Source: Arthrobacter sp. C2
GTDB lineage: Bacteria; Actinomycetota; Actinomycetes; Actinomycetales; Micrococcaceae
Assembly: GCA_024207135.1 (NCBI GenBank)
Contig: CP042428.1
Location: 2,852,001 to 2,916,000 of the forward strand
Direction of reading: 5' to 3'
DNA length: 64,000 nt
In this document: positions 1-64,000 of the stretch, piece by piece
Position numbering within the stretch: the stretch's first letter is position 1
How the letters are laid out: the number at the start of each line of letters is the position of its first letter
Notes under the pieces: model-generated
The model's database searches: none
Told to the model about the DNA's origin: nothing
The model's input: only the letters and a program-made list of their open reading frames with translations
Program-made: the position numbers and the translations under genes

Positions 1-4
1 CGCA

Positions 5-838
5 GTGAGCACCGAAGCCACCTCGACCGAGTCCTTCACCGATTCGCACGTGCTGGATCCCGCAGCCACGACGCTCTCGCAGGACGCCATCTCCGCCGAG
101 ATCACCGACATCCACGCCGCCTACCGCCAGTCCGTTGTTGACGGGGCGAAGGCCGAGACGCAGCCGCGCATCGACTTCGCGCCCTACCGCTCCTCGCTGC
201 TGCGACACCCCACCAAGAACTTGCACCACGCGGACCCCGAGACCATCGAGCTGCACTCCCCCGCCTTCGGCGAGCGCGACGTGCACGCCCTGGAGGCCGA
301 CCTGACCATCCAGCACAACGGCGAGCCCATCGGCGAGCGCATCGTGGTGGCCGGCCGCGTGCTCGACGGCGACGGCCGCCCGGTCGCCGGCCAGCTCGTG
401 GAAATCTGGCAGGCCAACGCCGCCGGACGCTACATCCACAAGCGCGACCAGCACCCCGCCCCGATCGACCCGAACTTCACCGGCGTGGGCCGCGCGATCA
501 CCGGCCCCAACGGCGAGTACTCCTTCACCACCATCAAGCCGGCTCCCTACCCGTGGAAGAACCACCACAACGCCTGGCGCCCGGCGCACATCCACTTCTC
601 GCTCTTCGGCACCGACTTCACCCAGCGGATGATCACCCAGATGTACTTCCCGGGCGACCCGCTGTTCAGCCTCGACCCGATCTACCAGGCCATCACCGAC
701 GCGGATGCGCGGGCTCGCCTGGTCGCCACCTACGACCACTCGATCACGTCCCACGAATGGGCCACCGGCTACAACTGGGACATCGTACTCACCGGCAGCA
801 ACCGGACCTGGATGGAAGACGAAGAGGGAGATCACTAA
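5..838 (+). CDS. pcaH: protocatechuate 3,4-dioxygenase beta subunit
   Basis: Beta subunit of the intradiol enzyme that, with PcaG, opens protocatechuate to 3-carboxy-cis,cis-muconate using Fe(III) and O2 in the cytoplasm. The 277-residue product carries the intradiol dioxygenase fold from about residue 60 on. All four expected iron ligands are visible: Tyr143 in GRYIHKRD, Tyr182 in PAPYPWKN, and His195 and His197 in WRPAHIHFS. The start is a GTG five bases from the window edge, so its ribosome binding site cannot be seen and a start further upstream is not excluded. It is the first visible gene of a pcaHGBDC operon; pcaG begins one base after its stop, so translation is probably coupled. Function is certain at family level; the regulator of the operon must lie outside the window. 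Confidence 0.95.
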   Translation: MSTEATSTESFTDSHVLDPAATTLSQDAISAEITDIHAAYRQSVVDGAKAETQPRIDFAPYRSSLLRHPTKNLHHADPETIELHSPAFGERDVHALEADLTIQHNGEPIGERIVVAGRVLDGDGRPVAGQLVEIWQANAAGRYIHKRDQHPAPIDPNFTGVGRAITGPNGEYSFTTIKPAPYPWKNHHNAWRPAHIHFSLFGTDFTQRMITQMYFPGDPLFSLDPIYQAITDADARARLVATYDHSITSHEWATGYNWDIVLTGSNRTWMEDEEGDH

Positions 839-839
839 C

Positions 840-1433
840 ATGACGCAGGCATCCAACACCCAGGCACCCGCGCTGAAGCTCGCCCCCACCCCAGGCCAGA
901 CCATCGGCCCGTTCTACGGCTACGCGCTGCCCTTCGACAAGGACAACGAGCTGGTCAACCAGGCCCGCCCCGGCGCGGTGCGCCTGCACGGCGTGGTCAC
1001 CGACGGTGCCGGCACCCCCATCCCCGACGCGCTGCTGGAAATCTGGCAGGCCGACGAGGCCGGCAACATCGTGGCCAGGGACGGCTCGCTGGTGCGCGAC
1101 GGCTACACCTTCACCGGCTGGGGCCGCACCGCGGTGGACAACGTCGGGCACTACACCTTCACGACCCTGAACCCCGGGGCCACCGAGGAGGGCAAGGCAC
1201 CGTTCATCATGCTCACGGTCTTCGCCCGCGGCCTGCTCAACCGCCTGTTCACCCGCATCTACCTGCCGGAGGACACCGCGGCGCTGGCCAACGACCCGCT
1301 GCTGGCCTCGCTGGACGAGGCCGGGCGCAAGACGCTGGTCGCCACCCGCGAGGCCGACGGTTCGCTGCGCTTCGACATCTCGCTGCAGGGCGAGGGCGAA
1401 ACCGTGTTCCTGTCCTACCCGCGCGAGTCGTAA
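840..1433 (+). CDS. pcaG: protocatechuate 3,4-dioxygenase alpha subunit
   Basis: Alpha subunit of protocatechuate 3,4-dioxygenase, partner of PcaH. The 197-residue product begins with the typical TIGPFYGYALPF segment (about residues 20-31), contains the shared LLEIWQAD intradiol strand, and ends with the family FARGLLNRLFTRIYLPED region. It lacks the paired HxH and the PYPW tyrosine of the beta chain, as expected for the non-iron-binding subunit. The ATG lies one base after the pcaH stop and is preceded by GAGGGAG inside the end of pcaH, which supports this start over longer in-frame alternatives. A 186-base spacer separates it from pcaB, with no gene in it. Confidence 0.94.
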   Translation: MTQASNTQAPALKLAPTPGQTIGPFYGYALPFDKDNELVNQARPGAVRLHGVVTDGAGTPIPDALLEIWQADEAGNIVARDGSLVRDGYTFTGWGRTAVDNVGHYTFTTLNPGATEEGKAPFIMLTVFARGLLNRLFTRIYLPEDTAALANDPLLASLDEAGRKTLVATREADGSLRFDISLQGEGETVFLSYPRES

Positions 1434-1619
1434 CACGCGCACACCTTTTGGCCCCCGCCTGCCGCAGAACTCGCCGTTCCGTCCCCGAACCGGGATGATG
1501 GAAAGTGCGTCTTCCGGCACCGCGGGGGCTTTGGGGTTCACCCCCCAGGGGTTCCCGGGCATTCCCGGAACCGCAGAAGCCACCCGGTCCCACCCCCTCC
1601 CAAGGAGATGCACCAGCGA

Positions 1620-3029
1620 ATGTACCCGGTCGATTACGGATTGCTGACCCCCGCCTGGGCGGCAACACCAGTTGCCGAAGCCGCCTCGGATGCCGCCTTC
1701 GCCCAGGGCATGCTCGACATTGAAGCCGCCTGGGCCAGGGTCCAGGCCGAGGCCGGGCTCTGCAGCCAGGCGGACGCCGATGCCGTCACCGCCATCGCCA
1801 AGGTCGAGCTCTACGACCTGGGCGCGCTGGCCCAGCGCGGGCCCGATGGAGCCAACGCGTTGATCCCGCTGCTGGGCATGATGCGCGAACAGCTCGCCCA
1901 GGCAGGCGCCCCGTCCACCGCGGCGCTGGCCCTGCACCGCGGCGCCACCAGCCAGGACATCATCGACAGCGCCCTGATGCTCCTCGCGTCCCGCTCCATC
2001 GCGGCCATGCGAACCGACCTGCTCGCCGCCGCCGCGGCGCTTTCGGAGCTCGCACTGAAGCACGCCGCCACCCTCTGCGCGGCCCGCTCACTGACCCAGC
2101 ACGCCCTTCCCACCGTCTTCGGGCTGCGCGCCGCCAACTGGCTCGCCGCCCTCACCGCGGCCGGCCGCCAACTCGACGCCGCCGCGGCGTCGCTGCCACT
2201 GCAGTGGGGCGGAGCGGTGGGCACGCTGGCCTCGCTGCACCAGCGCCTGGGCGCGGCCCTGCCCTACAAGTCCGACCACCAGCTCTCGGCCCGCGCCGCC
2301 GAGCTCGCCGCGAACCTCGCCGCCGAGCTCGGACTGGCCGCACCCGCGGCCCCGTGGCACACCGTGCGCCAGCCGGTCCTGTCGCTGGGCTCCGCGCTGG
2401 CCTCCGTGGCCGCGGCAACCGGCACCTTCGGCGCCGACGTGCTCACCGCCTCCCGCCCCGAAATCGGCGAGCTGTCCGAACCCCGCGAGGCCGGCAAGGG
2501 CGGATCCTCGGCCATGCCGCAAAAGCAGAACCCCGTGCACTCGGTGCTGCTGCGCAATGCCGCGCTGGCCGCCCCCGCGCACCTGGCTACGCTGTACACC
2601 GCGGCCGGCACGGCCGTGGACGAGCGCCCCGACGGCGGCTGGCACACCGAGTGGTCCGCCCTGCGCGAGCTGCTGAGGCTGGCCGGCGGCGCCGCGCACC
2701 ACGCTTCGGTCCTGGCCGCGGGCCTGGAGGTGCACCCCGGGGCCATGTCCCGGAACATGGCCCTGTCCGGGGACCTTCTGGTCTCCGAACGCATCTCCAC
2801 CGTCGCCGCACCCCTGGTGGCAGGCGGCAAGGCGGCCGTGCAGGAGCTGGTCCTAGAATCCCTGCGCACCGGCACCCCGCTGCGCACCCTGTTGCAGGGC
2901 GTTCTGCCCTCGGACATGGACAATCAGCTGTTCCTGGACGATCTGCTGGACCCGGCCGGCTATCTGGGTTCGGCCGCCGACTTCATCACCCGCATCCGCG
3001 AAGAGTACACGAATTGGAAGGACTCATGA
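1620..3029 (+). CDS. pcaB: 3-carboxy-cis,cis-muconate cycloisomerase
   Basis: Cycloisomerase that converts 3-carboxy-cis,cis-muconate to 4-carboxymuconolactone, the second ring-cleavage step of the protocatechuate branch. It belongs to the fumarase/aspartase superfamily: the signature GGSSAMPQKQNP sits at about residues 294-305 and the HRGATSQDIIDS segment near residue 107 is the conserved helix of this group. Length is 469 residues from the ATG at 1620. An in-frame ATG at 1608 touches AAGGAG (1602-1607) with no spacer, so 1620 is the better start although its spacer of 12 bases is slightly long. The C terminus overlaps pcaD by four bases (ATGA). Confidence 0.93.
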   Translation: MYPVDYGLLTPAWAATPVAEAASDAAFAQGMLDIEAAWARVQAEAGLCSQADADAVTAIAKVELYDLGALAQRGPDGANALIPLLGMMREQLAQAGAPSTAALALHRGATSQDIIDSALMLLASRSIAAMRTDLLAAAAALSELALKHAATLCAARSLTQHALPTVFGLRAANWLAALTAAGRQLDAAAASLPLQWGGAVGTLASLHQRLGAALPYKSDHQLSARAAELAANLAAELGLAAPAAPWHTVRQPVLSLGSALASVAAATGTFGADVLTASRPEIGELSEPREAGKGGSSAMPQKQNPVHSVLLRNAALAAPAHLATLYTAAGTAVDERPDGGWHTEWSALRELLRLAGGAAHHASVLAAGLEVHPGAMSRNMALSGDLLVSERISTVAAPLVAGGKAAVQELVLESLRTGTPLRTLLQGVLPSDMDNQLFLDDLLDPAGYLGSAADFITRIREEYTNWKDS

Positions 3030-3841
3030 GCATTCCCGCACTGACCCCGTCCCTGCTGCACCAAGCAGCCGACCTCCCCACCCTGGTGCTGGGCCCCTCG
3101 CTGGGCACCGGCTCGCTGGCCCTCTGGGGCCCGGCGGTCCCGTACCTCAGGGAGCGCTTCCAGCTCGTGGCCTGGGACTTGCCCGGCCACGGCGAATCCG
3201 CGCCCTCCACCGGGGACTTCTCGATGGCCGAGCTGGCCTCCGGCGTGATCAAGATGCTCGAGGCGCTGGAAACCGACGGCGTGATTGTCCCCGGGACCCC
3301 GCTGTTCTACACGGGCGTTTCCGTGGGCGGGGCCATCGCGCTGCAGCTGGCCAACGACTTCCCCGGCACCTTTGCCGGGCTGTCTGTCATCTGCTCCGCT
3401 GCGAAGATCGGCACCCCGGAGGGCTGGAGGGAACGCGCCGAACTCGTGGCCAAGGCCGGCACACCGGTGGTCGTCACCGGATCGGCCGAGCGCTGGTTCG
3501 CCCCGGGCTTCATCGAGGCCAACCCTGTCATCTCCACCGACCTCTTGCACAACCTCCAGGACGCGGACCGCTTCGCCTACGCCCACGTCTGCCGCGCTCT
3601 GGCCGGCTTCGACCTGCGCGAGGCACTGCCGGGCATGAAGGATCCGATCCTGGCCATCGCCGGCGCCCACGACGTGGTCTGCCCGCCGGCCGACGCGCAG
3701 TTCATCGCCGAGCACGCCCCGAACGCCCGGGCGGCCACCATCGACACCGTCGCGCACCTGGCCCCGGCCGAGAACCCGGAGGCGACCTCCGCACTTCTCG
3801 TGGAGTTCTTTGCTTCCGCCACCGCGGAGAAGACCGCATGA
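3026..3841 (+). CDS. pcaD: 3-oxoadipate enol-lactonase
   Basis: Hydrolyses 3-oxoadipate enol-lactone to 3-oxoadipate. The 271-residue product is an alpha/beta hydrolase with the nucleophile elbow GVSVGG (Ser99), an acid at Asp216 in GAHDVVCPP and the catalytic base at His244 in TVAHLAPAENP; the oxyanion strand LVLGPSLGTGS is near residues 20-30. The gene overlaps pcaB by ATGA at 3026-3029 and pcaC by ATGA at 3838-3841, so the three are translationally coupled. In many actinobacteria PcaD and PcaC are one fused protein (PcaL); here they are separate. Confidence 0.93.
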   Translation: MSIPALTPSLLHQAADLPTLVLGPSLGTGSLALWGPAVPYLRERFQLVAWDLPGHGESAPSTGDFSMAELASGVIKMLEALETDGVIVPGTPLFYTGVSVGGAIALQLANDFPGTFAGLSVICSAAKIGTPEGWRERAELVAKAGTPVVVTGSAERWFAPGFIEANPVISTDLLHNLQDADRFAYAHVCRALAGFDLREALPGMKDPILAIAGAHDVVCPPADAQFIAEHAPNARAATIDTVAHLAPAENPEATSALLVEFFASATAEKTA

Positions 3842-4245
3842 GCGCCGCCGAGCGCCTCCCCGGCGACAGCTACGACGCCGGTCTGGAGGTCCGCAAGCAG
3901 GTCCTGGGCACCGAGCACGTCGCCCGCGCCACCGCGAACTCGACCAACTTCACCGACGAGTTCCAGGAAATGATCACCCGCTACGCCTGGGGCACCATCT
4001 GGACCCGCGACGGGCTGCCGCGCACCACGCGCAGTGCCATCACGCTGACCGCACTGATCGCCGGCGGCTACTGGGAAGAGCTGGAAATGCACGTGCATGC
4101 GGCCCTGCGCAACGGCATGACCGCCGACGAAATCAAGGAAGTCTTCCTGCAGTCGGCCATCTACTGCTCGGTGCCCGCGGCCAACACCGCGTTCAAGATC
4201 GGCAAGGCAGTGCTGGCCGAATACGAAGCGCAGGACGCCAAGTAG
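3838..4245 (+). CDS. pcaC: 4-carboxymuconolactone decarboxylase
   Basis: Decarboxylates 4-carboxymuconolactone to 3-oxoadipate enol-lactone, so in reaction order it acts before PcaD. The 135-residue length is normal for the stand-alone enzyme. The CMD fold is recognisable from TRSAITLTALIAGGYWEELEMHVHAALRNG (written here as two halves: TRSAITLTALIAGG at about 58-71 and YWEELEMHVHAALRNG after it) followed by MTADEIKEVFLQSAIYCSVP. It lacks the CxxC of AhpD-type peroxidase relatives, which favours the decarboxylase. It is the last gene of the operon; a strong hairpin follows at 4268-4306. Confidence 0.93.
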   Translation: MSAAERLPGDSYDAGLEVRKQVLGTEHVARATANSTNFTDEFQEMITRYAWGTIWTRDGLPRTTRSAITLTALIAGGYWEELEMHVHAALRNGMTADEIKEVFLQSAIYCSVPAANTAFKIGKAVLAEYEAQDAK

Positions 4246-4267
4246 GTACCTGATTCAAGGCAAGGCC

Positions 4268-4313
4268 CCGGGCCCCGACGATTCGGTTGAATTGTCCGGG
4301 GCCCGGCGTGTTT
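4268..4313. terminator. hairpin between convergent pcaC and hxlR-type gene
   Basis: A perfect 10-bp stem, CCGGGCCCCG at 4268-4277 against CGGGGCCCGG at 4297-4306, with a 19-base loop, followed by CGTGTTTTC on the plus strand. It lies in the 68-base space between the end of pcaC and the end of the opposing regulator gene, where a terminator for both is expected. Confidence 0.75.
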
Positions 4314-4730
4314 TCAGGCCGCGCCCGGGTCCTTGTCCGGGCGGGACGGACGCGTGGACGGCGTCTGGACGATCCCATCGGCGTGCTCACCGATCCAGGT
4401 GACCAGGGGAAGCAGCCGCTGGACCAATTCCTGGCCTAGGGCCGTGAGGCTGTAGTCGACGCGCGGCGGGATCACCGGCTGGGCGTCGCGATGGACGAAT
4501 CCATCCCCTTCAAGGGTCTTCAGGGTCTGGGCCAGCATCTTCTCACTGATGCCCTCGGCGCGGCGGCGCAGCTCGCTCCAGCGTTGCGGGCCGCGCGCCA
4601 GCGCCACAAGAATGAGCACGCCCCATTTGCTGGTGACGTGGTCAAGGACCGTCCGGCTCGGACACCCCGCCTGCAAGACCATGACGGATGCGGGTAGTGC
4701 GGGTGGCTGGAGACTGGTGGTTGCCGACAT
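4314..4730 (-). CDS. HxlR/DUF24-family transcriptional regulator (QorR-like)
   Basis: Winged-helix repressor of the HxlR (DUF24) family, 138 residues. The HTH core runs from about residue 33 (SKWGVLILVALARGPQRWSELRR) through SEKMLAQTLKTLEGDGFV, with the wing at DYSLTALGQEL. A single cysteine, Cys23 in AGCPSRTVLDHV, sits at the position where redox-sensing members such as YodB and the corynebacterial QorR carry their sensor cysteine. It is transcribed divergently from a quinone-oxidoreductase-like gene 101 bases away, the same arrangement as qorR/qor2 in Corynebacterium. Known of the family: such repressors release DNA on electrophile or quinone stress. Inference: it senses quinones, plausible beside protocatechuate catabolism. 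The start follows from the ATG at 4728-4730; no strong SD is apparent. Confidence 0.85.
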   Translation of the reverse strand: MSATTSLQPPALPASVMVLQAGCPSRTVLDHVTSKWGVLILVALARGPQRWSELRRRAEGISEKMLAQTLKTLEGDGFVHRDAQPVIPPRVDYSLTALGQELVQRLLPLVTWIGEHADGIVQTPSTRPSRPDKDPGAA

Positions 4731-4737
4731 GACACCA

Positions 4738-4751
4738 ACTTACCTTAAAGT
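4738..4751. promoter_or_regulatory. candidate operator for the HxlR-type repressor
   Basis: An imperfect symmetric element ACTT-N6-AAGT lies eight bases upstream of the regulator start codon, within the 101-base divergent region shared with the reductase gene at 4832. HxlR-family operators commonly contain such short dyads. Placement is the main support; the match is short. Confidence 0.35.
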
Positions 4752-4831
4752 GCGTACTCTCTTTTGGGAAGCAATTTCTCGGGTGCATGGTTGTGATGGA
4801 AGACAGCCAATATTTCCCGAAAGGAAACGCC

Positions 4832-5710
4832 ATGACCATCCTCATCACCGGGGCCACCGGCAAGCTCGGCCGCCTCGTCGTCGAAGCACTCCTGGAGCGA
4901 GGTTTGCATGCGGAACAGATCGTGGCAGGGGGCCGGAACCAGGCCAAGTTGGCAGAACTCGCCCGACTCGGCATCCAGGTCCGCTCCATGGATTATTCAG
5001 ACCCGGCTTCGCTGCGCGAGGCATTTGCCGGCGTCGAGAAGGCTCTGCTGGTCTCGGGCAATGAGCCGGGACTGCGGGTTGCCCAGCACCTCGATGTCAT
5101 CGAGGCGGCCAAGGATGCAGGCGTCCAACTTCTGGCCTACACCAGCATCCCGAATGCCGACACCACCACCATGGTCCTGGCCGCCGACCACCAGGAAACC
5201 GAGCGGGCCCTGCGCAATTCCGGTCTGCCCCATGCCCTGCTGCGCAACGGCTGGTACTTGGAGAACTACACCGCACAGCTGGGGGGATTCCTGCAGCACG
5301 GCTCGGTCTTCGGCAGCGCGGGCGAGGGCCGGCTCAACGGCGCGACCCGCGCCGACCTCGCACAGGCCGCCGCGGCCGTCCTGCTGGCTGACGACCAGGC
5401 GGGAATGGTCTACGAACTGGGCGGAGAAGAATCCTTCAGCCTCGAGGACCTGGCCCGCGAGGTCAGCGCGGCCACGGGCCAGGCGGTGACCTACCAGGAC
5501 CTGCCGGAGGAGGACTTCTCCCACCTGCTCGTGGGTGCAGGCGTTCCCGGAGACTTTGCGAGGATCCTGGCCGACAGCGACCGCGGCATCGCCCGCGGCG
5601 AGCTGCTCGTCGAAGGCAATGCCCTGGCCACGCTGCTTGGCCGCCCCGCCACGACGCTGGGCGAAGCCGTCCGGGCCTCCGCCGGTGCATTGGCCACACA
5701 GCGGGCCTGA
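4832..5710 (+). CDS. NmrA-like NAD(P)H-dependent oxidoreductase (QorB/quinone reductase type)
   Basis: Atypical short-chain dehydrogenase of 292 residues. The nucleotide-binding motif GATGKLG is at residues 7-13, with a GGRNQAKL loop that suits NADP(H) and the NGWYLENY segment typical of the QorB / NmrA subgroup. Known members reduce quinones with NADPH. It starts at the ATG behind AAAGGAAA (4820-4827); a longer in-frame start at 4787 has no SD. It is divergent from the HxlR-type regulator, its likely repressor. Cytoplasmic; no signal peptide. Substrate is inferred from family and context only. Confidence 0.82.
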   Translation: MTILITGATGKLGRLVVEALLERGLHAEQIVAGGRNQAKLAELARLGIQVRSMDYSDPASLREAFAGVEKALLVSGNEPGLRVAQHLDVIEAAKDAGVQLLAYTSIPNADTTTMVLAADHQETERALRNSGLPHALLRNGWYLENYTAQLGGFLQHGSVFGSAGEGRLNGATRADLAQAAAAVLLADDQAGMVYELGGEESFSLEDLAREVSAATGQAVTYQDLPEEDFSHLLVGAGVPGDFARILADSDRGIARGELLVEGNALATLLGRPATTLGEAVRASAGALATQRA

Positions 5711-5799
5711 CCGGACAGGGGCACCAGGAGGCGGGGCGACAGGTCTACCCGTCTCAAGTACGCTCCAAATATGCCAACCCCGTTGCCTTCCCGAAAGAA

Positions 5800-5821
5800 G
5801 CCCCGCCCACCCGGGCGGGGC
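5800..5821. terminator. GC-rich hairpin after the reductase gene
   Basis: GCCCCGCCC (5800-5808) pairs with GGGCGGGGC (5813-5821) around a 4-base loop, about 90 bases after the stop of the reductase gene. No T-run follows on the plus strand, so termination is inferred from stem strength alone. Confidence 0.45.
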
Positions 5822-5843
5822 ATGACCCGGGAAGGAACATCAC

Positions 5844-5995
5844 ATGGCCCATTCGCCTCACCGCCGAAATCGGGGGTGCGCGCTGTGCAAGCCGCACCAG
5901 TGGCGCGGGCAGGGCAAAGCCCGCAAGTCACCTGGCGCGTCAACCGCACCATCGGACGCAAACGGCGCTGGGAACGCCGGACCATGGATGGCTGA
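5844..5995 (+). pseudogene. small basic CxxC protein, apparently frameshifted
   Basis: An ATG at 5844 behind GGAAGGAA opens a reading frame whose product starts MAHSPHRRNRGCALCKPHQW, which resembles the N terminus of a small (about 50 residue) conserved bacterial protein of unknown role with a CxxC motif and a basic tail. After about residue 30 the expected basic tail (VNRTIGRKRRWERRTMDG, stop at 5993-5995) continues in a different frame, one base out, near 5928-5935. In the original frame translation runs on as low-complexity sequence and into the opposing gene. I read this as a one-base deletion in a small gene. The family match is from memory and the function is unknown. Confidence 0.4.
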
Positions 5996-6012
5996 CGCCC
6001 CTTGTCCGATTC

Positions 6013-6059
6013 CGAACGGCCGGCACGGCCTCCTCCGGGGATGCCCTGCCGGCCGTTCG
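6013..6059. repeat. 13-bp inverted repeat
   Basis: CGAACGGCCGGCA (6013-6025) and TGCCGGCCGTTCG (6047-6059) are perfect complements separated by 21 bases. They sit just past the 3' end of the minus-strand gene that ends at 6085 and could act as its terminator, but no T-run follows on that strand. Confidence 0.5.
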
Positions 6060-6084
6060 TCCGGGCGGATGGCACCCGGGAAGC

Positions 6085-7206
6085 CTATTCGGCAACGCGT
6101 GACCATGTACCCTCCCCGGAATTCGCATCCGCACACACCCACGCCGTTTCTTCGCCCCGAAGCGCCACCTCGTCGCTGAACCAATGGGTCTCATCCGGGT
6201 TCCACCCGGCGATCACGCTCGCCCGTTCCGCGCCGACTTCGATGGCTTCGCCGGCCAGCCCCAGATACGCAGCGACCGTCAGGTGCACGCCGTCGTAGCC
6301 GCGGGCCAGCTGCGAGAAATCGGGCATGACCCATGCCCCGACCCGCCCGGTGGTGCGGTACCAGTCGTGGCGCTTCTGCGCCGTGACCTCCATCGGATGG
6401 TCGTGGCACAGCTGCGCCCAGTCGGCGGCCTGCGTGATTTCGAAGATGCGCACCGCTTCCGGCACCTCCACCCGACGGGTCTTGGCCCGCTCCCACCCGA
6501 AACCGTCCTCCACGCACCACAGCCCAACCGGGGATCCGTCCTCGAATGTACCGGTGGAATGCAGCAGCTTTGCCGGCGGCATCGACCACCACTCACCTCC
6601 GTAGTTGGCCGCGGGGTCGGCCGGACGTTCGATTCCCGCGCGCCGCTCCTCTTGCTCCAACGCCTGATGCCAAGCGTCCAGCACCGTTGCCGCAGGTTCG
6701 CCGCTCGGTGCCCACCAATCCGGCGCGTCTTCCTGCTCCCATTGGACTCGCCACTGTTCTCCGGTCGCGGCCGTACGCATCCACCAGACGGCCAACCCGG
6801 ATGCGGCAAGGTGTCCGGCGACCCGCACCAGTTCTTTGCGCACCGGCGCCGAGGCCGCGATCACGTCGGCCCCCTCGGGTGGCTGCCAGTAGCGGGCGGT
6901 ATCGACGCTCCGGGCCAGGACCGTGCGCAGCAAAGCCGCGGTGACGGGCACCAGCCCGGTGGCGGCGAGCAGCTCGGCCACGTCTTCGGCGGTGACGATG
7001 ATTTTCCGGCCCTCCTCGGCGCCGGGCCCGAACAACGACACCGCTTCGCCTCGTGCGACGTCCTCTCGGTAGGAGGCGTAGAAAAGCCCTCCATGCAGCG
7101 GATGTTCGGCTTGGCCCGTGAGCAGGATCGCCTCGGATTCCAGCGCGAACTCCAGCAGCAGCCGCCGGCCCCGCCGACCTCCCAGCAACGCCTCAACCAA
7201 TTCCAT
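6085..7206 (-). CDS. uncharacterised protein
   Basis: A 373-residue soluble protein I cannot place in a family. The start is taken at the ATG at 7206, preceded by GGGAGAG on the minus strand; longer in-frame starts would run into the divergent gene. No signal peptide or membrane segment is visible. The C-terminal third is rich in aromatic residues (EWWSMPPAKLLHSTG, VEDGFGWERAKTRRV, RTTGRVGAWVMPDF, AGWNPDETHWF) and looks like a folded domain; the central part has several WW pairs (AVWWMRT, PDWWAPSG). It is divergent from the D-2-hydroxyacid dehydrogenase at 7297 with a 90-base gap. Codon use matches the neighbours, so it is a real gene. Confidence 0.75.
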   Translation of the reverse strand: MELVEALLGGRRGRRLLLEFALESEAILLTGQAEHPLHGGLFYASYREDVARGEAVSLFGPGAEEGRKIIVTAEDVAELLAATGLVPVTAALLRTVLARSVDTARYWQPPEGADVIAASAPVRKELVRVAGHLAASGLAVWWMRTAATGEQWRVQWEQEDAPDWWAPSGEPAATVLDAWHQALEQEERRAGIERPADPAANYGGEWWSMPPAKLLHSTGTFEDGSPVGLWCVEDGFGWERAKTRRVEVPEAVRIFEITQAADWAQLCHDHPMEVTAQKRHDWYRTTGRVGAWVMPDFSQLARGYDGVHLTVAAYLGLAGEAIEVGAERASVIAGWNPDETHWFSDEVALRGEETAWVCADANSGEGTWSRVAE

Positions 7207-7296
7207 GACCGTTTTCTCTCCCGAAAGGTATGGCCAGCCGTCACATGGCTGCTTGGCTTCCACCGTACCCGGCGTGCCGGGTCCTAGACTGGGGTC

Positions 7297-8256
7297 ATGC
7301 GCATAGCCGTCCTCGATGACTACCAAGACGTTGCCCGTTCCCTGGCGGACTGGGATTCACTGCCCGGGCAGACCGTTTTCTTCACTGCGTTCCTGGGACA
7401 CGAGGATGACGCCGTCACCGCTGCCCTGCGGGACTTCGAGGTGGTGGTGGCCATGCGTGAGCGCACGCCGTTCACCGCCGCGCGCCTGGCCGAGTTGCCA
7501 AACCTCAGGCTGCTGGTCACCACCGGCATGCGCAACGCCTCCATCGACCTGGATGCGGCGCGGGAGTTGGGCATCACGGTGTGCGGCACCGCCGGCAGCG
7601 CGACCGCCGCGGTGGAACACACCTGGGCGCTGATCCTGGCTGCCGCCCGCCAGCTGGATGTGGAGCTGTTCTCGACCGACCGGCCGCGTGCCGCCGGCCA
7701 GCCCTGGCAGCAGACCCTGGGCACCGGGCTGTCCGGCAAGACACTAGGGGTCTACGGCCTGGGCAAGCTGGGCAGCCAGGTCGCACGCATCGGGCAGGCC
7801 TTCGGGATGCACGTGATCGCCCACAGCCAGAACCTCACGGCGGAACGCGCCGCGGAGGTCGGGGCCGAGCAGGTGTCCAAGGAGGGGCTCTTTTCCCGCA
7901 GCGACGTGCTCACCATCCACCTGAAGCTCTCCGAGCGCACCACCGGTGCGGTGGGAGAGGAAGAACTTGCGTTGATGCAGCCCGGCTCGATCCTGGTCAA
8001 CACCTCGCGCAGCGCCATCGTGGATACGGACGCCCTGGTTTTCGCCCTGGACACGGGAGCCCCGTCGCTGGCGGCCATGGACGTGTTCGACGTCGAGCCG
8101 CTTCCGGAGGGCCACCGGTTGCTGCGCACGCCCGGGGTGATTGCCACCCCGCACCTCGGCTACGTGACCGAGGACCAGTTCAGGATCTTCTACACGGGAG
8201 CAGCACAGGACATCGCCGCCTGGGCCGGCGGATCTGCGGTCAACGTGCTCGGCTGA
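7297..8256 (+). CDS. D-2-hydroxyacid dehydrogenase (NAD-dependent)
   Basis: Member of the D-isomer-specific 2-hydroxyacid dehydrogenase family, 319 residues, which interconverts 2-oxoacids and D-2-hydroxyacids. The Rossmann motif GVYGLGKLGSQVARIG lies near residues 150-165. The catalytic set appears as Arg in NTSRSAIVDTD, Glu in DVFDVEPLPEG and His in IATPHLGYVTED. The N-terminal MRIAVLDDYQDVAR start is typical of the uncharacterised actinobacterial branch of this family. The substrate is not predictable from sequence; the neighbours give no pathway. Confidence 0.88.
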   Translation: MRIAVLDDYQDVARSLADWDSLPGQTVFFTAFLGHEDDAVTAALRDFEVVVAMRERTPFTAARLAELPNLRLLVTTGMRNASIDLDAARELGITVCGTAGSATAAVEHTWALILAAARQLDVELFSTDRPRAAGQPWQQTLGTGLSGKTLGVYGLGKLGSQVARIGQAFGMHVIAHSQNLTAERAAEVGAEQVSKEGLFSRSDVLTIHLKLSERTTGAVGEEELALMQPGSILVNTSRSAIVDTDALVFALDTGAPSLAAMDVFDVEPLPEGHRLLRTPGVIATPHLGYVTEDQFRIFYTGAAQDIAAWAGGSAVNVLG

Positions 8257-8477
8257 GACCGAAAAAGAGCCCGGGCTTCACCCCGGGTGTGAACCACTCA
8301 ACGAGCTCGGGTTCATCCTCGCTTTTGGGTCAGATCCTCGTCAACAGCAGGCTCTCGGCTCACGCACGCCGCCGCGGCCCCACCCCTCAAAGCAGGATGA
8401 GGGGAAATCGAGCTTTCCTTTTGAGGCGACGTATCCGGCCGCGCCGAGGGTTTTGTGAGTCGACCCGTCCTTCCTCG

Positions 8478-8506
8478 TTGACAGCTATTGATACACCAGA
8501 TAGTGT
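8478..8506 (+). promoter_or_regulatory. sigma-70-type promoter
   Basis: TTGACA (8478-8483) is followed after exactly 17 bases by TAGTGT (8501-8506). The -35 is a perfect consensus; the -10 matches in three positions. The next plus-strand gene (BCCT carrier) begins about 490 bases downstream, so this would give a very long leader. Confidence 0.5.
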
Positions 8507-8511
8507 CCGAT

Positions 8512-8524
8512 GGTATGACATACC
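8512..8524. promoter_or_regulatory. palindromic operator next to the promoter
   Basis: GGTATG-A-CATACC is a perfect 6-1-6 dyad that begins five bases after the -10 box at 8501-8506, where a bound repressor would block transcription. The GTAT...ATAC half-sites resemble those of FadR/VanR-type GntR regulators. The cognate protein is not identified. Confidence 0.45.
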
Positions 8525-8994
8525 TCACTCTACCTGCATCCCGCCGCCGTGCGCGTGGCCATGCTTCTAGAGTCGAGGCTTCAGCCGTCCTCCGCAATCT
8601 GACGAAGTCCTTTCCCTCGTTCCCTACGGTGGGATATGCAAATGACTCGTGGTCGCCAGCAGCAATCGGCTGGTGGGGTGGCGAACCGTAAACGGTTGCC
8701 CCCTGAAGCAGGAACCGGGTCTGTCCAGGCGGCTGATCCAGCCGATATTGGATCCTCACGTAGTTCGAACCATTCCTGCTGTTTACTTCCCCGCATCCCT
8801 TGAATTGCGGGGTGCCACCCATGCCGACATCTCGGCGTCAGGTATTGGGCATGCGTTTTTCGCTACGGCGATTTAGCTTACGTTAAACCCTTCCTAACTT
8901 TCCTGCACCAACTGGGCTCATTTTGCTGTGCACTCGAGGCTCCGCTGCTCCTAGCAATGCTTCGATTCGAGGCCCCAGAGAGGACCCCATTTCG
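8525..8994 (+). other. 470-base stretch without a recognisable gene
   Basis: Between the dyad at 8512-8524 and the BCCT start there is no convincing coding sequence on either strand. Short open frames are present but have mixed codon use and no SD. The base composition is visibly lower in GC than the flanking dehydrogenase gene. It could be a long leader, the remains of a lost gene, or the edge of an acquired segment. Confidence 0.5.
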
Positions 8995-11034
8995 ATGACG
9001 TTCAAACCCAGTAAACCCGAACAAGAGCAGAGCAGTTCACGCCGGAATCAAACCTTGCTCGACAACGAGCGCGCAAATCAGCGGAAGGGACCCGGACGTC
9101 TGAATCGCAGACTTCTTGCTTATCCACACAACAGGCACCCTGTCCTGGTTCCGGGCATCGCCATTGATGAGCAACGTCGGCGCTATAAGGTAGACAAGCT
9201 CGTTTTCGCGATTGCCGGTTCGTTGACGACGGCGTTCGTTGTCTGGGGCATTTGGTCCCCTACGAGTGTCGCTTCCGTAGCCGAGACGGCTTTTAACTGG
9301 TCCACCAATAACCTCGGCTGGATGTTCAACACCGTAGCCATCGTTGTGCTCATCGCATTGGTCGGCATGGCTTTATCTCCCTACGGGAAGATTCCGCTCG
9401 GCAAGGACCACGAGAAACCCGAATTCAGCACCTTCTCCTGGACAGCAATGCTTTTTGCTGCCGGTCTTGGTGTGGCGGTACTTTTCTGGGGTCCTGCAGA
9501 ACCTCTCACGTATTTCATCTCTCCGCCGCCGTTGACCAGCCAGCCGGAGTCCGTCGAGGCTATGCATCGAGCCTTTGCACAGACCTACTACCATTGGGGC
9601 TTCCACGCGTGGGCGGTCTACGCGCTTGTGGGCGGGGCAGTGGCTTACGCCGCATACCGCCGTGGTCGCACCCTGCTCATCTCCTCGATTTTTCGGGCTC
9701 TCTTCGGACAGCGGCTCACAGAAGGCATCGCTGGCAAGCTGGTGGATGTCTTCGCCATCGTTGCCACACTCTTCGGCACCGCTGCCGCCCTTGGCATCGC
9801 TGCAATGCAGATCGGTACCGGGGTGAGCATTGTGTCCGGGACCGGTGAGGCCACGAACACGACACTCGTCGTAATTATCGCCATCCTCACGATTGGTTTT
9901 GTAGTTTCGGCCGTGTCGGGCGTTTCGCGCGGCATCCGGTATCTGTCCAGCATCAACATCCTGTTAACGATTGCTTTGATGTTGATCGTCCTTTTCTTGG
10001 GTCCCACGTTGTTTCTCATGAACCTGTTGCCCTCGGCGATCATGGAGTATCTCGGCTCCATGTTCGAACTAATGGGCAGGTCCCTCTCATGGGGTTCCGA
10101 GACGCAAGAATTCCAGTCGATATGGACGGTGTATTACTGGGCGTGGTGGATCTCGTGGTCGCCGTTCGTCGGCATCTTCATCGCTCGAATTTCGCGTGGC
10201 CGAAGTATCAGGCAATTCGTTCTCGGCACCATTCTGATTCCTTCGTCCTTGATCTTCGTTGCCTATGGAATTATGGGCGGCACATCGATTTGGATGTACC
10301 GCCAGGACCTGCCGGGGTTCTCTGCGGACATGGCTGCGCCCGAGGTGCTCTTCGCACTGATAGACAACTTGCCGTACGTTGAATGGCTACCGTATGTCGT
10401 ACTGGTGGTGCTCGCGATCTTCTTCATCACGGCCGCTGACTCAGCTTCGGTCGTGATGGGCATGCTCACCACGCAGGGCGATCAAAATCCTCGCCGCGGG
10501 GTGATCGTCTTTTGGGGACTCGTGATGAGTGGAATCGCTATCGTCATGTTGCTACTCGGCGACGCGATGGCGCTTACCGGACTGCAACAACTCGTTATCA
10601 TTACGGCGGTCCCGTTCTCTCTGATACTGATCCTGATCTTGATCGCGTGGTTCCGGGAACTTCGCACCGATCCCATGGCGCTGCGTATCCGGTATACCCA
10701 AAGTGCGTTGAATAATGCGGTAACCGACGGTGTCGAACGTTTCGGTGACGACTTCGCCCTCAAAGTTGGCAAAGCGAAGAACGGAAGTGGCGCCGGCGCC
10801 GAGGTGGATTCATTACACGAGGCCTATACCCAGTGGTATCAGCGCACCAACGAGGACGGCGAACCGGTCGGATACAACTTCGAAACCGGAGAATGGGCTG
10901 ACGGATACGACCCGGAGTCTGTCGAAAGTCCATCGACCAAGAGTGACCAGGTCTTTGAAGATCCTAGTGAACCGACTATTGAGCCGCCCCCTGCCCCGCT
11001 AGAGGAGCAAGAACCTCAACACTTGCGATCATGA
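8995..11034 (+). CDS. BCCT-family transporter (choline / choline sulfate / betaine)
   Basis: Secondary carrier of the betaine-choline-carnitine family, 679 residues, with 12 predicted membrane segments from about residue 75 to 580. Diagnostic segments are AAGLGVAVLFWGPAEPLTYF in the third membrane helix region and the conserved tryptophan box WTVYYWAWWISWSPFVG followed by FIARISRGR. A hydrophilic N terminus of about 70 residues and an acidic, proline-rich cytoplasmic tail of about 110 residues flank the core; tails of this kind respond to osmotic state in BetP/BetT. The start is the ATG behind GAGAGGA (8978-8984). Downstream genes for choline sulfate breakdown make choline, choline-O-sulfate or betaine the likely cargo. 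More A/T-ending codons than in most of the window. Confidence 0.88.
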   Translation: MTFKPSKPEQEQSSSRRNQTLLDNERANQRKGPGRLNRRLLAYPHNRHPVLVPGIAIDEQRRRYKVDKLVFAIAGSLTTAFVVWGIWSPTSVASVAETAFNWSTNNLGWMFNTVAIVVLIALVGMALSPYGKIPLGKDHEKPEFSTFSWTAMLFAAGLGVAVLFWGPAEPLTYFISPPPLTSQPESVEAMHRAFAQTYYHWGFHAWAVYALVGGAVAYAAYRRGRTLLISSIFRALFGQRLTEGIAGKLVDVFAIVATLFGTAAALGIAAMQIGTGVSIVSGTGEATNTTLVVIIAILTIGFVVSAVSGVSRGIRYLSSINILLTIALMLIVLFLGPTLFLMNLLPSAIMEYLGSMFELMGRSLSWGSETQEFQSIWTVYYWAWWISWSPFVGIFIARISRGRSIRQFVLGTILIPSSLIFVAYGIMGGTSIWMYRQDLPGFSADMAAPEVLFALIDNLPYVEWLPYVVLVVLAIFFITAADSASVVMGMLTTQGDQNPRRGVIVFWGLVMSGIAIVMLLLGDAMALTGLQQLVIITAVPFSLILILILIAWFRELRTDPMALRIRYTQSALNNAVTDGVERFGDDFALKVGKAKNGSGAGAEVDSLHEAYTQWYQRTNEDGEPVGYNFETGEWADGYDPESVESPSTKSDQVFEDPSEPTIEPPPAPLEEQEPQHLRS

Positions 11035-11336
11035 CCCCGAAGGGGTTCCCGCACCGGCCCGTGCGGGGAGAGCTCCAAGCCCCTCAGCGGGTGGAAATAT
11101 CGACGAGCGGCGTATCTGCTGCAACTCCTGTGCGGGCTATCACCAGAAGTACATTCGCTGGCGAATGCACACTTCACCATACGGCCTCTGATGCGGATGG
11201 CCGTTACCACTCAGGCCGCCAGGCCTATGCCAGATAGTGCCGTGTGGCTGCGAGGGAAGCGGACGACTCGGTCCGTAACCTCGCCGGCAACCCTGCACTG
11301 CAATTTTCCCACTCACCCTAATCGAAAGGACCCATC
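11035..11336. other. 302-base intergenic region, BCCT gene to sulfatase
   Basis: No gene is seen. It contains a weak hairpin just after the BCCT stop (CCCGCAC 11048-11054 with GTGCGGG 11061-11067), the dyad at 11149-11170 described separately, and GAAAGGA as ribosome binding site for the sulfatase about seven bases before its ATG. Confidence 0.6.
11149..11170. promoter_or_regulatory. 22-bp dyad upstream of the sulfatase gene
   Basis: CATTCGC-TG-GCGAATG is a perfect 7-2-7 inverted repeat (11152-11167), and the symmetry extends to GT/AC at the outer ends with one mismatch. Size and form suit a TetR-type repressor such as BetI. No BetI gene lies in the window, so the partner is unknown. Confidence 0.45.
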
Positions 11337-12872
11337 ATGACTCAGAAACGACCTAACATCGTGGTCATCCAAGCCGACCAGATGGCGGCCCAAGCGCTGG
11401 GTGCATACGGTGACAAGGCCGCTAAGACCCCGAACATCGACGCATTGGCCGAAAATGGCGCGGTGTTTGAACGGGCCTACTGCAATACCCCGTTGTGCGC
11501 GCCGTCTCGCGCATCGATGATGGAAGGCAGGCTACCTTCCGAAAGCGAATGCTACGACAACGGTGATGACTTTGCCGCTTCTTCGCCAACTTTTGCGCAT
11601 CGCCTGAGAGCAGTCGGTTACCACACCGCTTTGATCGGCCGAATGCACTTCATCGGCCCCGATCAGCAGCACGGGTTTGAAGAACGGCTGACGACCGATG
11701 TCTATCCTGCGGGCCTTGACATGGTGCCAGACTGGACCCTGCCGCTGGACCGCCGTCTGCAGTGGTACCACGATGCCGATGCTGTATTCAACGCCGGGGT
11801 TTCGAAGGCGACGGTGCAACAGGATTTTGACGAAGAAGTCGGGTTCCGTGCGCTGCGTCACCTGAACGACCGGGTGCGTGCAAATCAAGCCGCGGGTGAG
11901 GACCTGCCCTTCCTCATGGTGGCCTCATTCATCCACCCGCACGATCCGTACGAACCACCGCGCGAGCACTGGGACCGTTTCGAGGGTGAGATGATCCCCG
12001 ATCCCAAATACCCCGCAATACCGCCGGCTGCCCAGGATCCGCACACCCATCGGCTACGAGCAATGAGTGGGTTCGATAAGCGTGATCCAAGCATCGACCA
12101 AGTTCGCCGGGCCCGCCGAGCGTACTACGCGGCGGTCAGCTACATTGATGACCACATCGGTCGGATCCACGAGCGGCTCAAGCAGCTGGGCCTGGCCGAC
12201 AACACCGTGATCCTGGTGACCAGCGACCATGGGGACATGCTCGGGGAAAAGGGGCTGTGGTTCAAGATGTCACCCTACGAGCAATCGTCCCGGGTCCCCC
12301 TGATCATGCATGGCGCGGAGAACCTAGTGTCCAAGGGGCGATTCGCGAATCCAGTGTGCCTTCTTGATTTAATGCCGACGCTGGTCGAATTGGCCGGGGC
12401 ACCAGAGGCAAAGGCCACAGGCATCTCTCTTCTGGAATCCATCCGCCGTGAGCTCTCGGGCACTGTCGCTCCCGAAGACCGAGACATCATGATTGAATAT
12501 CTGGCCGAGGGCACGTATCGACCTCAGATCACAGTGGTTCGCGGTCGGTTCAAATTCGTTGTTTGCCCCGGCGATCCGGATCAGTTGTTCGATTTGGATG
12601 AGGACCCGGACGAATTGCAGAACCGGGCCATGGATCACGCTTACGCGGATGTGGTCGCACAGCTGCACCAAACCCTTGCAGCCCAATACGACCTTGCCGC
12701 GCTGGAATCCGGGGTCTTGGCCAGCCAGTCCAGACGGCAGCTGGTGGCCGAGGCTCTCCAGCAGGGGCGGGCACAGCACTGGGACTTCGAACCCCGGCCC
12801 GAGCAACGGTACGTCCGCGGTGACTTCTGGAACGCTCTTGGTTATGGCACGATTTCCGATCTGTCCGTTTGA
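11337..12872 (+). CDS. betC: choline-sulfatase
   Basis: Type I sulfatase of 511 residues that hydrolyses choline-O-sulfate to choline and sulfate. The sulfatase signature is NTPLCAPSRASMMEGRLP with Cys54 in the C-x-P-S-R core that must be oxidised to formylglycine; metal-site residues appear as Asp14 in IQADQ and in the TSDHGDMLGE segment. The C-terminal RYVRGDFWNALGY-type end is characteristic of the BetC subgroup. Neighbours are a BCCT carrier, an aldehyde dehydrogenase, choline oxidase and a formylglycine-generating enzyme, which together support choline sulfate as substrate. No signal peptide, so the enzyme is cytoplasmic, as in rhizobial BetC. Confidence 0.92.
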   Translation: MTQKRPNIVVIQADQMAAQALGAYGDKAAKTPNIDALAENGAVFERAYCNTPLCAPSRASMMEGRLPSESECYDNGDDFAASSPTFAHRLRAVGYHTALIGRMHFIGPDQQHGFEERLTTDVYPAGLDMVPDWTLPLDRRLQWYHDADAVFNAGVSKATVQQDFDEEVGFRALRHLNDRVRANQAAGEDLPFLMVASFIHPHDPYEPPREHWDRFEGEMIPDPKYPAIPPAAQDPHTHRLRAMSGFDKRDPSIDQVRRARRAYYAAVSYIDDHIGRIHERLKQLGLADNTVILVTSDHGDMLGEKGLWFKMSPYEQSSRVPLIMHGAENLVSKGRFANPVCLLDLMPTLVELAGAPEAKATGISLLESIRRELSGTVAPEDRDIMIEYLAEGTYRPQITVVRGRFKFVVCPGDPDQLFDLDEDPDELQNRAMDHAYADVVAQLHQTLAAQYDLAALESGVLASQSRRQLVAEALQQGRAQHWDFEPRPEQRYVRGDFWNALGYGTISDLSV

Positions 12873-13123
12873 CCCGGCGACGGCGCAGATTCGGTGTCAT
12901 TCACCCGCGCTAGGGAGTGGATGGCGAAACCCGGACATATGCAGGCCGTAGATCACAGTGTCAGACGCTCGCGCAGGCACGTTCCTGCAGCGCGTACTGG
13001 ACCTTCCGAAATTACCCTTTACACCCATAAGCCCAGTCGATTCCAAGGACCCAAAGTTTCGATAAGAGGCAGAGTCAGCCTTCTACACATCGCACAAGCG
13101 ATTTCAACATGGAAAGAGGTCAC

Positions 13124-14668
13124 ATGAGCCTTCCGCAGAATACCAATCAACTACTACACAGCGGTTCCAGCCTGTTTATCGACGGCCGCTTCCGGTCCGC
13201 CGATACGGGCCGGACCCGGGAGATCACCTGCCCGGGCACCGGCGAGCACGTCGCCACCGTCTCCGAGGGAACCGGCGCCGACTCCGAACGCGCCATCGCC
13301 GCGGCCCGCGCCTCCTTCGACTCCGGGGTGTGGACCTCGGTCCCGGCCCCCCAACGCGGGGACTTCCTGCTGAGGGTCGCGGCCCGGCTGCTGGAACGCC
13401 AGGAGGAATTCGCCCGCGCCGAGGCCCTGGACACCGGCAAGCGCATGTACGAGGCACGCCTGGACATCCAGGACATCGCCGACAGCTTCAGCTACTTCGG
13501 CAAGCTCTCCGGCCAGGAACCGGGCCGGGTCGTCGACGCCGGGGACGCCAACGTGGTCTCGCGGATCGTCTACGAACCGGTCGGCGTGGTCTCCATGATC
13601 ACCCCGTGGAACTACCCGCTGCTGCAGGCCGCCTGGAAGATCGCCCCGGCCCTGGCCGCCGGCTGCTCCTTCATCCTCAAGCCCGCCGAGCTGACCCCCT
13701 CCACGGCCATCTTGATGATGGACGTCCTGCAGGAACTGGGCCTGCCGGCCGGGGTGGCGAACCTGGTCACCGGGGCGGGGTCCGCGGTCGGCCCGGCCCT
13801 GTCCGCGCACCGCGACGTGGACATGGTCTCCTTCACCGGGGGACTGGCCACCGGGCGGGTCATCGCCGCCGCGGCGGCCGGCACCGTGAAAAAGGTCGCC
13901 CTGGAACTGGGCGGCAAGAACCCCAACGTGATCTTCGCCGACGCCGACTTCGACGCCGCGGTGGACAATGCCCTCAACGGCGCCTTCGTGCACTCCGGGC
14001 AGGTCTGTTCCGCCGGGGCCCGGCTGGTGGTGGAGGAATCCATCGCCGAGGCCTTCGTCGACGAACTGGTCCGCCGCGCCCGGCTGATCCGCCTGGGCGG
14101 ACCCTTTGACGAGAACGCGGAGACCGGTCCGCTGATCTCCGCCGAGCACCTGGCCAAGGTCGACGCCTACGTGCAGGCCGGCATCGCCGAGGGCGCACGC
14201 CTGCGCTGCGGCGGCCGGAAGGCCACCAACCAGGACGGCAAGGACCTGGAATCCGGGCACTTCTACCTGCCCACGATCCTGGATCGGGTCACCGGGAGCA
14301 TGTCGGTGGCCCGGGAGGAAGCCTTCGGCCCGACCGTCACCGTGGAAACCTTCACCACCGAGGCCCAGGCCGTGGCCATCGGCAACGACACCGACTACGG
14401 GCTGGCCGGGGCCGTATGGACCCGGGACGCCGGGCGGGCCCAGCGCGTGGCCGGGGCGCTGCGCCACGGCACCGTGTGGATCAACGACTTCCACCCGTAC
14501 CTGCCGCAGGCCGAATGGGGCGGCTTCGGCCAATCCGGGGTGGGCCGCGAGCTGGGCCCCACGGGCCTGGCCGAGTACCAGGAAGCCAAGCACATCTACC
14601 AGAACCTCGACCCGCAGGTCACCGGCTGGTTCGAGGACCAGGCACAGGCACAGGACAAGGACAGCTAG
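13124..14668 (+). CDS. betB: betaine-aldehyde dehydrogenase
   Basis: NAD(P)-dependent aldehyde dehydrogenase of 514 residues, expected to oxidise betaine aldehyde to glycine betaine. Catalytic Cys295 lies in HSGQVCSAGAR and the general base Glu261 in VALELGGKNP; the cofactor segment is SFTGGLATG (237-244). The ATG at 13124 follows AGAGG at a five-base distance; an in-frame ATG five codons earlier has no SD. The next gene, choline oxidase, begins two bases after the stop. Substrate assignment rests on context, since choline oxidase already performs both oxidation steps. Confidence 0.88.
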   Translation: MSLPQNTNQLLHSGSSLFIDGRFRSADTGRTREITCPGTGEHVATVSEGTGADSERAIAAARASFDSGVWTSVPAPQRGDFLLRVAARLLERQEEFARAEALDTGKRMYEARLDIQDIADSFSYFGKLSGQEPGRVVDAGDANVVSRIVYEPVGVVSMITPWNYPLLQAAWKIAPALAAGCSFILKPAELTPSTAILMMDVLQELGLPAGVANLVTGAGSAVGPALSAHRDVDMVSFTGGLATGRVIAAAAAGTVKKVALELGGKNPNVIFADADFDAAVDNALNGAFVHSGQVCSAGARLVVEESIAEAFVDELVRRARLIRLGGPFDENAETGPLISAEHLAKVDAYVQAGIAEGARLRCGGRKATNQDGKDLESGHFYLPTILDRVTGSMSVAREEAFGPTVTVETFTTEAQAVAIGNDTDYGLAGAVWTRDAGRAQRVAGALRHGTVWINDFHPYLPQAEWGGFGQSGVGRELGPTGLAEYQEAKHIYQNLDPQVTGWFEDQAQAQDKDS

Positions 14669-14670
14669 GG

Positions 14671-16275
14671 ATGGAGAACCTGAACGTGGGCACCGAGAAC
14701 GCACCAACCCCCCAGACCGCATTCGACTACCTCGTCGTCGGCGGCGGCTCCGCCGGGGCCGCGGTCGCGGCCCGGCTCTCGGAGGACCCGTCCGTCACGG
14801 TCGCGCTGATCGAGGCCGGCCCCGATGACCGGGGCGTCACCGAGGTGCTGCAGCTGGACCGCTGGATGGAACTGCTGGAATCCGGGTACGACTGGGACTA
14901 CCCGATCGAGGAGCAGGAAAACGGCAACTCGTTCATGCGCCACTCCCGGGCCAAGGTCATGGGCGGGTGCTCGAGCCACAACTCCTGCATCGCGTTCTGG
15001 GCCCCGGCCGAGGACCTGGACGCCTGGGAGACCGAGCACGGGGCGACCGGCTGGAACGCCGAGATGGCCTTCCGGCTCTACAAGCAGCTGGAAACCAACG
15101 AGAACGCCGGCCCGGAGGCCCCGCACCACGGGGATGCCGGCCCGGTGAAGCTGATGAACGTGCCCCCGAACGACCCCTGCGGCGTCGCGGTGCTTGATGC
15201 CTGCGAACAGGCCGGGATCCCGCGGGCCAGGTTCAACAACAATCAGACGGTGCTCAACGGGGCGAACTTCTTCCAGATCAACCGGCTGGAGGACGGCACC
15301 CGGTCCTCCTCCTCGGTCTCCTACATCCACCCGATCGCGCAGCGGGAAAACTTCACGCTGCTCACCGGGCTGCAGGCCAGCAGGCTCTCCTTCGACGAGG
15401 ACCGCAGGTGCACCGGCGTGTTCGCGGTCGAGGGCGCCTTCGGGCGCACCATCCACTACTCGGCCCGCCGCGAGGTCGTCGTCTCGGCCGGTGCCATCGA
15501 CTCACCGAAGCTGCTGATGCTCTCGGGCATCGGCCCGGCCGGCCACCTGGCCGAGCACGGCATCGAGGTGCTGGCAGACTCCCCGGGCGTGGGGTCGAAC
15601 CTGCAGGACCACCCCGAGGGCGTGATCCAGTGGGAAGCCAAGCAGCCCATGGTCACCGAATCCACCCAGTGGTGGGAGATCGGGATCTTCACCCACACCG
15701 TGGAGGGGCTGGACCGCCCCGATTTGATGATGCACTACGGCTCGGTGCCCTTCGACATGCACACCCTGCGCCAGGGCTACCCAACCTCGGATAACGCCTT
15801 CTGCCTGACGCCCAACGTGACCCGGGCCAAGTCCCGCGGCACGGTGCGGCTGCGCAGCCGCGATTTCCGCGACAAGCCGCGGGTCGACCCGCGCTACTTC
15901 ACCGATGAGCAGGGCCACGACATGGAGGTGATGGTCGCCGGAATCCGCAAGGCCCGCAAGATCATCGCCCAGCCGGCCATGGCCGCATGGGCAGGAACCG
16001 AGCTGTACCCGGGGGCGGAGGTGCAGTCCGACGAGCAAATCGCCGACTACATCAAACGCACCCACAACACCGTGTACCACCCGGCAGGGTCGGTGCGCAT
16101 GGGCGCGGAAACCGACGAGATGTCCCCGCTGGATCCGCAGCTGCGGGTCAAGGGCGTCTCCGGGCTGCGCGTGGCCGACGCCTCGGTGATGCCGGCACTG
16201 GTGACGGTGAACCCGAACATCACGGTGATGATGATCGGCGAACGCTGCGCCGAACTGATCCGCGAATCCCGGTAG
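14671..16275 (+). CDS. codA: choline oxidase (GMC flavoprotein)
   Basis: FAD-dependent oxidase that converts choline to betaine aldehyde and on to glycine betaine, using O2 and releasing H2O2. The 534-residue product is very close throughout to the Arthrobacter globiformis enzyme as I remember it, with a constant offset of four residues: FAD-linking His103 in GGCSSHNSC (His99), Ser105 (Ser101), Glu316 in LQDHPEG (Glu312), Val468 and His470 in NTVYHP (Val464, His466) and Asn514 in TVNPN (Asn510). All active-site residues are therefore kept. The dinucleotide motif VVGGGSAGAAVAARL is at 22-36. This is an oxidase, not the membrane-linked BetA dehydrogenase, although annotators often label it BetA. 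It is cotranscribed with betB. Confidence 0.93.
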   Translation: MENLNVGTENAPTPQTAFDYLVVGGGSAGAAVAARLSEDPSVTVALIEAGPDDRGVTEVLQLDRWMELLESGYDWDYPIEEQENGNSFMRHSRAKVMGGCSSHNSCIAFWAPAEDLDAWETEHGATGWNAEMAFRLYKQLETNENAGPEAPHHGDAGPVKLMNVPPNDPCGVAVLDACEQAGIPRARFNNNQTVLNGANFFQINRLEDGTRSSSSVSYIHPIAQRENFTLLTGLQASRLSFDEDRRCTGVFAVEGAFGRTIHYSARREVVVSAGAIDSPKLLMLSGIGPAGHLAEHGIEVLADSPGVGSNLQDHPEGVIQWEAKQPMVTESTQWWEIGIFTHTVEGLDRPDLMMHYGSVPFDMHTLRQGYPTSDNAFCLTPNVTRAKSRGTVRLRSRDFRDKPRVDPRYFTDEQGHDMEVMVAGIRKARKIIAQPAMAAWAGTELYPGAEVQSDEQIADYIKRTHNTVYHPAGSVRMGAETDEMSPLDPQLRVKGVSGLRVADASVMPALVTVNPNITVMMIGERCAELIRESR

Positions 16276-16276
16276 T

Positions 16277-16317
16277 CTGCGTTCGCTGGTAGTCCGCCCG
16301 ACCACCAGCGAACGCAG
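16277..16317 (+). terminator. 14-bp hairpin after codA
   Basis: CTGCGTTCGCTGGT (16277-16290) pairs perfectly with ACCAGCGAACGCAG (16304-16317), one base after the codA stop. There is no T-run, so it may terminate inefficiently or stabilise the betB-codA message. Confidence 0.6.
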
Positions 16318-16350
16318 CGCCACGCACCGCTTTGGAATTCCGTGAGGATA

Positions 16351-16364
16351 GTTTCGTGTGAAAC
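16351..16364. promoter_or_regulatory. short dyad upstream of the FGE gene
   Basis: GTTTC-GTGT-GAAAC is a perfect 5-4-5 inverted repeat about 120 bases before the formylglycine-generating enzyme gene. It could be an operator; the evidence is symmetry and location only. Confidence 0.3.
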
Positions 16365-16483
16365 GTATTCTGCTTGGGATCTTGCCTTCCGGTAAGCGGT
16401 GCAACAACGCAACTTCCCAGACAACCCGACGTCGGCAGACGTGCCCCCCTCTGCATGGACAATCTGAAAAGGACCCCACACCT

Positions 16484-17452
16484 ATGCACGCTTCCAAGGA
16501 AACACAAGCAAAGAGTTGCTGTTCCCCAATACGCCTTGGAACAACAGTTAAGGCTTTTGATCCACATATGCCTTCGGCGGAGCGTGATTCGTCAGAGAAT
16601 CTGCATGTCGATGTCCAGGTCAATGGAGGTCACTTCAAAATGGGTGATGCCTTCAACGAGGGATATGAGGCTGACGGTGAAGTTCCTGTCCATGAGATTT
16701 CGCTGGATCACTACCGGATCGATGCAACCACGGTAACGAACAAAATGTTCGCTGTGTTCGTAAACGACACCGGGTATCGAACCGAGGCTCAAATTTATGG
16801 CACGTCCGCGGTGTTCCACCTCCTGGCTACTGCAACGCGAAATGAAATAGTCGGCCCTATCGCGGGATCTCCGTGGTGGTTGAACGTTCGCGGCGCCCAG
16901 TGGATGAATCCCACCGGCTCGGGATCCACTTGGGAGGAAATACCTGATCATCCAGTGGTTCATGTCTCCCACAACGATGCTCTTGCCTACTGCCAATGGT
17001 CGAAGCGACGCCTCCCCACCGAAGCCGAATGGGAATACGCGGCCCGCGGAGGACTGGACCAAAAGCGCTATGCATGGGGCAATGACCTAGAACCGCACGG
17101 GCAACATCTCTGCAACATCTGGCAAGGAACCTTTCCAACGGTGGATTCCGCTAACGATGGTCATAGGGGCACGGCACCGGTTCGGTCTTTTGCCCCCAAT
17201 GGATACGGGCTTTACGAGGTTGCAGGGAACGTATGGGAATGGTGCGCCGACTGGTTTCTGCCCAAGTACTATCTGAACTCACCGCGACATGATCCAAAGG
17301 GGCCCACTGTCGGGGCCGGACGCGTCATGCGCGGGGGGTCGTACCTATGCCACGAATCATATTGCAACCGGTATCGCGTCGCTGCCCGTACTTCAAATAC
17401 GCCTGATTCCTCCAGCGGAAACTGCGGCTTTAGGACTGTTGCGCTGTCATAA
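16484..17452 (+). CDS. formylglycine-generating enzyme (sulfatase maturation)
   Basis: Aerobic, copper-dependent oxidase that turns the C-x-P-x-R cysteine of type I sulfatases into formylglycine. The 322-residue product has the FGE-sulfatase fold: VNGGHFKMGD near 47, RLPTEAEWEYAARGG (176-190), YGLYEVAGNVWEWCADW (241-257) and the C-terminal RVMRGGSYLCHESYCNRYR. The two catalytic cysteines are Cys289 and Cys294, spaced as in the human and mycobacterial enzymes, and the following AARTSNTPDSSSGNCGFR is almost canonical. This separates it from EgtB-type relatives, which lack the cysteine pair. The start is the ATG behind AAAAGGA (16467-16473). It is the last gene of the choline sulfate locus and its obvious client is the sulfatase at 11337. 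Confidence 0.92.
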   Translation: MHASKETQAKSCCSPIRLGTTVKAFDPHMPSAERDSSENLHVDVQVNGGHFKMGDAFNEGYEADGEVPVHEISLDHYRIDATTVTNKMFAVFVNDTGYRTEAQIYGTSAVFHLLATATRNEIVGPIAGSPWWLNVRGAQWMNPTGSGSTWEEIPDHPVVHVSHNDALAYCQWSKRRLPTEAEWEYAARGGLDQKRYAWGNDLEPHGQHLCNIWQGTFPTVDSANDGHRGTAPVRSFAPNGYGLYEVAGNVWEWCADWFLPKYYLNSPRHDPKGPTVGAGRVMRGGSYLCHESYCNRYRVAARTSNTPDSSSGNCGFRTVALS

Positions 17453-18180
17453 ATATGCAGTGCTGGGGAGCGTTCCACGGTTCTGGGCTGTTAGAAATCC
17501 CGTACGGTGGTCTCACACGATCCGATGCTGCTGGAAATTGTCTTCGATCTCTTAACTGTGCGACGCATTGGATTTATCGTCCCGTCCAATCATGCGCCTG
17601 CTCGAGTAGTTCGGCCTTCGAGCCATTCGGTCTCGGTACCATCGGATCACCTGAAGTTTTCGCTTTCTAGCGCACTTATGATTTGGGCTTTGATTTTAGT
17701 CGCATCCCACACACGCACTTCCAGAACCCTGATTCACATATTGTGCGCGGCTGCCTTCTTCCGCAAAACCGTGTTTAACACCCGTTCGGCTTGGTTCTGC
17801 CCTTCTCGCCGCTCCATGCTTCCTTTGGAGGATTTGGCCGCTTGTTTTGCGGTGACGCAGGCAAAGTATGCAGCCGAAACGAATCTTCTTGCCAGCAGAA
17901 CACGGCCTGCTCCCCAAGATCAGGGTGCCCCTGATTCTTCTTGGTGAGCGGGACCTCAGGATGTTGGCGGCCATAGCGGGCTTCGTTGTGGATGGCATTT
18001 GTTGAACTCTGGAAGATTTCGGCGTCGGCGGTTTCCGGCTATCCATCACATGCTAAGTGTCCTTCGGTGAGCAGCTTCCACCCCGCGCGTTGGCCGCTTG
18101 AGCGACGCTAAGACCAGCATTTCCTATGCTGGATCAGAGACGTTCTGGTTCAACTCGACGCACAAACTACCTAGACATGA
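17453..18180. other. 728-base stretch without a recognisable gene
   Basis: No frame in this A/T-richer stretch combines a start with SD, consistent codon use and a family match. Reading frames of 100-150 codons exist on both strands but have shadow-like composition (arginine, serine and proline rich). Together with the composition of the FGE gene before it, this looks like the decayed end of an acquired segment. Confidence 0.5.
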
Positions 18181-19113
18181 TCAGTGCTCCAGCCGTTCGA
18201 TTCCCAGCAGCGCGTCCTCGACGTCGACCGTCCGGCGACGCAGCGCATCTGCCACTGCGGCGACCGCGGGCTGGCGCAGCGAATCGGGCCGCAACACCAT
18301 CCAGTAGGGCAGGCGTTCGGCGAAGTCCCGGGGCAGGAGCCGCACCAAATCCGGGTGGGGGTCGGCCATGAAGCAGGGCAGGAAGCCGATTCCGGCACCG
18401 GCACGCGTGGCCTCGACCTGGACGAAGACGTTGGTGGAGCTGAGCGCATCCGGCATCCCGGGGACCAGCCGCCGCGGGGCATCCAGGTCGTCTACCTGCA
18501 GCATCGAATCGACGAAGTACACCAGCCCGTGTGCGCTCAGTTCCTTGACGCCAGAGGGCGTGCCGCATTCATCCAGGTAGCGGCGTGAGGCGTACATCCC
18601 CAGCGTGTAGTCGCCGAGCCGGATCGCCTCCGCCCGGTGCACCTGGGGCTCGCCGACCACCACCTCAAGGTCCAACCCGGAGCGGTGCTGCAGCGCCCGG
18701 CGGGTCACGTTGACGATCTCCACGCTGAGGTTCGGGTGTTTCCGGCGCAGCTGCGCCACCGCCGGCGCGATGATGAATGCACTGAAGCCATCCGTGGCGG
18801 AGATGCGCACGACCCCGGTGATCCGGCCCGTTTCCACCTCGCCTTCGTGGATGGTGGCCACCGCGGTTTCCACGTCCTCGGCCGCCCGCACGGCCTTCCG
18901 GCCCAGGTCCGTCAGTTCCCAGCCGCCCACGGTGCGGGCCAGCGTTCGGCCGCCGAGGTCCTTCTCCAATGCGGCGATCCGCCGCGAGACGGTGGTGTGG
19001 TTCAGGCCCAGGGTCTCGGCGGCCGTCGTGAACAGTCCGGTGCGCGCCACCGCGAGCAGGACCAGCAGGTCATCGGGATTCGGGACCGCGGATCCGGGAG
19101 TCTTCAGGTTCAT
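18181..19113 (-). CDS. LysR-family transcriptional regulator
   Basis: LTTR of 310 residues. The HTH is at about residues 17-75 (LLAVARTGLFTTAAETLGLNHTTVSRRIAALEKDLGG), followed by a substrate-binding domain (GVVRISATDGFSAFIIAPAVAQLR). I place the start at the ATG at 19113, which gives the usual distance to the HTH; an in-frame start at 19152 is possible and neither has a good SD. It is divergent from the MHS transporter / 3-hydroxybutyrate dehydrogenase operon, which it probably controls through the dyad in the shared intergenic region. Confidence 0.88.
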   Translation of the reverse strand: MNLKTPGSAVPNPDDLLVLLAVARTGLFTTAAETLGLNHTTVSRRIAALEKDLGGRTLARTVGGWELTDLGRKAVRAAEDVETAVATIHEGEVETGRITGVVRISATDGFSAFIIAPAVAQLRRKHPNLSVEIVNVTRRALQHRSGLDLEVVVGEPQVHRAEAIRLGDYTLGMYASRRYLDECGTPSGVKELSAHGLVYFVDSMLQVDDLDAPRRLVPGMPDALSSTNVFVQVEATRAGAGIGFLPCFMADPHPDLVRLLPRDFAERLPYWMVLRPDSLRQPAVAAVADALRRRTVDVEDALLGIERLEH

Positions 19114-19121
19114 ATCTGCAA

Positions 19122-19144
19122 TTGTGCACCCGATCACTGCGCAA
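19122..19144. promoter_or_regulatory. candidate LysR binding site
   Basis: TTGTGCA-N9-TGCGCAA is an inverted repeat with one mismatch, just upstream of the LysR start and within the divergent region shared with the transporter gene. Spacing between half-site centres fits LTTR recognition sites. Confidence 0.4.
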
Positions 19145-19269
19145 CTGGTCATTGATGCACACTAGCGCTCGTGTCCATACTGGGTGAAGCTTCCCTGTGT
19201 GGCAGCACACAGTCCCCCCCTCAAGGCAGGTGTCAACGCCGACACCTGCATGGCATAAGGAGTGCAAAG

Positions 19270-20643
19270 ATGAGCACCAGCAAGCTGACCGACGTCCCGA
19301 AGACGGCAACGTCCGGGCTGAAAAAGGTGGTGGCCGCCTCGATGGTGGGCACGGTCGTGGAGTGGTACGAATTCTTCCTCTACGCCACCGCCGCCTCGCT
19401 GGTCTTCGGAAAGTTCTTCTTCCCCAACGCCGACACGGAACTGGACGGCATCATCGCCGCGTTCCTGACCTACGCGGTGGGCTTCATCGCCCGCCCGCTG
19501 GGCGGCATCGTCTTCGGCCAGATCGGCGACAAGCTCGGGCGCAAGCACACGCTGCAGGTCACCATCATCATGGTCGGCGTCGCCACGTTCCTGATGGGCT
19601 GCCTGCCCGGCTTCAACTCCATCGGCTACTGGGCACCGGCGCTGCTGGTCATCCTGCGCTTCGTCCAGGGCTTCGCCGTGGGCGGTGAGTGGGGCGGTGC
19701 CGTCCTGCTGGTGGCCGAGCACAGCCCCAACGAGTCCCGCGGCTTCTGGTCCAGCTGGCCCCAGGCCGCCGTACCGGTGGGCAACCTGCTGGCCACCCTG
19801 GTGCTGCTGGGCATGAGCTGGATCCTGCCCGCCGACCAGTTCCTGTCCTGGGGCTGGCGGGTGGCCTTCTGGGTCTCCGCGTTCATCGTCATCATCGGCT
19901 ACTACATCCGCACCCACGTGTCCGAGGCACCGATCTTCCTGGAGGCCCGCGCCCAGGCGGAGGCCGACAAGGCTGCCAGCTACGGCGTGCTGGAAGTTGT
20001 GCGCAAGTACCCCAAGGGCATCTTCGGTGCCATGGGCCTGCGCTTTGCCGAGAACATCCTCTACTACATCATCGTGTCCTTCACGATCGTCTACCTGAAG
20101 ACCGTGCACGCCTACGACACTTCCCAGCTGCTGCTGGCCCTGCTGGTGGCCCACGTCATCCACTTCCTGGTGATCCCGCAGGTCGGACGGCTCTCCGACG
20201 CCTTCGGCCGCAAGCCCGTCTACCTGGCCGGAGCGGTGCTCGGGGCAAGCTGGGCGTTCTTCGCCTTCCCGATGTTCGACACCCGCAACCCGGTCGTCAT
20301 CATCCTGGCCGTCACCATCGGCCTGTGCTTCCACGCGCTGATGTACGCCGGGCAGCCGGCCATCATGGCCGAGATGTTCCCGACCCGCATGCGCTACTCC
20401 GGGGTCTCGCTGGGCTACCAGGTCACCTCCATCGTGGCCGGCTCGATGGCGCCGATCATCGCCACCGCCCTGCTGCAGGACTTCGGCTCCTGGCTGCCGG
20501 TGGCCATCTACGTGGCGGTCGCCTGCGCCATCACCGCCGTCGCCGTGGTGACGCTGAAGGAGACCCGGGGCGCCTCGCTGCAGGACATCGATGACGCCGA
20601 TGCCCGCAGGCACGGGCTGAACACCGCCCGGGTCGGCAGCTGA
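19270..20643 (+). CDS. MFS transporter, metabolite:H+ symporter (MHS) family
   Basis: Proton symporter of 457 residues with 12 predicted membrane helices. The MHS hallmarks are the first-helix segment GTVVEWYEFFLYATAASLVF, the loop GQIGDKLGRKHTLQ (MFS motif A) and RFVQGFAVGGEWGGAVLLVAEHSP. The start is the ATG eight bases after AAGGAG (a longer in-frame start has no SD). It is followed after 52 bases by a 3-hydroxybutyrate dehydrogenase gene, so uptake of 3-hydroxybutyrate or a related short hydroxyacid is the most reasonable guess. Relatives carry 2-oxoglutarate, proline or shikimate, so the substrate is uncertain. Confidence 0.87.
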   Translation: MSTSKLTDVPKTATSGLKKVVAASMVGTVVEWYEFFLYATAASLVFGKFFFPNADTELDGIIAAFLTYAVGFIARPLGGIVFGQIGDKLGRKHTLQVTIIMVGVATFLMGCLPGFNSIGYWAPALLVILRFVQGFAVGGEWGGAVLLVAEHSPNESRGFWSSWPQAAVPVGNLLATLVLLGMSWILPADQFLSWGWRVAFWVSAFIVIIGYYIRTHVSEAPIFLEARAQAEADKAASYGVLEVVRKYPKGIFGAMGLRFAENILYYIIVSFTIVYLKTVHAYDTSQLLLALLVAHVIHFLVIPQVGRLSDAFGRKPVYLAGAVLGASWAFFAFPMFDTRNPVVIILAVTIGLCFHALMYAGQPAIMAEMFPTRMRYSGVSLGYQVTSIVAGSMAPIIATALLQDFGSWLPVAIYVAVACAITAVAVVTLKETRGASLQDIDDADARRHGLNTARVGS

Positions 20644-20695
20644 CCCGCCGATCGCCCGCAACACGCTCCACCATGGCCTACACAAGGGAACTCTC

Positions 20696-21508
20696 ATGAC
20701 CCATCAGGAATCCGAACGGACGACCCAGCAAGATCCCCAACCGGCTCTTCAGCCCCTGGCCGGCCGGCGGGCGCTGGTCACCGGAGGGGCCAGCGGGATC
20801 GGCCTGGCCGTGGTGCGCGCGCTGGCCGCCCGCGGCGCCCACGTCGTCGTCGCGGACCGGGACCGGGCCGGCGCGGAGTCGGTGGCCGCCGAGGTCGGCG
20901 GATCCAGCTGGCTGGTCGACCTGCTGGACCCGGCTGCCGTCACCGACGAGCGGCTGGCGAAGGCGCTGGACGGGGTGGACATCCTGGTCAACAATGCCGG
21001 GATCCAGCACGTCAGCCCGATCCAGGACTTCGATCCGGCGGACTTCCGCCGAATCATGACCCTGATGCTGGAGGTCCCGTTCCTGCTGATCCGCGCGGCG
21101 CTGCCGAAGATGTATGCCCAAGGCTTCGGGCGGGTCATCAACGTCTCCTCGGTCCACGGGCTGCGCGCCTCGGCGTTCAAGTCAGCCTATGTCACCGCCA
21201 AGCACGGGCTCGAGGGCCTGTCCAAGGTCACCGCGCTGGAGGGCGGCGAGCACGGGGTGACCAGCAATTGCGTCAACCCCGGATACGTGCGGACCCCGCT
21301 GGTGGAAAAGCAGTTGGCCGACCAGGCCCGAGTCCACGGAATCCCCGAGGCCGAGGTCCTGGCGAAGATCATGCTGACCGAAAGCGCCATCAAGCGCCTG
21401 GTCGAACCGGAGGAAGTGGCCTCGCTGGTGACCTGGCTGGCTGGCGATGAGGCCGCCATGGTGACCGGCGCCAGCTACACCATGGACGGCGGCTGGTCGG
21501 CCAGCTAA
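20696..21508 (+). CDS. 3-hydroxybutyrate dehydrogenase (SDR)
   Basis: Classical short-chain dehydrogenase of 270 residues that most resembles D-3-hydroxybutyrate dehydrogenase, which makes acetoacetate with NAD+. Visible elements: TGGASGIG at about 29-36, NNAGIQHV near 100, the catalytic serine in VINVSSVHG, and the Tyr/Lys pair in SAYVTAKHGLEG. The segment VTSNCVNPGYVRTPLVEKQLADQA and the later KRLVEPEEVASL are characteristic of the BdhA subgroup. It has a 20-residue N-terminal extension rich in Glu, Gln and Pro. It forms a two-gene operon with the MHS transporter and ends before a strong hairpin. Confidence 0.85.
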   Translation: MTHQESERTTQQDPQPALQPLAGRRALVTGGASGIGLAVVRALAARGAHVVVADRDRAGAESVAAEVGGSSWLVDLLDPAAVTDERLAKALDGVDILVNNAGIQHVSPIQDFDPADFRRIMTLMLEVPFLLIRAALPKMYAQGFGRVINVSSVHGLRASAFKSAYVTAKHGLEGLSKVTALEGGEHGVTSNCVNPGYVRTPLVEKQLADQARVHGIPEAEVLAKIMLTESAIKRLVEPEEVASLVTWLAGDEAAMVTGASYTMDGGWSAS

Positions 21509-21537
21509 CGATTGCCTGTCGCGCCGCAACACCGAGG

Positions 21538-21582
21538 CCATCCCCGGGCGAGCCCATCAAGCGCTCTCCCGGGGATGGTTTC
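21538..21582 (+). terminator. rho-independent terminator
   Basis: CCATCCCCGGG (21538-21548) pairs with CCCGGGGATGG (21568-21578), an 11-bp stem, followed by TTTCG. It closes the transporter / dehydrogenase operon. The rest of the space up to 21859 holds no recognisable gene. Confidence 0.8.
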
Positions 21583-21859
21583 GTCGCGGGCGGGCGGAAT
21601 TCAAGACAGCTGCCGTGTCATGGCGCGCATGCGCACCGGCGGCCTCCTCCCCCCACGACAATTCATCCAGGGTGGACTCGAGCAAGCGTAAGCTGGCGGC
21701 CGTATCTGACCCCCAAACGATCCAGCTCCTGCAATGAAGCCACGCCTGTAGCCGGCTTTGATGATTGCCAAAAGGTTGCCTGCACCCTTGCCGACGGGGA
21801 GCCCCAACCAGGTTTTGGCATAAAGTTCATGTTCGGATGAAGGGTGGCCTGCGCTGCGG

Positions 21860-22099
21860 TCAGGCGCTTTTTGCCAGGTCCACGATCCACCGCTGTGTTT
21901 TCAGGCCGAGTTTCTTATCGGAGGCCATGCGGATGCGCGCTGCACTGGCTCGTTGGAAGTCATTGATCGGGTCTGCCTTGCCTTCGTCAATCAGCTTCAT
22001 CAGGGAGTCCATGCGTTGAATCAACTCGCGTACGGTTGTGCCCGATGGCAGCCGGTACGCAAGATCAACACCGTCGGATGTGTCATGTTTGGAATTCAT
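21860..22099 (-). CDS. small uncharacterised protein
   Basis: A 79-residue soluble protein with no family I recognise. The start is the ATG at 22099, preceded on the minus strand by GGAAGGAAAA. The sequence has an amphipathic segment (TVRELIQRMDSLMKLIDEGK, about 23-42) and a basic C-terminal part (DKKLGLKTQRWIVDLAKSA). It lies 44 bases downstream of the membrane protein gene at 22144 in the same direction, so the two are probably one operon. Confidence 0.6.
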   Translation of the reverse strand: MNSKHDTSDGVDLAYRLPSGTTVRELIQRMDSLMKLIDEGKADPINDFQRASAARIRMASDKKLGLKTQRWIVDLAKSA

Positions 22100-22143
22100 C
22101 GGGATCACTTTTCCTTCCACGGCTGATTCGATTGTCCAATGAT

Positions 22144-22566
22144 TCAGTCCGCGAGTCCACCATCAGCATCGTTCAGAGCCGAAAGGTAGCCGCTGATGAC
22201 TGCGCGGATAATCTGTGCTTCGGTTTCCGTCGCATCTTGAAGAAGCACCTCAAGAACCCGCAGCCCCATTTCGCGGGATGCATCTTCCTTGGTGGCTGCT
22301 AAGTTCAACGCCCATTCTGCCCGGTACCACCATTCCTGCCGCCGCGCTCCCCTGCTGGATGCACTGGCCGACTGCCGGGCGGCACCGAAAGCAATAACGG
22401 CAGCCACCACTGCCGCCATCCCTCCAACGGCAGGGCTCACCCAGAAGGACCGCCAGAATGGGTCGTCCAGAACGAACGGAGGCAGGAGCCGCCCAAGGAT
22501 CCCACCGACCACAACGCCACTGGATCCAACGGTGAGATACAACCAATTTCTCCGCCACCAGAACAT
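22144..22566 (-). CDS. small membrane protein of unknown function
   Basis: A 140-residue protein with two hydrophobic segments (about residues 6-30 and 39-63, the second SPAVGGMAAVVAAVIAFGAA) and a soluble C-terminal part with alternating Glu/Arg helices (REMGLRVLEVLLQDATETEAQ). The start is chosen at the ATG at 22566, ten bases after AAGAAGGGA; earlier in-frame starts overlap that SD. Two-helix anchors with a helical tail occur in many unrelated bacterial proteins, so no function is proposed. It is the first gene of a probable pair with the protein at 21860. Confidence 0.6.
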   Translation of the reverse strand: MFWWRRNWLYLTVGSSGVVVGGILGRLLPPFVLDDPFWRSFWVSPAVGGMAAVVAAVIAFGAARQSASASSRGARRQEWWYRAEWALNLAATKEDASREMGLRVLEVLLQDATETEAQIIRAVISGYLSALNDADGGLAD

Positions 22567-22729
22567 GACCCGCATTCCCTTCTTGCTGCACACCCGGGGC
22601 TGCCAGTATGTGCGGGAAGAACGTCAGCCTGTGGCAGGTTCGCTCTTGGTTGTGGATAGCCCCGGCAGGGGATGAAGCAGGTGACGTAGGCGAAGGCGCC
22701 GGCTTCGAACGTCGAGGCTTCCGGGCCAC

Positions 22730-23383
22730 TCAGCCGTGTGGCAGGCCGATCCGGCCAAAAAGCGACAGCCGGATCTTGCGCGCCTCGCCCATGTGCCCGC
22801 GCATGGCGTCCTGCGCCGCGGCGCCGTCGCGGTCCCGGATGAGCCGCACCATCCCGGCGTGCTCGTCCAGGGAATCGGCCCACCTGGATCCGATGGACAG
22901 CGTCGAGGACGGGGCATGGATCTGGTGCGTCGCCAGGCGGTCGAGCAGGTCCTTCAGGATCGGGTTGTGCGCCGCGGTCCAGAGCGCGGAGTGGAACTCG
23001 ATATTGGTCTGCAACCGCGTCAGGTCGTCGGGCTCCTGCAGGGCCCGGTCCCGTTCGACCAGCCCCTCGAGCCGGATGAGGTCCATCTCGGTCCGTGCGG
23101 ACGCCGCTTCAAGCGCCGCCTGCCCCTCGAGCAATATCCGCAGGTCGTAGACCTGCATCAGCTGTTCGGGGGTGATGTCCCGGACCTGGAGCCCCCGGGT
23201 GCCGCGCTCAAGCAGGCCCTCCTGCTGCAGCCGGCCCAGTGCCTCGCGCACCGGGGTGCGCGAGACGCCGAAGCGGCCGGCCAGGGCCACTTCCTTGAAC
23301 GCGGTGCCGGGACGGTGGGTGCCGTGCAGTATTTCGGCACGCAATTCGGCATGGATCGTCTCCGAGTCCATCTTTGCCGCCAT
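22730..23383 (-). CDS. GntR-family regulator (FCD domain)
   Basis: FadR-type GntR repressor of 217 residues. The N-terminal winged helix is LRAEILHGTHRPGTAFKEVALAGRFGVSRTPVREALGRLQQEGLLE; the FCD domain follows, with the metal- or ligand-contact histidines in NIEFHSALWTAAHN, DEHAGMVRLIRDRD and RGHMGEAR. The start is the ATG at 23383, eight bases after GGAGG; an ATG two codons upstream is too close to that SD. It lies 48 bases after tcuA in the same direction, so it is likely cotranscribed with and autoregulating the tricarballylate gene through the TGTATACA dyad upstream of tcuA. Confidence 0.88.
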   Translation of the reverse strand: MAAKMDSETIHAELRAEILHGTHRPGTAFKEVALAGRFGVSRTPVREALGRLQQEGLLERGTRGLQVRDITPEQLMQVYDLRILLEGQAALEAASARTEMDLIRLEGLVERDRALQEPDDLTRLQTNIEFHSALWTAAHNPILKDLLDRLATHQIHAPSSTLSIGSRWADSLDEHAGMVRLIRDRDGAAAQDAMRGHMGEARKIRLSLFGRIGLPHG

Positions 23384-23431
23384 CTTCATCCACCTCCGCC
23401 CCGGTTCGGGGGCTCCGTCGTCAATTCCTGC

Positions 23432-24925
23432 CTAGGCCAGCGTACCGGCACGACGCCCGAACACGACGCCGGCCGCAAGCCCGGAACCGCCCGGGTAGTT
23501 CGCGGAGAACAGGCCGCCGAGCATTTCACCGCAGACGTACAGCCCGTCGATGTGCTCGCCGTCCTCGTTGAGCACCCGTCCGTGGGTGTCGGACTTCAGG
23601 CCGCCGAAGGTGAAGGTGATGCCGCAGGTGACCGGGTAGGCGTAGAACGGGCCGGTCTCCAGGGGCATGGCCCAGTTGCTCTTCGGCGGGGTGACCTTGG
23701 CGGCCCGGCCGTCGAGCACGTTCGGGTCGTAGGCGATCGAGGTGTCGATGGAGTCGTTGAACTCGCCGACCGTCTTGGACAGTGCCGCGGCGTCCACGCC
23801 CAGCTTGTCGGCCAGTTCCTCGATGGTGTCGGCGATGACCTCGGAGATGCCGGGCATCTCGTATTCCTCGGCCCGCAGCATCGGGCGCAGGGACGCGTCG
23901 AAGACCTGGTAGGCGACGGAATCCGGCTGCTGCAGGATGACCTTGCCGTACTTGGCGTAGGTGAGGTTGCGGAAGTCCGCGCCCTCGTCCAGGAAGCGCT
24001 CGCCGCGGTTGTTCACGATGATGCCCAGCGGGTAGCTCTGGCGGGTCAGCCGGTTGGTCAGCTCGCGGTTCGACTCGTTCTTCGCGGTGAATGCGTCCCA
24101 CTGCACGGAGTGGCAGGTTCCCCAGTCCCCGCCCTTGGCAGCGCCGGCGGCCAGGCCGGCGGTGATCATCTCGCCGTGGTTGAAGGCGGTGCCGCGGATC
24201 TTGGCGTTCTCCCAGCCCTCGCCCAGGTGCTTGCGGCGCAGTTCAGGGTTCGATTCGAAGCCGCCGGCACCCAGGACCACCGATTCGGCGCGCAGCTCCT
24301 GCACGCTGCCGCCCTCGGCGCGGACCTTGACGCCCTTGACGGCGCCGTCCTCGATGATCAGGTCGAAGACGTCTTGGCCGTAGCGGACCTCGGTGCCGAG
24401 CTTGGCGGCAACGGCGACGTGGTCGTGCATCAGGCCCTCTCCGCCGCCGACGTTTCCGACATGCAGGCCGCCCCAGAAGAGATAGCTGCCGTCTTCGCGC
24501 TCGTAGGCCTGGCGCTCGTACATCAGGCGGTACTTCAGGCCCAGGGACTGGAGCCAGCGCAGGCCCGGTGCGGCCTCGGTGACCAAAACCTCGGTCAATT
24601 CCGGGTCGTTGCGTCCCTCGGTGACCTTCTTGAGGTCGGCGGCGTAATCGGCGGCGGAGTACGGCGGGACAATGCTCAGGGCGTGGCGCTCGTCGGCTTC
24701 GATGAAGTCGCTCAGGTCCTCGAGCCCGTCGTGGGCGATGCGGGTGGCGCCCGCGGTGTAGTAGCTGTTGCCGCCGAACTGGTCCTGTGGGGCCTTCTCC
24801 AGCAGCAGGACCTTGCGGCCGCGCTCGGTCGCGGCGTGCGCCGCGGTGAAGGCCGCGTTGCCGCCGCCCACGACGATGACGTCTGCCGCGAGTTCGTTGC
24901 CTGCTTCGTTTTCCATGCTGCCCAT
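23432..24925 (-). CDS. tcuA: FAD-dependent tricarballylate dehydrogenase
   Basis: Flavoprotein of the fumarate reductase / succinate dehydrogenase flavoprotein family, 497 residues, assigned to TcuA, which oxidises tricarballylate to cis-aconitate. The FAD dinucleotide motif is DVIVVGGGNAAFTAAHAA near the N terminus; GGNSYYTAGATRIAHDG and the C-terminal GLYVCGEMLGGLFSANYPGGSG complete the FAD site. The start is the ATG at 24925, seven bases after GGGAGG. It sits between a GntR regulator and a two-component system that faces tctCBA, so import and oxidation of a tricarboxylate are linked. No TcuB electron-transfer partner is encoded nearby. Confidence 0.85.
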   Translation of the reverse strand: MGSMENEAGNELAADVIVVGGGNAAFTAAHAATERGRKVLLLEKAPQDQFGGNSYYTAGATRIAHDGLEDLSDFIEADERHALSIVPPYSAADYAADLKKVTEGRNDPELTEVLVTEAAPGLRWLQSLGLKYRLMYERQAYEREDGSYLFWGGLHVGNVGGGEGLMHDHVAVAAKLGTEVRYGQDVFDLIIEDGAVKGVKVRAEGGSVQELRAESVVLGAGGFESNPELRRKHLGEGWENAKIRGTAFNHGEMITAGLAAGAAKGGDWGTCHSVQWDAFTAKNESNRELTNRLTRQSYPLGIIVNNRGERFLDEGADFRNLTYAKYGKVILQQPDSVAYQVFDASLRPMLRAEEYEMPGISEVIADTIEELADKLGVDAAALSKTVGEFNDSIDTSIAYDPNVLDGRAAKVTPPKSNWAMPLETGPFYAYPVTCGITFTFGGLKSDTHGRVLNEDGEHIDGLYVCGEMLGGLFSANYPGGSGLAAGVVFGRRAGTLA

Positions 24926-24975
24926 GATCGAGCCTCCCTGTCTTCGGCCCCCGTCCGGAACCTTCTGGATACGAG

Positions 24976-24993
24976 TGTATACACAAATATACA
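24976..24993. promoter_or_regulatory. GntR-type operator upstream of tcuA
   Basis: TGTATACA (24976-24983), a perfect palindrome, is followed four bases later by TATACA (24988-24993), giving a repeated GTATAC-like site about 50 bases upstream of the tcuA start. FadR/VanR-type GntR proteins recognise such half-sites, and a GntR gene lies directly downstream of tcuA. Confidence 0.55.
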
Positions 24994-25042
24994 AAGTGCG
25001 CCAGAGGTTCGTGTTCCTTGGTGGGGATCCGGTTGGGTCCGG

Positions 25043-25777
25043 CTATTGCCCAATCCAGCGGTAGCGGTGTTCCGGGCGGCCCGGCGCGCCGTATTTGGGC
25101 CGCAGTTCCGCCAGCCCGCGCCCGGCCATCATCTCCAGGTACCGCCGCGCACTCACCCGGGAAATTCCGCAGGTCTCGGAGATCTCGGCGGCGGACATGT
25201 CGCCGCTCCCGTCCGGCCCGGCCGCCTCGCGCAGGGCCCGGCCCACCAATTGCACGGTGGGCTGCGAGAATCCCTTCGGCAGCGCCGCGGCAATCGCCGC
25301 GGTGGTCGGCACGGCCCGGCCGACGTCACGCTTTTCCGGTTCACCGGCCCGGAGCATCGAGTCGATGTCTCCCTGGGCCAGGGTCGGTCCGGCCTGCGCC
25401 GCGGCTTCGGTACTGGATTCCCGAAACGCTTCGAGCCGGCGGTTGAAGTCGTTCACGGTAAAGGGCTTGACCAGGTAGTCGTCGACACCGCGGCCCACGG
25501 CAAAGCGCACCGTATTGCGCTCGGACGCGGCGGTGATCATGATGACGCCGGTCTCGTATCCGCTGCCGCGCAGATCCTCCAGCACCTGCAACCCGTCCAT
25601 GTCGGGCAGATGAACATCGAGCAGGACCAGGTCGACGTTGCCTTCCTCGAGAAAGGCCAGCACCGGGCCGCCGCGCTCCAACACGCCGGCAACCTCGAAT
25701 CCCTCCAACGCCTCCACATAGCGGGCGTGGAGCCGGGCAATGTCCGGATCGTCGTCGACAATCAGGGTCCTGATCAT
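25043..25777 (-). CDS. CitB/DcuR-type response regulator
   Basis: Response regulator of 244 residues. The receiver domain has the acidic pocket IVDDDPD (residues 6-12), the phosphoacceptor Asp54 in LVLLDVHLPDMDG, and the KPF lysine in VDDYLVKPFTVND. The output region (about 150-244) carries a C-terminal HTH (SAAEISETCGISRVSARRYLEMMAG), typical of the CitB/DpiA/DcuR group that controls uptake of C4 and tricarboxylates. The ATG overlaps the stop of the kinase gene (25774-25777), so translation is coupled. Likely target: the divergent tctCBA promoter. Confidence 0.9.
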   Translation of the reverse strand: MIRTLIVDDDPDIARLHARYVEALEGFEVAGVLERGGPVLAFLEEGNVDLVLLDVHLPDMDGLQVLEDLRGSGYETGVIMITAASERNTVRFAVGRGVDDYLVKPFTVNDFNRRLEAFRESSTEAAAQAGPTLAQGDIDSMLRAGEPEKRDVGRAVPTTAAIAAALPKGFSQPTVQLVGRALREAAGPDGSGDMSAAEISETCGISRVSARRYLEMMAGRGLAELRPKYGAPGRPEHRYRWIGQ

Positions 25778-27372
25778 GCCGATCCCTCCGTTTCGCTTCC
25801 CGGCAACGTCCCCGGTGCCGTCCAATTCCATTCGACGGAGACCATCGCCCCGCCCAGCTCCCCGGCGTCAACCGACACCGAACCGGCACGGCGCCGGATC
25901 ACCCGGTCGACCAGGGCCAGGCCGATGCCACGCCCGGTGCCGGCCTTGCTGCTCACCCCGCGGCGAAAGATCCCCTCGACCTCGGCCGGTGCGATGCCCG
26001 GTCCGCTGTCTTCCACGCAAATCCCCAGGCGGTCGGGCCCGACCTGAACCAGCAGACGCACCGCTCCGCCGTCGCCGGCGGCCTCGATCGCATTGCTCAG
26101 CAGGTTTCCCACCACTGTCAGGGTATCCTCGTCCGCGCGCCAGCCCGGTTCGATGCGGGATTCCGGGTCCACCAGCAGCCGCACCCCGGCCTCGCGCGCA
26201 CCGGCCGCATTGGCGCCGACCAGCCCGGAGAGCGCCGGATCCTTCAGGATGCCGGCGTCGGCCCCGAGGGCGGCGCCGCTGATCCGCTGCAGGTACTCGG
26301 CGGCCTCCGCCGGCTCGCCAAAGGACAGGTAGCCGGAGAGCACATGCAGCCTGTTCGCGAACTCGTGGGCTTGCGAACTCAGGGCGTCGGCGAGGCTTCG
26401 CTGGCCCTTCAGCTCACGCAGCGTCTCCTCCAGCTCGGTGCGGTCCTGCAGCGTCAATGTCCGCCCCAGGGACTTTCCGTTGGCCAGCGCCTCGCGCCGG
26501 GTTGCCACCAGGATGCGCTCCCCCGACAGGACGTATTGGGTTTCCTCGGCCCCCGGGCCTTCGCTGCCGAGCTGGGTGCTGACCGTGGGATCGAGCACCT
26601 CGGAGGCCAATTTCCCCACCACGTCCCCCGACAGCCCGAGCAGGCGCCGCGCCTCGTCGTTGACCAGGGTCAGCCGGCCGGCGGAATCCACGCCGACGAC
26701 GCCGTCATGCACGCTGAACAGCAACGCCTGCTGGGACTGCAGCAGGCCCGCCACGGCTTCGGGCTCGACGCCGTAGATCCGCCTGCGGACCACCCGTGCG
26801 ACCACCGCCGAGGCAACCGTTCCCAACGCCGCCGCACCCAGGATCCAGGGAGCCACCTCGGCCACGATTTCCAGCAGTTCCCCGCGGATCTCGCTTTGCA
26901 GGATGCCCACCGACACGGTTCCGACAATTTTCCCGTTGAAACGCACCGGCTCCTTCGCCCGAAGCGTCACGCCTTGCGGCCCGATCTCCGTGCCCCGGAA
27001 GGACTCCCCCGCCCGGACCGCGTCATGGTCCGAGGACACCGGCTCCCCGATGAGTTCCGGATCGGGGTGCGCCACCCTGATGCCCGCCAGGTTGGCCACC
27101 GTCACGTACTGGACCCCGGAAACGGATGTCGCGAGCTCGGCAATCGGCGCGATCACCTTGGTGGCATCGGGACCCTCCAGGCTTTCCCGCACCGACCCGT
27201 TGGCGGCCATCTGCAGGGCCACGGTGTGGACCCGGTCAAAGGCGACCTCCTGGGTCCGGTGGTCCTCGAAGACCAGGATCACGACGGACACGGCACTCAT
27301 CAGTCCCAACACGATTCCCAGTTGCATGGCCAGGAGCTGGGCCCGGCGGCGGTGTTTCGACAGGGCGGGCAC
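25774..27372 (-). CDS. CitA/DcuS-type sensor histidine kinase
   Basis: Membrane sensor kinase of 532 residues. A first membrane helix (about 15-35) precedes an extracytoplasmic PAS-like domain of about 130 residues (SGVQYVTVANLAGIRVAHPDP), a second helix (about 174-195), a cytoplasmic PAS domain (HDGVVGVDSAGRLTLVNDEA), the phosphoacceptor His336 in SSQAHEFANRLHVLSGYL and an ATPase domain (NLLSNAIEAAGDGG, EDSGPGI). Kinases of this type sense citrate, fumarate or related acids outside the cell. The start is a GTG at 27372 with GGAAGAGG upstream. It is divergent from tctC. Confidence 0.9.
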   Translation of the reverse strand: MPALSKHRRRAQLLAMQLGIVLGLMSAVSVVILVFEDHRTQEVAFDRVHTVALQMAANGSVRESLEGPDATKVIAPIAELATSVSGVQYVTVANLAGIRVAHPDPELIGEPVSSDHDAVRAGESFRGTEIGPQGVTLRAKEPVRFNGKIVGTVSVGILQSEIRGELLEIVAEVAPWILGAAALGTVASAVVARVVRRRIYGVEPEAVAGLLQSQQALLFSVHDGVVGVDSAGRLTLVNDEARRLLGLSGDVVGKLASEVLDPTVSTQLGSEGPGAEETQYVLSGERILVATRREALANGKSLGRTLTLQDRTELEETLRELKGQRSLADALSSQAHEFANRLHVLSGYLSFGEPAEAAEYLQRISGAALGADAGILKDPALSGLVGANAAGAREAGVRLLVDPESRIEPGWRADEDTLTVVGNLLSNAIEAAGDGGAVRLLVQVGPDRLGICVEDSGPGIAPAEVEGIFRRGVSSKAGTGRGIGLALVDRVIRRRAGSVSVDAGELGGAMVSVEWNWTAPGTLPGSETEGSA

Positions 27373-27399
27373 TTTGCTTCGGGCCTCTTCCAGTTCTCG

Positions 27400-27430
27400 T
27401 TGACTTTGTTTTCTTTACTGTTCTTATGAA
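27400..27430 (+). promoter_or_regulatory. candidate tctC promoter
   Basis: TTGACT (27400-27405) and, 18 bases later, TTATGA (27424-27429) form a plausible sigma-70-type promoter pointing to tctC in an A/T-rich divergent region. The -10 is imperfect. Confidence 0.4.
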
Positions 27431-27433
27431 CTA

Positions 27434-27454
27434 AAGCACATTTTTGCTGTGCTT
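27434..27454. promoter_or_regulatory. inverted repeat between the sensor kinase and tctC
   Basis: AAGCACA-N7-TGTGCTT is a perfect 7-bp dyad directly after the candidate -10 box, in the divergent control region. It could bind the response regulator encoded at 25043. Confidence 0.45.
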
Positions 27455-27529
27455 CAGATCACTTCTCTGGCACCTTGGTGGTCGAGGGACCCGCCAATGA
27501 CACCCGGTCCGCCACCCATGAGATTACGG

Positions 27530-28519
27530 ATGAAAATGAGCAAGAGCATAATCAAGAAGACGCTATACGGCACCGTCGTCGCCGTCGTGGCGGGTTTGGC
27601 ACTGGTCAATGCGGCTGCCAGCGGGGGTGAGTCGACTGCGCGGTCAAAGCTCGTCCTCATGGCCCCCGCGGCACCCGGCGGAGGGTGGGACGGGTTTGCC
27701 CGAGAGTCCCAGCAGGCGCTGAAGTCCGGCGGCGTGGTCAACAACGCACAGGTGGTCAACGTGCCCGGCGCCGGCGGAACCATCGGCCTGAGCCAGTTCG
27801 TGCAGATGACCGGCCGCCACGACATGCTGATGGTCACCGGCGGCGTCATGGTCGGTGCCATCGAGCTTGCCGACTCCGAGGCCACCTTCGATGACATCGT
27901 GCCCATTGCCCGGCTTGCTGACGACTACGCGGTGCTGGTGGTCCCTGCCAAGTCCGAGTTCAAGGACCTGGGCGATTTCGTCGAGCAATGGAAGGCCGAC
28001 CCGGGCGGGACCTCGATCTCCGGCGGCTCCCTGGGTTCCATCGACCACCTGCTGACGGGACTGGTCGCCCAGAAGGTCGGCATCGACCCGATCAAGACGA
28101 ACTACATCGCCTACTCCGGCGGCGGCGAGGCATTGACCTCGATGCTTTCCGGTACGACCGTCGGCGGGATGTCCGGCTACAACGAGGTGGCCGACCAGAT
28201 CGAGGCCGGGACCTTGCGCGCCTTGGCGATTTCCTCCGAAGAGCGCCTCCCCGGCGTCGAGGTCCCCACCTTCAAGGAGCAGGGAGTCGACGCGGCGATG
28301 GCCAACTGGCGCGGCGTGGCAGCCGCCCCGGGCATCACCGAGGAACAACGGCAGGAGTTCGTGGACATCGTTTCCGAATACCGCCAGACCGAGCACTGGC
28401 AGGACGCGCTGGAGCGCAACAGCTGGACCGACAGCTTCATGACCGGCAAGGAATTCGAGGACTTCATCGACTCCGAGACCGCCATCACCAAGGACATCGT
28501 GGAAGGACTGGGACTGTGA
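27530..28519 (+). CDS. tctC: tripartite tricarboxylate transporter, substrate-binding protein
   Basis: Extracytoplasmic solute receptor of the TTT family, about 329 residues. The N terminus is a basic stretch (KMSKSIIKKTLYG) followed by a hydrophobic segment (TVVAVVAGLALVNAAASGG), a secretion signal. The mature part shows the BUG-type features: MAPAAPGGGWDGFAR near the ligand pocket and ARLADDYAVLVVPAKSEFK. The start is uncertain among ATGs at 27518, 27530 and 27536, none with a strong SD. The stop overlaps the tctB GTG (28516-28519). Presents a tricarboxylate to the TctAB membrane complex. Confidence 0.88.
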   Translation: MKMSKSIIKKTLYGTVVAVVAGLALVNAAASGGESTARSKLVLMAPAAPGGGWDGFARESQQALKSGGVVNNAQVVNVPGAGGTIGLSQFVQMTGRHDMLMVTGGVMVGAIELADSEATFDDIVPIARLADDYAVLVVPAKSEFKDLGDFVEQWKADPGGTSISGGSLGSIDHLLTGLVAQKVGIDPIKTNYIAYSGGGEALTSMLSGTTVGGMSGYNEVADQIEAGTLRALAISSEERLPGVEVPTFKEQGVDAAMANWRGVAAAPGITEEQRQEFVDIVSEYRQTEHWQDALERNSWTDSFMTGKEFEDFIDSETAITKDIVEGLGL

Positions 28520-29157
28520 GCACGACCAAGGCAACACCCGCACCCGTGAGCACCGGGGAAGACTACCCGGTACGCATCACCGGCTTCTGGTCCGGCCGCA
28601 GCGAGCTCATTGTCCCGGCACTGGTCTTTACGCTGGCCGGATTCCTGACCTATGGGACCGCCACCATGGAGGTCATGGGCAAGAGCGTTCCGGGGCCGCA
28701 GTTCTTCCCCACCATCGTCTGCGTGCTGCTCTACCTCATGGCAGGAATCCACACGATCCAGATCCTGCGCACCCGGCGGTTCCCGCAAGCCGACAGCGAG
28801 GGGCACAACCCGGATTTCTCCAGCGACATGCTCGGCGACCTGGGCGACACCGAGGGCAAGTCGATCTATGGCGCCGCTTCCACGCCGACGTCGGCCGGAA
28901 AGCGCAGGGCCTACTCGGACTGGAAGACCATGGGCATGGTCATCGGGGCGGTGGCCGGATTCATCCTGGCACTTCCGGTGCTCGGCTGGGTCCTCAGTGC
29001 GGCCGGCCTGTTCTGGGTGGCGTGCCGCGCGCTGGGCAGCAAGCGCCCGCTGTTCGACCTCAGCATCTCGATCCTGTTTTCCTCTCTCATACAGCTGGCC
29101 TTCAACGCCGGCCTCGGCCTCAACCTGCCGTCGGGCTTCCTGGAAGGACTGATCTGA
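28516..29157 (+). CDS. tctB: tripartite tricarboxylate transporter, small membrane subunit
   Basis: The small membrane component, 213 residues with four predicted helices: two in the first half (ELIVPALVFTLAGFLTYG and FFPTIVCVLLYLMAGIHTIQ), then a hydrophilic loop of about 60 residues that is longer than usual, and two near the C terminus (MGMVIGAVAGFILALPVLGW and after). GTG start overlaps the tctC stop in GTGA with GGAAGGACTGGGA upstream. The final residues overlap nothing; tctA begins one base after the stop. Confidence 0.88.
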   Translation: MSTTKATPAPVSTGEDYPVRITGFWSGRSELIVPALVFTLAGFLTYGTATMEVMGKSVPGPQFFPTIVCVLLYLMAGIHTIQILRTRRFPQADSEGHNPDFSSDMLGDLGDTEGKSIYGAASTPTSAGKRRAYSDWKTMGMVIGAVAGFILALPVLGWVLSAAGLFWVACRALGSKRPLFDLSISILFSSLIQLAFNAGLGLNLPSGFLEGLI

Positions 29158-29158
29158 C

Positions 29159-30703
29159 ATGGATTCACTGTCCCTGCTCATGGAGGGCTTTGCCGCGGCA
29201 CTGACTCCCATGAACCTCCTCTGGGTGGTGATCGGCGCAATCCTCGGCACCGCCGTGGGCGTGCTGCCCGGCCTCGGTTCGGCCATGGCGGTCGCGCTGC
29301 TGCTTCCCATCACCTTTTCGCTGGACCCGACCGCGGCATTCATCATGTTCGCCGGGGTCTACTTCGGCGGCCTCTTCGGGGATTCGACCTCCGGCATCCT
29401 GCTGAATACGCCGGGCAACTCCTCCGCCATCGCCTCCACCTTTGAGGGCCACCGCATGGCGCTCGACGGCAGAGCCGCGAAGGCGCTTGCCACCGCCGCG
29501 ATGGGCGCCTTCATCGGCGGACTCATCGCCACGACGGTGGTCGTCTTCTTCGCCCCGGTGCTCGTGAAGATGGCCACCGCCTTCGGTCCGGCCGAATACT
29601 TCGCCCTGGCGGTCTTCGCCTTCCTCGCGATCTCCTCCGTGGTCTCCGATTCGGTGGTCAAGGGCCTGCTCTCCCTGGGACTGGGGTTGGTCCTCGCCCT
29701 GGTCGGCGTCGACGGCCCGTCCGGGACCGAGCGCTACACCCTGGGCCTGCCGCAGCTCTTTGACGGCATGTCGATCGTGGTGATCACCGTCGGGCTGCTG
29801 GCCCTCGGCGAGGTCTTGCACATCGCCTCGCGCATCCACCGCGACGAGACGGCTGTCCGCGTGGAGTCCAAGGGCCGGCCCCGTTTGGACCTGAGCGACA
29901 TCCGCCGGGCCATGCCGGCCTGGCTGCGCGGCACCGCGTTCGGCGTCCCGTTCGGGGTCATTCCGGCCGGTGGTTCCGAGGTTCCCACGTTCATGGCCTA
30001 CGGCCTGGAAAAGAAGCTCGCCGCCCGCAACGGCGACACCGATTTCGGCACCACCGGATCGATCCGCGGCGTTGCTGCCCCCGAAGCCGCGGCGAATGCC
30101 ACGGCCGGGACCGCCATGGGCGCCCTGCTCGCCCTGGGCCTGCCGACCTCGGCAACCGCAGCGATCATGCTGGCCGCCTTCCAGCAGTACGGCATGCAGC
30201 CGGGCCCGCTCCTGTTCGAACGCAGCGGCCCGATGGTCTGGACCCTGCTCGCCTCGCTGTTCATCGGCCTGGTGATCCTGCTGGTGCTGAACATGCAGTT
30301 TGCCGTGCTCTGGGCCAAGCTCCTGCTGATCCCCCGGCACTACCTCTACGCGGGCATCACGGTGCTCTCGGTGCTCGGGGTGTACGCGATCAGCTCCTCG
30401 ATCGTGGACCTGTGGATCCTGCTGGCCATCGGGCTGCTGGGCTTCCTGATGCGCCGCTACAAGTTCCCGCTGGCGCCGGTGCTGATCGCAGTGATCCTCG
30501 GCCCGCTGGCCGAAACCGAATTGCGCCGCGCGCTGACGGTCTCGGAAGGCGACCTGTCGATCCTGGTCGGCAGCCCCGTCACGCTGGTGCTGTACGGGTT
30601 GCTGGCCATCGCCCTGGCGGTCACCGGCATCCAGCACCTGCGCCACAGCAAGGCCGCCCGAAGCCAGGCGCCGAAATTGGATAACGACAGGATCGGCGTC
30701 TAG
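29159..30703 (+). CDS. tctA: tripartite tricarboxylate transporter, large permease subunit
   Basis: The 12-helix permease, 514 residues. Conserved family regions are GTAVGVLPGLGSAMAVALLLP near residue 24, YFGGLFGDSTSGILLNTPGNSSA near 70, and the second-half repeat FGVIPAGGSEVPTFMAYGLEKKL, with GTAMGALLALGLPTSATAA. With TctB and TctC it imports citrate or tricarballylate using the ion gradient. The stop codon TAG is inside the TCTAGA that flanks an IS982-family insertion, so the gene is intact but its natural 3' region has been displaced. Confidence 0.92.
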   Translation: MDSLSLLMEGFAAALTPMNLLWVVIGAILGTAVGVLPGLGSAMAVALLLPITFSLDPTAAFIMFAGVYFGGLFGDSTSGILLNTPGNSSAIASTFEGHRMALDGRAAKALATAAMGAFIGGLIATTVVVFFAPVLVKMATAFGPAEYFALAVFAFLAISSVVSDSVVKGLLSLGLGLVLALVGVDGPSGTERYTLGLPQLFDGMSIVVITVGLLALGEVLHIASRIHRDETAVRVESKGRPRLDLSDIRRAMPAWLRGTAFGVPFGVIPAGGSEVPTFMAYGLEKKLAARNGDTDFGTTGSIRGVAAPEAAANATAGTAMGALLALGLPTSATAAIMLAAFQQYGMQPGPLLFERSGPMVWTLLASLFIGLVILLVLNMQFAVLWAKLLLIPRHYLYAGITVLSVLGVYAISSSIVDLWILLAIGLLGFLMRRYKFPLAPVLIAVILGPLAETELRRALTVSEGDLSILVGSPVTLVLYGLLAIALAVTGIQHLRHSKAARSQAPKLDNDRIGV

Positions 30704-30704
30704 A
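30699..30704. repeat. left flanking repeat of the IS element (TCTAGA)
   Basis: TCTAGA here and at 31724-31729 flank the element as a probable 6-bp target duplication. Because the hexamer is itself palindromic it could also be counted as the outer end of the terminal inverted repeats. It contains the tctA stop codon. Confidence 0.6.
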
Positions 30705-30719
30705 TGAATAAGTCCTAAT
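30705..30719 (+). repeat. IS left terminal inverted repeat
   Basis: TGAATAAGTCCTAAT; matches the complement of 31709-31723 in 14 of 15 positions. Confidence 0.8.
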
Positions 30720-30733
30720 CGGTCCCAAGGACA

Positions 30734-30767
30734 AAAAGACCCCAGTTCATATGAACTGGGGTCTTTT
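30734..30767. terminator. perfect 34-base palindromic terminator inside the IS left end
   Basis: AAAAGACCCCAGTTCAT (30734-30750) is perfectly complementary to 30751-30767, giving a 17-bp stem that ends in TTTT on either strand. It can stop transcription in both directions. Being inside the element, it blocks read-through from tctA into the transposase gene, a way some insertion sequences keep transposase low. Confidence 0.85.
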
Positions 30768-30798
30768 AATCGCTGGCGGAGAGTGTTAAGCCTCGTAT

Positions 30799-31704
30799 GT
30801 GAACCCAAAACTCAACACCCTCCTGACCACACTCTACGTCCTACTGACCGATCGTGTCCTGCCGGACTTGGGATACGACCGCTCGAGCAAACCCGGCCGA
30901 AAGGCCATCTTGAGCGATGCGGAGCTGCTGTGCCTGGTCGTGGCCCAGCACCTGCTGCACGGGCACTCCTCCGAATCGCGATGGGTCCGCTATGCGCGCA
31001 CCCACCTGAGCGGGCTATTCCCCGGAATCCCGCAGCAATCGGGATACAACAAGCGCGTCCGCGCAGCCGGAACACTGATCTCAGCGGTGATCACCGCCCT
31101 GGCCCGGGACACCGAATCCTGGCACGAAATCCTCCGCCTGCTCGATTCCACCCCGGTGCCGTGCGGCACCAGCCGCGAAACCGTCAAGCGCTCGGACCTG
31201 GCCGGGCACGCCGGCTACGGATACTGCGCCTCGCACTCGCGCTACTTCTGGGGCTTCCGCCTGTACCTGGTCAGCACCCCGGAGGGCATGCCGGTGATCT
31301 GGGGGCTGGCCAACCCGAAACTCGGGGAACGCGAGGTCACCGAGGCCCTGCTGCGCCGCGACCACCACCTGGTCCGCGACGGGCAGGTCATCCTCGCCGA
31401 CAAGGGCTTCGCCGGAAGGGACTTCGAGCGGTTCATCGCCGAGGACCTCGGTGCCAACCTGGTGCGGCCGGACCGCAAGGACGAGAAGCCCCGCTTCGGG
31501 AAGTTCGGGGGCATCCGCCAGTGGATCGAGTCCGTCTTCGACAGCCTCAAGGGCCAGCTCGGGCTCGAGCACCACGGCGCCCGGACCCTCGACGGACTCT
31601 ACGCCCGCGTCGCCTCAAAGCTCCTGGCCCTCGCGGCCGGAATCTGGCACAACTGGAAGACCAACGCACCCCGAAAGCGCTCCCTGACCGCCTACGACCA
31701 CTGA
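30799..31704 (+). CDS. IS982-family transposase
   Basis: DDE transposase of 301 residues. The catalytic acids appear as Asp116 in LLDSTPVPCG, Asp201 in ILADKGFAGRD and Glu244 in RQWIESVFDSLKGQ. The segments SRETVKRSDLAGHAGYGY, LEHHGARTLDGLYARV and the C-terminal KRSLTAYDH are shared with actinobacterial IS982 transposases as I remember them. The start is probably the ATG-less GTG at 30799; no strong SD is visible. The gene is full length, so the element may be mobile. Confidence 0.92.
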   Translation: MNPKLNTLLTTLYVLLTDRVLPDLGYDRSSKPGRKAILSDAELLCLVVAQHLLHGHSSESRWVRYARTHLSGLFPGIPQQSGYNKRVRAAGTLISAVITALARDTESWHEILRLLDSTPVPCGTSRETVKRSDLAGHAGYGYCASHSRYFWGFRLYLVSTPEGMPVIWGLANPKLGEREVTEALLRRDHHLVRDGQVILADKGFAGRDFERFIAEDLGANLVRPDRKDEKPRFGKFGGIRQWIESVFDSLKGQLGLEHHGARTLDGLYARVASKLLALAAGIWHNWKTNAPRKRSLTAYDH

Positions 31705-31708
31705 CTTC

Positions 31709-31723
31709 ATTAGGACTTAATCA
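31709..31723 (-). repeat. IS right terminal inverted repeat
   Basis: ATTAGGACTTAATCA, complement of the left end with one mismatch; TCTAGA follows at 31724-31729. Confidence 0.8.
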
Positions 31724-31889
31724 TCTAGACCGCTCCGTCCACCACGCCCGTCGGGGCCTTAAGCGAGAGCCCTGCACGGCCCAGCCGTGTCGGACTTTCT
31801 CCTGCGTTTGCGACTGCTGGTGCCAAGACTTCTCCCCGCGCGATCGCGGCGTCGGGGGGAAGGGGGATAGTGCGGCAGGCCTTCTCTGC

Positions 31890-32531
31890 CTAGACCCTCC
31901 GGGGAGCCTTGGCCAGGTTCGCCTCCAGCTCTGCCACGTTCTGCCGCACGACGTAGGCGGGGCGGTCGCGCTCCACGCGCCAGCTTTCGGCCAGCGGGCC
32001 GATCTGCACGGTGTCGAAGCCGAACTCGTCGTACAGCCCGGCCACCAGCGCCGCGGCGTCCTCGTGGTCGCTGGCCGTGGCCAGGGCGCGGCGATTTTCG
32101 GTGCCGGCCGGGGAGCCGGTGGTGGTGATGTCCGCCGCGAGGATGTGGTTGAAGCCCTTGGCGACCTTCGAGTCCCTCAGGTGTTCCTGGACCAGTCCCG
32201 AGGTGGTGGTCTCGCCCCGGTCCAGCACGTCGATGTGGCCGTCGCGCTCCCAGTAGTAGTTGACCGTGTCGATCACGACCTTGCCCGCCAGTGCTTCGGC
32301 GGGAAGCGCCTGGTGGTTTTTCAGCGGGATGGTGACGACGGCGAAGTCGGCCGCCGCCCCCGCCTGTGCCGCGGTGGCCGCGCGTGCGCGCGGCCCCAGT
32401 TCGGCCACCAGTTCCGTGAGGGTCTCCGGCCCCCGCGAGTTGCCGATGACCACGTCGTATCCCAGCTGCACGGCCTTGCGTGCGATCTGCGATCCAATGT
32501 ATCCTGCTCCGATGATTCCGATGGTAGTCAT
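31890..32531 (-). CDS. NADPH-dependent F420 reductase-like protein
   Basis: NAD(P)-binding protein of 213 residues in the F420-dependent NADP reductase / ProC-like family. The dinucleotide motif GIIGAGYIGSQIARKAV is at the N terminus, then VVIGNSRGPETL, whose SRGP suits NADP, and VVIDTVNYYWERDG, which is typical of the NADPH-dependent F420 reductase-related group in actinobacteria. Whether it uses F420 is not shown by the sequence. It is divergent from the acetyltransferase at 32637 and its end lies 160 bases from the IS element. Confidence 0.8.
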   Translation of the reverse strand: MTTIGIIGAGYIGSQIARKAVQLGYDVVIGNSRGPETLTELVAELGPRARAATAAQAGAAADFAVVTIPLKNHQALPAEALAGKVVIDTVNYYWERDGHIDVLDRGETTTSGLVQEHLRDSKVAKGFNHILAADITTTGSPAGTENRRALATASDHEDAAALVAGLYDEFGFDTVQIGPLAESWRVERDRPAYVVRQNVAELEANLAKAPRRV

Positions 32532-32636
32532 GCAGGGTTCAACGGGGCGAAGGCCGCGCCCATTCCATTCTTACGGCATGTTAAGCGCCCGGGCGGCTCT
32601 GGTCGGGCGCGGGGTGCACGGGGCAGAATTGACTCC

Positions 32637-33230
32637 ATGTCCACCACCGCGCAAGACACCCAGTGGGAAACCCATCCGGTCACGCCTGACCGTTTCGAGG
32701 ACTTCGCCGCCATCGTCAATCCGACCGGGCGCGACAAGCATTGCTGGTGCCTCTCGCACCGCCTGCGGGCCAAGGAGATCGAGGAGCTCGGCGGCGGCAA
32801 CCGCGAAACCGCCATGCGCAAACTTTGCGAGCGGGAGAATCCGCCAGGGGTGATCGCCTACCGCAACGGCGAGCCCGTCGGGTGGTGCAGCATCGGCCCG
32901 CGCGCCGAGATCCCGCTGCTGGCGGCCTCCAAGCTCATCCGGCCCGTGGATGGGGTTCCGGTGTGGAGCATCATCTGCGTGGTGGTGCGCAGCGGTCACC
33001 GCAGGCAGGGCGTCACCAAGCACCTGCTCGAGGGGGCCATCGCCTACGCGGCCTCCCGCGGGGCGCTGGCCGTCGAGGCCCACCCGGTGGATCCGGACGG
33101 AAGGATGGACACCACGATGGCGTTCGTCGGAACGCGGGCGATGTTCGAGCGGGCCGGCTTCCGCGTCATCGGCACCACCGATGCGGTGGCCAGCAGGATG
33201 CCGCGGCTGGTCATGCGCCGCGACCTCTGA
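32637..33230 (+). CDS. GNAT-family N-acetyltransferase
   Basis: GCN5-type acetyltransferase of 197 residues. The acetyl-CoA motif A is VVVRSGHRRQGVTKHLLEGAIAYA (about 117-140), preceded by WSIICV. The N-terminal half has an unusual CWC (KHCWCLSHR, about 36-44). The start is the ATG at 32637; no strong SD is visible. Substrate unknown. The gene is convergent with the SDR gene at 33396. Confidence 0.82.
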   Translation: MSTTAQDTQWETHPVTPDRFEDFAAIVNPTGRDKHCWCLSHRLRAKEIEELGGGNRETAMRKLCERENPPGVIAYRNGEPVGWCSIGPRAEIPLLAASKLIRPVDGVPVWSIICVVVRSGHRRQGVTKHLLEGAIAYAASRGALAVEAHPVDPDGRMDTTMAFVGTRAMFERAGFRVIGTTDAVASRMPRLVMRRDL

Positions 33231-33395
33231 GGCTGCTTCCGGGCCCGGGCAACGCTTAGGTCAGCGACCACGAGCGTTTGCATCCCCGACAGCGCCACGG
33301 CCTGCGGCGAAAGCCGCCCCGGCCCTTCCCGCTCCGCACCTTCATGAGCGGTAACGCCCCGAAGGGAAGCGGTTCTCCCTAGCCGCGCCTACCTT

Positions 33396-34193
33396 TTAGG
33401 CCCGGCTTGCGACGGCGCTGATGCGGTAAGCCGTCAAGCCTCCGTCTACGCGGACATCGGTCCCATTGACCCACCGTGATTGCTCCGAGAGGAGGAACGC
33501 AATGACTTCGGCAATGTCCTCCGGTTCGCCGAAACGTCCGAGCAGCGCCGCGGCACCCTCAACCTTGGCTGCGCCGTGGTCCGCCTTGAAATCGTTAAGA
33601 ATGGGGGTCTGGACGGGCCCGGGACTGACGGAGTTCACGCGGACGCCCGCGGACAAGTTCTCGGCCGCCAGTTCACCGGAGAGCAGCATGACGCATTGCT
33701 TCGAGAAGAGGTAGGATTCCCCGTCGGCTTCCATGGCCCCGGCAACAGCTTCCAGGGCCTTTTCTCGGTTCGGTTCCATTGCGAACACGGCCAACTCCTG
33801 TGCATTGGCGCGCCACTCCCACGCCACCGACGACGCCAGGTTCACGACACTGGAGCCGCGCTCCATCCGGGTGACGAGTGCCCTGGTGAGATCGCGCACG
33901 GCAAACACGTTGATCTCCAATACCGTACGCCAGGGAGCCGTGCCGGGAACGCCCGCGATATTGGCCAGTCCCCCGATTCCCTCGGGCGCCAGGCGGCCCA
34001 CTTCCGAGGCGATCGCTTCGACCCCCTCGAAGGTGCTCAGGTCACCTTGGATGAATGGCCCTTCGAAGGCTTCCGGGACGTTTCTGTCCACGCCGATGAG
34101 TGATGCCCCCAGTCGGCGCAGGTGGGCCGCGGTGGCAGCACCAATGCCGGATGCTGCTCCGGTGATGACGATGGGCTTGCTGGCAAAATTCAT
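33396..34193 (-). CDS. short-chain dehydrogenase, coniferyl-alcohol dehydrogenase (CalA)-like
   Basis: SDR of 265 residues. NAD motif VITGAASGIGAATAAHL at 9-25, ANIAGVPGTAPW near 77, catalytic serine in VVNLASSVAWEW, and the Tyr/Lys pair in ESYLFSKQCV. The run from IGVDRN to ANIAGVPGTA, together with RVNSVSPGPVQTPILNDF and SRWVNGTDVRVDGG, resembles the pseudomonad coniferyl-alcohol dehydrogenase CalA more than generic SDRs. That suggests an aryl or phenylpropenyl alcohol as substrate. It is divergent from the aldehyde dehydrogenase at 34403, which could oxidise the aldehyde formed. Confidence 0.8.
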   Translation of the reverse strand: MNFASKPIVITGAASGIGAATAAHLRRLGASLIGVDRNVPEAFEGPFIQGDLSTFEGVEAIASEVGRLAPEGIGGLANIAGVPGTAPWRTVLEINVFAVRDLTRALVTRMERGSSVVNLASSVAWEWRANAQELAVFAMEPNREKALEAVAGAMEADGESYLFSKQCVMLLSGELAAENLSAGVRVNSVSPGPVQTPILNDFKADHGAAKVEGAAALLGRFGEPEDIAEVIAFLLSEQSRWVNGTDVRVDGGLTAYRISAVASRA

Positions 34194-34402
34194 GTGGGCG
34201 TCCTCGGCGTGTTCGGTGCGGGCAGCGCAGCCCGGTTCAATTCAAGAATGGCGTCTTCCTCGCCACCTCAAGTGTGACGCCAGCAGACCCCATCCCCGTC
34301 CCAAATTTTCAACCAATGGAAATGTGGACGAGACTTCGGCATCCTGTCGGGGATGCTTTCAGGAGAGATCACCGTGAATTTGTTCCGAAAGGACCACCCC
34401 GA

Positions 34403-35824
34403 ATGACTGCAAGCACCTATGACATTTTCGACCCGGCAACCCTGGAGAAAATCGGTGTGGCCCCGCAGCATTCGCAGGCGGATGTCGAGCAGGCGGTCGC
34501 CCACGCCTCTATCGCCGCCAAGGCTTGGGCGTCCGACCTTCCCATGCGCCGCGAGGCACTGCAACGGGTTTCCGCCCTCATCCGCGAACGTCGCGGTGAA
34601 CTTGGAGAAATCCTCAGCCGCGAGCAGGGCAAACCGCTTGCAGAAGCCACCCAGGAGTTTGCGGTGGCTGCGGACGTCTTCGCTTACTACGCGCAATTGG
34701 CCTGGGAGGAATCGGAGAACCTGCCCGACCGCGCCGATCGCCGCCTGAGCATCCAACACCGTCCTGTCGGATTGGTGGGAACCATTACCCCCTGGAACTT
34801 CCCCATTTCCCTGCTTGCGGTCAAGCTCGCCCCGGCACTGGCCGCGGGTTGCACTGTCATCGCGAAACCGGCACCCACCACCCCGCTTTCAACGATCGCC
34901 TTGGTTGAACTCGTGAACCAGGTGCTGCCTCCTCACGTCGTCCAGACACGCACCAGTTCAAACCGTGCGGTCAACGTCGCATTGAGCACGCTGCCCCGGG
35001 TACGCAAGATTTCTTTCACGGGCTCCACCGATGTGGGCATCTCCGTGGCCACCCAGTCGCTGCAAAGCGTCAAACGAGTCACCCTCGAGCTCGGAGGAAA
35101 CGACCCGGCCATCGTCTTGCCCGATGCCGATGTCGCAGCCACAGCGCGCGGCATTGTCGCCAGCGCATTCCGCAACGCCGGACAGGTCTGCATGGCCGTC
35201 AAGCGCGTCTATGCGCCACGCTCCCTTGAAACCGAACTGACCGAGGCCATCAGCGCCGAGGTTGCCAAGCACGTCCTGGGCCACGGCGTTGCCGAGGGCA
35301 CCACCATGGGCCCCATGCACAACGCCTCCCAGCTCGCGACCGTCCAGGACATGATCGACCAGGCCCTCTCCTCCGGTGCCCGGGTTGTCCATGGCAACAA
35401 CCGCGGCACGGACCTGCCCGGATATTTCCTCAGCCCGACCGTTATTGCGAACGCCAGCGACGGGATGAGAATCGTTGACGAGGAACAGTTCGGAAATGCG
35501 CTGCCCATCGTCGGCTTCGACGACGAAAATGCCTTGATCCGGATGCTCAACGCCCAGGAATTCGGCTTGGGTTCCTCGCTCTGGACGCCCGACGAAGAAC
35601 GCGCCCATGAGCTGGCCTCGCAGTTGGAAACCGGAACGGTGTGGATCAACCAGCACACCGTCGTGGAACTCGATGCGCCTTTCGGCGGCTGGAAAGCCTC
35701 AGGCGTCGGGCGGGAACGCGGACGCTGGGGACTCGACGAGTACCTCGAAACACGAACCATCAATGTGCGCGACAATGTGCACCAAACCCAGCAGAAGGAG
35801 CCACAACGTGGACACTCCCTTTGA
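34403..35824 (+). CDS. aldehyde dehydrogenase
   Basis: NAD(P)-dependent aldehyde dehydrogenase of 473 residues, of the general succinate-semialdehyde / aromatic aldehyde group. [29 protein letters not shown], the base Glu in LELGGNDPAIV and the catalytic Cys in RNAGQVCMAVKR are all present. The substrate-channel loop before SFTGST is atypical (VVQTRTSSNRAVNVALS instead of the common VVTG). Start is the ATG at 34403 with AAAGGA upstream; longer starts would run into the divergent SDR promoter. The stop overlaps the start of the metallo-hydrolase gene by 17 bases, so the two form an operon. Confidence 0.88.
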   Translation: MTASTYDIFDPATLEKIGVAPQHSQADVEQAVAHASIAAKAWASDLPMRREALQRVSALIRERRGELGEILSREQGKPLAEATQEFAVAADVFAYYAQLAWEESENLPDRADRRLSIQHRPVGLVGTITPWNFPISLLAVKLAPALAAGCTVIAKPAPTTPLSTIALVELVNQVLPPHVVQTRTSSNRAVNVALSTLPRVRKISFTGSTDVGISVATQSLQSVKRVTLELGGNDPAIVLPDADVAATARGIVASAFRNAGQVCMAVKRVYAPRSLETELTEAISAEVAKHVLGHGVAEGTTMGPMHNASQLATVQDMIDQALSSGARVVHGNNRGTDLPGYFLSPTVIANASDGMRIVDEEQFGNALPIVGFDDENALIRMLNAQEFGLGSSLWTPDEERAHELASQLETGTVWINQHTVVELDAPFGGWKASGVGRERGRWGLDEYLETRTINVRDNVHQTQQKEPQRGHSL

Positions 35825-36746
35825 ACTCATCACTCTCGGCACCGCCGCCGGCCCGGCCATCCGCGGCCATGAAGACGGGATTGCCAGCGCGTTGCGGGTG
35901 GAGGATTCCTTCTACATGGTTGATTTCGGATTGGGCGCAACGCGTGCGGCCCACGAAGCGGGGCTGCGCGGCAAGAATTTCCGCGCCGGCTTCATCACCC
36001 ACCTGCATTCCGACCACGTGGTCGAGCTTCCCGCGTTCCTGCTGTGGAATTGGGGCGCGCCGGTGGACGGTTTTACGTCTCCCATCGACATCCTGGGTCC
36101 GGGGCAAGATCCCGGCCACCCGCGCGGCAAACAGCTGTCGGGAACCATGGGCATGGTCCAACATTGCCTCGACGCCTATTCCTACGATGTCGACATCCGC
36201 ATCACCGATGAAGCCCGTCCAAACCTGCGCGAGATCGTCCGTGCCCGCGAGATAGAGGTGCCGCACCCCGACAGCATAGTGCCCTTTGACGTGTACGAGG
36301 ACGACCTGGTCAAGGTCACCGCGGTGCTAGTGAAGCACCCCCCGATCTTCCCGGCGCTGGCCTTCAGGTTCGACACCGCATACGGCTCGGTCACGTTCTC
36401 GGGCGACACCGCCGAGTCCGAGGCGCTGGCAATCCTGGCGCAGGACACCGATGTCCTGGTTCATGAGGCAGTCAACCTGGATTTCTACAGGGCACAGGAC
36501 TTCAGCCCAGCATTCATCAACCACCAGATGATCGCCCACACCTCACCGGAGGGCGCAGGACGCGTCGCGGCGAGCTCTGGCGCCCGTTCTCTGGTGCTTT
36601 CCCACTTGGCCGGCATTGCCACCCCCGAGCAGTGGAAGTCCCGCGCCGAAGCGACGTACTCCGGAAAGATTACCGTCGCCACCAGTGGGCAGCGGTTTGC
36701 CTTGAACAAGGTTGCCCGTCCGGAATCGATGGTTTCCGGGATGTAA
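35808..36746 (+). CDS. MBL-fold metallo-hydrolase
   Basis: Metallo-beta-lactamase fold hydrolase of 312 residues. The metal-binding motif is THLHSDHVVELP (about residues 64-75), with further ligands likely in SGDTAES and SHLAGI. The overall form is that of RNase Z / AtsA-like hydrolases, a group that includes ester, sulfate-ester and lactone hydrolases. The start is a GTG seven bases after AAGGAG (35795-35800), inside the end of the aldehyde dehydrogenase gene. Its operon partner and the neighbouring P450 module suggest it opens an aromatic ester or lactone, but this is inference. Confidence 0.82.
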   Translation: MDTPFELITLGTAAGPAIRGHEDGIASALRVEDSFYMVDFGLGATRAAHEAGLRGKNFRAGFITHLHSDHVVELPAFLLWNWGAPVDGFTSPIDILGPGQDPGHPRGKQLSGTMGMVQHCLDAYSYDVDIRITDEARPNLREIVRAREIEVPHPDSIVPFDVYEDDLVKVTAVLVKHPPIFPALAFRFDTAYGSVTFSGDTAESEALAILAQDTDVLVHEAVNLDFYRAQDFSPAFINHQMIAHTSPEGAGRVAASSGARSLVLSHLAGIATPEQWKSRAEATYSGKITVATSGQRFALNKVARPESMVSGM

Positions 36747-36766
36747 CTTCTCTCGCAACGCTCCTT

Positions 36767-36834
36767 GGCCTTCCGTCATCGAACCCGCGGCCAGCCGGAA
36801 CCAATTCCGGACTGCCGCCCGAAGACGGAAGGCC
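36767..36834. terminator. hairpin after the metallo-hydrolase gene
   Basis: GGCCTTCCGTC (36767-36777) and GACGGAAGGCC (36824-36834) form an 11-bp stem enclosing a second small hairpin, CCGGAA/TTCCGG at 36795-36810. It starts 20 bases after the stop codon and ends with TTGCC. Confidence 0.5.
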
Positions 36835-37671
36835 TTGCCATGTCCGAACCACGATATCCAAAGCCCTCCGCTGCAGGTCTCGACGATCTATGTCCATGGC
36901 CTGGCAATGGTTTGACCCATCTATGGGTTCTTTCAAGGGGCCAGCAATATTGCGAGTGGGGACCACCCCGGGATAGCGTAAATATTCCCCATGCGACCCA
37001 CGAATGCCATCGTTGGGATCCACTTGGCCATTGACAGGTGACCGTTCCCGTGACGCGAGCCGGCCGGGCCGGAAATGGACCGATTGCCCGGGACGAACCG
37101 TTGGGCGTTGCAAGTCCCTGGAAGAGCGTGGCCGGTTCGATCTTGCCGGGGTGGTGCGGCCGCTGCTGGAAAGCGCTTGAGCATATTGCTTGGGCACATG
37201 TCGCGCCGCTGCGGCTGGACGGTGTCCGGCACAGTCGAAGTCTTAAGGCGATCCGACGCCCGCGGCCCCCTCGGCGTCCACGACGACACGGTCCTGGACC
37301 GGATCATCCACAACTCCATTTGAATCGATGCTGGACGCTGCTGACAACATGCGGGAGAAGATCGGCATCGTCAGGCACGGTTGGCTTCGTTGCGGCTAGG
37401 CGGCTCCCATCCAAGCAGATGCTTGCCCCCAACGGCAATATCGTTGGACGCCAAGCACGATAATGGGTGGTCTCCAAAACGTAGAATACTCAGGTTCAGG
37501 GCACGTGCCCCCGAAACGCCGCACGACAAGAGCAGAACGGCCGTGGATCGCTCGACTGTCCCCACGAGGAACATCAACTTCTCGGCAACGGCCCCGCGCC
37601 ACATGCAGCTGGCTGCCCCTCACCATGTGGTGCGGGGCAGCCATCTCAGATCGCGGGAACGGGCGCCGAGC
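36835..37671. other. 837-base stretch without an intact gene
   Basis: No frame here has both a start signal and a recognisable product. A plus-strand frame around 37250-37320 ends in VHDDTVLDRIIHNSI, which recalls the C terminus of IstB-type ATPases, but the match is too short to call. The stretch is probably decayed DNA between two converging gene groups. Confidence 0.45.
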
Positions 37672-39039
37672 TCAGGCCTTGAGCTTGAGGTCCAGTCCCA
37701 GCTTCGTCCTGTCGCGTTGCTGGTTGATGAAAATCATCGACAGCACCCCGATCAGGGCCAAGGCGCCGCCCGTGTAAGCGAAGGCGTTGAGGTAGCCCGC
37801 GCTTGGCACCGCCGCGGATCCAATCATGAATCCTACGAACATCGGCGCGACCAAGCCCCCGGTCGTCAGGAAGGCATTGGTGATTTGCAGAACGGCTCCG
37901 CGTTGCTGGATCGTGGTCATTTCCGAGGCAACCAGGTATGTGACGGCAAAAAGCGCGGGCGCCGTGCCGAAGCCAAACATGAAACAAATGATGGAAACGG
38001 CATCGATGTTCGACAGTGTTCCAACGATGACCATGAGGCCGCCAAACGTTGCGGCGCCTCCCAACACCACGCCTCGCGACACTCGCGTGGGGATCCCCTT
38101 GTTGACCAGCACCTCGGTCAGCCAGCTCAGGCCGATCGTCGCGATGAAACCCCAAATTGCCGGCAGGGCTATCAATGAACCCGCCTGCTGCGTGGACATT
38201 CCCATGGCGTTTTCGTAGTAGGCCGGAAGCCACGTGGTGGCAACGGTAAACGTCCAATAGCCAAAGAATGAACACAACACGGCCAGGATCCAGCTCGGGG
38301 TCAAGAACGACCGCATGTACCGCACCGGCGCGTCGGACGCCTGGACCTTGGCGGTGTCGAGCGTTTTTACTGCTTGCCCCTCGATCTCGAGTTCGGCTTG
38401 GACGGAAGTGTAGGGTCCTTCCTTGCCGATAAAGAGCCACAGGATCGACCATACGACGCCGACGATGGCCAAGAACACGAAAGTGGATTTCCACCCGAAC
38501 TCGGCATTGACCCACGCCAATACTGGGGCGAACGCGACAATGCCCAGCGTGACTCCCGACGAGGCGACAGCCGCGGGAGTGGCCGACCGCTTGGCAGGGA
38601 ACCACTTGTACACCGAGTGCATGATGACCGGAGCCAGCGGACCTTCCCCGGCTCCAAGGACCAGGCGGCTGGCCCACAGCGCAGGAAGCGAGGCAAAGAC
38701 GAAGATGGGCACCTGCGCGACCGACCAAATCAGGCACAAGGTCAGCAAGATCCATTTGGACTTGACCCTGTTGGCAATCGGAGCAGCGACAAACTGCGCG
38801 ATCCCGAAGAGCATGAACACGGCGGAACCGAGCAACCCGAATTGTTGCGGGGTGATGTGGAGGTCGTGCATCAACGGAACCGCCACGATACCCAGAATCG
38901 CCTTGTCCGCCCAGCTGACCATCATCAGGACCAGGAGTGCCGCGGTGGTCAGCCAACCGTATCGCTTGCGGCGCCCGGGGGTCCACGTGGCAGGGTCGCT
39001 CTTGGCGTTTTTTGGGCGCGGTAAAGCATCGAGTGACAT
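37672..39039 (-). CDS. MFS transporter (ACS-type, likely aromatic acid)
   Basis: Major facilitator of 455 residues with 12 predicted membrane helices. Helix 1 is LTTAALLVLMMVSWADKAILG; motif A is seen in weakened form as PIANRVKSKW; ASRLVLGAGEGPLAPVIMHSVYKWFP is the conserved loop of the anion:cation symporter branch (hexuronate, phthalate, 4-hydroxyphenylacetate carriers). The start is the ATG at 39039 with GGAG eight bases upstream. It lies 47 bases after the P450 gene in the same direction, so it most likely brings in the P450 substrate. Confidence 0.87.
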   Translation of the reverse strand: MSLDALPRPKNAKSDPATWTPGRRKRYGWLTTAALLVLMMVSWADKAILGIVAVPLMHDLHITPQQFGLLGSAVFMLFGIAQFVAAPIANRVKSKWILLTLCLIWSVAQVPIFVFASLPALWASRLVLGAGEGPLAPVIMHSVYKWFPAKRSATPAAVASSGVTLGIVAFAPVLAWVNAEFGWKSTFVFLAIVGVVWSILWLFIGKEGPYTSVQAELEIEGQAVKTLDTAKVQASDAPVRYMRSFLTPSWILAVLCSFFGYWTFTVATTWLPAYYENAMGMSTQQAGSLIALPAIWGFIATIGLSWLTEVLVNKGIPTRVSRGVVLGGAATFGGLMVIVGTLSNIDAVSIICFMFGFGTAPALFAVTYLVASEMTTIQQRGAVLQITNAFLTTGGLVAPMFVGFMIGSAAVPSAGYLNAFAYTGGALALIGVLSMIFINQQRDRTKLGLDLKLKA

Positions 39040-39086
39040 AGCGTTGCTCCAAAAGTAATAGGGGCATTGGGCCCCCGGCCGGATGA

Positions 39087-40289
39087 CTATCTTTGGGTGG
39101 TGATGCGCACGGGCATCGACTCGAATCCGCGCAAGACATTGTGCAGAATCGGTTTCGGCTCGCCGACAAGTTCGATCGATACAACCTTCTCCAGCAGTTG
39201 CTGCAAGACGATTTCCATTTCCATTCGCGCAATCGGCTGGCCCACACATTGGTGCAGGCCCATGCCGAACGCAACGTGGCCCGAAGAAGTGCGTTCCAGC
39301 GAGAACTCGTTCGCGTCGGCTCCCCATTTCTTGGGGTCGCGGTTGGCCGCGCCGATGAAGACCTGGACCTTGGATCCGGCAGGAATGCCGACCCCGCCCA
39401 ACTCCGTATCGACAGTGGTCGTCCGGTGGAACTTCTGGAATGGCGATTCCAGTCGCAGGGCCTCGTCAATGGCGAACTTGGCCAGCGACGGTTCCTTGCG
39501 AAGGCGTTCCCAGGCTTCCGGATGGCGGGCCAAGACCGAGAGCGTGTTTCCGATCCCGAAGATGGTCGTGTCCACACCCGCCGAAAGCAGCGCACGGACC
39601 AAGAGCGTGGCTTGCTCTTCCGTGATCAATCCTTCGCCGACCTTGGCCCAGATCCCCGCGCCGAAGCCAGAATCGGTCAGAGACTCGCGCTTGCAGGCGT
39701 TCATGACCACGCGAGCGTGTTCATCGCCTTCAGCGAAGGCTTGGTGGTAGATGTAGTTTTCGGGACCGAACGCGTTGAACACCATGTTGCCGTAGGGAAG
39801 CAGGTGCTCGCGCCCTTCCTGCGGAATGCCGACGGCATCCGGAAAAACCTCGATCGGGTACTTTTCGGCGAGGTCGGTAATGGCGTCGAAGGTGTTTCGT
39901 TGCACCAACGCCTCAACCAGTGAAACAGCCGGTGCGGTGAAGTCCTTGCGCAAGGCACGGACCGTTCCAGGGTTGATGACACCGGTCAGCGCGCGGCGCA
40001 TCAGCGTATGGATCGGCGGGTCTGATTCCAGGATGCTTGGCGGGCGCCAGCCGTCGTCCTTGCGGATGTCGCGTGGCCCCAGCCCACCGGAGGACACGAA
40101 CGTCTCGAAGTCCGTCAGCACTTCGTAGACCTCGTCGTAGCCCGTGATGGCGTAGGTCTGTTCCGATTCCAGCCAGGATACGGAACCGGCCTCTTGCAAG
40201 GAAGCAAGGAACGGGTAGGGGTTGAGCAGGTGCTCTTCATTGTACGGGTCGCCCGTGAAGACGATGGGTTCGCTGGTGGATGTAGTCAT
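39087..40289 (-). CDS. cytochrome P450, CYP199-like (para-alkoxybenzoate O-demethylase type)
   Basis: Soluble bacterial P450 of 400 residues. The heme ligand is Cys348 in FGMGLHQCVG, the ExxR pair Glu276/Arg279 in DEALRLES, and the I-helix acid-alcohol pair Asp240/Thr241 in LLSAGVDTT. Long stretches match CYP199A2/A4 of Rhodopseudomonas as I recall them: WRPPSILESDPP, DAITDLAEKYPIEVFPDA, QEGREHLLPYGNMVFNAFGP. The carboxylate-binding residues of CYP199A4 (Arg92, Ser95, Arg243) correspond to Arg82, Ser85 and Arg232; the Ser244 position is Ala233. This supports a para-substituted benzoate (for example 4-methoxybenzoate) as substrate. The start follows AGGAGAG with an 8-base spacer. Operon with a VanB-type reductase upstream and an MFS carrier downstream. 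Confidence 0.88.
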   Translation of the reverse strand: MTTSTSEPIVFTGDPYNEEHLLNPYPFLASLQEAGSVSWLESEQTYAITGYDEVYEVLTDFETFVSSGGLGPRDIRKDDGWRPPSILESDPPIHTLMRRALTGVINPGTVRALRKDFTAPAVSLVEALVQRNTFDAITDLAEKYPIEVFPDAVGIPQEGREHLLPYGNMVFNAFGPENYIYHQAFAEGDEHARVVMNACKRESLTDSGFGAGIWAKVGEGLITEEQATLLVRALLSAGVDTTIFGIGNTLSVLARHPEAWERLRKEPSLAKFAIDEALRLESPFQKFHRTTTVDTELGGVGIPAGSKVQVFIGAANRDPKKWGADANEFSLERTSSGHVAFGMGLHQCVGQPIARMEMEIVLQQLLEKVVSIELVGEPKPILHNVLRGFESMPVRITTQR

Positions 40290-40309
40290 GGAAGTTTCTC
40301 TCCTGGTCT

Positions 40310-41326
40310 TTAAAGATCGAGCACAAGTCGGTCGCACCCGGCAGCGGCACGCGAGACGCACACCAGCATGACTTCGTTTGCGTCCTTGTCGGCTTCGGTC
40401 AGCACCGCGTCGCGGTGTTCGGGCGTTCCCGAGAGGATGTTCGTCTCGCACGTTCCACACAGGCCGGCACGGCACGATGAAAGAATGCGCACACCCACCT
40501 TTTCGACGGCGTCGAGAATGCTCTCGTTGGTCTGCACCGTGACGATGCGCCCGGCCTTGGCCAATTCGACCTCGAAGGGAGCGCTAACGGAACCTGCTCC
40601 CAAGGTGTCGGCCGAGAAACGCTCAAGGTGCAGTGCACCTGGAGGCCACCCCATGCACAGGTCCTCGATGGCGCCCAGCATGCCGCCGGGGCCGCAAGCA
40701 TAGACCAGCATGTGGGCCCGCGGCATGCCCAGGATCGCGTTCAGGTCCAGGCGGCCGACTTCGTCCTCCGGATAGAGGTTGACCTTGGTGCTCCCGTACG
40801 CGTCTTCCAGCGATTGGGCAAACGCCATGGAATGCCGGGAACGGCCGCCGTAGACCAGGCGCCATTCCCTCCCCGCGGCTTCGGCCGCTTCAATCATCGG
40901 GATGATCGGCGTGATGCCGATTCCCCCTGCGATGAACAGGTACTTCCGCGAATCAATCATGGGGAAGTTGTTCCGCGGCGCCGAAATGGTCAGCGGGGTT
41001 CCGGCAACCAACTTTTCGTGAACGGCCTCCGAGCCGCCACGGGAGTCCGGAACGCGCAGCACCCCGATACGCAGGACTTCACGGTCGTTTAGATCGGAGC
41101 ACAAGGAGTACTGGCGTGTGAGTCCGTCACCGAGATGGACGTCGATGTGGGCCCCTGGGGCCCACTCGGGAAAGCTCTCGCCGTCAATGCGCCGCAATAC
41201 CAGTGAGACCACTTGGTCAGCCACGTGCTCGGCCGCGTCAACAACGACGTCCAACAGCCCAGCTCCGCTAGCCACCGGCTTTACCGTGTCAACGGCTGCA
41301 CCGAGCCGCCCAGTTTGAGGCGTCAT
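40310..41326 (-). CDS. phthalate-dioxygenase-reductase-type oxidoreductase (VanB-like)
   Basis: Single-chain electron-transfer protein of 338 residues with the order FMN domain, NAD(H) domain, C-terminal plant-type [2Fe-2S] ferredoxin. RQYSLCSDLND and the following GVLRVPDSRGG form the flavin site, FIAGGIGITPIIPMIE the nucleotide site, and SSCRAGLCGTCETN with the later MLVCVSRA supply the four cluster cysteines. Such reductases normally serve Rieske oxygenases (vanillate, phthalate). Here it is 20 bases upstream of a P450, so it probably feeds that enzyme directly. Start at the ATG eight bases after AAGGAG; an ATG two codons earlier is too close. Confidence 0.9.
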   Translation of the reverse strand: MTPQTGRLGAAVDTVKPVASGAGLLDVVVDAAEHVADQVVSLVLRRIDGESFPEWAPGAHIDVHLGDGLTRQYSLCSDLNDREVLRIGVLRVPDSRGGSEAVHEKLVAGTPLTISAPRNNFPMIDSRKYLFIAGGIGITPIIPMIEAAEAAGREWRLVYGGRSRHSMAFAQSLEDAYGSTKVNLYPEDEVGRLDLNAILGMPRAHMLVYACGPGGMLGAIEDLCMGWPPGALHLERFSADTLGAGSVSAPFEVELAKAGRIVTVQTNESILDAVEKVGVRILSSCRAGLCGTCETNILSGTPEHRDAVLTEADKDANEVMLVCVSRAAAGCDRLVLDL

Positions 41327-41447
41327 GTCCATCGCTCCTTATTGCTACCGACCCGATCATCTTTCCGTCGGGCCACAACAACGATCGTAAGTGCGCTGCA
41401 ACACAGCCCAAGCAGCGTCTTCCATCCAATGGAAAGACGGCAAATAC

Positions 41448-42239
41448 TCAGGCAAGCTCGCGGCTAACCAAACTGCGGGCGATACCACGGGCTGCAATTC
41501 GGAGGACCGGAACCACTGTCCCGACCGGCGGAGGGTCCTTCTGGGAGACCACGCCGATGGCCGCCGCGATCTTTCCCGAGGGCAGGATGACGGGGACGGC
41601 CAAGCCGAAGTTGTCCTCGCCGCTTTCTTGGTTGGAGACACCAAAGCCTTGTTGGCGCACGGCTTTCACTTCTTCGGCCAGCCTGGACCGGTCCGTGATG
41701 GTGTGCCGGGTAAAAGCCTCCAGCTTGCCGATCCGCGGAAGCAGCTCCATTCCCTCATAGGCCAGCATCACCTTGCCCGCGGCACTTGCATGCAGGCCAA
41801 GGTGCGATCCCGGCCGTCGGAACGGGGCCCCGGCTCGCGTCCCGGAAATCCGGTCCAACAACAGGACCGAGGACCCGTCGAGAATAAAGAGGTTGACCAC
41901 GTTTTGCGTCACGAACAAGACATCTTGCATGTGCGGCGCCGCAATCTCGGCGATGTCCTTCTGCACGGGGGCCAGGGTCGCGATCTGCCAGAGCCGCTGG
42001 CCAATGACGAAGTCGCTGCCGGACCTCTCAAGCGCTCCCCATCGCACCAATTCGGCCGACAACCGATGTGCGGTGGCGATGGGCAGCGCGGCTCGGCGGG
42101 ACAACTCACTCAAGGACAAGTGCGTATGGCGTTCGTCGAAGGCCCCAAGAATCTCCAGCGACCTCCAGGTCACGGAATCCGCGGCCTTCACGACCCTGCC
42201 TTCGGCGTCGATTCCCCGACGCGGGGTTGCGTTGGCCAT
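41448..42239 (-). CDS. IclR-family transcriptional regulator
   Basis: IclR regulator of 263 residues. Winged helix at about 20-85 (TWRSLEILGAFDERHTHLSLSELSRRAALPIATAHRLSAELVRWG), followed by the effector domain (ISGTRAGAPFRRPGSHLGLHASAAGKVMLA, then EVKAVRQQGFGVSNQESGEDNFGLAVPV). Members with this architecture respond to aromatic acids such as protocatechuate, 4-hydroxybenzoate or vanillate. It lies 121 bases upstream of the reductase/P450/MFS genes in the same direction and is the likely local regulator. Start ambiguous between GTG 42245 and ATG 42239. Confidence 0.88.
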   Translation of the reverse strand: MANATPRRGIDAEGRVVKAADSVTWRSLEILGAFDERHTHLSLSELSRRAALPIATAHRLSAELVRWGALERSGSDFVIGQRLWQIATLAPVQKDIAEIAAPHMQDVLFVTQNVVNLFILDGSSVLLLDRISGTRAGAPFRRPGSHLGLHASAAGKVMLAYEGMELLPRIGKLEAFTRHTITDRSRLAEEVKAVRQQGFGVSNQESGEDNFGLAVPVILPSGKIAAAIGVVSQKDPPPVGTVVPVLRIAARGIARSLVSRELA

Positions 42240-42395
42240 TCCCACGATTCTTTCTCACCAAGACGAGCTCTGCCTCGCTGCCAGTCTACCGGCAGGCCTC
42301 AATCCGAAACTGGCACTCCTTCGCTCCGAAGCCGGTAGCACCGCCACCGATCTACACACAGAGCCCCGGCTTCGGGGAACTTTCCTGGCTGTGGT

Positions 42396-43193
42396 TTAGG
42401 TCAGCGACCAGGAGCGCTTGGAAAGCCCGAACCAGAAGCCGTCGATCGCGCTCTTGGCCTCGATGCCTCCCGAGGCATATGCCGCGCCCAGGGCGACATA
42501 GAGCGGCGCCCAGTGCTCGGAGCGCGGGTGCGCCTCGCGCGCGGCCGGGGCCTTGTGCAGGAAGTCGAGGATCGAGTCAACGTCCCCGCGGGCCATGGCT
42601 TCTTCGGCCCAGTGGTCGAACTCGCTCGAGGCCGTCGGCGGGGTGGTGTCCGGTCCTGCTGCCGGGTTGAACCAGCGCAGGTTGTGCGTGGTGAAGCCGG
42701 AGCCGACGATCATGGTCCCGCGCTCGCGCAGCGGGGCGAGCGACTGGCCCAGGGCAAAGAGCCCCTGCGGGTCCAGCGTGGGCATCGACATCTGCACCAC
42801 CGGCACGTCGGCCCCGGGGAACATTTCCTTCAGCGGCACATAGGCGCCGTGGTCCAGGCCGCGGGTCTCGTCGCGCTCCACGTGGTGGCCGTGGTTGCCG
42901 GTCAGCCGGGCGACCTCGTCGGCCAGCTCCGGCGCCATCGGCGCGTCGTAGCGCACGTCGTAGTAGTGCTGCGGGAAACCCCAGAAGTCGTAGACCAGTT
43001 CCTGCTTGCGGTGGGTGGCGCTCAGCGACACCGGCGCGTTCTCCCAGTGCGCGGAGACCATCAGGATGTCCTTGGGCTTTTCCATGGTTCCCGACCAGGC
43101 CGCAAGCTCGGCGGTCCAGGTGGCGTCGTCGGCGAGCGGCGGCGCGCCATGGGAGAGGAAGAGCACCGGTGGGAGGTCAGCTGCAGTAGTCAT
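42396..43193 (-). CDS. DODA-type extradiol ring-cleavage dioxygenase
   Basis: Class III (LigB-type) extradiol dioxygenase of the 4,5-DOPA dioxygenase group, 265 residues. Metal ligands are visible: His15 in FLSHGAPPL, His49 in SAHWE, His115 in GLDHGAYVPL and the histidine in SEHWAPLYVALGAAY. Members cleave catechol-like rings, but several are of unknown in vivo substrate. The gene stands alone; the next gene (benzaldehyde dehydrogenase) is upstream in the same direction but separated by a strong hairpin and a MarR-like operator. Confidence 0.87.
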   Translation of the reverse strand: MTTAADLPPVLFLSHGAPPLADDATWTAELAAWSGTMEKPKDILMVSAHWENAPVSLSATHRKQELVYDFWGFPQHYYDVRYDAPMAPELADEVARLTGNHGHHVERDETRGLDHGAYVPLKEMFPGADVPVVQMSMPTLDPQGLFALGQSLAPLRERGTMIVGSGFTTHNLRWFNPAAGPDTTPPTASSEFDHWAEEAMARGDVDSILDFLHKAPAAREAHPRSEHWAPLYVALGAAYASGGIEAKSAIDGFWFGLSKRSWSLT

Positions 43194-43219
43194 GGGACCA
43201 GTCTAAACCAGATTAGTTG

Positions 43220-43232
43220 ATGCTTCAAGCAT
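43220..43232. promoter_or_regulatory. palindrome upstream of the DODA gene
   Basis: ATGCTT-C-AAGCAT is a 6-1-6 palindrome 27 bases before the dioxygenase start; it overlaps TTGA-TGCT-TCAA. The TTGA/TCAA spacing resembles MarR-family operators. No MarR gene is in the window. Confidence 0.4.
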
Positions 43233-43278
43233 TTCCTGGTGGCAATCGGCACATGCCCATCCCGGCGAACAGCCCACC

Positions 43279-43318
43279 GGGAGGCCCCGGCGGTTCCATT
43301 GAACCGCCGGGGCCTCCC
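43279..43318. terminator. 18-bp hairpin downstream of benzaldehyde dehydrogenase
   Basis: GGGAGGCCCCGGCGGTTC (43279-43296) pairs perfectly with 43301-43318 around a 4-base loop. It is 16 bases beyond the stop of the minus-strand gene at 43335 and probably terminates it, although the T-run is weak. Confidence 0.7.
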
Positions 43319-43334
43319 CTTCCGGGACGCTGCC

Positions 43335-44795
43335 CTAGAACGGGTAGGGGGCGATCTCCGGACGCATGGTCAGCCACTGCGTCTCGGTGAACGCCTCCAT
43401 GTTGGCCGAGGCCCCGCCGATGCGCCCACCGTTGCCCGAATCCTTGACCCCGCCGAACGGCGAGTTGGGCTCGTCAGAGACGGTCTGCTCGTTGATGTGG
43501 ACCTTGCCGGATTCAACCCTGTCGGCGATCTTCATGGCCATGCCCACGTCCCCGAGGATGGACAGCGAAAGCCCGTAGCTCGATGCGTTGGCCATCTCAA
43601 CCGCCTCGTCGATAGTGGAGAAGCTGCGCACCGGGGCGACGGGCCCGAAGATCTCTTCCTTCCACGCAGCGTGCTCCGGGTCCAGGTCCGCAAGGACCGT
43701 GGGCGGGTAGAACCAGCCTTCGCCGCGGGTCCCGCCGGCCGCCAGCCGCGCGCCGCCCGCAACCGCCGCCTGCACCATGGAATCGATCCGCTCCAGTTGC
43801 CGCCCGTCGATGATCGGCCCGATCGCCACGGTTCCGGACTTCGGGTCGCCGACCGGCAGGTTCTTCGCCTTTTCGGCCAAGGCCGCCACGTAGTCCTCGT
43901 AGATGTCCTGGTGCACGATGTGCCGGCCGGTGGCCATGCAGATCTGGCCCTGGTGCATGAACGAACCAAACGCCGCCGCCGAGGCGGCCTTGGCCAGGTC
44001 AGCCCCGGGCAGCACGATCATGGCGCTGTTGCCGCCCAGTTCGAGGTGGGCTCGCTTGAGCAACCGTGCGGCGCTTTCGCCGATCTTGCGCCCGGCGGCC
44101 GTGGAACCGGTGAAGGCGATGACCCGCACCTCGGGGGCCTCGACCACCGCGGCACCGACCTCCGCTCCGCCGGGAAGCAGGTGCAGCAGGCCCTCGGGCA
44201 GCCCGGCCTCCTCGAAGATCCGCATGATCGACACCCCCGCGCAGACAGAGGTGCGCGGGTCCGGCTTGAGCAGCACCGCATTGCCCAGCGCCAGCGCCGG
44301 GGCGACGGCGCGGATGGCCAGGATCAGCGGGAAGTTGAATGGCGCGATCACCGAGACGACACCGACGGGGCGGCGGCGGGCGAAGGACCAGCGTTCCTCG
44401 TTGGTGGTCAGCACGTCCCCGGCGGGCATCGAAGGCAGGGCGGAGGCCTCGTAGCATTCGTTGGCCGCGGTGTGTGTCTCCAACCCCGCCTTGGCGGGAA
44501 TTCCGCCGGACTCGCGCACCAGCCAGCCGTTGACCTCCTCGGCATGCTCTTCCCACAGCAGCCCCGCCTTGCGCAGCACCGCTGCCCGCTCCTCGGGCTT
44601 TTTCGCCGCCCAGGACACCTGCGCCTTGGCGGCCGCGGCGGAGGCACGCAGCACGTCCTCGGCGGAGGCCACCCCCAGTGTGCCAAGCACGTTCCCGGTG
44701 GCCGGCTCCACGACATCCTGGGTGCCGGCACCGCCGGCCACCCAGCCATTGACGTTGATCTTCGAGTTCCAGAGTGATTCTTCAAGCAGTGGCAC
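43335..44795 (-). CDS. benzaldehyde / vanillin dehydrogenase
   Basis: Aldehyde dehydrogenase of 486 residues in the benzaldehyde-vanillin dehydrogenase group. SVIAPFNFPLILAIRAVAPALALGNAV, IAFTGSTAAGRKIG, Glu in HLELGGNSAMIVL and the catalytic Cys in FMHQGQICMATGRHIVH are diagnostic of that group, as is the C-terminal NSPFGGVKDSGNGGRIGG. The start is a GTG at 44795 behind AAGGA at a normal distance; longer frames cross the promoter. Divergent from the LysR gene at 44995. Likely product: a hydroxybenzoate or vanillate that joins the protocatechuate route. Confidence 0.87.
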   Translation of the reverse strand: MPLLEESLWNSKINVNGWVAGGAGTQDVVEPATGNVLGTLGVASAEDVLRASAAAAKAQVSWAAKKPEERAAVLRKAGLLWEEHAEEVNGWLVRESGGIPAKAGLETHTAANECYEASALPSMPAGDVLTTNEERWSFARRRPVGVVSVIAPFNFPLILAIRAVAPALALGNAVLLKPDPRTSVCAGVSIMRIFEEAGLPEGLLHLLPGGAEVGAAVVEAPEVRVIAFTGSTAAGRKIGESAARLLKRAHLELGGNSAMIVLPGADLAKAASAAAFGSFMHQGQICMATGRHIVHQDIYEDYVAALAEKAKNLPVGDPKSGTVAIGPIIDGRQLERIDSMVQAAVAGGARLAAGGTRGEGWFYPPTVLADLDPEHAAWKEEIFGPVAPVRSFSTIDEAVEMANASSYGLSLSILGDVGMAMKIADRVESGKVHINEQTVSDEPNSPFGGVKDSGNGGRIGGASANMEAFTETQWLTMRPEIAPYPF

Positions 44796-44968
44796 TTTGT
44801 GGTTCCTTATCTGGTGGGCATGGATGCGGCATTCCGGCGCGGGCCGGCGGGGCGTGGAATCATCGCGCGCGGCGCTCCCCCTTGCCGTGCGCCCCGCGCG
44901 TGACCCGCCCCACCTCCACGCTATGCCAGGACAACGCATCGGTCCAACGAATCCACGCGCAATCGGTC

Positions 44969-44983
44969 ATCGATCACTTCGAT
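44969..44983. promoter_or_regulatory. LysR box in the benzaldehyde dehydrogenase / LysR divergent region
   Basis: ATCGA-N5-TCGAT is a perfect dyad that contains the T-N11-A core expected of LysR regulators, 12 bases upstream of the LysR start codon. Confidence 0.5.
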
Positions 44984-44994
44984 AGAGTGGGCGC

Positions 44995-45912
44995 ATGAGC
45001 ATGGACCTGAATCTGCTGCGCACCTTCCTGGAAATCTACGAGGCCCGAAGCGTCACCCGGGCGGCACAGGAACTCTCGCTCACCCAGCCGACGGTCTCGC
45101 ACACCCTGGCCAGGCTCCGGACCCAGCTGGGCGACCCGCTCTTTGTCCGCGGTCCCGGCGGACTCGAACCCACTGCCCGAGCCAACGAACTCTTCCAGGT
45201 CTTCCGCTCCGCGGTGGACAACATCGACGCGGCGGTGGATTCGAACTCCGCCTTCGATCCGGCCACCACGCGGCGCACCTTCCGCATCTGCCTCTCGGAC
45301 ATCGGCGAGGTCATCTTCCTGCCGCGGATCATGGCCCGCCTGGCAGCGCTGGCGCCGGCCGCCAACCTCGAATCGGTGCCCATGGCCGTGGATCGCATCC
45401 CGCATTGGCTGGCCCACGGCCAGGTCGACGCCGTGCTGACCTCTCTGGTGCTCGGCGGCGGCGCGCGGCGCGAGGGCGTGATCAAGGACAGGTACGTCTG
45501 CCTGCTGCCGCACGCCTTGGCCCCGAAGCGGGGCAAGCTCACGCACGCGCAATTCGACGCGCTGGGATTCGTGACCATCGACCCCACGGCCGGGCACGGG
45601 CAGATCGAGGAACGGCTGGGGGAATCCGGCATCTCGCTGCGCACGGCATTGCGCGTGCACCATTTTTCCGTGCTGCCCTCGGTGCAGCTCGAATCCTCGC
45701 TGGCCTCGGTGGTCCCGCTGGAGATCGCCGAGCGCTTCTGCCGGCAGTGGCCCCTGGTCCACCGCGAACTTCCGGTGGACAGCCCCGCCTTCTCCGTGGA
45801 CCTCTACACCGACCACAAGATCGCCGCGGGCGGGCCGGTGCTCTGGTTCCGCGAGCTGGTGCGCGATGCCCTGCGCGAGATGCCTTCGGCGCTGGGTCCG
45901 GCGGGACCCTGA
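44995..45912 (+). CDS. LysR-family transcriptional regulator
   Basis: LTTR of 305 residues in the NahR/NodD-like branch. The HTH is LLRTFLEIYEARSVTRAAQELSLTQPTVSHTLARLRTQLGDPLF (about 7-50), with the MDLNLLRTF start typical of regulators of aromatic catabolism; the C-terminal effector domain begins near residue 95 (TFRICLSDIGEVIFLPRI). It is divergent from the benzaldehyde dehydrogenase and convergent with an aromatic-acid carrier, and LysR-type boxes precede both. Probable inducer: an aromatic aldehyde or acid. Confidence 0.88.
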   Translation: MSMDLNLLRTFLEIYEARSVTRAAQELSLTQPTVSHTLARLRTQLGDPLFVRGPGGLEPTARANELFQVFRSAVDNIDAAVDSNSAFDPATTRRTFRICLSDIGEVIFLPRIMARLAALAPAANLESVPMAVDRIPHWLAHGQVDAVLTSLVLGGGARREGVIKDRYVCLLPHALAPKRGKLTHAQFDALGFVTIDPTAGHGQIEERLGESGISLRTALRVHHFSVLPSVQLESSLASVVPLEIAERFCRQWPLVHRELPVDSPAFSVDLYTDHKIAAGGPVLWFRELVRDALREMPSALGPAGP

Positions 45913-45940
45913 GCCGGCGCCGGGTCCTGGGCACGAAAAA

Positions 45941-45992
45941 GGGGCGCGGTTCCCGGGGTTTCGCACCAGCGAATCCCCGGGAACCGCGCCCC
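45941..45992. terminator. bidirectional terminator between LysR and MFS genes
   Basis: GGGGCGCGGTTCCCGGGG (45941-45958) pairs perfectly with 45975-45992, an 18-bp stem. On the minus strand it is followed by TTTTTCG, so it is a strong terminator for the transporter gene and probably also serves the LysR gene. Confidence 0.85.
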
Positions 45993-46048
45993 CATTGCCT
46001 ATCCGGATCGTTTTCCCCGGCGGCGTTTCGCGCCCGGGGGCAAGGCCC

Positions 46049-47275
46049 CTACGCCGACTGGGTTTCGAGCACCGGCTCGTCGGCATCCTTCTGCGCGGCC
46101 GGCTTGGGGATGGCGGCCACGGCGAGCATGCCGAGCAACGCCGCCCCGGCGAAGAGGTAGAAGCCCCACGGGTAGGCGTGGCCGCTGGCCACCAGCAGGC
46201 CGGTCAGGCCCGGCCCGGCGATGGCTCCCAGGCGTCCCACGCCCGCCACCATGCCCATGCCGGTGCCCACCACGTGCTTGGGGTAGATGTATCCGACGAA
46301 TCCGTAGACCAGCACCTGCGCACAGAAGACGAAGAAGCCGGTCACCAGGACCACGGCGTTGAGCAGCAACTGGCTTTCCATCCGGATGCTCAGCAGGGCC
46401 AGCAGCACCGCGGCAGCCGTGAACCAGAACATCGTGGTGCCCTTGACGCCGCGCTTGTCCGCAATGCGTCCCCCGAGCAGCAGCCCGGCGATCGCACCGA
46501 CGTTGAGGATCAGCAGTAGCACCAGGGAATCCGCAACGTTGTACCCGGCGCCGCGCATCAGCTGCGGCAGCCAGGTGTTCAGCCCGTAGACCAGTAGCAG
46601 TCCCATGAAGGCAGCGACCCACAGGCCGATGGTGGAGCGCGCAAGCCCTCCGGTGAACAGCGTCGCCATGCTGGATTTTGGTGCCTTCGTGCCAATGTCC
46701 TTGAGTCCCACGGCGTGGGTCTCGGGCAGCTTGGCCCACATGAACGGGAGCACCACCAGGCCCAGCGCGCCGCCGATGTAGAAGAGTAGGTGCCAGTCGG
46801 CATGGGCAAGGATCGCGAAGAGCGAGGCGGCCACGGCGCCGACGTGGTAGCCGGTCATGGTGATGGTCGAGGAGTGCGCACGGGCGTTGGAGGCAGCGGC
46901 TTCCTGCATCATGGTGATGGCCACGGGCATGCATGCGCCCATGCCGAGGCCCGCGATCATGCGCGTCGTGGCCAGCAGGGCGACGTTGGGCATCAGCGGG
47001 AACAAGATGGTGAAGATCGAGAAGATCAGCACGCAGGCCATCAGCGGGTTGCGGCGTCCGTAGCGGTCCGAGATCGGGCCGATCAGCACGGCGCCGGCAC
47101 CGACGCCGACCAGCGAGATCGTGGCGATGAAGGTCGCGTCCAGTGCGGTGATCCCCGCGTACGAGGTATCGATCAGCTGCGGAATCGAGGCGGAGAGGGC
47201 GACAATGTCGAAGCCCTCGAAAACAACCGTCAGCCAGCACAGGGCAACGATCCATTTATTGCGGGTGGATTTCAT
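46049..47275 (-). CDS. MFS transporter, aromatic acid:H+ symporter (AAHS) family
   Basis: Twelve-helix symporter of 408 residues. The AAHS hallmark in the first helix is VVFEGFDIVALSASIPQL (the conserved aspartate is present), followed by IGPISDRYGRRNPL and RMIAGLGMGACMPVAITMMQEAA. Relatives such as PcaK, BenK and MhbT carry 4-hydroxybenzoate, benzoate or 3-hydroxybenzoate. Neighbours are benzaldehyde dehydrogenase, an aromatic-type LysR and, 2.3 kb away, a 3-hydroxybenzoate 4-monooxygenase, so 3-hydroxybenzoate is a good candidate. Expression is probably controlled through the dyads at 47373-47410. Confidence 0.88.
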   Translation of the reverse strand: MKSTRNKWIVALCWLTVVFEGFDIVALSASIPQLIDTSYAGITALDATFIATISLVGVGAGAVLIGPISDRYGRRNPLMACVLIFSIFTILFPLMPNVALLATTRMIAGLGMGACMPVAITMMQEAAASNARAHSSTITMTGYHVGAVAASLFAILAHADWHLLFYIGGALGLVVLPFMWAKLPETHAVGLKDIGTKAPKSSMATLFTGGLARSTIGLWVAAFMGLLLVYGLNTWLPQLMRGAGYNVADSLVLLLILNVGAIAGLLLGGRIADKRGVKGTTMFWFTAAAVLLALLSIRMESQLLLNAVVLVTGFFVFCAQVLVYGFVGYIYPKHVVGTGMGMVAGVGRLGAIAGPGLTGLLVASGHAYPWGFYLFAGAALLGMLAVAAIPKPAAQKDADEPVLETQSA

Positions 47276-47372
47276 GGAGTGTGTGGAACCTTAGGTCAAG
47301 ACTTTCGGGAGCCAAGAGATCTATGGCACCCATCACCACCAAGTGTGCCTAAGCTCGCATTATATTGTCCAA

Positions 47373-47384
47373 TAGATGCGGCGT
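47373..47384. promoter_or_regulatory. palindrome upstream of the AAHS transporter
   Basis: TATTG-TC-CAATA is a perfect 5-2-5 dyad about 100 bases before the transporter start, next to the LysR-type site at 47392-47410. It may be a second regulator-binding site. Confidence 0.35.
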
Positions 47385-47391
47385 GCACCAC

Positions 47392-47410
47392 ACATAGAAA
47401 AAATCTATGT
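47392..47410. promoter_or_regulatory. LysR-type operator upstream of the AAHS transporter
   Basis: ACATAGA-N5-TCTATGT is a perfect dyad with a T-N11-A core; read as ATAG-N7-CTAT it has the same spacing as the ATAC-N7-GTAT sites of BenM/CatM-type regulators. The LysR protein at 44995 is the obvious candidate to bind it. Confidence 0.55.
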
Positions 47411-47553
47411 TCACATCGGGCTTGGCACCGGCGCGCTTCGGAAACCGGCACGCGGCTGCACTGGACACCTCCGAGACTCAAAGCCCCCGGTCGCGCACGT
47501 GCTCCAGGGCCTGTTCCAGACCGGGTGCTTGTCACGGAATCCGCCGGTCGGCA

Positions 47554-47593
47554 AAGCCGGTGCCACGCATCAAGCACTGCGTGGCACCGGCTT
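47554..47593. terminator. 15-bp hairpin after the HD-domain gene
   Basis: AAGCCGGTGCCACGC (47554-47568) pairs perfectly with 47579-47593, 16 bases beyond the stop of the minus-strand HD gene. T-run weak. Confidence 0.65.
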
Positions 47594-47608
47594 GCCTGCC
47601 CTGCCGGC

Positions 47609-48247
47609 CTACTCGGCCCAGGCTGATCCCTGGATGACTTCCACGAAGTCGCCGCGCTTGAATCCCGGGACGAAGTGCGCCAAGACATCGGCCTTCACGT
47701 TGCCGAAGGTGGTGTCCGGGCGGTCCTTCAGGCCGTTGGCGAAGGCGGCCAGGATCTGGTTCTTGAAATCGGGGCGAGGGTGCGCCGCCACGACGGCATT
47801 GCGTTGGTCGTCGGTGATCGCGTCGTAGCCGATGCCCAGCACGTCGAGTTCGACGCCGCGGGTGACCAGCGCGATCTCCGGCGCCATGTGCAGCGGGACT
47901 TCCGGGGTGGTGTGCAGTGCGATGCCCGACCAGACCTTGTCTGCCGCCTCGCCGGTGATGCCGTAGTCGCCCAGGAAGCGGCGCGCCTCGTCGGCGGCGT
48001 CGATCTCGAAGCGCTGGTCGGTGCGTCGGAACTTGTCCGTGAGCCCGAGGTCGTGGAACATCGCCCCGATGTACAGCAGCTCGGGGTCGTAGTCGAGCCC
48101 CTGCGTCTGGCCGCGCAGCGATCCAAAGACAAACACGCGCCGGGAATGGTTGTACACGAGCTCGGTGGCCACCTCACGCAGGAGCTCGGTGGCATCCTGG
48201 GCCATCTTGCTGTCTGGGATCCGGATGCCTGCAATGGTCTCGGTCAT
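47609..48247 (-). CDS. HD-domain protein (cyanamide hydratase / phosphohydrolase type)
   Basis: HD-superfamily protein of 212 residues. Metal ligands are His34 in VYNHSRRV, His65-Asp66 in AMFHDLGLTDKF and later HTTPEVPLH. This form, with FHDLGL and a short N terminus, is the group often named cyanamide hydratase-like; true substrates are mostly unknown. Start is the ATG at 48247 with AAGGCGG upstream; the longer frame overlaps the divergent regulator. The adjacent GlxA-type activator at 48360 probably controls it. Confidence 0.82.
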   Translation of the reverse strand: MTETIAGIRIPDSKMAQDATELLREVATELVYNHSRRVFVFGSLRGQTQGLDYDPELLYIGAMFHDLGLTDKFRRTDQRFEIDAADEARRFLGDYGITGEAADKVWSGIALHTTPEVPLHMAPEIALVTRGVELDVLGIGYDAITDDQRNAVVAAHPRPDFKNQILAAFANGLKDRPDTTFGNVKADVLAHFVPGFKRGDFVEVIQGSAWAE

Positions 48248-48359
48248 GGATGCTTGCCGCCTTCTGTAGCCTGTTCTGCGAATAGTGCACTTCCCATTCT
48301 GGCCTGACGGGCTAGGCTGGGGACATGTCTTTTTTGCCCAGTCTCCCTCGATTTCGGAC

Positions 48360-49316
48360 ATGACCATCAGGATGGGCCTCGTGGTCTTCGACGGCATGAC
48401 CATGCTCGATGCCAGCGGGCCGGCAGAGGTGTTCAACCTCGCCGATCCGGCGCGCGAGTTCTATGACCTCGCGTTCGTCTCGCCCCGGGGCGGTCGGGTC
48501 ATTTCCTCCTCGGGGATGGAACTCGGTCAGACACTTGCCGCCGCCGATGCCGGGCCGGTGGACACGCTGCTCGTCGCCGGCGGGGCACGGCTTCCGGAAG
48601 GCCGAATCAACCAGGAGCTGCTGTCGTCCGTCGACTCGCTGGCCACTGGCGCGCAACGGGTCGCCTCGGTGTGCACCGGGGCGTTCGTCCTGGCGGAGTT
48701 GGGGCACCTCGATGGGCGCCGGGCGACGACCCACTGGCGGCACGCGCACACCCTGGCGACCCGGTATCCCCGCGTGAAGGTCGAGCCCGATGTCATCCAT
48801 GTGCGCGACGGTCGCTACCTGACCTCGGCGGGAATCAGCGCTGGCATCGACCTTGCCCTGAGCCTGGTCGAGGAGGACCTCGGGGTGGAAATCGCCCGTG
48901 AAACGGCTCGCGAGCTGGTGATGTTCATGCACCGGCCCGGCGGCCAGACCCAGTTCTCGACCGCGTTGAGCACACCCCCGGCGCAGAACGGTCCGTTGCG
49001 GACGCTGATGGACTCGGTGCTGGCCGATCCCGTCGGCGCACATACCGCCTCGTCCATGGCGGCGAGCGCCGGGGTGAGCGTGCGCCACCTGAACCGGATG
49101 TTTCGGGCAGAGGCCGCCACGACTCCGGCCCGCTGGCTCGAACGGGTTCGCGTCGACGCGGCCCGGGCCCTGATCCTGGAAGGCCGCTCGATGACGCAGG
49201 TGGCGCAATTGAGCGGATTCGGAAGCGACGAAACCCTCCGACGGGCATTCGCCCGGCAGCTTGATACAACGCCGACCAGTTTCCGCGACCGCTTTTCCAC
49301 AACCCGGCGGGACTGA
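48360..49316 (+). CDS. GlxA-type transcriptional regulator (DJ-1/PfpI + AraC HTH)
   Basis: Regulator of 318 residues with an N-terminal DJ-1/PfpI-like domain (GLVVFDGMTMLDASGPAEVF, then VASVCTGAFVLAELG with Cys105 at the nucleophile-elbow position) and a C-terminal AraC HTH (ASSMAASAGVSVRHLNRMFRAEAATTPARWLERVRVDAARALI and VAQLSGFGSDETLRRAFARQL). The start at 48360 has no clear SD. It is divergent from the HD-domain gene, 113 bases away, which is its probable target. The ligand is unknown. Confidence 0.87.
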   Translation: MTIRMGLVVFDGMTMLDASGPAEVFNLADPAREFYDLAFVSPRGGRVISSSGMELGQTLAAADAGPVDTLLVAGGARLPEGRINQELLSSVDSLATGAQRVASVCTGAFVLAELGHLDGRRATTHWRHAHTLATRYPRVKVEPDVIHVRDGRYLTSAGISAGIDLALSLVEEDLGVEIARETARELVMFMHRPGGQTQFSTALSTPPAQNGPLRTLMDSVLADPVGAHTASSMAASAGVSVRHLNRMFRAEAATTPARWLERVRVDAARALILEGRSMTQVAQLSGFGSDETLRRAFARQLDTTPTSFRDRFSTTRRD

Positions 49317-49501
49317 ACGTCTTCCGCCCTGGCGTTACCTGTCGCCGATGCGGATGCGGACAGCTACCCCTTTTCCGCGGGTGGTGCCCCTTCAAGCTGG
49401 TCCCGTTCTGGAGCATCCATTGTCTGGTAATTCGCGGCGCACCGACCATCCATGCCCCCGCCGTGGAACCGGTCCCTTTGGTCGACGACCATGCTCCAGC
49501 T

Positions 49502-49516
49502 TTCTGCTGTGCAGAA
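49502..49516. promoter_or_regulatory. IclR-type operator upstream of the monooxygenase
   Basis: TTCTGC-TGT-GCAGAA is a perfect 6-3-6 dyad about 90 bases before the monooxygenase start. Its complement contains TTCTGCACA, which recurs at 51575-51589 just before the IclR relic. Length and symmetry fit IclR-family sites. Confidence 0.55.
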
Positions 49517-49605
49517 TGTTGTGGTTCCGGGGAAGCGGCCGGCCCTACGGTTGATGAAACAGATCACAGCCTGGCGCAGGGTGCGCGGCAGATTCAAGGA
49601 GCAGC

Positions 49606-51519
49606 ATGCAGTTCTACCAAGATGGCTACCGCCCGGGCGACCCGGATATCCGCCGCGCAGCTCCCGGACGCCGCGCCCCGGGGACCCTCCCCACCCAGGT
49701 CGACGTCCTCATCGCCGGCACCGGCCCCGCCGGTTCCGTCCTGGCCGCTCAGCTGGCCGAGTTCCCCGACATCTCCACCTTTGTTGTCGAACGCCGCGAG
49801 GCGGCCCTCGAACTGGGGCACGCCGACGGGGTGGCCTGCCGCACCGTGGAAATGTTCAACGGCTTCGAACTCGCCGAACGCCTCATGCGCGAGGCCTACT
49901 GGGTCAACGAGACCACCTTCTGGGGCCCCGAATCCGGCGGCGGAATCGGGCGCACCGGGCGGATCCAGGACGTCGCCGACGGACTTTCCGAGTACCCCCA
50001 CGTGATCGTGAACCAGGCCCGCATGCAGGACATGCTCTTCGAGCACATGGCCAACTCCCCCAGCCGCCTGGTCCCCGACTACGGGCTGGAACTCATCGAC
50101 GTGGTGGTCGCGGAGACCGGCGAGTACCCGGTCACCGCGACGCTGCGCCGCACCGGGGAGGAACCCGGCAACGAGATCACCGTCCAGGCCAAGTACGCCG
50201 TGGGCTGCGAGGGCGCCCGCTCGAACGTGCGCCGCTCGCTGGGCATCAAGTTGCAGGGAGATGCCCGCAACCACGCCTGGGGCGTCATGGACATGCTGGC
50301 TGTCACCGACTTCCCCGACATCCGCCTGAAGGCGGCCATCCAGTCGGCCTCCGGCGGGTCCATCCTCCTGATCCCGCGCGAGGGCGGCTACCTGGTGCGC
50401 CTCTACGTGGACCTCGGCGACATCGACCCGGGCGACCGCGAGGCCCGCGGGCGCTTCACCGCCGACTCGGTGATCGAGGCAGCACAGAAGATCCTTCACC
50501 CCTACACGCTCGACGTGAAGGAAATCGCCTGGTGGAGCGTCTACGAAGTGGGCCAGCGCATTGCCGATCGCTTTGACGACGTGCTGCCCGAGGACCGCGG
50601 CACCCGGACCCCACGCGTGTTCATTGCCGGGGACGCCTGCCACACGCACAGCGCCAAGGCCGGCCAGGGCATGAACGTCTCCATGCAGGACGGCTTCAAC
50701 CTGGGATGGAAGCTGGCAGCGGTGCTGCAGGGCCGCAGCCCCGAGACACTTTTGGACACCTATTCCGCCGAGCGCCAGGTGATTGCCCAGGAGCTGATCG
50801 ACTTCGACCTGAAGTGGTCCACCGCCATGGCCGCCAAGCCCAAGGATCCGGCCAACCCGGAGGCCGGCGGCATGGACGCCGCCGAACGCCAGGGCATCTT
50901 CACCCAGGGCGCGCGGTTCACCGCGGGCTTCGCCACCGACTACGCCCCGAGCATGATCACCGGCGAGGACACCCACGAGCACCTGGCCTCCGGCTTCCCG
51001 GTCGGCGAGCGCTTCCATTCCTCCCCAGTCATCCGCCTGGCGGATGCCAAGCCGTTGGAACTCGGCCACCAGGCCCTGGCAGACGGCCGCTGGCGGATCT
51101 ACGCCTTCGCCGACGCAGCCCGGCCCGATGCAGCTGAGTCGCACCTTGCGGCCTTCTGCGCCTACCTGGGGCAGGACCCATCTTCCCCGGTCCGCGCCTT
51201 CACCCCGCACGGGGCCGACGACGACGCGGTCTTCGACGTGCGCGCGGTGCTCCAGCAGCACCACCGCGACGTGGAGCCCGGCCAGGTCCCCGCGTTCCTG
51301 CTACCGCGCAAGGCGCCGCTGGGGCTCATCGACTACGAAAAGGTCTTCACCATCGACGCGGCGAACGACATCTTCGAGGCACGCGGCGTGAACCGCGAAC
51401 ACGGCGCGATCGTGGTGGTGCGCCCCGACCAGTACGTGGCCCACGTGCTGCCGCTGGACGCGCACGCGGAACTGTCCGGCTTCTTCGCCGGCATCATGAA
51501 GGCCCCGGCGCTGGTGTAG
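49606..51519 (+). CDS. mobA: 3-hydroxybenzoate 4-monooxygenase
   Basis: FAD-dependent aromatic hydroxylase of 637 residues, the size of Comamonas MobA, which uses NADPH and O2 to turn 3-hydroxybenzoate into protocatechuate. FAD motif VLIAGTGPAGSVLAAQLAE (34-52), the DG segment in AVGCEGARSNVRRSLG, and the GD motif in FIAGDACHTHSAKAGQGMNVSMQD. The C-terminal thioredoxin-like domain of the phenol hydroxylase group follows (about 450-637). Start at the ATG with AAGGAG (49595-49600) upstream. Product feeds pcaHGBDC. A phenol 2-monooxygenase-like activity cannot be excluded from sequence. Confidence 0.85.
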   Translation: MQFYQDGYRPGDPDIRRAAPGRRAPGTLPTQVDVLIAGTGPAGSVLAAQLAEFPDISTFVVERREAALELGHADGVACRTVEMFNGFELAERLMREAYWVNETTFWGPESGGGIGRTGRIQDVADGLSEYPHVIVNQARMQDMLFEHMANSPSRLVPDYGLELIDVVVAETGEYPVTATLRRTGEEPGNEITVQAKYAVGCEGARSNVRRSLGIKLQGDARNHAWGVMDMLAVTDFPDIRLKAAIQSASGGSILLIPREGGYLVRLYVDLGDIDPGDREARGRFTADSVIEAAQKILHPYTLDVKEIAWWSVYEVGQRIADRFDDVLPEDRGTRTPRVFIAGDACHTHSAKAGQGMNVSMQDGFNLGWKLAAVLQGRSPETLLDTYSAERQVIAQELIDFDLKWSTAMAAKPKDPANPEAGGMDAAERQGIFTQGARFTAGFATDYAPSMITGEDTHEHLASGFPVGERFHSSPVIRLADAKPLELGHQALADGRWRIYAFADAARPDAAESHLAAFCAYLGQDPSSPVRAFTPHGADDDAVFDVRAVLQQHHRDVEPGQVPAFLLPRKAPLGLIDYEKVFTIDAANDIFEARGVNREHGAIVVVRPDQYVAHVLPLDAHAELSGFFAGIMKAPALV

Positions 51520-51574
51520 CCGGATTTCATCCGTGCGGCCGGGTCCCGGCCGCACGGAGTTGGCAAAGGATCCT

Positions 51575-51589
51575 GTTGTGCAGAACAAC
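51575..51589. promoter_or_regulatory. IclR-type operator, second copy
   Basis: GTTGT-GCAGA-ACAAC is a perfect 5-5-5 dyad; its complement contains TTCTGCACA as does the site before the monooxygenase. It lies about ten bases before the remaining part of the IclR relic, so it may be a leftover from that gene's own control region or a site inside it. Confidence 0.5.
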
Positions 51590-51600
51590 CCTGCCCGCCC

Positions 51601-51974
51601 CTAACCTCCTCCGCCGGCCGGGCCTCGCTCTCGAGGCTGCCCGAATCCGCCGTGGCCCAGCTGTACCGCGACCGGGCCTCGGAACGCGGGGCACACGACC
51701 TGTATGCCGCGGGCTGTCCGGCCTGCTGCATGAGCTCATCGAGGTCCGATCCCGGGGCTATGCACTGAGCATCGGCCGCACCGAACCCGAGCTGGCCGCC
51801 GTCGGTGCCTCCGTGGGGACGCTGGCCAATGGCGCCTCGTTTGCGCTGTCGCTGAGCGCGCCGAGCTTCCGCGCCGGGGACCTGCAGGGCACAACGGTGG
51901 TTTCCCTGTTCCAGGTGGCCTGCGGGCGGGTCCGCAACAAGTTGGATTCACTGGGTTTCGACCCCGCGTCCTGA
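51601..51974 (+). pseudogene. IclR-family regulator fragment with frameshift
   Basis: Remains of the effector domain of an IclR regulator. From 51601 one frame reads SSAGRASLSRLPESAVAQLY then RDRASERGAHDLYAAG; near 51708-51716 the homology moves to another frame, GLLHELIEVRSRGYALSIG, RTEPELAAVGASV, and ends at the TGA at 51972-51974 with a normal IclR C terminus (KLDSLGFDPAS). The DNA-binding domain is missing and a frameshift interrupts what is left, so no functional protein is expected. Its position after the monooxygenase suggests it was once the local regulator. Confidence 0.8.
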
Positions 51975-52502
51975 CTGCACCGACAAGATTCCGGCCTGCA
52001 CCCGGGAACGAACCTGACAAGGGGCATCGGTGGGCGCACCAGCAGGGTGTAGACACATTCTGCAGGCCTCTGGGGGCGGGACGCCCAGGGAATGTCTCGG
52101 CTTCCGCAGACTCGTGCGACAAAGCCCCGGGTTAAGCCCCGTTCCCGCACGCTTTATCCGACAGTGATTCCGAGTCGGGACACCGCTTCGTGCGGACCGC
52201 CCGCGGGTCCGCTGCTCAACCCCCACAAGTCCCGAAGGCCTCCGGCCCGGCAAATGTTATCCACAGGCTTTGGGGATAACATTTGCCGTACGTTCTTCCC
52301 AGTGACAGGCCATTCGGCGCTTCCGGGTTCCGGCGCGAACTACCCAAACTCTGTCGCCGGTGCCTTGTTGCTTTGGCCACCATCAAGGCCCTGAGCGGTG
52401 CCCACTCCCATAGGATTGGATAGAGACCACTTTCCCCATGGCCAGCGACAGCTGCCTGATTCCATGGTTTCTCCTGCCGCAATACTTCTGAACGGAACCT
52501 TC
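51975..52502. other. 528-base intergenic region before the SulP gene
   Basis: No gene is recognisable. The only notable structure is the 15-bp inverted repeat at 52247-52287, described separately. Confidence 0.55.
52247..52287. repeat. 15-bp perfect inverted repeat with DnaA-box-like cores
   Basis: CGGCAAATGTTATCC (52247-52261) and its exact complement (52273-52287) are separated by 11 bases. The left arm runs into TTATCCACA (52256-52264), a perfect DnaA-box consensus; the right arm gives TTATCCCCA on the other strand. It lies about 215 bases before the SulP gene and may be an operator or an mRNA hairpin. Confidence 0.6.
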
Positions 52503-54011
52503 ATGCCTTCCCTGTCCGCCGCAACGAGCACCGCACCGACCCCGGTCGAACGCCAATCGGTGTTGCGCACCCTGCGGTCTCCGCGGCTGCTCGCCGTCGA
52601 GGTCCTGGGCGGACTGGTGGTGGCGCTCGCGCTGATCCCCGAGGCGATCGCGTTCTCGATCATCGCCGGGGTCGACCCGCGCGTGGGGCTCTTCTCCGCC
52701 TTCACCATGGCGGTGACCATCGCCATCGTGGGCGGGCGCCCGGCCATGATCTCCGCTGCCACCGGCGCAGTGGCCCTGGTCATCGCTCCGCTGGTGGCCA
52801 GCCACGGCGTGCAGTACCTGGTCGCGGCGATCCTGCTGGCCGGGCTTTTCCAGATCCTGCTGGCGGTGCTGGGCGTGGCCAAGTTGATGCGTTTCATCCC
52901 CCGCCAGGTCATGGTCGGGTTCGTGAATGCGTTGGCCATCCTGGTGTTCATCGCCCAGCTGCCCGAACTCATCAATGTCCCGTGGCTGACCTACCCCTTG
53001 CTGGGGCTGGCGCTGCTGATCGTCTTTGGCCTGCCGCGGATCACCACGAAGGTCCCGGCCCCGCTGGTGGCGATCGTGGTCCTCACGCTCATCACCGTAC
53101 TGGCCGCCGTCACCGTGCCCACGGTGGGAGACAAGGGCGAGCTGCCCTCGAGCCTTCCCCAGCTTTTCTTCCCGCAGATCCCGCTAAATCTTGAGACCTT
53201 CAAAGTCATTGCCCCGTACGCGCTCGCGGTGGCCTTCGTGGGCCTGCTCGAATCCCTGATGACGGCCAAGCTGGTCGACGACGTCACCGACACCGCGTCC
53301 AACAAGACCCGCGAGGCTTGGGGCCAGGGCGTGGCCAACCTGGTGACCGGATTCTTCGGCGGAATGGGCGGCTGCGCCATGATCGGCCAGACCATGATCA
53401 ACGTGAAGGCCTCCGGGGCCCGGACCCGGATCTCCACGTTCCTGGCCGGCGTCTTCCTGCTGCTGCTGGTGGTGGTCTTCGGCGACGTGGTCGCATTGAT
53501 ACCCATGGTTGCGCTGGTGGCGGTCATGATCTTCGTGTCGTGGGCTACCTTCGACTGGCATTCCATTCGGCCTTCCACGCTGCGCCGCATGCCCAAGAGC
53601 GAAACCGCGGTCATGCTCATCACCGTGGTGGCCACGGTGTCCTCCAACAACCTGGCCGTGGGCGTGGGTGCCGGAGTGCTCACCGCCATGGTGCTGTTCG
53701 CCCGCCGCGTGGCGCACTTCGTCACCGTCACCCGAACCCTGGATGCCGCAGGCGAGACCGCCACCTACACGGTCAACGGCGAGCTCTTCTTTGCCTCGTC
53801 CAACGACCTGTACACGCAGTTCCAGTACGCCCTGGACCCGGGACACGTTCTCATCGACATGCACGCCTCGCACCTCTGGGACGTTTCCACGCTGGCGTCG
53901 CTCGAGGCGATCACCGCCAAATATGAGGCCGCCGGCAAGCATGTGGAGATCGTGGGCCTGAACGATGCGAGCGCGGCCATGAAGCAGCGCATGGCCGGGC
54001 ACCTGGGCTAA
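52503..54011 (+). CDS. SulP-family anion transporter with STAS domain
   Basis: Secondary anion carrier of 502 residues: about 11-12 membrane helices in the first 390 residues and a C-terminal STAS domain (about 400-500, with VLIDMHASHLWDVSTLASLE). Family-specific regions are GGLVVALALIPEAIAFSIIAGVDPRVGLFSA near the N terminus and GFFGGMGGCAMIGQTMINVKASGARTRIS. Members transport sulfate, bicarbonate or dicarboxylates. The start is the ATG with GGA upstream; its SD is weak. The short N-terminal segment is Ser/Thr rich. Convergent with the thioesterase gene with a four-base gap. Confidence 0.87.
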   Translation: MPSLSAATSTAPTPVERQSVLRTLRSPRLLAVEVLGGLVVALALIPEAIAFSIIAGVDPRVGLFSAFTMAVTIAIVGGRPAMISAATGAVALVIAPLVASHGVQYLVAAILLAGLFQILLAVLGVAKLMRFIPRQVMVGFVNALAILVFIAQLPELINVPWLTYPLLGLALLIVFGLPRITTKVPAPLVAIVVLTLITVLAAVTVPTVGDKGELPSSLPQLFFPQIPLNLETFKVIAPYALAVAFVGLLESLMTAKLVDDVTDTASNKTREAWGQGVANLVTGFFGGMGGCAMIGQTMINVKASGARTRISTFLAGVFLLLLVVVFGDVVALIPMVALVAVMIFVSWATFDWHSIRPSTLRRMPKSETAVMLITVVATVSSNNLAVGVGAGVLTAMVLFARRVAHFVTVTRTLDAAGETATYTVNGELFFASSNDLYTQFQYALDPGHVLIDMHASHLWDVSTLASLEAITAKYEAAGKHVEIVGLNDASAAMKQRMAGHLG

Positions 54012-54015
54012 GCGG

Positions 54016-54450
54016 TCATGGCGTGGCGGCCTCGGCCAATGCACTTTCCAGCCAGGCACGCTCGAGGTCGTTGAGTGCACGGCTGGAGACCTTGTCTTCG
54101 GCCAGCGGCACCATCACCGTGGTGCCGTCAAAGACCGCCTGTCCGTCCTGGATCCCCACATGCCGCAGGGTGAACGACTTGGTGCCGATGCGCACCACGG
54201 TCAACTGGATGAGCATCGTCGGCTGGTAGTACAGCGGGCGCAGGTAGTCCAGCTTCAGCGAGGCCACGACGGTGCCGTGCGGGAAGCGGCCGGCCTTGCC
54301 GCGCGGTTGGGTCCAGCGCAGCCGAGCCTCTTCCATCAGCGTGACGATGCGGGCGTTGTTCACGTGCCCCAGCGCGTCCTCGTCGGACCAGCGCAACTGC
54401 AATTCAATGTCAACGGGTCCTGAAGTGACCGCGGGGGTGTTTTCGCTCAT
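54016..54450 (-). CDS. acyl-CoA thioesterase, 4-hydroxybenzoyl-CoA thioesterase (hot-dog) type
   Basis: Hot-dog thioesterase of 144 residues. The LRWSDEDALGHVNNARIVTLMEEAR segment is the 4HBT signature, with Asp in RWSDEDALGHVNN as catalytic residue candidate; HVGIQDGQAVFDGTTVMV is the following strand pair. It hydrolyses acyl-CoA esters, probably in housekeeping; the aromatic neighbours make an aryl-CoA possible but not shown. The start is the ATG at 54450; an upstream in-frame start would overlap the neighbouring gene. Confidence 0.85.
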   Translation of the reverse strand: MSENTPAVTSGPVDIELQLRWSDEDALGHVNNARIVTLMEEARLRWTQPRGKAGRFPHGTVVASLKLDYLRPLYYQPTMLIQLTVVRIGTKSFTLRHVGIQDGQAVFDGTTVMVPLAEDKVSSRALNDLERAWLESALAEAATP

Positions 54451-54536
54451 GACCCCATTGCACCAGAGTGCGGGAAAAGCGCGCAGAACATGAAGCACGC
54501 AGGTCGCCGGAGCGTCTGCGCCGCTAGGCTGGTCGG

Positions 54537-54992
54537 ATGCGACTCTGGAGCCTGCACCCAACGTACCTGGACACCAAGGGCCTGCTCGCCTGCTGGCGCG
54601 AGACCCTGTTGGCGCAGAAGGTGCTGGACGGGAAGACCGCCGGCTACCGGAACCACCCGCAGCTTCAACGTTTCCGGGCCACCGCGGATCCGCTCGCGGC
54701 GGTCGGGAACTACCTGGAGGGCCTGGCCCGGGAGGCCGACGCGCGCGGCTACAACTTCAACCGCGCCCTCATCCTGCACCCGCCGGCGGGCGGCCCGGTG
54801 CAGATGCTCACCGTGGCCGCCGGCCAGGTCGACTACGAGCGCGAACACCTGCGCACCAAGCTCGCCGTGCGCGACCCGGAGCGTGAATCCCTGCTGGCTG
54901 CGGCCGATCCGCCGGCCCTGCACCCGGCCTTCCGGGCCGTTCCCGGGGACATCGAGCCCTGGGAACGGCCCGAGGCCGGACGCCGGGGTTAG
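54537..54992 (+). CDS. pyrimidine-dimer DNA glycosylase / endonuclease V-like protein
   Basis: Small protein of 151 residues in the T4 endonuclease V-like family (MRLWSLHPTYLDTKGLLACWRE start, NFNRALI later). T4 endonuclease V removes UV-induced pyrimidine dimers using the N-terminal Thr2 amine and Glu23. Here Glu22 in CWRETLL is kept, but residue 2 is Arg, so a standard Thr-based mechanism is absent unless another terminal amine is used. The bacterial homologues are widely annotated as repair enzymes without biochemical proof. Overlaps the end of ectD by four bases tail to tail. Start at ATG, no strong SD. Confidence 0.7.
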   Translation: MRLWSLHPTYLDTKGLLACWRETLLAQKVLDGKTAGYRNHPQLQRFRATADPLAAVGNYLEGLAREADARGYNFNRALILHPPAGGPVQMLTVAAGQVDYEREHLRTKLAVRDPERESLLAAADPPALHPAFRAVPGDIEPWERPEAGRRG

Positions 54993-55888
54993 CCGGCCGG
55001 GGTGAAGTCCCGCACGCCGATGTAGTCGGGGCGCGGCGCCGCGGCAGCAAACGGCTCCACCAGGGTGTTTTCCACGCTGTTGAACACGATGAAGATATTC
55101 GAGCGCGGGTACGGGCTCACGTTGCCGTTCGAGGCGTGCATGCAATTCGAATCGAACATCACGGCCCCTCCTGCCTTGCCCTCGAGCACGTCGATCCCGT
55201 ATTCGTCGGCGAATCGGGTCAACGTGCCCTTGTCCGGGGTTCCGGCGCCCTGCATGATCAGCGACTTCTTGTAGTTGTCCTCCGGGGTTTCGCCCCCGCA
55301 GGAGATGTACTTCTTGTGCGATCCGGGCATGATCATCAGCGGCCCGTTATAGGAATAGTTGTCCGTCAGCGAGATCGAGATGCTCACCGCCCGCGGAGTC
55401 GGCATGCCGTCCTCGGCGTGCCAGGTCTCGAAGTCCGAGTGCCAGGAGAATTCCTTGCCCTCGAAGCCGGGCTTGAAGTTCACCCTCGACTGGTGGATGT
55501 AGACCTCCGAGCCCAGGATCTGCCGGGCCCGGTCCACCACGCGCGGGTCGTTGGCGATCGCCTTGAAGACCTCGCTCGTGCGGTGCACGTCGAAGATCGA
55601 GCGTACTTCCTGCGACTTGGCCTCGATGATCGTCCGTTCGTCGGCCCGCACCGCCGGGTTCCGCGACATCCTCTCCAGTTCGGTACGCAGCACCGCGAGT
55701 TCATCGGCGTTGACCAGCTGTTCGATGGCCAGGTAGCCGGTGTCTTCGAAGCCCTGCAAGGTCGCCTGGTCGATCGGGCCGTCGGCCGCGGTTCCCCGGA
55801 CCACCGGGTCCGGGCGGTCCAGCACCGTGTAGTCGTTCCCTGTTCGGGTGGGGTAGGCATCGTGCACCCGATCAAGTGTCTGGCTCAT
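54989..55888 (-). CDS. ectD: ectoine hydroxylase
   Basis: 2-oxoglutarate- and Fe(II)-dependent dioxygenase that converts ectoine to 5-hydroxyectoine. The 299-residue product has the iron facial triad His150, Asp152 and His251 in FSWHSDFETWHAEDG and DSNCMHASNGN, plus the EctD signature between them (HSDFETWHAEDGMPTPRAVS). Length is normal. The gene follows ectC by 138 bases on the same strand with a hairpin between them, so ectD may be partly separately controlled. Start at ATG with AGGAGG upstream (55893-55898 region). Confidence 0.94.
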   Translation of the reverse strand: MSQTLDRVHDAYPTRTGNDYTVLDRPDPVVRGTAADGPIDQATLQGFEDTGYLAIEQLVNADELAVLRTELERMSRNPAVRADERTIIEAKSQEVRSIFDVHRTSEVFKAIANDPRVVDRARQILGSEVYIHQSRVNFKPGFEGKEFSWHSDFETWHAEDGMPTPRAVSISISLTDNYSYNGPLMIMPGSHKKYISCGGETPEDNYKKSLIMQGAGTPDKGTLTRFADEYGIDVLEGKAGGAVMFDSNCMHASNGNVSPYPRSNIFIVFNSVENTLVEPFAAAAPRPDYIGVRDFTPAG

Positions 55889-55937
55889 GTTCGTTCCTCC
55901 TCGGTTGTTTGGTTCGCTGCGCCGTGCCGCGCAGACA

Positions 55938-55973
55938 CCGATGTGCCGGACCCGTTGGGGGCCGGCACATCGG
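55938..55973. terminator. 12-bp hairpin between ectC and ectD
   Basis: CCGATGTGCCGG (55938-55949) pairs perfectly with 55962-55973. It lies between the ectC stop and the ectD start on the minus strand; it may attenuate read-through into ectD. No T-run. Confidence 0.5.
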
Positions 55974-56026
55974 GAAGCCCTGCCTGGGAAAGAGGCGGGC
56001 AGTTCCAGGGGGTCCCCGTGGGGGGG

Positions 56027-56431
56027 TCAGGAAACCGTTGCGGTCTCCTCAAGGACCAGCGGGTAGACGCCGTTCTCGTCGTGGATTTCGCGGCCGGTCA
56101 CCGGCGGGTTGAAGACGCAGGCCATGCGCATTTCGGTGGTGGCGCGCACGGTGTGCTTCTCGTTGCCGTCCAGCAGGTACATGGTGCCGTCGCGCAGCTC
56201 GTGCACCTCGCCGGTTTCCTCATTGGTCAGCGTGCCCTCGCCCTGGACGCAGTACACGGCCTCGATGTGGTTGGCGTAGTGGAACGTCGAGGTGGTTCCG
56301 GCGTAGATCACGGTGTCGTGGAAGGAGAAGCCGACGCCCTCCCCCGCAAGCACCATGCGGCGGCTGCGCCAGGTCTCCGACTTGATGTCGCGGTCGGTGT
56401 CGTTCAGGTCGTTCAGGTTGGTAACCAGCAT
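56027..56431 (-). CDS. ectC: L-ectoine synthase
   Basis: Cyclises N-gamma-acetyl-diaminobutyrate to ectoine. The 134-residue cupin has the characteristic [27 protein letters not shown] (written in two parts: [16 protein letters not shown] at about 36-51, [11 protein letters not shown] after it) and [16 protein letters not shown] with the metal ligands Glu in HIEAVYC, Tyr and His in EKHTVR. The start is the ATG at 56431 directly after GGAGGACAC. It follows ectB by 70 bases in the same transcript. Confidence 0.95.
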
Positions 56432-56501
56432 GTGTCCTCCAGGGGATGGGTTCGGTGTGGTGGTTGGCCGTGGCCAGCCGGGTTTGGTGGGTGGGGGCCG
56501 G

Positions 56502-57770
56502 CTACACGGCGGCCAGCGCCGGCGAACCGACGGCGGTGCGCACCGCCTCGGCAAGGATCCCCAGGCCGCGCCCGAGTTCCTCGTCGGTGACGGTCAGCGG
56601 CGGCATGATCTTGATGACCTCGTCCTCGGGGCCGGAGGTCTCCACCAGCAACCCGTTGGCAAAGGCCGCGGCGGCGACCTTGGAGGCCGTGGCCAGGTCC
56701 GGGAAGATGATCCCGGCCAGCAGGCCGCGGCCGCGCACGCCCGCGCCCTCGACGGTGCCGGCGATATCCTCCAGGCCGCGATGCAGGGTGGCGATGGTGC
56801 CGGCCAGCTGCTGCTGGAACCCGTCGTTGGCCCAGTAGGTGCGCAGCGCCGCGGTGGCGGTGACGAAGGCGGGGTTGTGCCCGCGGAAGGTCCCGTTGTG
56901 CTCGCCCGGCTCCCACACGTCCAGCTCCGGGCGGAACAGGGTCAGCGCCATCGGCAGGCCGTAGCCGGAGATCGACTTGGACAGGCACACGATGTCCGGC
57001 TCGAGGCCGACTTCCTCGAAGCTGAAGAAGGTGCCGGTGCGGCCGCAGCCGGCCTGGACGTCGTCGACGATCAGCAGGATGTCGTGGCGCTTGAGCAGGG
57101 CCGCGAGGCCGCGCAGCCAGTCGATGCGGGCCGCCCGCAGGCCGCCCTCGCCCTGCACCGTCTCGACGATGACGGCGGCCGGCTTGTCCACGCCGGAGCC
57201 GGAATCCTCCAGGACCCGCTCGAGCCACATGAAATCGGCGGTGGCGCCGTCGAAGTAGTCGTCGTACGGGATCTTGGAGCTGTTGGTCAGCGGGATGCCG
57301 GCGCCCTTGCGCTTGAGCGAGTTCCCGGTCACCGACAGGGAACCCAGGGTCATCCCGTGGAATGCGTTGGTGAACGAGAGGATGTGTTGGCGGCCGGTGA
57401 CCTTGCGGGCCAGCTTCAGCGCGGCCTCCACGGTGTTGGTGCCGGTCGGGCCCGGGAACATCACCTTGTAGTCGAGGTGGCGCGGCTTGAGGATCAGATC
57501 CTGGAACGTTTCCAGGAACTCGCGCTTGGCGGGGGTCATCATGTCCAGCGAGTGGACGACCGCGCCGCTGGCGAGGTAGTCCAGCAGCGGGGCGGTCAGC
57601 TTGGGGTTGTTGTGCCCGTAGTTCAGGGCGCCGGCGCCGGAGAAGAAGTCGAGGTATTCGGTCCCGTCCTCCGCCGTCTGCGTGGCGCCGCTGGCGTGCG
57701 TGAACACGGCGGGCCAGCTGCGCGAATAGCTGCGGACCTCGGACTCGAGGGTTTCAAAAATGGAGCTCAT
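56502..57770 (-). CDS. ectB: diaminobutyrate-2-oxoglutarate transaminase
   Basis: PLP-dependent class III aminotransferase of 422 residues that makes L-2,4-diaminobutyrate from aspartate semialdehyde and glutamate. PLP-binding Lys265 in [10 protein letters not shown], the cofactor aspartate in [13 protein letters not shown] and the phosphate-contact [14 protein letters not shown] are present. The start is the ATG at 57770 behind AAGGGAAAGA. Second gene of ectABC; ectA precedes it by 122 bases. Confidence 0.95.
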
Positions 57771-57892
57771 GGTCTTTCCCTTCGATAGGTATGACAAAGC
57801 TGCGGCGCGTCCTTCGGAAAGGAGCCTGCCGCGGTGCGGTGATGTTGTTTTTTGGCGTGCCGAAAAGGCTTGGGTGCGATTGCGTGTGGGTG

Positions 57893-58438
57893 TCAGCGGA
57901 TGCCGGCGGCCGCCAGCTCGGGTACGCGCGCGGCGGCGCCGGGGCCCAGCGGCCCGATCCGGTACAGGTATTCGGTGTCGTGGTCATCCGGGTACAGCTC
58001 GGGGGTGAACAACGCGGTGCCCGTCAGCTCGGCCCCGTGCCGTTCGGCGAAGCGCGTGAACAGCCGGTTGGAGGGCGCGTTGTCCTCGGTGACCGTGGTC
58101 TCGACTCCCTGCACGCCGCAGCGTGCCGCGAGTTCGTCGAGCATGGCCGCGGCCAGGCCGCGCTGCTGGAAGCCGGCACCCACGGCGACCTGCCAGACCA
58201 TGAGGATTTCCGGCTCGTCGGGTCGCAGGTAGCCGGTGACGAAACCGGCCGGGGTGCCGTCGATCTCGGCGACGAGCGAGGTCTTGGCGAAGTCGCGGCA
58301 CCAGAGCAGGTACGCGTACGACGTGTTCACATCCAGTACCTGGCTGTCGGTGGCCATCTGCCACAGGGTTTGGCCGTCGGATACTGCTGGTTGGCGGAAT
58401 GTTGCCTCGGACAATGTGTTTTCGACTTCTTCAACCAT
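57893..58438 (-). CDS. ectA: L-2,4-diaminobutyrate acetyltransferase
   Basis: GNAT acetyltransferase of about 181 residues that makes N-gamma-acetyl-diaminobutyrate from diaminobutyrate and acetyl-CoA, the first committed step of ectoine synthesis. The acetyl-CoA loop is [44 protein letters not shown] and [18 protein letters not shown] are EctA-specific. The start is taken at the ATG at 58438, just after TTGGAG; a longer frame to 58543 has no SD. First gene of ectABC; an A/T-rich promoter region lies upstream (58597-58620). Confidence 0.93.
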
Positions 58439-58596
58439 CCACTCCAACGTAACGAGATGCCAGTCGAATTCAACCCCCGGTCCGTCGGATTTGACACGAA
58501 TCGGCCCGTTGGGCGAGCGCTCCGCCCCTCCGGGGGATCCCACGCGCGACTAAGGATGCACCGGTGCCCGGCGGGGCCGAAAACGGGCCCGAAATA

Positions 58597-58620
58597 CCGT
58601 TATCATTTTGTTATATTACG
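58597..58620 (-). promoter_or_regulatory. A/T-rich promoter-like region upstream of ectA
   Basis: The 24 bases here are almost all A/T, in strong contrast to the flanks, and on the minus strand contain AATATAAC and ATGATAAC boxes. It is the most likely place for an ectoine-operon promoter element; exact -35/-10 boxes are not assigned. Confidence 0.35.
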
Positions 58621-58727
58621 TCGCGCCCCCTGTGTCGCCCCTCACTCCGGCGAGGGGATTCCGGCGACCGGCCAACCAACGATGGCGCACGGCGGTCGCT
58701 CCAAGCCGGGCCGCGGCGCCACACCGG

Positions 58728-59141
58728 CTAAACCGTGGGGAACTGAATGATCTCGCTGCGGATCAGGAAGCGCTTGCCCTCGGGCGCCTCCACGGAGAAG
58801 CCCGAGCCTCGCCCGGGAACCACGTCGATGGTCAGCTTGGTGTGCTTCCAATACTCGAATTGCTCGCGGCTCATCCAGAAATCCAGCTCCCCCAGTGCAC
58901 CTCCGTCGGCATCGGGCAGCGCGAAAGTCCCCAGCAGCACGTCGGCGTCCCCGGTCTTGAAATCCCCGGCGGGGAAGCACATGGGCGAGGATCCGTCGCA
59001 GCAGCCGCCGGATTGGTGGAACATCAGCGGGCCGTATTGGCCCCAGAGCTTGCGCAGCAGCCCGGCCGCCTCGGGTGCCAGCGCCACGCGCGAAAATTCC
59101 TCGCCGGCAATCCGCGGTGCCGATTCGATGTTCTCTTCCAT
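58728..59141 (-). CDS. DUF779 protein, acetaldehyde-dehydrogenase associated
   Basis: Small soluble protein of 137 residues in family DUF779. The cysteine-rich HQSGGCCDGSSPMCFPAGDF (Cys47, Cys48, Cys55) is the family hallmark and probably binds a metal. DUF779 genes are commonly found next to ExaC-type aldehyde dehydrogenases, as here; the role of the protein is not established. Third gene of the exaC-adh-DUF779 set, all on the minus strand, 164 bases after adh. Confidence 0.85.
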   Translation of the reverse strand: MEENIESAPRIAGEEFSRVALAPEAAGLLRKLWGQYGPLMFHQSGGCCDGSSPMCFPAGDFKTGDADVLLGTFALPDADGGALGELDFWMSREQFEYWKHTKLTIDVVPGRGSGFSVEAPEGKRFLIRSEIIQFPTV

Positions 59142-59305
59142 GGTCCTGCTCCCTTGTGCTTCGTGGTTTCACTGGCAGACACCGCCGCCCGGCGCCGTCT
59201 TGGATTGACGGTGCCGGGCGGGAGGTGCGGAACGGTCTTGCCGGTTCCCCGCACCCTTGTTCCACGGGTGCTGGGAGATCTTGTCACCGGCCGAACGGCC
59301 CGGTG

Positions 59306-60331
59306 CTACTTTGCGTAGTCGATGACCACGCGGCCGTCGATCTTCGCGTGCTTCATCTCGTCGAGGACCGCGTTGACGTCCTCGAGCGGGCGGGTGTGGA
59401 AGGTCGGCTTGATCTGGCCGCGGGCGTAGAATTCCAGCGCCTCGTCCATGTCCTGCCGGGTGCCCACGATCGAGCCGCGGATGGTCAGGCCCTTGAGCAC
59501 GATGTCGAAGATCGGTGCCGGGAAGTCCCCCGGCGGCAGGCCGTTGAACACGATGGTTCCGCCGCGGCGGGTCATCCCGATGGCCTGGCCGAACGCCGCC
59601 GGGTGCACCGCGGTGACCAGCACCCCGTGCGCGCCGCCGGTGGCCGCCTGGATGGCCTCGGCCGGGTCTTGCGCGAACGCGTTGACGGTGACCTCGGCGC
59701 CGTGGCTGCGGGCCAGGGCCAGTTTCTCCTCGGCGACGTCGACCGCGGCGACGCGCATGCCCATGGCCACCGCGTACTGCACCGCGATGTGTCCCAGCCC
59801 TCCGATGCCGGAGATCACGACCCATTGGCCGGGACGCACCTCGGTCTGCTTCAGGCCCTTGTAGACGGTGACTCCGGCACAGAGCACCGGGGCGATCTCG
59901 AACGGGTCCGACCCCGCCGGGATGTGGGCGGCGAACTTCGCATCGACCAGCATGTATTCGCCGAAGGAACCGTCGACCGAGTAGCCGCCGTTGGACTGCG
60001 ACTCGCACAGCGTCTCCCAGCCGGTGCGGCAGAATTCGCAGCTGCCGCAGGCGCTGGCCAGCCAGGCGTTGCCGACCAGGTCCCCGACCTTGACTTCGGT
60101 GACCCCTTCGCCGATCTTCTCGACCGTGCCGACGCCCTCGTGGCCCGGGACCAGCGGAAGCTTGGGCTTGACGGGCCAGTCGCCCTCGGCGGCGTGCAGG
60201 TCGGTGTGGCAGACGCCGGAGGCAATGACCTTCACCAGTGCCTGGCCGGGGCCGGGCTCGGGGATGGCGATGGTTCCGATGGTGAGTTCGTCGCCAAAAT
60301 TCTCGACGATGGCTGCGCGCATGGTGCTCAT
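59306..60331 (-). CDS. adhP: zinc-dependent alcohol dehydrogenase (AdhP type)
   Basis: NAD-dependent medium-chain alcohol dehydrogenase of 341 residues, most like AdhP/AdhA, which oxidises ethanol and other primary alcohols. Catalytic zinc ligands Cys41 in GVCHTDLHA and His64 in PGHEGVG are present with the later APVLCAGVTVYKG cysteine. The structural zinc site is Cys95, Cys98, Cys101 and Cys109. The NAD motif is ISGIGGLGHIAVQYA. The start at 60331 follows AAAGGA. Likely cotranscribed with exaC upstream (208-base gap) for ethanol to acetate. Confidence 0.88.
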   Translation of the reverse strand: MSTMRAAIVENFGDELTIGTIAIPEPGPGQALVKVIASGVCHTDLHAAEGDWPVKPKLPLVPGHEGVGTVEKIGEGVTEVKVGDLVGNAWLASACGSCEFCRTGWETLCESQSNGGYSVDGSFGEYMLVDAKFAAHIPAGSDPFEIAPVLCAGVTVYKGLKQTEVRPGQWVVISGIGGLGHIAVQYAVAMGMRVAAVDVAEEKLALARSHGAEVTVNAFAQDPAEAIQAATGGAHGVLVTAVHPAAFGQAIGMTRRGGTIVFNGLPPGDFPAPIFDIVLKGLTIRGSIVGTRQDMDEALEFYARGQIKPTFHTRPLEDVNAVLDEMKHAKIDGRVVIDYAK

Positions 60332-60539
60332 GGGGGGTGTTTCCTTTGCTTTGGCCGGTGGCGCGGGCACAGGGGGATGCACCAAGCGGTGCCAGGCCCT
60401 GATCCCGCACCACCGAAGAAGGGTGGAAGGGGTGTGCTGCTTGCCGGAACGGGATGGCTGCCGGGGGTGGTGCAACGGCAGGCGGTGGCCGGTGGGGTCG
60501 AAGGCTTTTGCACCTCCGGCCCCGCCGGCAACTGCCGGT

Positions 60540-62063
60540 TTAGAAGAAACCGAGCTTGTCCTCCGAGTAGGAGACCAGCAGGTTCTTGGTCTGCTGGTAG
60601 TGGTCCAGCATCATCTTGTGGTTCTCGCGCCCGATGCCCGAGGACTTGTAGCCTCCGAAGGCGGAGTGCGCCGGGTAGGCGTGGTACTGGTTGACCCAGA
60701 CGCGTCCGGCCTGGATGTCGCGGCCGGCGCGGTAGGCGGTGTTGCCGTTGCGGCTCCACACGCCCGAGCCCAGCCCGTAGAGGGTGTCGTTGGCGATCTC
60801 GATCGCGTCGTCGTAGCCGGAGAACTTCGCGACCGAGACGACGGGTCCGAAGATCTCCTCCTGGAAGATGCGCATCTTGTTGTGGCCCTCGAAGATGGTC
60901 GGCTGCACGTAGTAGCCGCCCTCCAAATCCCCGCCGAGCTCGGCACGCCCGCCGCCGGTGAGCACCTTGGCACCCTCGGCCTTGCCGATGTCCAAGTAGG
61001 AGAGGATCTTCTCCAGCTGGTCGTTGGAGGCCTGGGCACCCATCATGGTCTCGGTGTCCAGCGGGTTGCCCTGCTTGATGGCCTTGGTGCGCTCCACGAC
61101 ATCGGCCATGAACGAGTCGTAGATGGACTCCTGGACCAGCGCGCGCGAGGGGCAGGTGCAGACCTCGCCCTGGTTCAGCGCGAACATCGTGAAGCCCTCC
61201 TTGGCCTTGTCGTAGAACGCGTCGTCCTTGGCCGCAACGTCCTCGAAGAAGATGTTCGGGGACTTGCCGCCCAGCTCCAGGGTGACCGGGATCAGGTTCT
61301 CCGAGGCGTACTGCATGATCAGCCGGCCGGTGGTGGTCTCGCCGGTGAATGCGATCTTGCGGATGCGCTTGTTGGAGGCCAGCGGCTTGCCGGCCTCGAC
61401 GCCGAAGCCGTTGACGACGTTCAGCACGCCGGCCGGGATCAGGTCGCCGATCAGTTCCATGAGCACCAGGATCGAGACCGGGGTCTGCTCGGCGGGCTTC
61501 AGGACGATGGCGTTGCCCGCGGCCAGCGCCGGGGCCAGCTTCCACACGGCCATGAGGATCGGGAAGTTCCAGGGGATGATCTGGCCGACCACGCCGAGCG
61601 GCTCGTGGAAGTGGTACGCGGTGGTGTTCTCGTCGATCTGCGAGAGGCCGCCTTCCTGGGCGCGGATGGCTCCGGCGAAGTAGCGGAAGTGGTCGACGGC
61701 CAGCGGCAGGTCGGCGTTGATGGTCTCGCGGACCGCCTTGCCGTTGTCCCAGGTCTCCGCGACGGCGAGCATTTCCAGGTTTTCCTCGATGCGGTCGGCG
61801 ATCTTGTTCAGGATCACCGCGCGTTCGGCCGGGCTGGTCTTGCCCCACGGGCCGGCTGCGGCCTCCGCGGCATCCAGTGCTGCTTCGATGTCCTCGGCGG
61901 TGCCGCGGCCGACCTCGCAGAAGCCCTTGCCGGTGACCGGGGTGATGTTCTCGAAGTACTGGCCCTTGACCGGGGCCACCCACTGGCCACCGATGTAGTG
62001 CTCATAACGGGACTTGAAGTGAACGAGTGAACCTTCGGTGTTGGGGTTGGCGTAGACCGTCAT
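60540..62063 (-). CDS. exaC: acetaldehyde dehydrogenase (ExaC/AldB type)
   Basis: NAD(P)-dependent aldehyde dehydrogenase of 507 residues in the ExaC/AldB group that oxidises acetaldehyde, often also chloroacetaldehyde. Catalytic Cys302 in [11 protein letters not shown] (the second cysteine of the CxC is diagnostic of this group) and Glu263 in [27 protein letters not shown] and the C-terminal [16 protein letters not shown] are typical. The start has AAGGAG eight bases upstream. Control elements lie directly upstream (62109-62166) and a GAF regulator faces the region beyond it. Confidence 0.92.
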
Positions 62064-62108
62064 GACGACTCCTTGGAGATGAGTGGGGTGGTGAACTTGT
62101 TGCTTGAT

Positions 62109-62124
62109 GTGAGCCTACTCACAC
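62109..62124. promoter_or_regulatory. CRP/GlxR-type binding site upstream of exaC
   Basis: TGTGA-N6-TCACA, a perfect match to the cAMP-receptor (GlxR) consensus, lies 46-61 bases before the exaC start on the minus strand. In corynebacteria, alcohol and aldehyde dehydrogenase genes are under GlxR control, which supports function. Confidence 0.65.
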
Positions 62125-62134
62125 CGAGGTTGCG

Positions 62135-62166
62135 GCAACGTTGCACGCGAGGCTGCAACGTTGCCT
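62135..62166. promoter_or_regulatory. paired palindromes upstream of exaC
   Basis: GGCAACGTTGCA (62135-62146) and TGCAACGTTGCC (62155-62166) form a perfect inverted repeat with an 8-base spacer, and each arm contains the palindrome GCAACGTTGC. Two identical sites at 20-base distance fit two dimers on one face of the DNA. The GAF regulator at 62898 is the likely ligand. Confidence 0.6.
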
Positions 62167-62364
62167 GGCGGGCGGGATCCCGCGGATTTCCGGGGCAATT
62201 CGCCCAGCCAACCCGCCTATCCCTCCACCCGATCGGAGCGCACCTCCCTTTTCTCCGCGCTTCCTTGAAGCTTCGGCAGGGAATTTTCAGTCCTCGGGTC
62301 CATCTCCCCGCACATTGGGCTTTTCCGGCCGCGCGCCGGGCGCGGGCGGAGCAGACTGGGGTTC

Positions 62365-62901
62365 ATGACCACCACCGCGCCAACCGGCACCCCGAGGGGG
62401 CACGCATCCACCGACACCGCGATCCGCCACCTGGCCGACGCGGTGCTGGCGCTGGGGGGCCGCGGACCTGGATGCAGCCTCCGCCGCCTTGGTGCTGGGG
62501 CTGTACGAGCAGGGAAACCGGGCGGTCGCCTTCGGGCAGCTGCTCACCGCGTTCGCCGCCGACGCGGCCGGGGTGAATCGGCTGGACCCGGAGACCGCTG
62601 CGGAGATCGATGCCCTGGCTGCCGATCCCCGGGAACTGGCCGCCGGCACCGCCCCGGTTCCCGTGGAGGCGATGTGCCAGGGGATGGCCCCGCACCGAAC
62701 CACCACGGCCTGGATGCAGTCGCACCGGCACATCTCCGAGACCGAGGCGCGCCGCCGGATTGCCGGTGCCCGGTTGCTCGTCGCCCCGGCCCCGCCCGCA
62801 CCGGGTTCGGTCTCGGAACCCGGCTCCGCACTCGGGGTGCCGGCATTCCGATCCTGGCCCGGGCAGCGGCCGGCTACACCCCGCCGATGTTCACCGACTA
62901 A
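62365..62901 (+). pseudogene. DUF222/HNH-endonuclease-like N-terminal fragment, frameshifted
   Basis: The ATG at 62365 starts MTTTAPTGTPRGHASTDTAI RHLADAVLAL, then a run of six G (62454-62459) shifts the frame. With one G fewer it continues as GAADLDAASAALVLGLYEQG and later TTTAWMQSHRHISETEARRR (second frame), which resembles the DUF222 domain of actinobacterial HNH proteins. Towards the end the first frame again looks coding (ILARAAAGYTPPMFTD, stop at 62899-62901), implying a second shift. No HNH domain is left. It is a short broken copy of a gene family that is multicopy in this group. Confidence 0.5.
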
Positions 62902-64000
62902 CCTCGGGATTCGATCCGTTCAAGCGCCGCGACCACCAGGGCCCGGTGCGGGGAGCGGGGTGGCAACACCTGCAATGTGGTGCCAAGGACCTCTTCGTCG
63001 TCTTGGGCCTCGGACAATCCCAGGAACCGAATCAGATGCGTGTCGCTTCCGTCTTGCAGCATTGCCTGGCGGAGGGCCGCGAACACCTCGTCACGGATCT
63101 CTTCTATGCCGGGGGCCAGCGAACGCGGCAGGATGGGACCCTGGTAATACGACAAGGCGGCGTCCAGGTCGCCCTTCTCGATTGCCCGGAGGACCTCGCG
63201 GGCATCGCATCGCGGCAGGTTTCCCAACCTGTAGGGGCGCGAGAGCGGGACCAACGACTCGTCGAAGTCCGCAAGCACCTTGCGCAACCGCACCAGTTCG
63301 GCCCGAAGCGTGCCCGCATCTGCCGCATCCGGATTGATGTGCAGCAGTTCGACGAGTTCCTCGCCGCTGAGGCCTCGCGGGTACCAGCTCAGTAGCGCGA
63401 GCAGCTCCGCATGCCGCGTGGATAGTTCAATGCTGACGTTGCCGCGGCGTAATTGGGCACCGGCACCGGAGGTCAGATGCAGCATGGATTCCGGTTCAGG
63501 TGCCATCTTGGGCTTGCGGGAGGCGGGAACGATGAAGGTCTTGCGTTCCGGATCGGCATGCTCCTGGTGCCAGCGCAGTTCCGACTCGGCCGCCGCGACG
63601 GCCGCCTTCAGGAGCGCCAATGAATGCGACGCCACGGCGTCCGCGCCACCGGTGATGTCAACAACCCCGAGCATCTCCCCGGTGTCCGGAGAATGGATGG
63701 GGACCGCAGTGCAACTCCACCTGTGGGCAATGGGATCGAAATGTTCGGCGCCGGCGACCTGCACTCCCCCGCCGGTGACCAGTGCGGTTCCCGGTGCGGA
63801 AGTCCCCACGGCTCGTTCGGACCAGTCCGCACCGGGAACAAAGGCCATGGACTCCGCATCTCGCAATACCTGGCTGTCGCCCTTGACCCACAGCAACCGC
63901 CCGTTGGGATCGCCGATGGCAAGGATCAGGTTGGTGTCCCGCGTCGATTCCAGGAGCAGGCGGTCAAAGACCGGCAATACCAGACGCAGCGGCGAGGCGG
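62898..64000 (-). CDS. GAF-domain transcriptional regulator (AcoR-like, no AAA+ domain), partial
   Basis: The visible 359+ residues begin beyond the window edge, so the N terminus is missing. A GAF domain (LILAIGDPNGRLLWVKGD to EMLGVVDITGGADAVASHS) is followed by a C-terminal part with an HTH-like region (STRHAELLALLSWYPRGLSGEELVELLHINPDAADAGTLRAELVRLRKVL). It resembles AcoR-type sensors of acetoin/acetaldehyde metabolism but lacks the sigma-54 AAA+ domain. In actinobacteria such genes often lie next to exaC, and it is separated from exaC here by the DUF222 relic and the paired palindromes. It probably activates exaC-adh. Confidence 0.8.
   Translation of the reverse strand, partial: ASPLRLVLPVFDRLLLESTRDTNLILAIGDPNGRLLWVKGDSQVLRDAESMAFVPGADWSERAVGTSAPGTALVTGGGVQVAGAEHFDPIAHRWSCTAVPIHSPDTGEMLGVVDITGGADAVASHSLALLKAAVAAAESELRWHQEHADPERKTFIVPASRKPKMAPEPESMLHLTSGAGAQLRRGNVSIELSTRHAELLALLSWYPRGLSGEELVELLHINPDAADAGTLRAELVRLRKVLADFDESLVPLSRPYRLGNLPRCDAREVLRAIEKGDLDAALSYYQGPILPRSLAPGIEEIRDEVFAALRQAMLQDGSDTHLIRFLGLSEAQDDEEVLGTTLQVLPPRSPHRALVVAALERIESRG

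Follow-up and report, generated by a model that had tools for sequence, protein, structure and literature searches.

Seven genes of Arthrobacter sp. C2, encoding an SDR alcohol dehydrogenase, an aldehyde dehydrogenase (ALDH), an MBL-fold hydrolase, an MFS transporter, a cytochrome P450, a reductase and an IclR-type regulator, are conserved together across many genera and gene orders, beyond what a chance neighbourhood would give. Judging from sequence, they most likely form a single regulon. The compound most likely to leave it is 4-hydroxybenzoate, which would go on to PobA and the pca route. The module lies at 33,396-42,245 of the window (the whole stretch of 64,000 nucleotides analysed) and consists of two arms, SDR-ALDH-MBL and MFS-P450-reductase-IclR, on either side of a gene-poor spacer. 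A preliminary description of this DNA had reported the same seven genes, families and layout, and these were recovered; the end given there (42239) falls just before that of the IclR gene (42245).

The SDR gene (33396-34193, minus strand; PF13561, E-value: 1.8e-34) encodes TGAASGIG and YxxxK motifs and is divergent from the ALDH gene (34403-35824, plus strand; PF00171, E-value: 2.3e-143). The MBL gene (35808-36746, plus strand; PF00753 and PF12706) starts with GTG and overlaps the end of the ALDH gene. Across the spacer (36747-37671, 925 bp) it converges with the MFS gene (37672-39039; PF07690, E-value: 7.9e-43), whose best NCBIfam match, TIGR00893, is below cut-off. This gene shares the minus strand with those for the P450 (39087-40289; PF00067, E-value: 1.6e-31), a phthalate-dioxygenase-reductase (PDR)/VanB-type reductase with an NAD-binding domain and a C-terminal 2Fe-2S domain (40310-41332; PF00175 and PF00111) and the IclR protein (41448-42245; PF01614 and PF09339). 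Start codons of the seven genes were picked by eye. No convincing gene was identified in the spacer by gene calling and it has no Rfam match; its DNA was unmatched in eight of nine relatives compared, the sole match being the near-identical L009. Promoter and terminator scans gave no signal above shuffles. GC3 is 0.72-0.78 in the module against a median of 0.89 in 33 other window genes (p=4e-7), a comparison that omits low-GC3 genes elsewhere because the gene caller accepted only ORFs with GC3 >0.72. Plain GC is 0.61-0.63 in the module bins (34-42 kb) versus 0.64-0.72 across most of the window, with lower values at 8-12 kb (0.58-0.59) and 16-18 kb (0.57).

All seven genes were found in 31 of the 32 Micrococcaceae loci mapped (the window included); the exception, L110, has six genes on a 6.8 kb contig that is too short. 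Eight gene arrangements were recorded among the 31 loci (one of these found only in the short contig L110), the two arms are interleaved in nine loci, and across 30 loci the pairwise identities of any one of the seven proteins correlate with those of the others at 0.62-0.95. The convergence of the arms on a non-conserved 925 bp spacer in the window, and the retention of one arm alone in two genomes, might suggest two unrelated adjoining operons grouped by chance. This explanation is scarcely credible and already contradicted: the arms stay together in eight arrangements and are interleaved in nine loci, and a palindrome common to both arms is nearly confined to the module. A chance neighbourhood is ruled out by these gene-order and palindrome results. 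The two genomes in question, G050 and G077, keep IclR-SDR-ALDH-MBL and lack the P450, reductase and MFS genes; the first half of the module can therefore work alone. An order-level P450 search (E-value ≤1e-110) matched 14 of 297 genomes, with module-type genes in G000 and G045 (61% identity in G045) and P450s of 47-51% identity in the remaining 12. A class-level MBL search (E-value ≤1e-55) matched G000 alone among 296 genomes, and a scan of genome contigs found only four loci. The module is perhaps mobile. It had been reasoned beforehand that the grouping would fail if homologous P450 genes rarely sat with SDR, ALDH and MBL genes; close homologues do sit with them, and P450s at 47-52% identity are found outside such modules.

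The palindrome, TTTCCATTGGATGGAAA, occurs in the SDR/ALDH gap and upstream of the reductase gene. In the window these copies lie at 34306-34322 (TTTCCATTGGTTGAAAA on the minus strand) and, between the IclR and reductase genes, at 41419-41435 (TTTCCATTGGATGGAAG on the minus strand), and they are the only two sites in this genome with ≤2 mismatches to the 17-base consensus. At that threshold, and with the motif derived from the same loci in which it was counted, the palindrome was found in the SDR/ALDH gap in 22 of 31 loci, before the reductase gene in 19, before the MFS gene in 12 and before the P450 gene in none (mononucleotide shuffles: 0-1%). The gap of the other nine loci holds a site with 3 to 5 mismatches. 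Upstream of unit heads the palindrome was present in 78 of 124 cases (the shared SDR/ALDH gap counted twice), but among internal genes in just 10 of 92, each time before the reductase gene; in rearranged loci it tends to travel with the transcription-unit head. We favour one regulon because the genes stay together in eight arrangements, the palindrome follows unit heads, and the only sites in the genome are here. The palindrome is a candidate operator, at which the IclR protein encoded in the cluster would bind. The best-matching family of this protein is PcaR/PcaU/PobR (TIGR02431) at 115 bits, short of the 284.75 cut-off; the protein also matches 5h1a (E-value: 2.1e-22). The earlier suggestion of one functional unit is borne out by this conserved co-localisation and common palindrome.

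A pobA match was found in 33 of 34 module genomes (the exception being G287) versus 146 of 261 others (p=3e-7, uncorrected for relatedness), although all matches are below the TIGR02360 cut-off and six candidates were scored per genome. Part of this link reflects catabolically rich genomes, because benA, matched in 16 of the 34, is nevertheless also enriched there (p=4e-4). VanA_C was matched in 20 of 35 genomes searched. Benzoate and vanillate are ruled out as obligatory products, benA being unmatched in 18 of 34 module genomes and VanA_C in 15 of 35 genomes searched. In the small genome G025 the module adjoins genes for a PobR-type IclR protein, pobA, pcaH, pcaG, pcaB and pcaDC, and in a second, G099, it has the same pobA/pca neighbours with one 3.5 kb ORF between (pca names were assigned by eye, and pobA and IclR of G025 by NCBIfam). 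At 23-4245 of the window itself, pcaH, pcaG and pcaC exceed their curated cut-offs and a pcaB-like gene stays below its own; just outside, a pobA match stops 60 bp short of the window start. 4-Hydroxybenzoate is favoured as product because of the pobA co-occurrence and of the module standing beside pobA-pca genes in two small genomes, which also supports the preliminary proposal that the product enters the 4-hydroxybenzoate/protocatechuate route. An Arthrobacter with pobA/pca genes and vanillate use has been described, in passages that do not mention a P450 (PMC3534580).

We propose, at roughly even chances, a single seven-gene catabolic regulon that takes p-alkoxybenzyl alcohols or aldehydes to the acid, followed by P450 para-O-dealkylation to 4-hydroxybenzoate. 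The MFS protein would import aromatic acids, the MBL enzyme would cleave an ester-type conjugate to free its alcohol or acid, the SDR and ALDH would oxidise a para-substituted benzyl alcohol first to the aldehyde and then to the acid, and the P450 and reductase would remove the para-O-alkyl group. An example would be p-anisyl alcohol to p-anisaldehyde, p-anisate and 4-hydroxybenzoate, which would continue to PobA and the pca route.

With 49% identity to CYP199A4 (across almost the whole chain) and 47% to PbdA, the window P450 belongs to the CYP199 family, for which the threshold is >40% identity to members. The subfamily threshold is 55%. Named CYP199A members share as little as 51%, according to passages of a study in which PbdA and CYP199A4 are p-methoxybenzoate O-demethylases (PMC11530827). 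By identity the window P450 is outside this subfamily, and module P450s form a separate clade (33 sequences, support 1.0). The subfamily name is a borderline matter because some other module P450s reach 51-53% to CYP199A4 or PbdA, and the A25 and A35 sequences lay outside the comparison. Of the carboxylate-binding triad (R84/S87/S237 of PbdA), Arg is present in all 33 distinct module sequences and the first Ser in 26 (Gly in 7), while the second Ser (Ser244 of CYP199A4) is Ala in all 33, so that they lack the Arg-Ser-Ser triad of the CYP199A subfamily. All 33 also have one residue deleted after position 95 and carry Phe in place of Val295; binding of benzoates may differ because of these three changes. 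Compared with CYP199A4 (CYP199A4 and CYP199A2 of Rhodopseudomonas: PDB 4DNZ, 2FR7), the window P450 retains Phe182, Phe185, Ala248, Thr252 and Phe298, but Ser244 and Val295 are replaced and residue 96 is absent; compared with PbdA, Arg84 and Ser87 are retained, but Ser237 is Ala, Val288 is Phe and one residue is deleted. An AlphaFold2 model of the P450 reached pLDDT 34 and no pocket model was used. On these alignments the window P450 is not a PbdA/CYP199A4 orthologue. The preliminary assignment as CYP199-like therefore stands, but its use on alkoxybenzoates is put conditionally because one of the three carboxylate residues is lost and the pocket is otherwise changed.

PbdAB of Rhodococcus jostii RHA1 (PMC11530827; PDB 9G9Q-S) resembles the window pair in P450 family, cognate reductase and link to 4-hydroxybenzoate. 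The module might be a p-methoxybenzoate demethylase of the canonical PbdAB type, joined by accessory genes, which would fit its adjoining PDR/VanB-type reductase (alike at family level, PbdB itself lying outside the comparison) and nearby IclR gene, as in CYP199A-like loci L158 and L159. This is very unlikely given the separate clade, 47% identity to PbdA and replaced Ser237/244 equivalent, and the window adds SDR, ALDH and MBL genes in one regulon (the pbdAB neighbourhood in RHA1 lay outside the comparison). Among solved chains the reductase is closest to 6kbh and 6laa, in both cases to the C-terminal part of a long P450 chain, followed by 2pia. CYP199A4 and CYP199A2 use a ferredoxin as redox partner, whereas here the partner is PDR-type and adjoining. 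A Rhodococcus opacus plasmid relative with the original pocket has the order IclR-reductase-tautomerase-P450-IclR-pobA.

The SDR scores 238.3 bits against the CalA family (NF009092), 3.7 below the 242-bit cut-off, and is thus outside it; the closest solved relatives are 3alpha-hydroxysteroid dehydrogenases (1fjh, E-value: 1.4e-24). The CalA-like label holds as nearness to the family, but coniferyl alcohol is not specially indicated because of these two results. CalA and CalB oxidise coniferyl alcohol and aldehyde; an SDR and ALDH pair is common to both systems, but here the pair is divergent, stands with an MBL and a P450 gene, and has 4-hydroxybenzoate as ring context. A phenylpropanoid route as first suggested, with coniferyl- or cinnamyl-type alcohols oxidised to acids by SDR and ALDH and the ring as target of the P450, is quite unlikely in our estimate. 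The narrow shortfall of 3.7 bits speaks for it, and a histidine-ammonia-lyase-like gene near sister-clade P450s in L120 and L117, the two neighbourhoods profile-scanned, could hint at cinnamate-like compounds; set against the p-alkoxybenzyl pathway, it marks a different chemistry. Against it, inspection by eye of the families recurring in the loci revealed no genes for side-chain shortening (CoA ligase, hydratase/lyase), and the module's neighbours in G025 and G099 are pobA/pca genes.

The MBL protein is an unexpected partner for O-demethylase P450 systems. It has an intact HxHxDH site and further His/Asp ligands, and ten His/Asp positions are identical in all 30 loci compared. Its nearest solved relative by sequence (8gyg, E-value: 2.1e-21) and by fold (Foldseek) is an arylsulfatase, at 25-27% identity in the fold alignment, with RNase Z-type folds next; the AlphaFold2 model is moderate (pLDDT 66.9, pTM 0.73, built on 4 sequences). 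The MBL fold expected beforehand is confirmed, and this likeness is neutral on the proposed opening of esters or lactones. Four distant MBL matches had been flagged "TGA inside"; the flag was absent in tblastn re-alignment and was dropped.

This likeness to arylsulfatase bears on a methyl-oxidation route, which we consider unlikely: the P450, SDR and ALDH would carry the para-methyl group of an anionic aryl conjugate, for example a sulfate or phosphate, stepwise from CH3 to CH2OH, CHO and COOH, and the MBL would remove the conjugate last, giving 4-hydroxybenzoate. Every enzyme is used in one line, and the P450 keeps Arg92 despite the loss of Ser244. CYP199 relatives of known function, however, demethylate alkoxybenzoates, the MBL is only 25-27% identical to arylsulfatase with RNase Z-type folds next, and no sulfate-handling genes were noticed in passing in the module. 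The logic is similar to that of the cre 4-cresol pathway of Corynebacterium glutamicum, where P450, SDR and ALDH likewise end at 4-hydroxybenzoate; the module differs in P450 and reductase type and has an MBL instead of a phosphotransferase pair. This CreHI-type pair, the cre hallmark, is absent from the seven genes and, by eye, from families recurring in the loci. CreHI-related genes were found only in sets which we take to be cre-like, one beside the G050 half module and one in G276, on the same contig as the module and about 40 kb from it; these neighbours speak for the route. A bolder version, decidedly a long shot, is that an anionic aryl ester (e.g. a p-methylaryl sulfate) enters through the MFS protein, the modified P450 grips the anion via the retained Arg while oxidising the para group, SDR and ALDH complete the acid, and the MBL removes this handle to release 4-hydroxybenzoate. 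If true, this would join cre phosphorylation as a second way to P450 attack on small phenols.

No description of this seven-gene set was found in the open-licence literature. Of the overall interpretation first offered, the single unit and the entry into the 4-hydroxybenzoate route are supported, while the emphasis on CalA and coniferyl alcohol and the demethylation of alkoxybenzoates are weakened. For the module, inducer and substrate are directly testable because an operator and an end product are predicted. The module is a conserved, probable regulon, with this predicted operator and end product, and its P450 clade branches next to the lignin O-demethylases; its altered carboxylate site offers a natural set of P450 variants for work on demethylation of lignin streams.

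Arthrobacter sp. C2 has a genome consisting of a single contig of 4.56 Mb, in which the window corresponds to G000:C1:2852001-2916000. Profile searches confirmed seven protein families in the module at window 33,396-42,245: an SDR, an ALDH and an MBL protein in the first arm, and an MFS protein, a P450, a PDR-type reductase and an IclR protein in the second. Based on window translations, the divergent SDR and ALDH genes are separated by a 209 bp gap, the end of the ALDH gene is overlapped by the start of the MBL gene, and the reductase, P450 and MFS genes follow in this order, separated by about 20 and 47 bp. The P450 retains an intact heme-cysteine motif (FGMGLHQCVG), the reductase its C-terminal 2Fe-2S cysteines, the ALDH its cysteine region and the MBL protein its HLHSDH motif. 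Paeniglutamicibacter psychrophenolicus CC174 (locus L009) has a P450 with a rounded identity of 100% to the window protein.

When named genomes were scanned, all four loci found (4/4) contained the seven genes in identical order; protein identity for the Glutamicibacter ardleyensis module was 56-76%. Among 295 Micrococcaceae genomes, the P450 (E ≤ 1e-135) was identified in 35, representing 14 of 32 genera, and the MBL gene (E ≤ 1e-60) in 39. Thirty-four of the 35 P450-positive genomes were counted as module genomes; G288, with a P450 at 52% identity and a distant reductase, lacks the module and was not counted. The locus was mapped in 32 of the 34 (the window, L009-L012, L088-L110, L118, L119, L126 and L127), with G134 and G155 omitted for having the P450 and MBL genes on separate contigs. 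The seven-gene set is complete in 31 of the 32 mapped loci, and six of the genes are found in L110, a contig of 6.8 kb. In L096, the sole MFS match may be a paralogue, because its place (adjoining the MBL gene) and its identity (61%) resemble those of an extra MFS copy in L091 and L094. An additional, distinct MFS gene recurs in 15 loci. Eight gene arrangements are observed across 31 loci (near-identical L009 left out), and pairwise protein identities, compared across 30 loci, correlate among the seven genes at 0.62-0.95.

The GC content of the module bins is 0.61-0.63, as compared with 0.64-0.72 for most of the window, and is lower still at window 8-12 kb and 16-18 kb. GC3 is 0.72-0.78 in the seven genes, while the median for 33 other genes is 0.89; the gene calling omitted ORFs with GC3 <0.72. 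At the DNA level, P. gangotriensis (L010) and MYb227 (L012) are similar across the module, but not across the neighboring LigB/ALDH2/LysR genes. With the module present in 4 of the 15 genomes examined in this genus (identity at least 87%), it may plausibly have moved horizontally. The genes adjoining the module at window 42396-47275 encode LigB/DODA-like dioxygenase, ALDH, LysR and MFS proteins; of four named relatives, only P. psychrophenolicus, with its near-identical locus, has them. DNA similarity to that locus stops at ~32646, near a transposase-like ORF (by eye; window 30799-31704). Elsewhere in the window are a FAD-dependent phenol 2-monooxygenase gene (49606-51519; NF006144, above cut-off) and genes at 54989-57797 that by eye resemble ectoine-type genes upstream of the P. 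gangotriensis module (L010:3600-6385, also by eye).

When the regions upstream of the seven genes were searched for exact gapped palindromes, TTTCC-N7-GGAAA ranked first. With ≤2 mismatches to TTTCCA-N5-TGGAAA, it is found in the SDR|ALDH gap of 22/31 loci and before the reductase gene in 19/31, MFS in 12/31, MBL in 7/31, IclR in 7/30 and P450 in 0/31, as compared with 0-1% of shuffled sequences, an enrichment that is partly by construction as the palindrome was derived from these loci. The stronger evidence is its genome-wide exclusiveness and its tracking of unit heads. In the whole C2 genome, only window 34306-34322 and 41419-41435 match the 17-base consensus with ≤2 mismatches; with 3 mismatches there are 7 further matches versus 2 for a reversed control. 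The window also holds two weaker matches, one in the spacer at 36891 and the other at 55069; at this level, about one match would be expected by chance. Among module genes, the palindrome precedes 78 of 124 unit heads (with the shared SDR|ALDH gap entering once for each gene) and 10 of 92 internal genes, all 10 being reductase genes behind IclR by gene order. In L089-L091 and L094, where MFS is the unit head, the site precedes MFS and is absent ahead of the reductase gene. We infer that the palindrome is bound by the cluster's IclR protein, whose closest solved relative is 5h1a.

The window P450 has 49% identity to CYP199A4 and 47% to PbdA. The PbdA study (PMC11530827) reports that Arg84, Ser87 and Ser237 bind the carboxylate of the substrate, that variants of these residues have reduced affinity for p-methoxybenzoate, and that losing one or the other serine permits some p-methoxybenzaldehyde turnover. 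In 33 distinct module P450s the arginine is invariant; Gly replaces the first serine in 7 and Ala replaces the second in all 33; the residue following the first serine is missing in 33/33, and Val295 of CYP199A4 is Phe in 33/33. These pocket changes speak for a shift in substrate. The 33 proteins group in a single clade (support 1.0), whose sister group of 16 sequences shares the deletion, the Ala and the Phe (0.995); adjacent to both are two relatives that retain the original residues (0.999). One P450 with the original residues (L158) adjoins pobA on a Rhodococcus opacus plasmid. The likely ancestral setting thus favors p-alkoxybenzoate demethylation. For the sister group, gene neighbors were viewed in L120, L125, L117, L141 and L144. 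Sister P450 genes lie beside IclR and histidine-ammonia-lyase-like genes in L120:6168-9992, L117:7797-12730 (also with a PDR-type reductase) and L125:4353-8199 (the last by eye), possibly an unrecognized aromatic amino-acid pathway. In L141 (4.2 kb), a reductase and a Rieske-like ORF were recognized by eye, with no histidine-ammonia-lyase-like gene; L144 (4.2 kb) has none of these. A second CYP199-like P450 of C2 (G000:C1:2722038-2723204; L124:8042-9205), with an adjacent PDR-type reductase, shares 41% identity with the window P450 and 54% with PbdA.

By both sequence and fold, the MBL protein is nearest to an arylsulfatase (8gyg), followed by RNase Z-type proteins; ten checked His/Asp residues are invariant across 30 loci. 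Plasmid relatives (17 records, 34-43%) have varied neighborhoods in the five opened (one unannotated), two including fumarylacetoacetate-hydrolase and alpha/beta-hydrolase genes. Because genomes G050 and G077 keep IclR-SDR-ALDH-MBL without P450, reductase and MFS1, the first arm can function by itself, as would be expected of one that oxidizes a benzyl alcohol to the acid. This half module adjoins a cre-like set in G050 and is near pobA in G077. Cre-like sets at L137:3676-12763 and L111:9304-15914, located close to pobA or immediately adjoining the half module, encode a PRK08296-type protein, SDR, ferredoxin reductase and ALDH, and in L137 also a PEP-synthase-like protein and a P450 (partly by eye). 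A diverged MBL protein (L137:18072-19115), which by eye looks related to that of the module, is encoded next to an MFS gene and near genes that by eye are mhp-like.

Matches to pobA (TIGR02360, E ≤ 1e-100, none above the curated cut-off, ≤6 candidates per genome) were found in 33/34 module genomes, G287 being the exception, versus 146/261 others (p=3e-7, uncorrected for relatedness). As the control gene benA is also enriched (16/34 versus 48/261, p=4e-4), the pobA enrichment is partly general; benA is not needed. VanA_C was found in 20 of 35 genomes searched (the module genomes and G077). In G025, the module is followed by an aldo-keto-reductase-like gene, a PobR-type IclR gene, pobA, pcaH, pcaG, pcaB and pcaDC (named by eye), with NCBIfam support for pobA (NF006091, above cut-off) and the IclR gene. 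By eye, the same row follows one intervening 3.5 kb ORF in G099; pcaD-like genes of G077 and G099 have NCBIfam matches below cut-off. In C2, the pobA match stops 60 bp ahead of the window; next come pcaH, pcaG, a pcaB-like gene and pcaC, at a distance of ~29 kb from the module.

Our first choice for the chemistry is that the module would convert a p-alkoxybenzyl alcohol via the aldehyde to the acid, feeding 4-hydroxybenzoate; we give this whole account an even chance, with methyl oxidation of a conjugate as second choice. Comparison of these genomes lends good support to the view that the module is a conserved regulon supplying 4-hydroxybenzoate, which we consider very probable.
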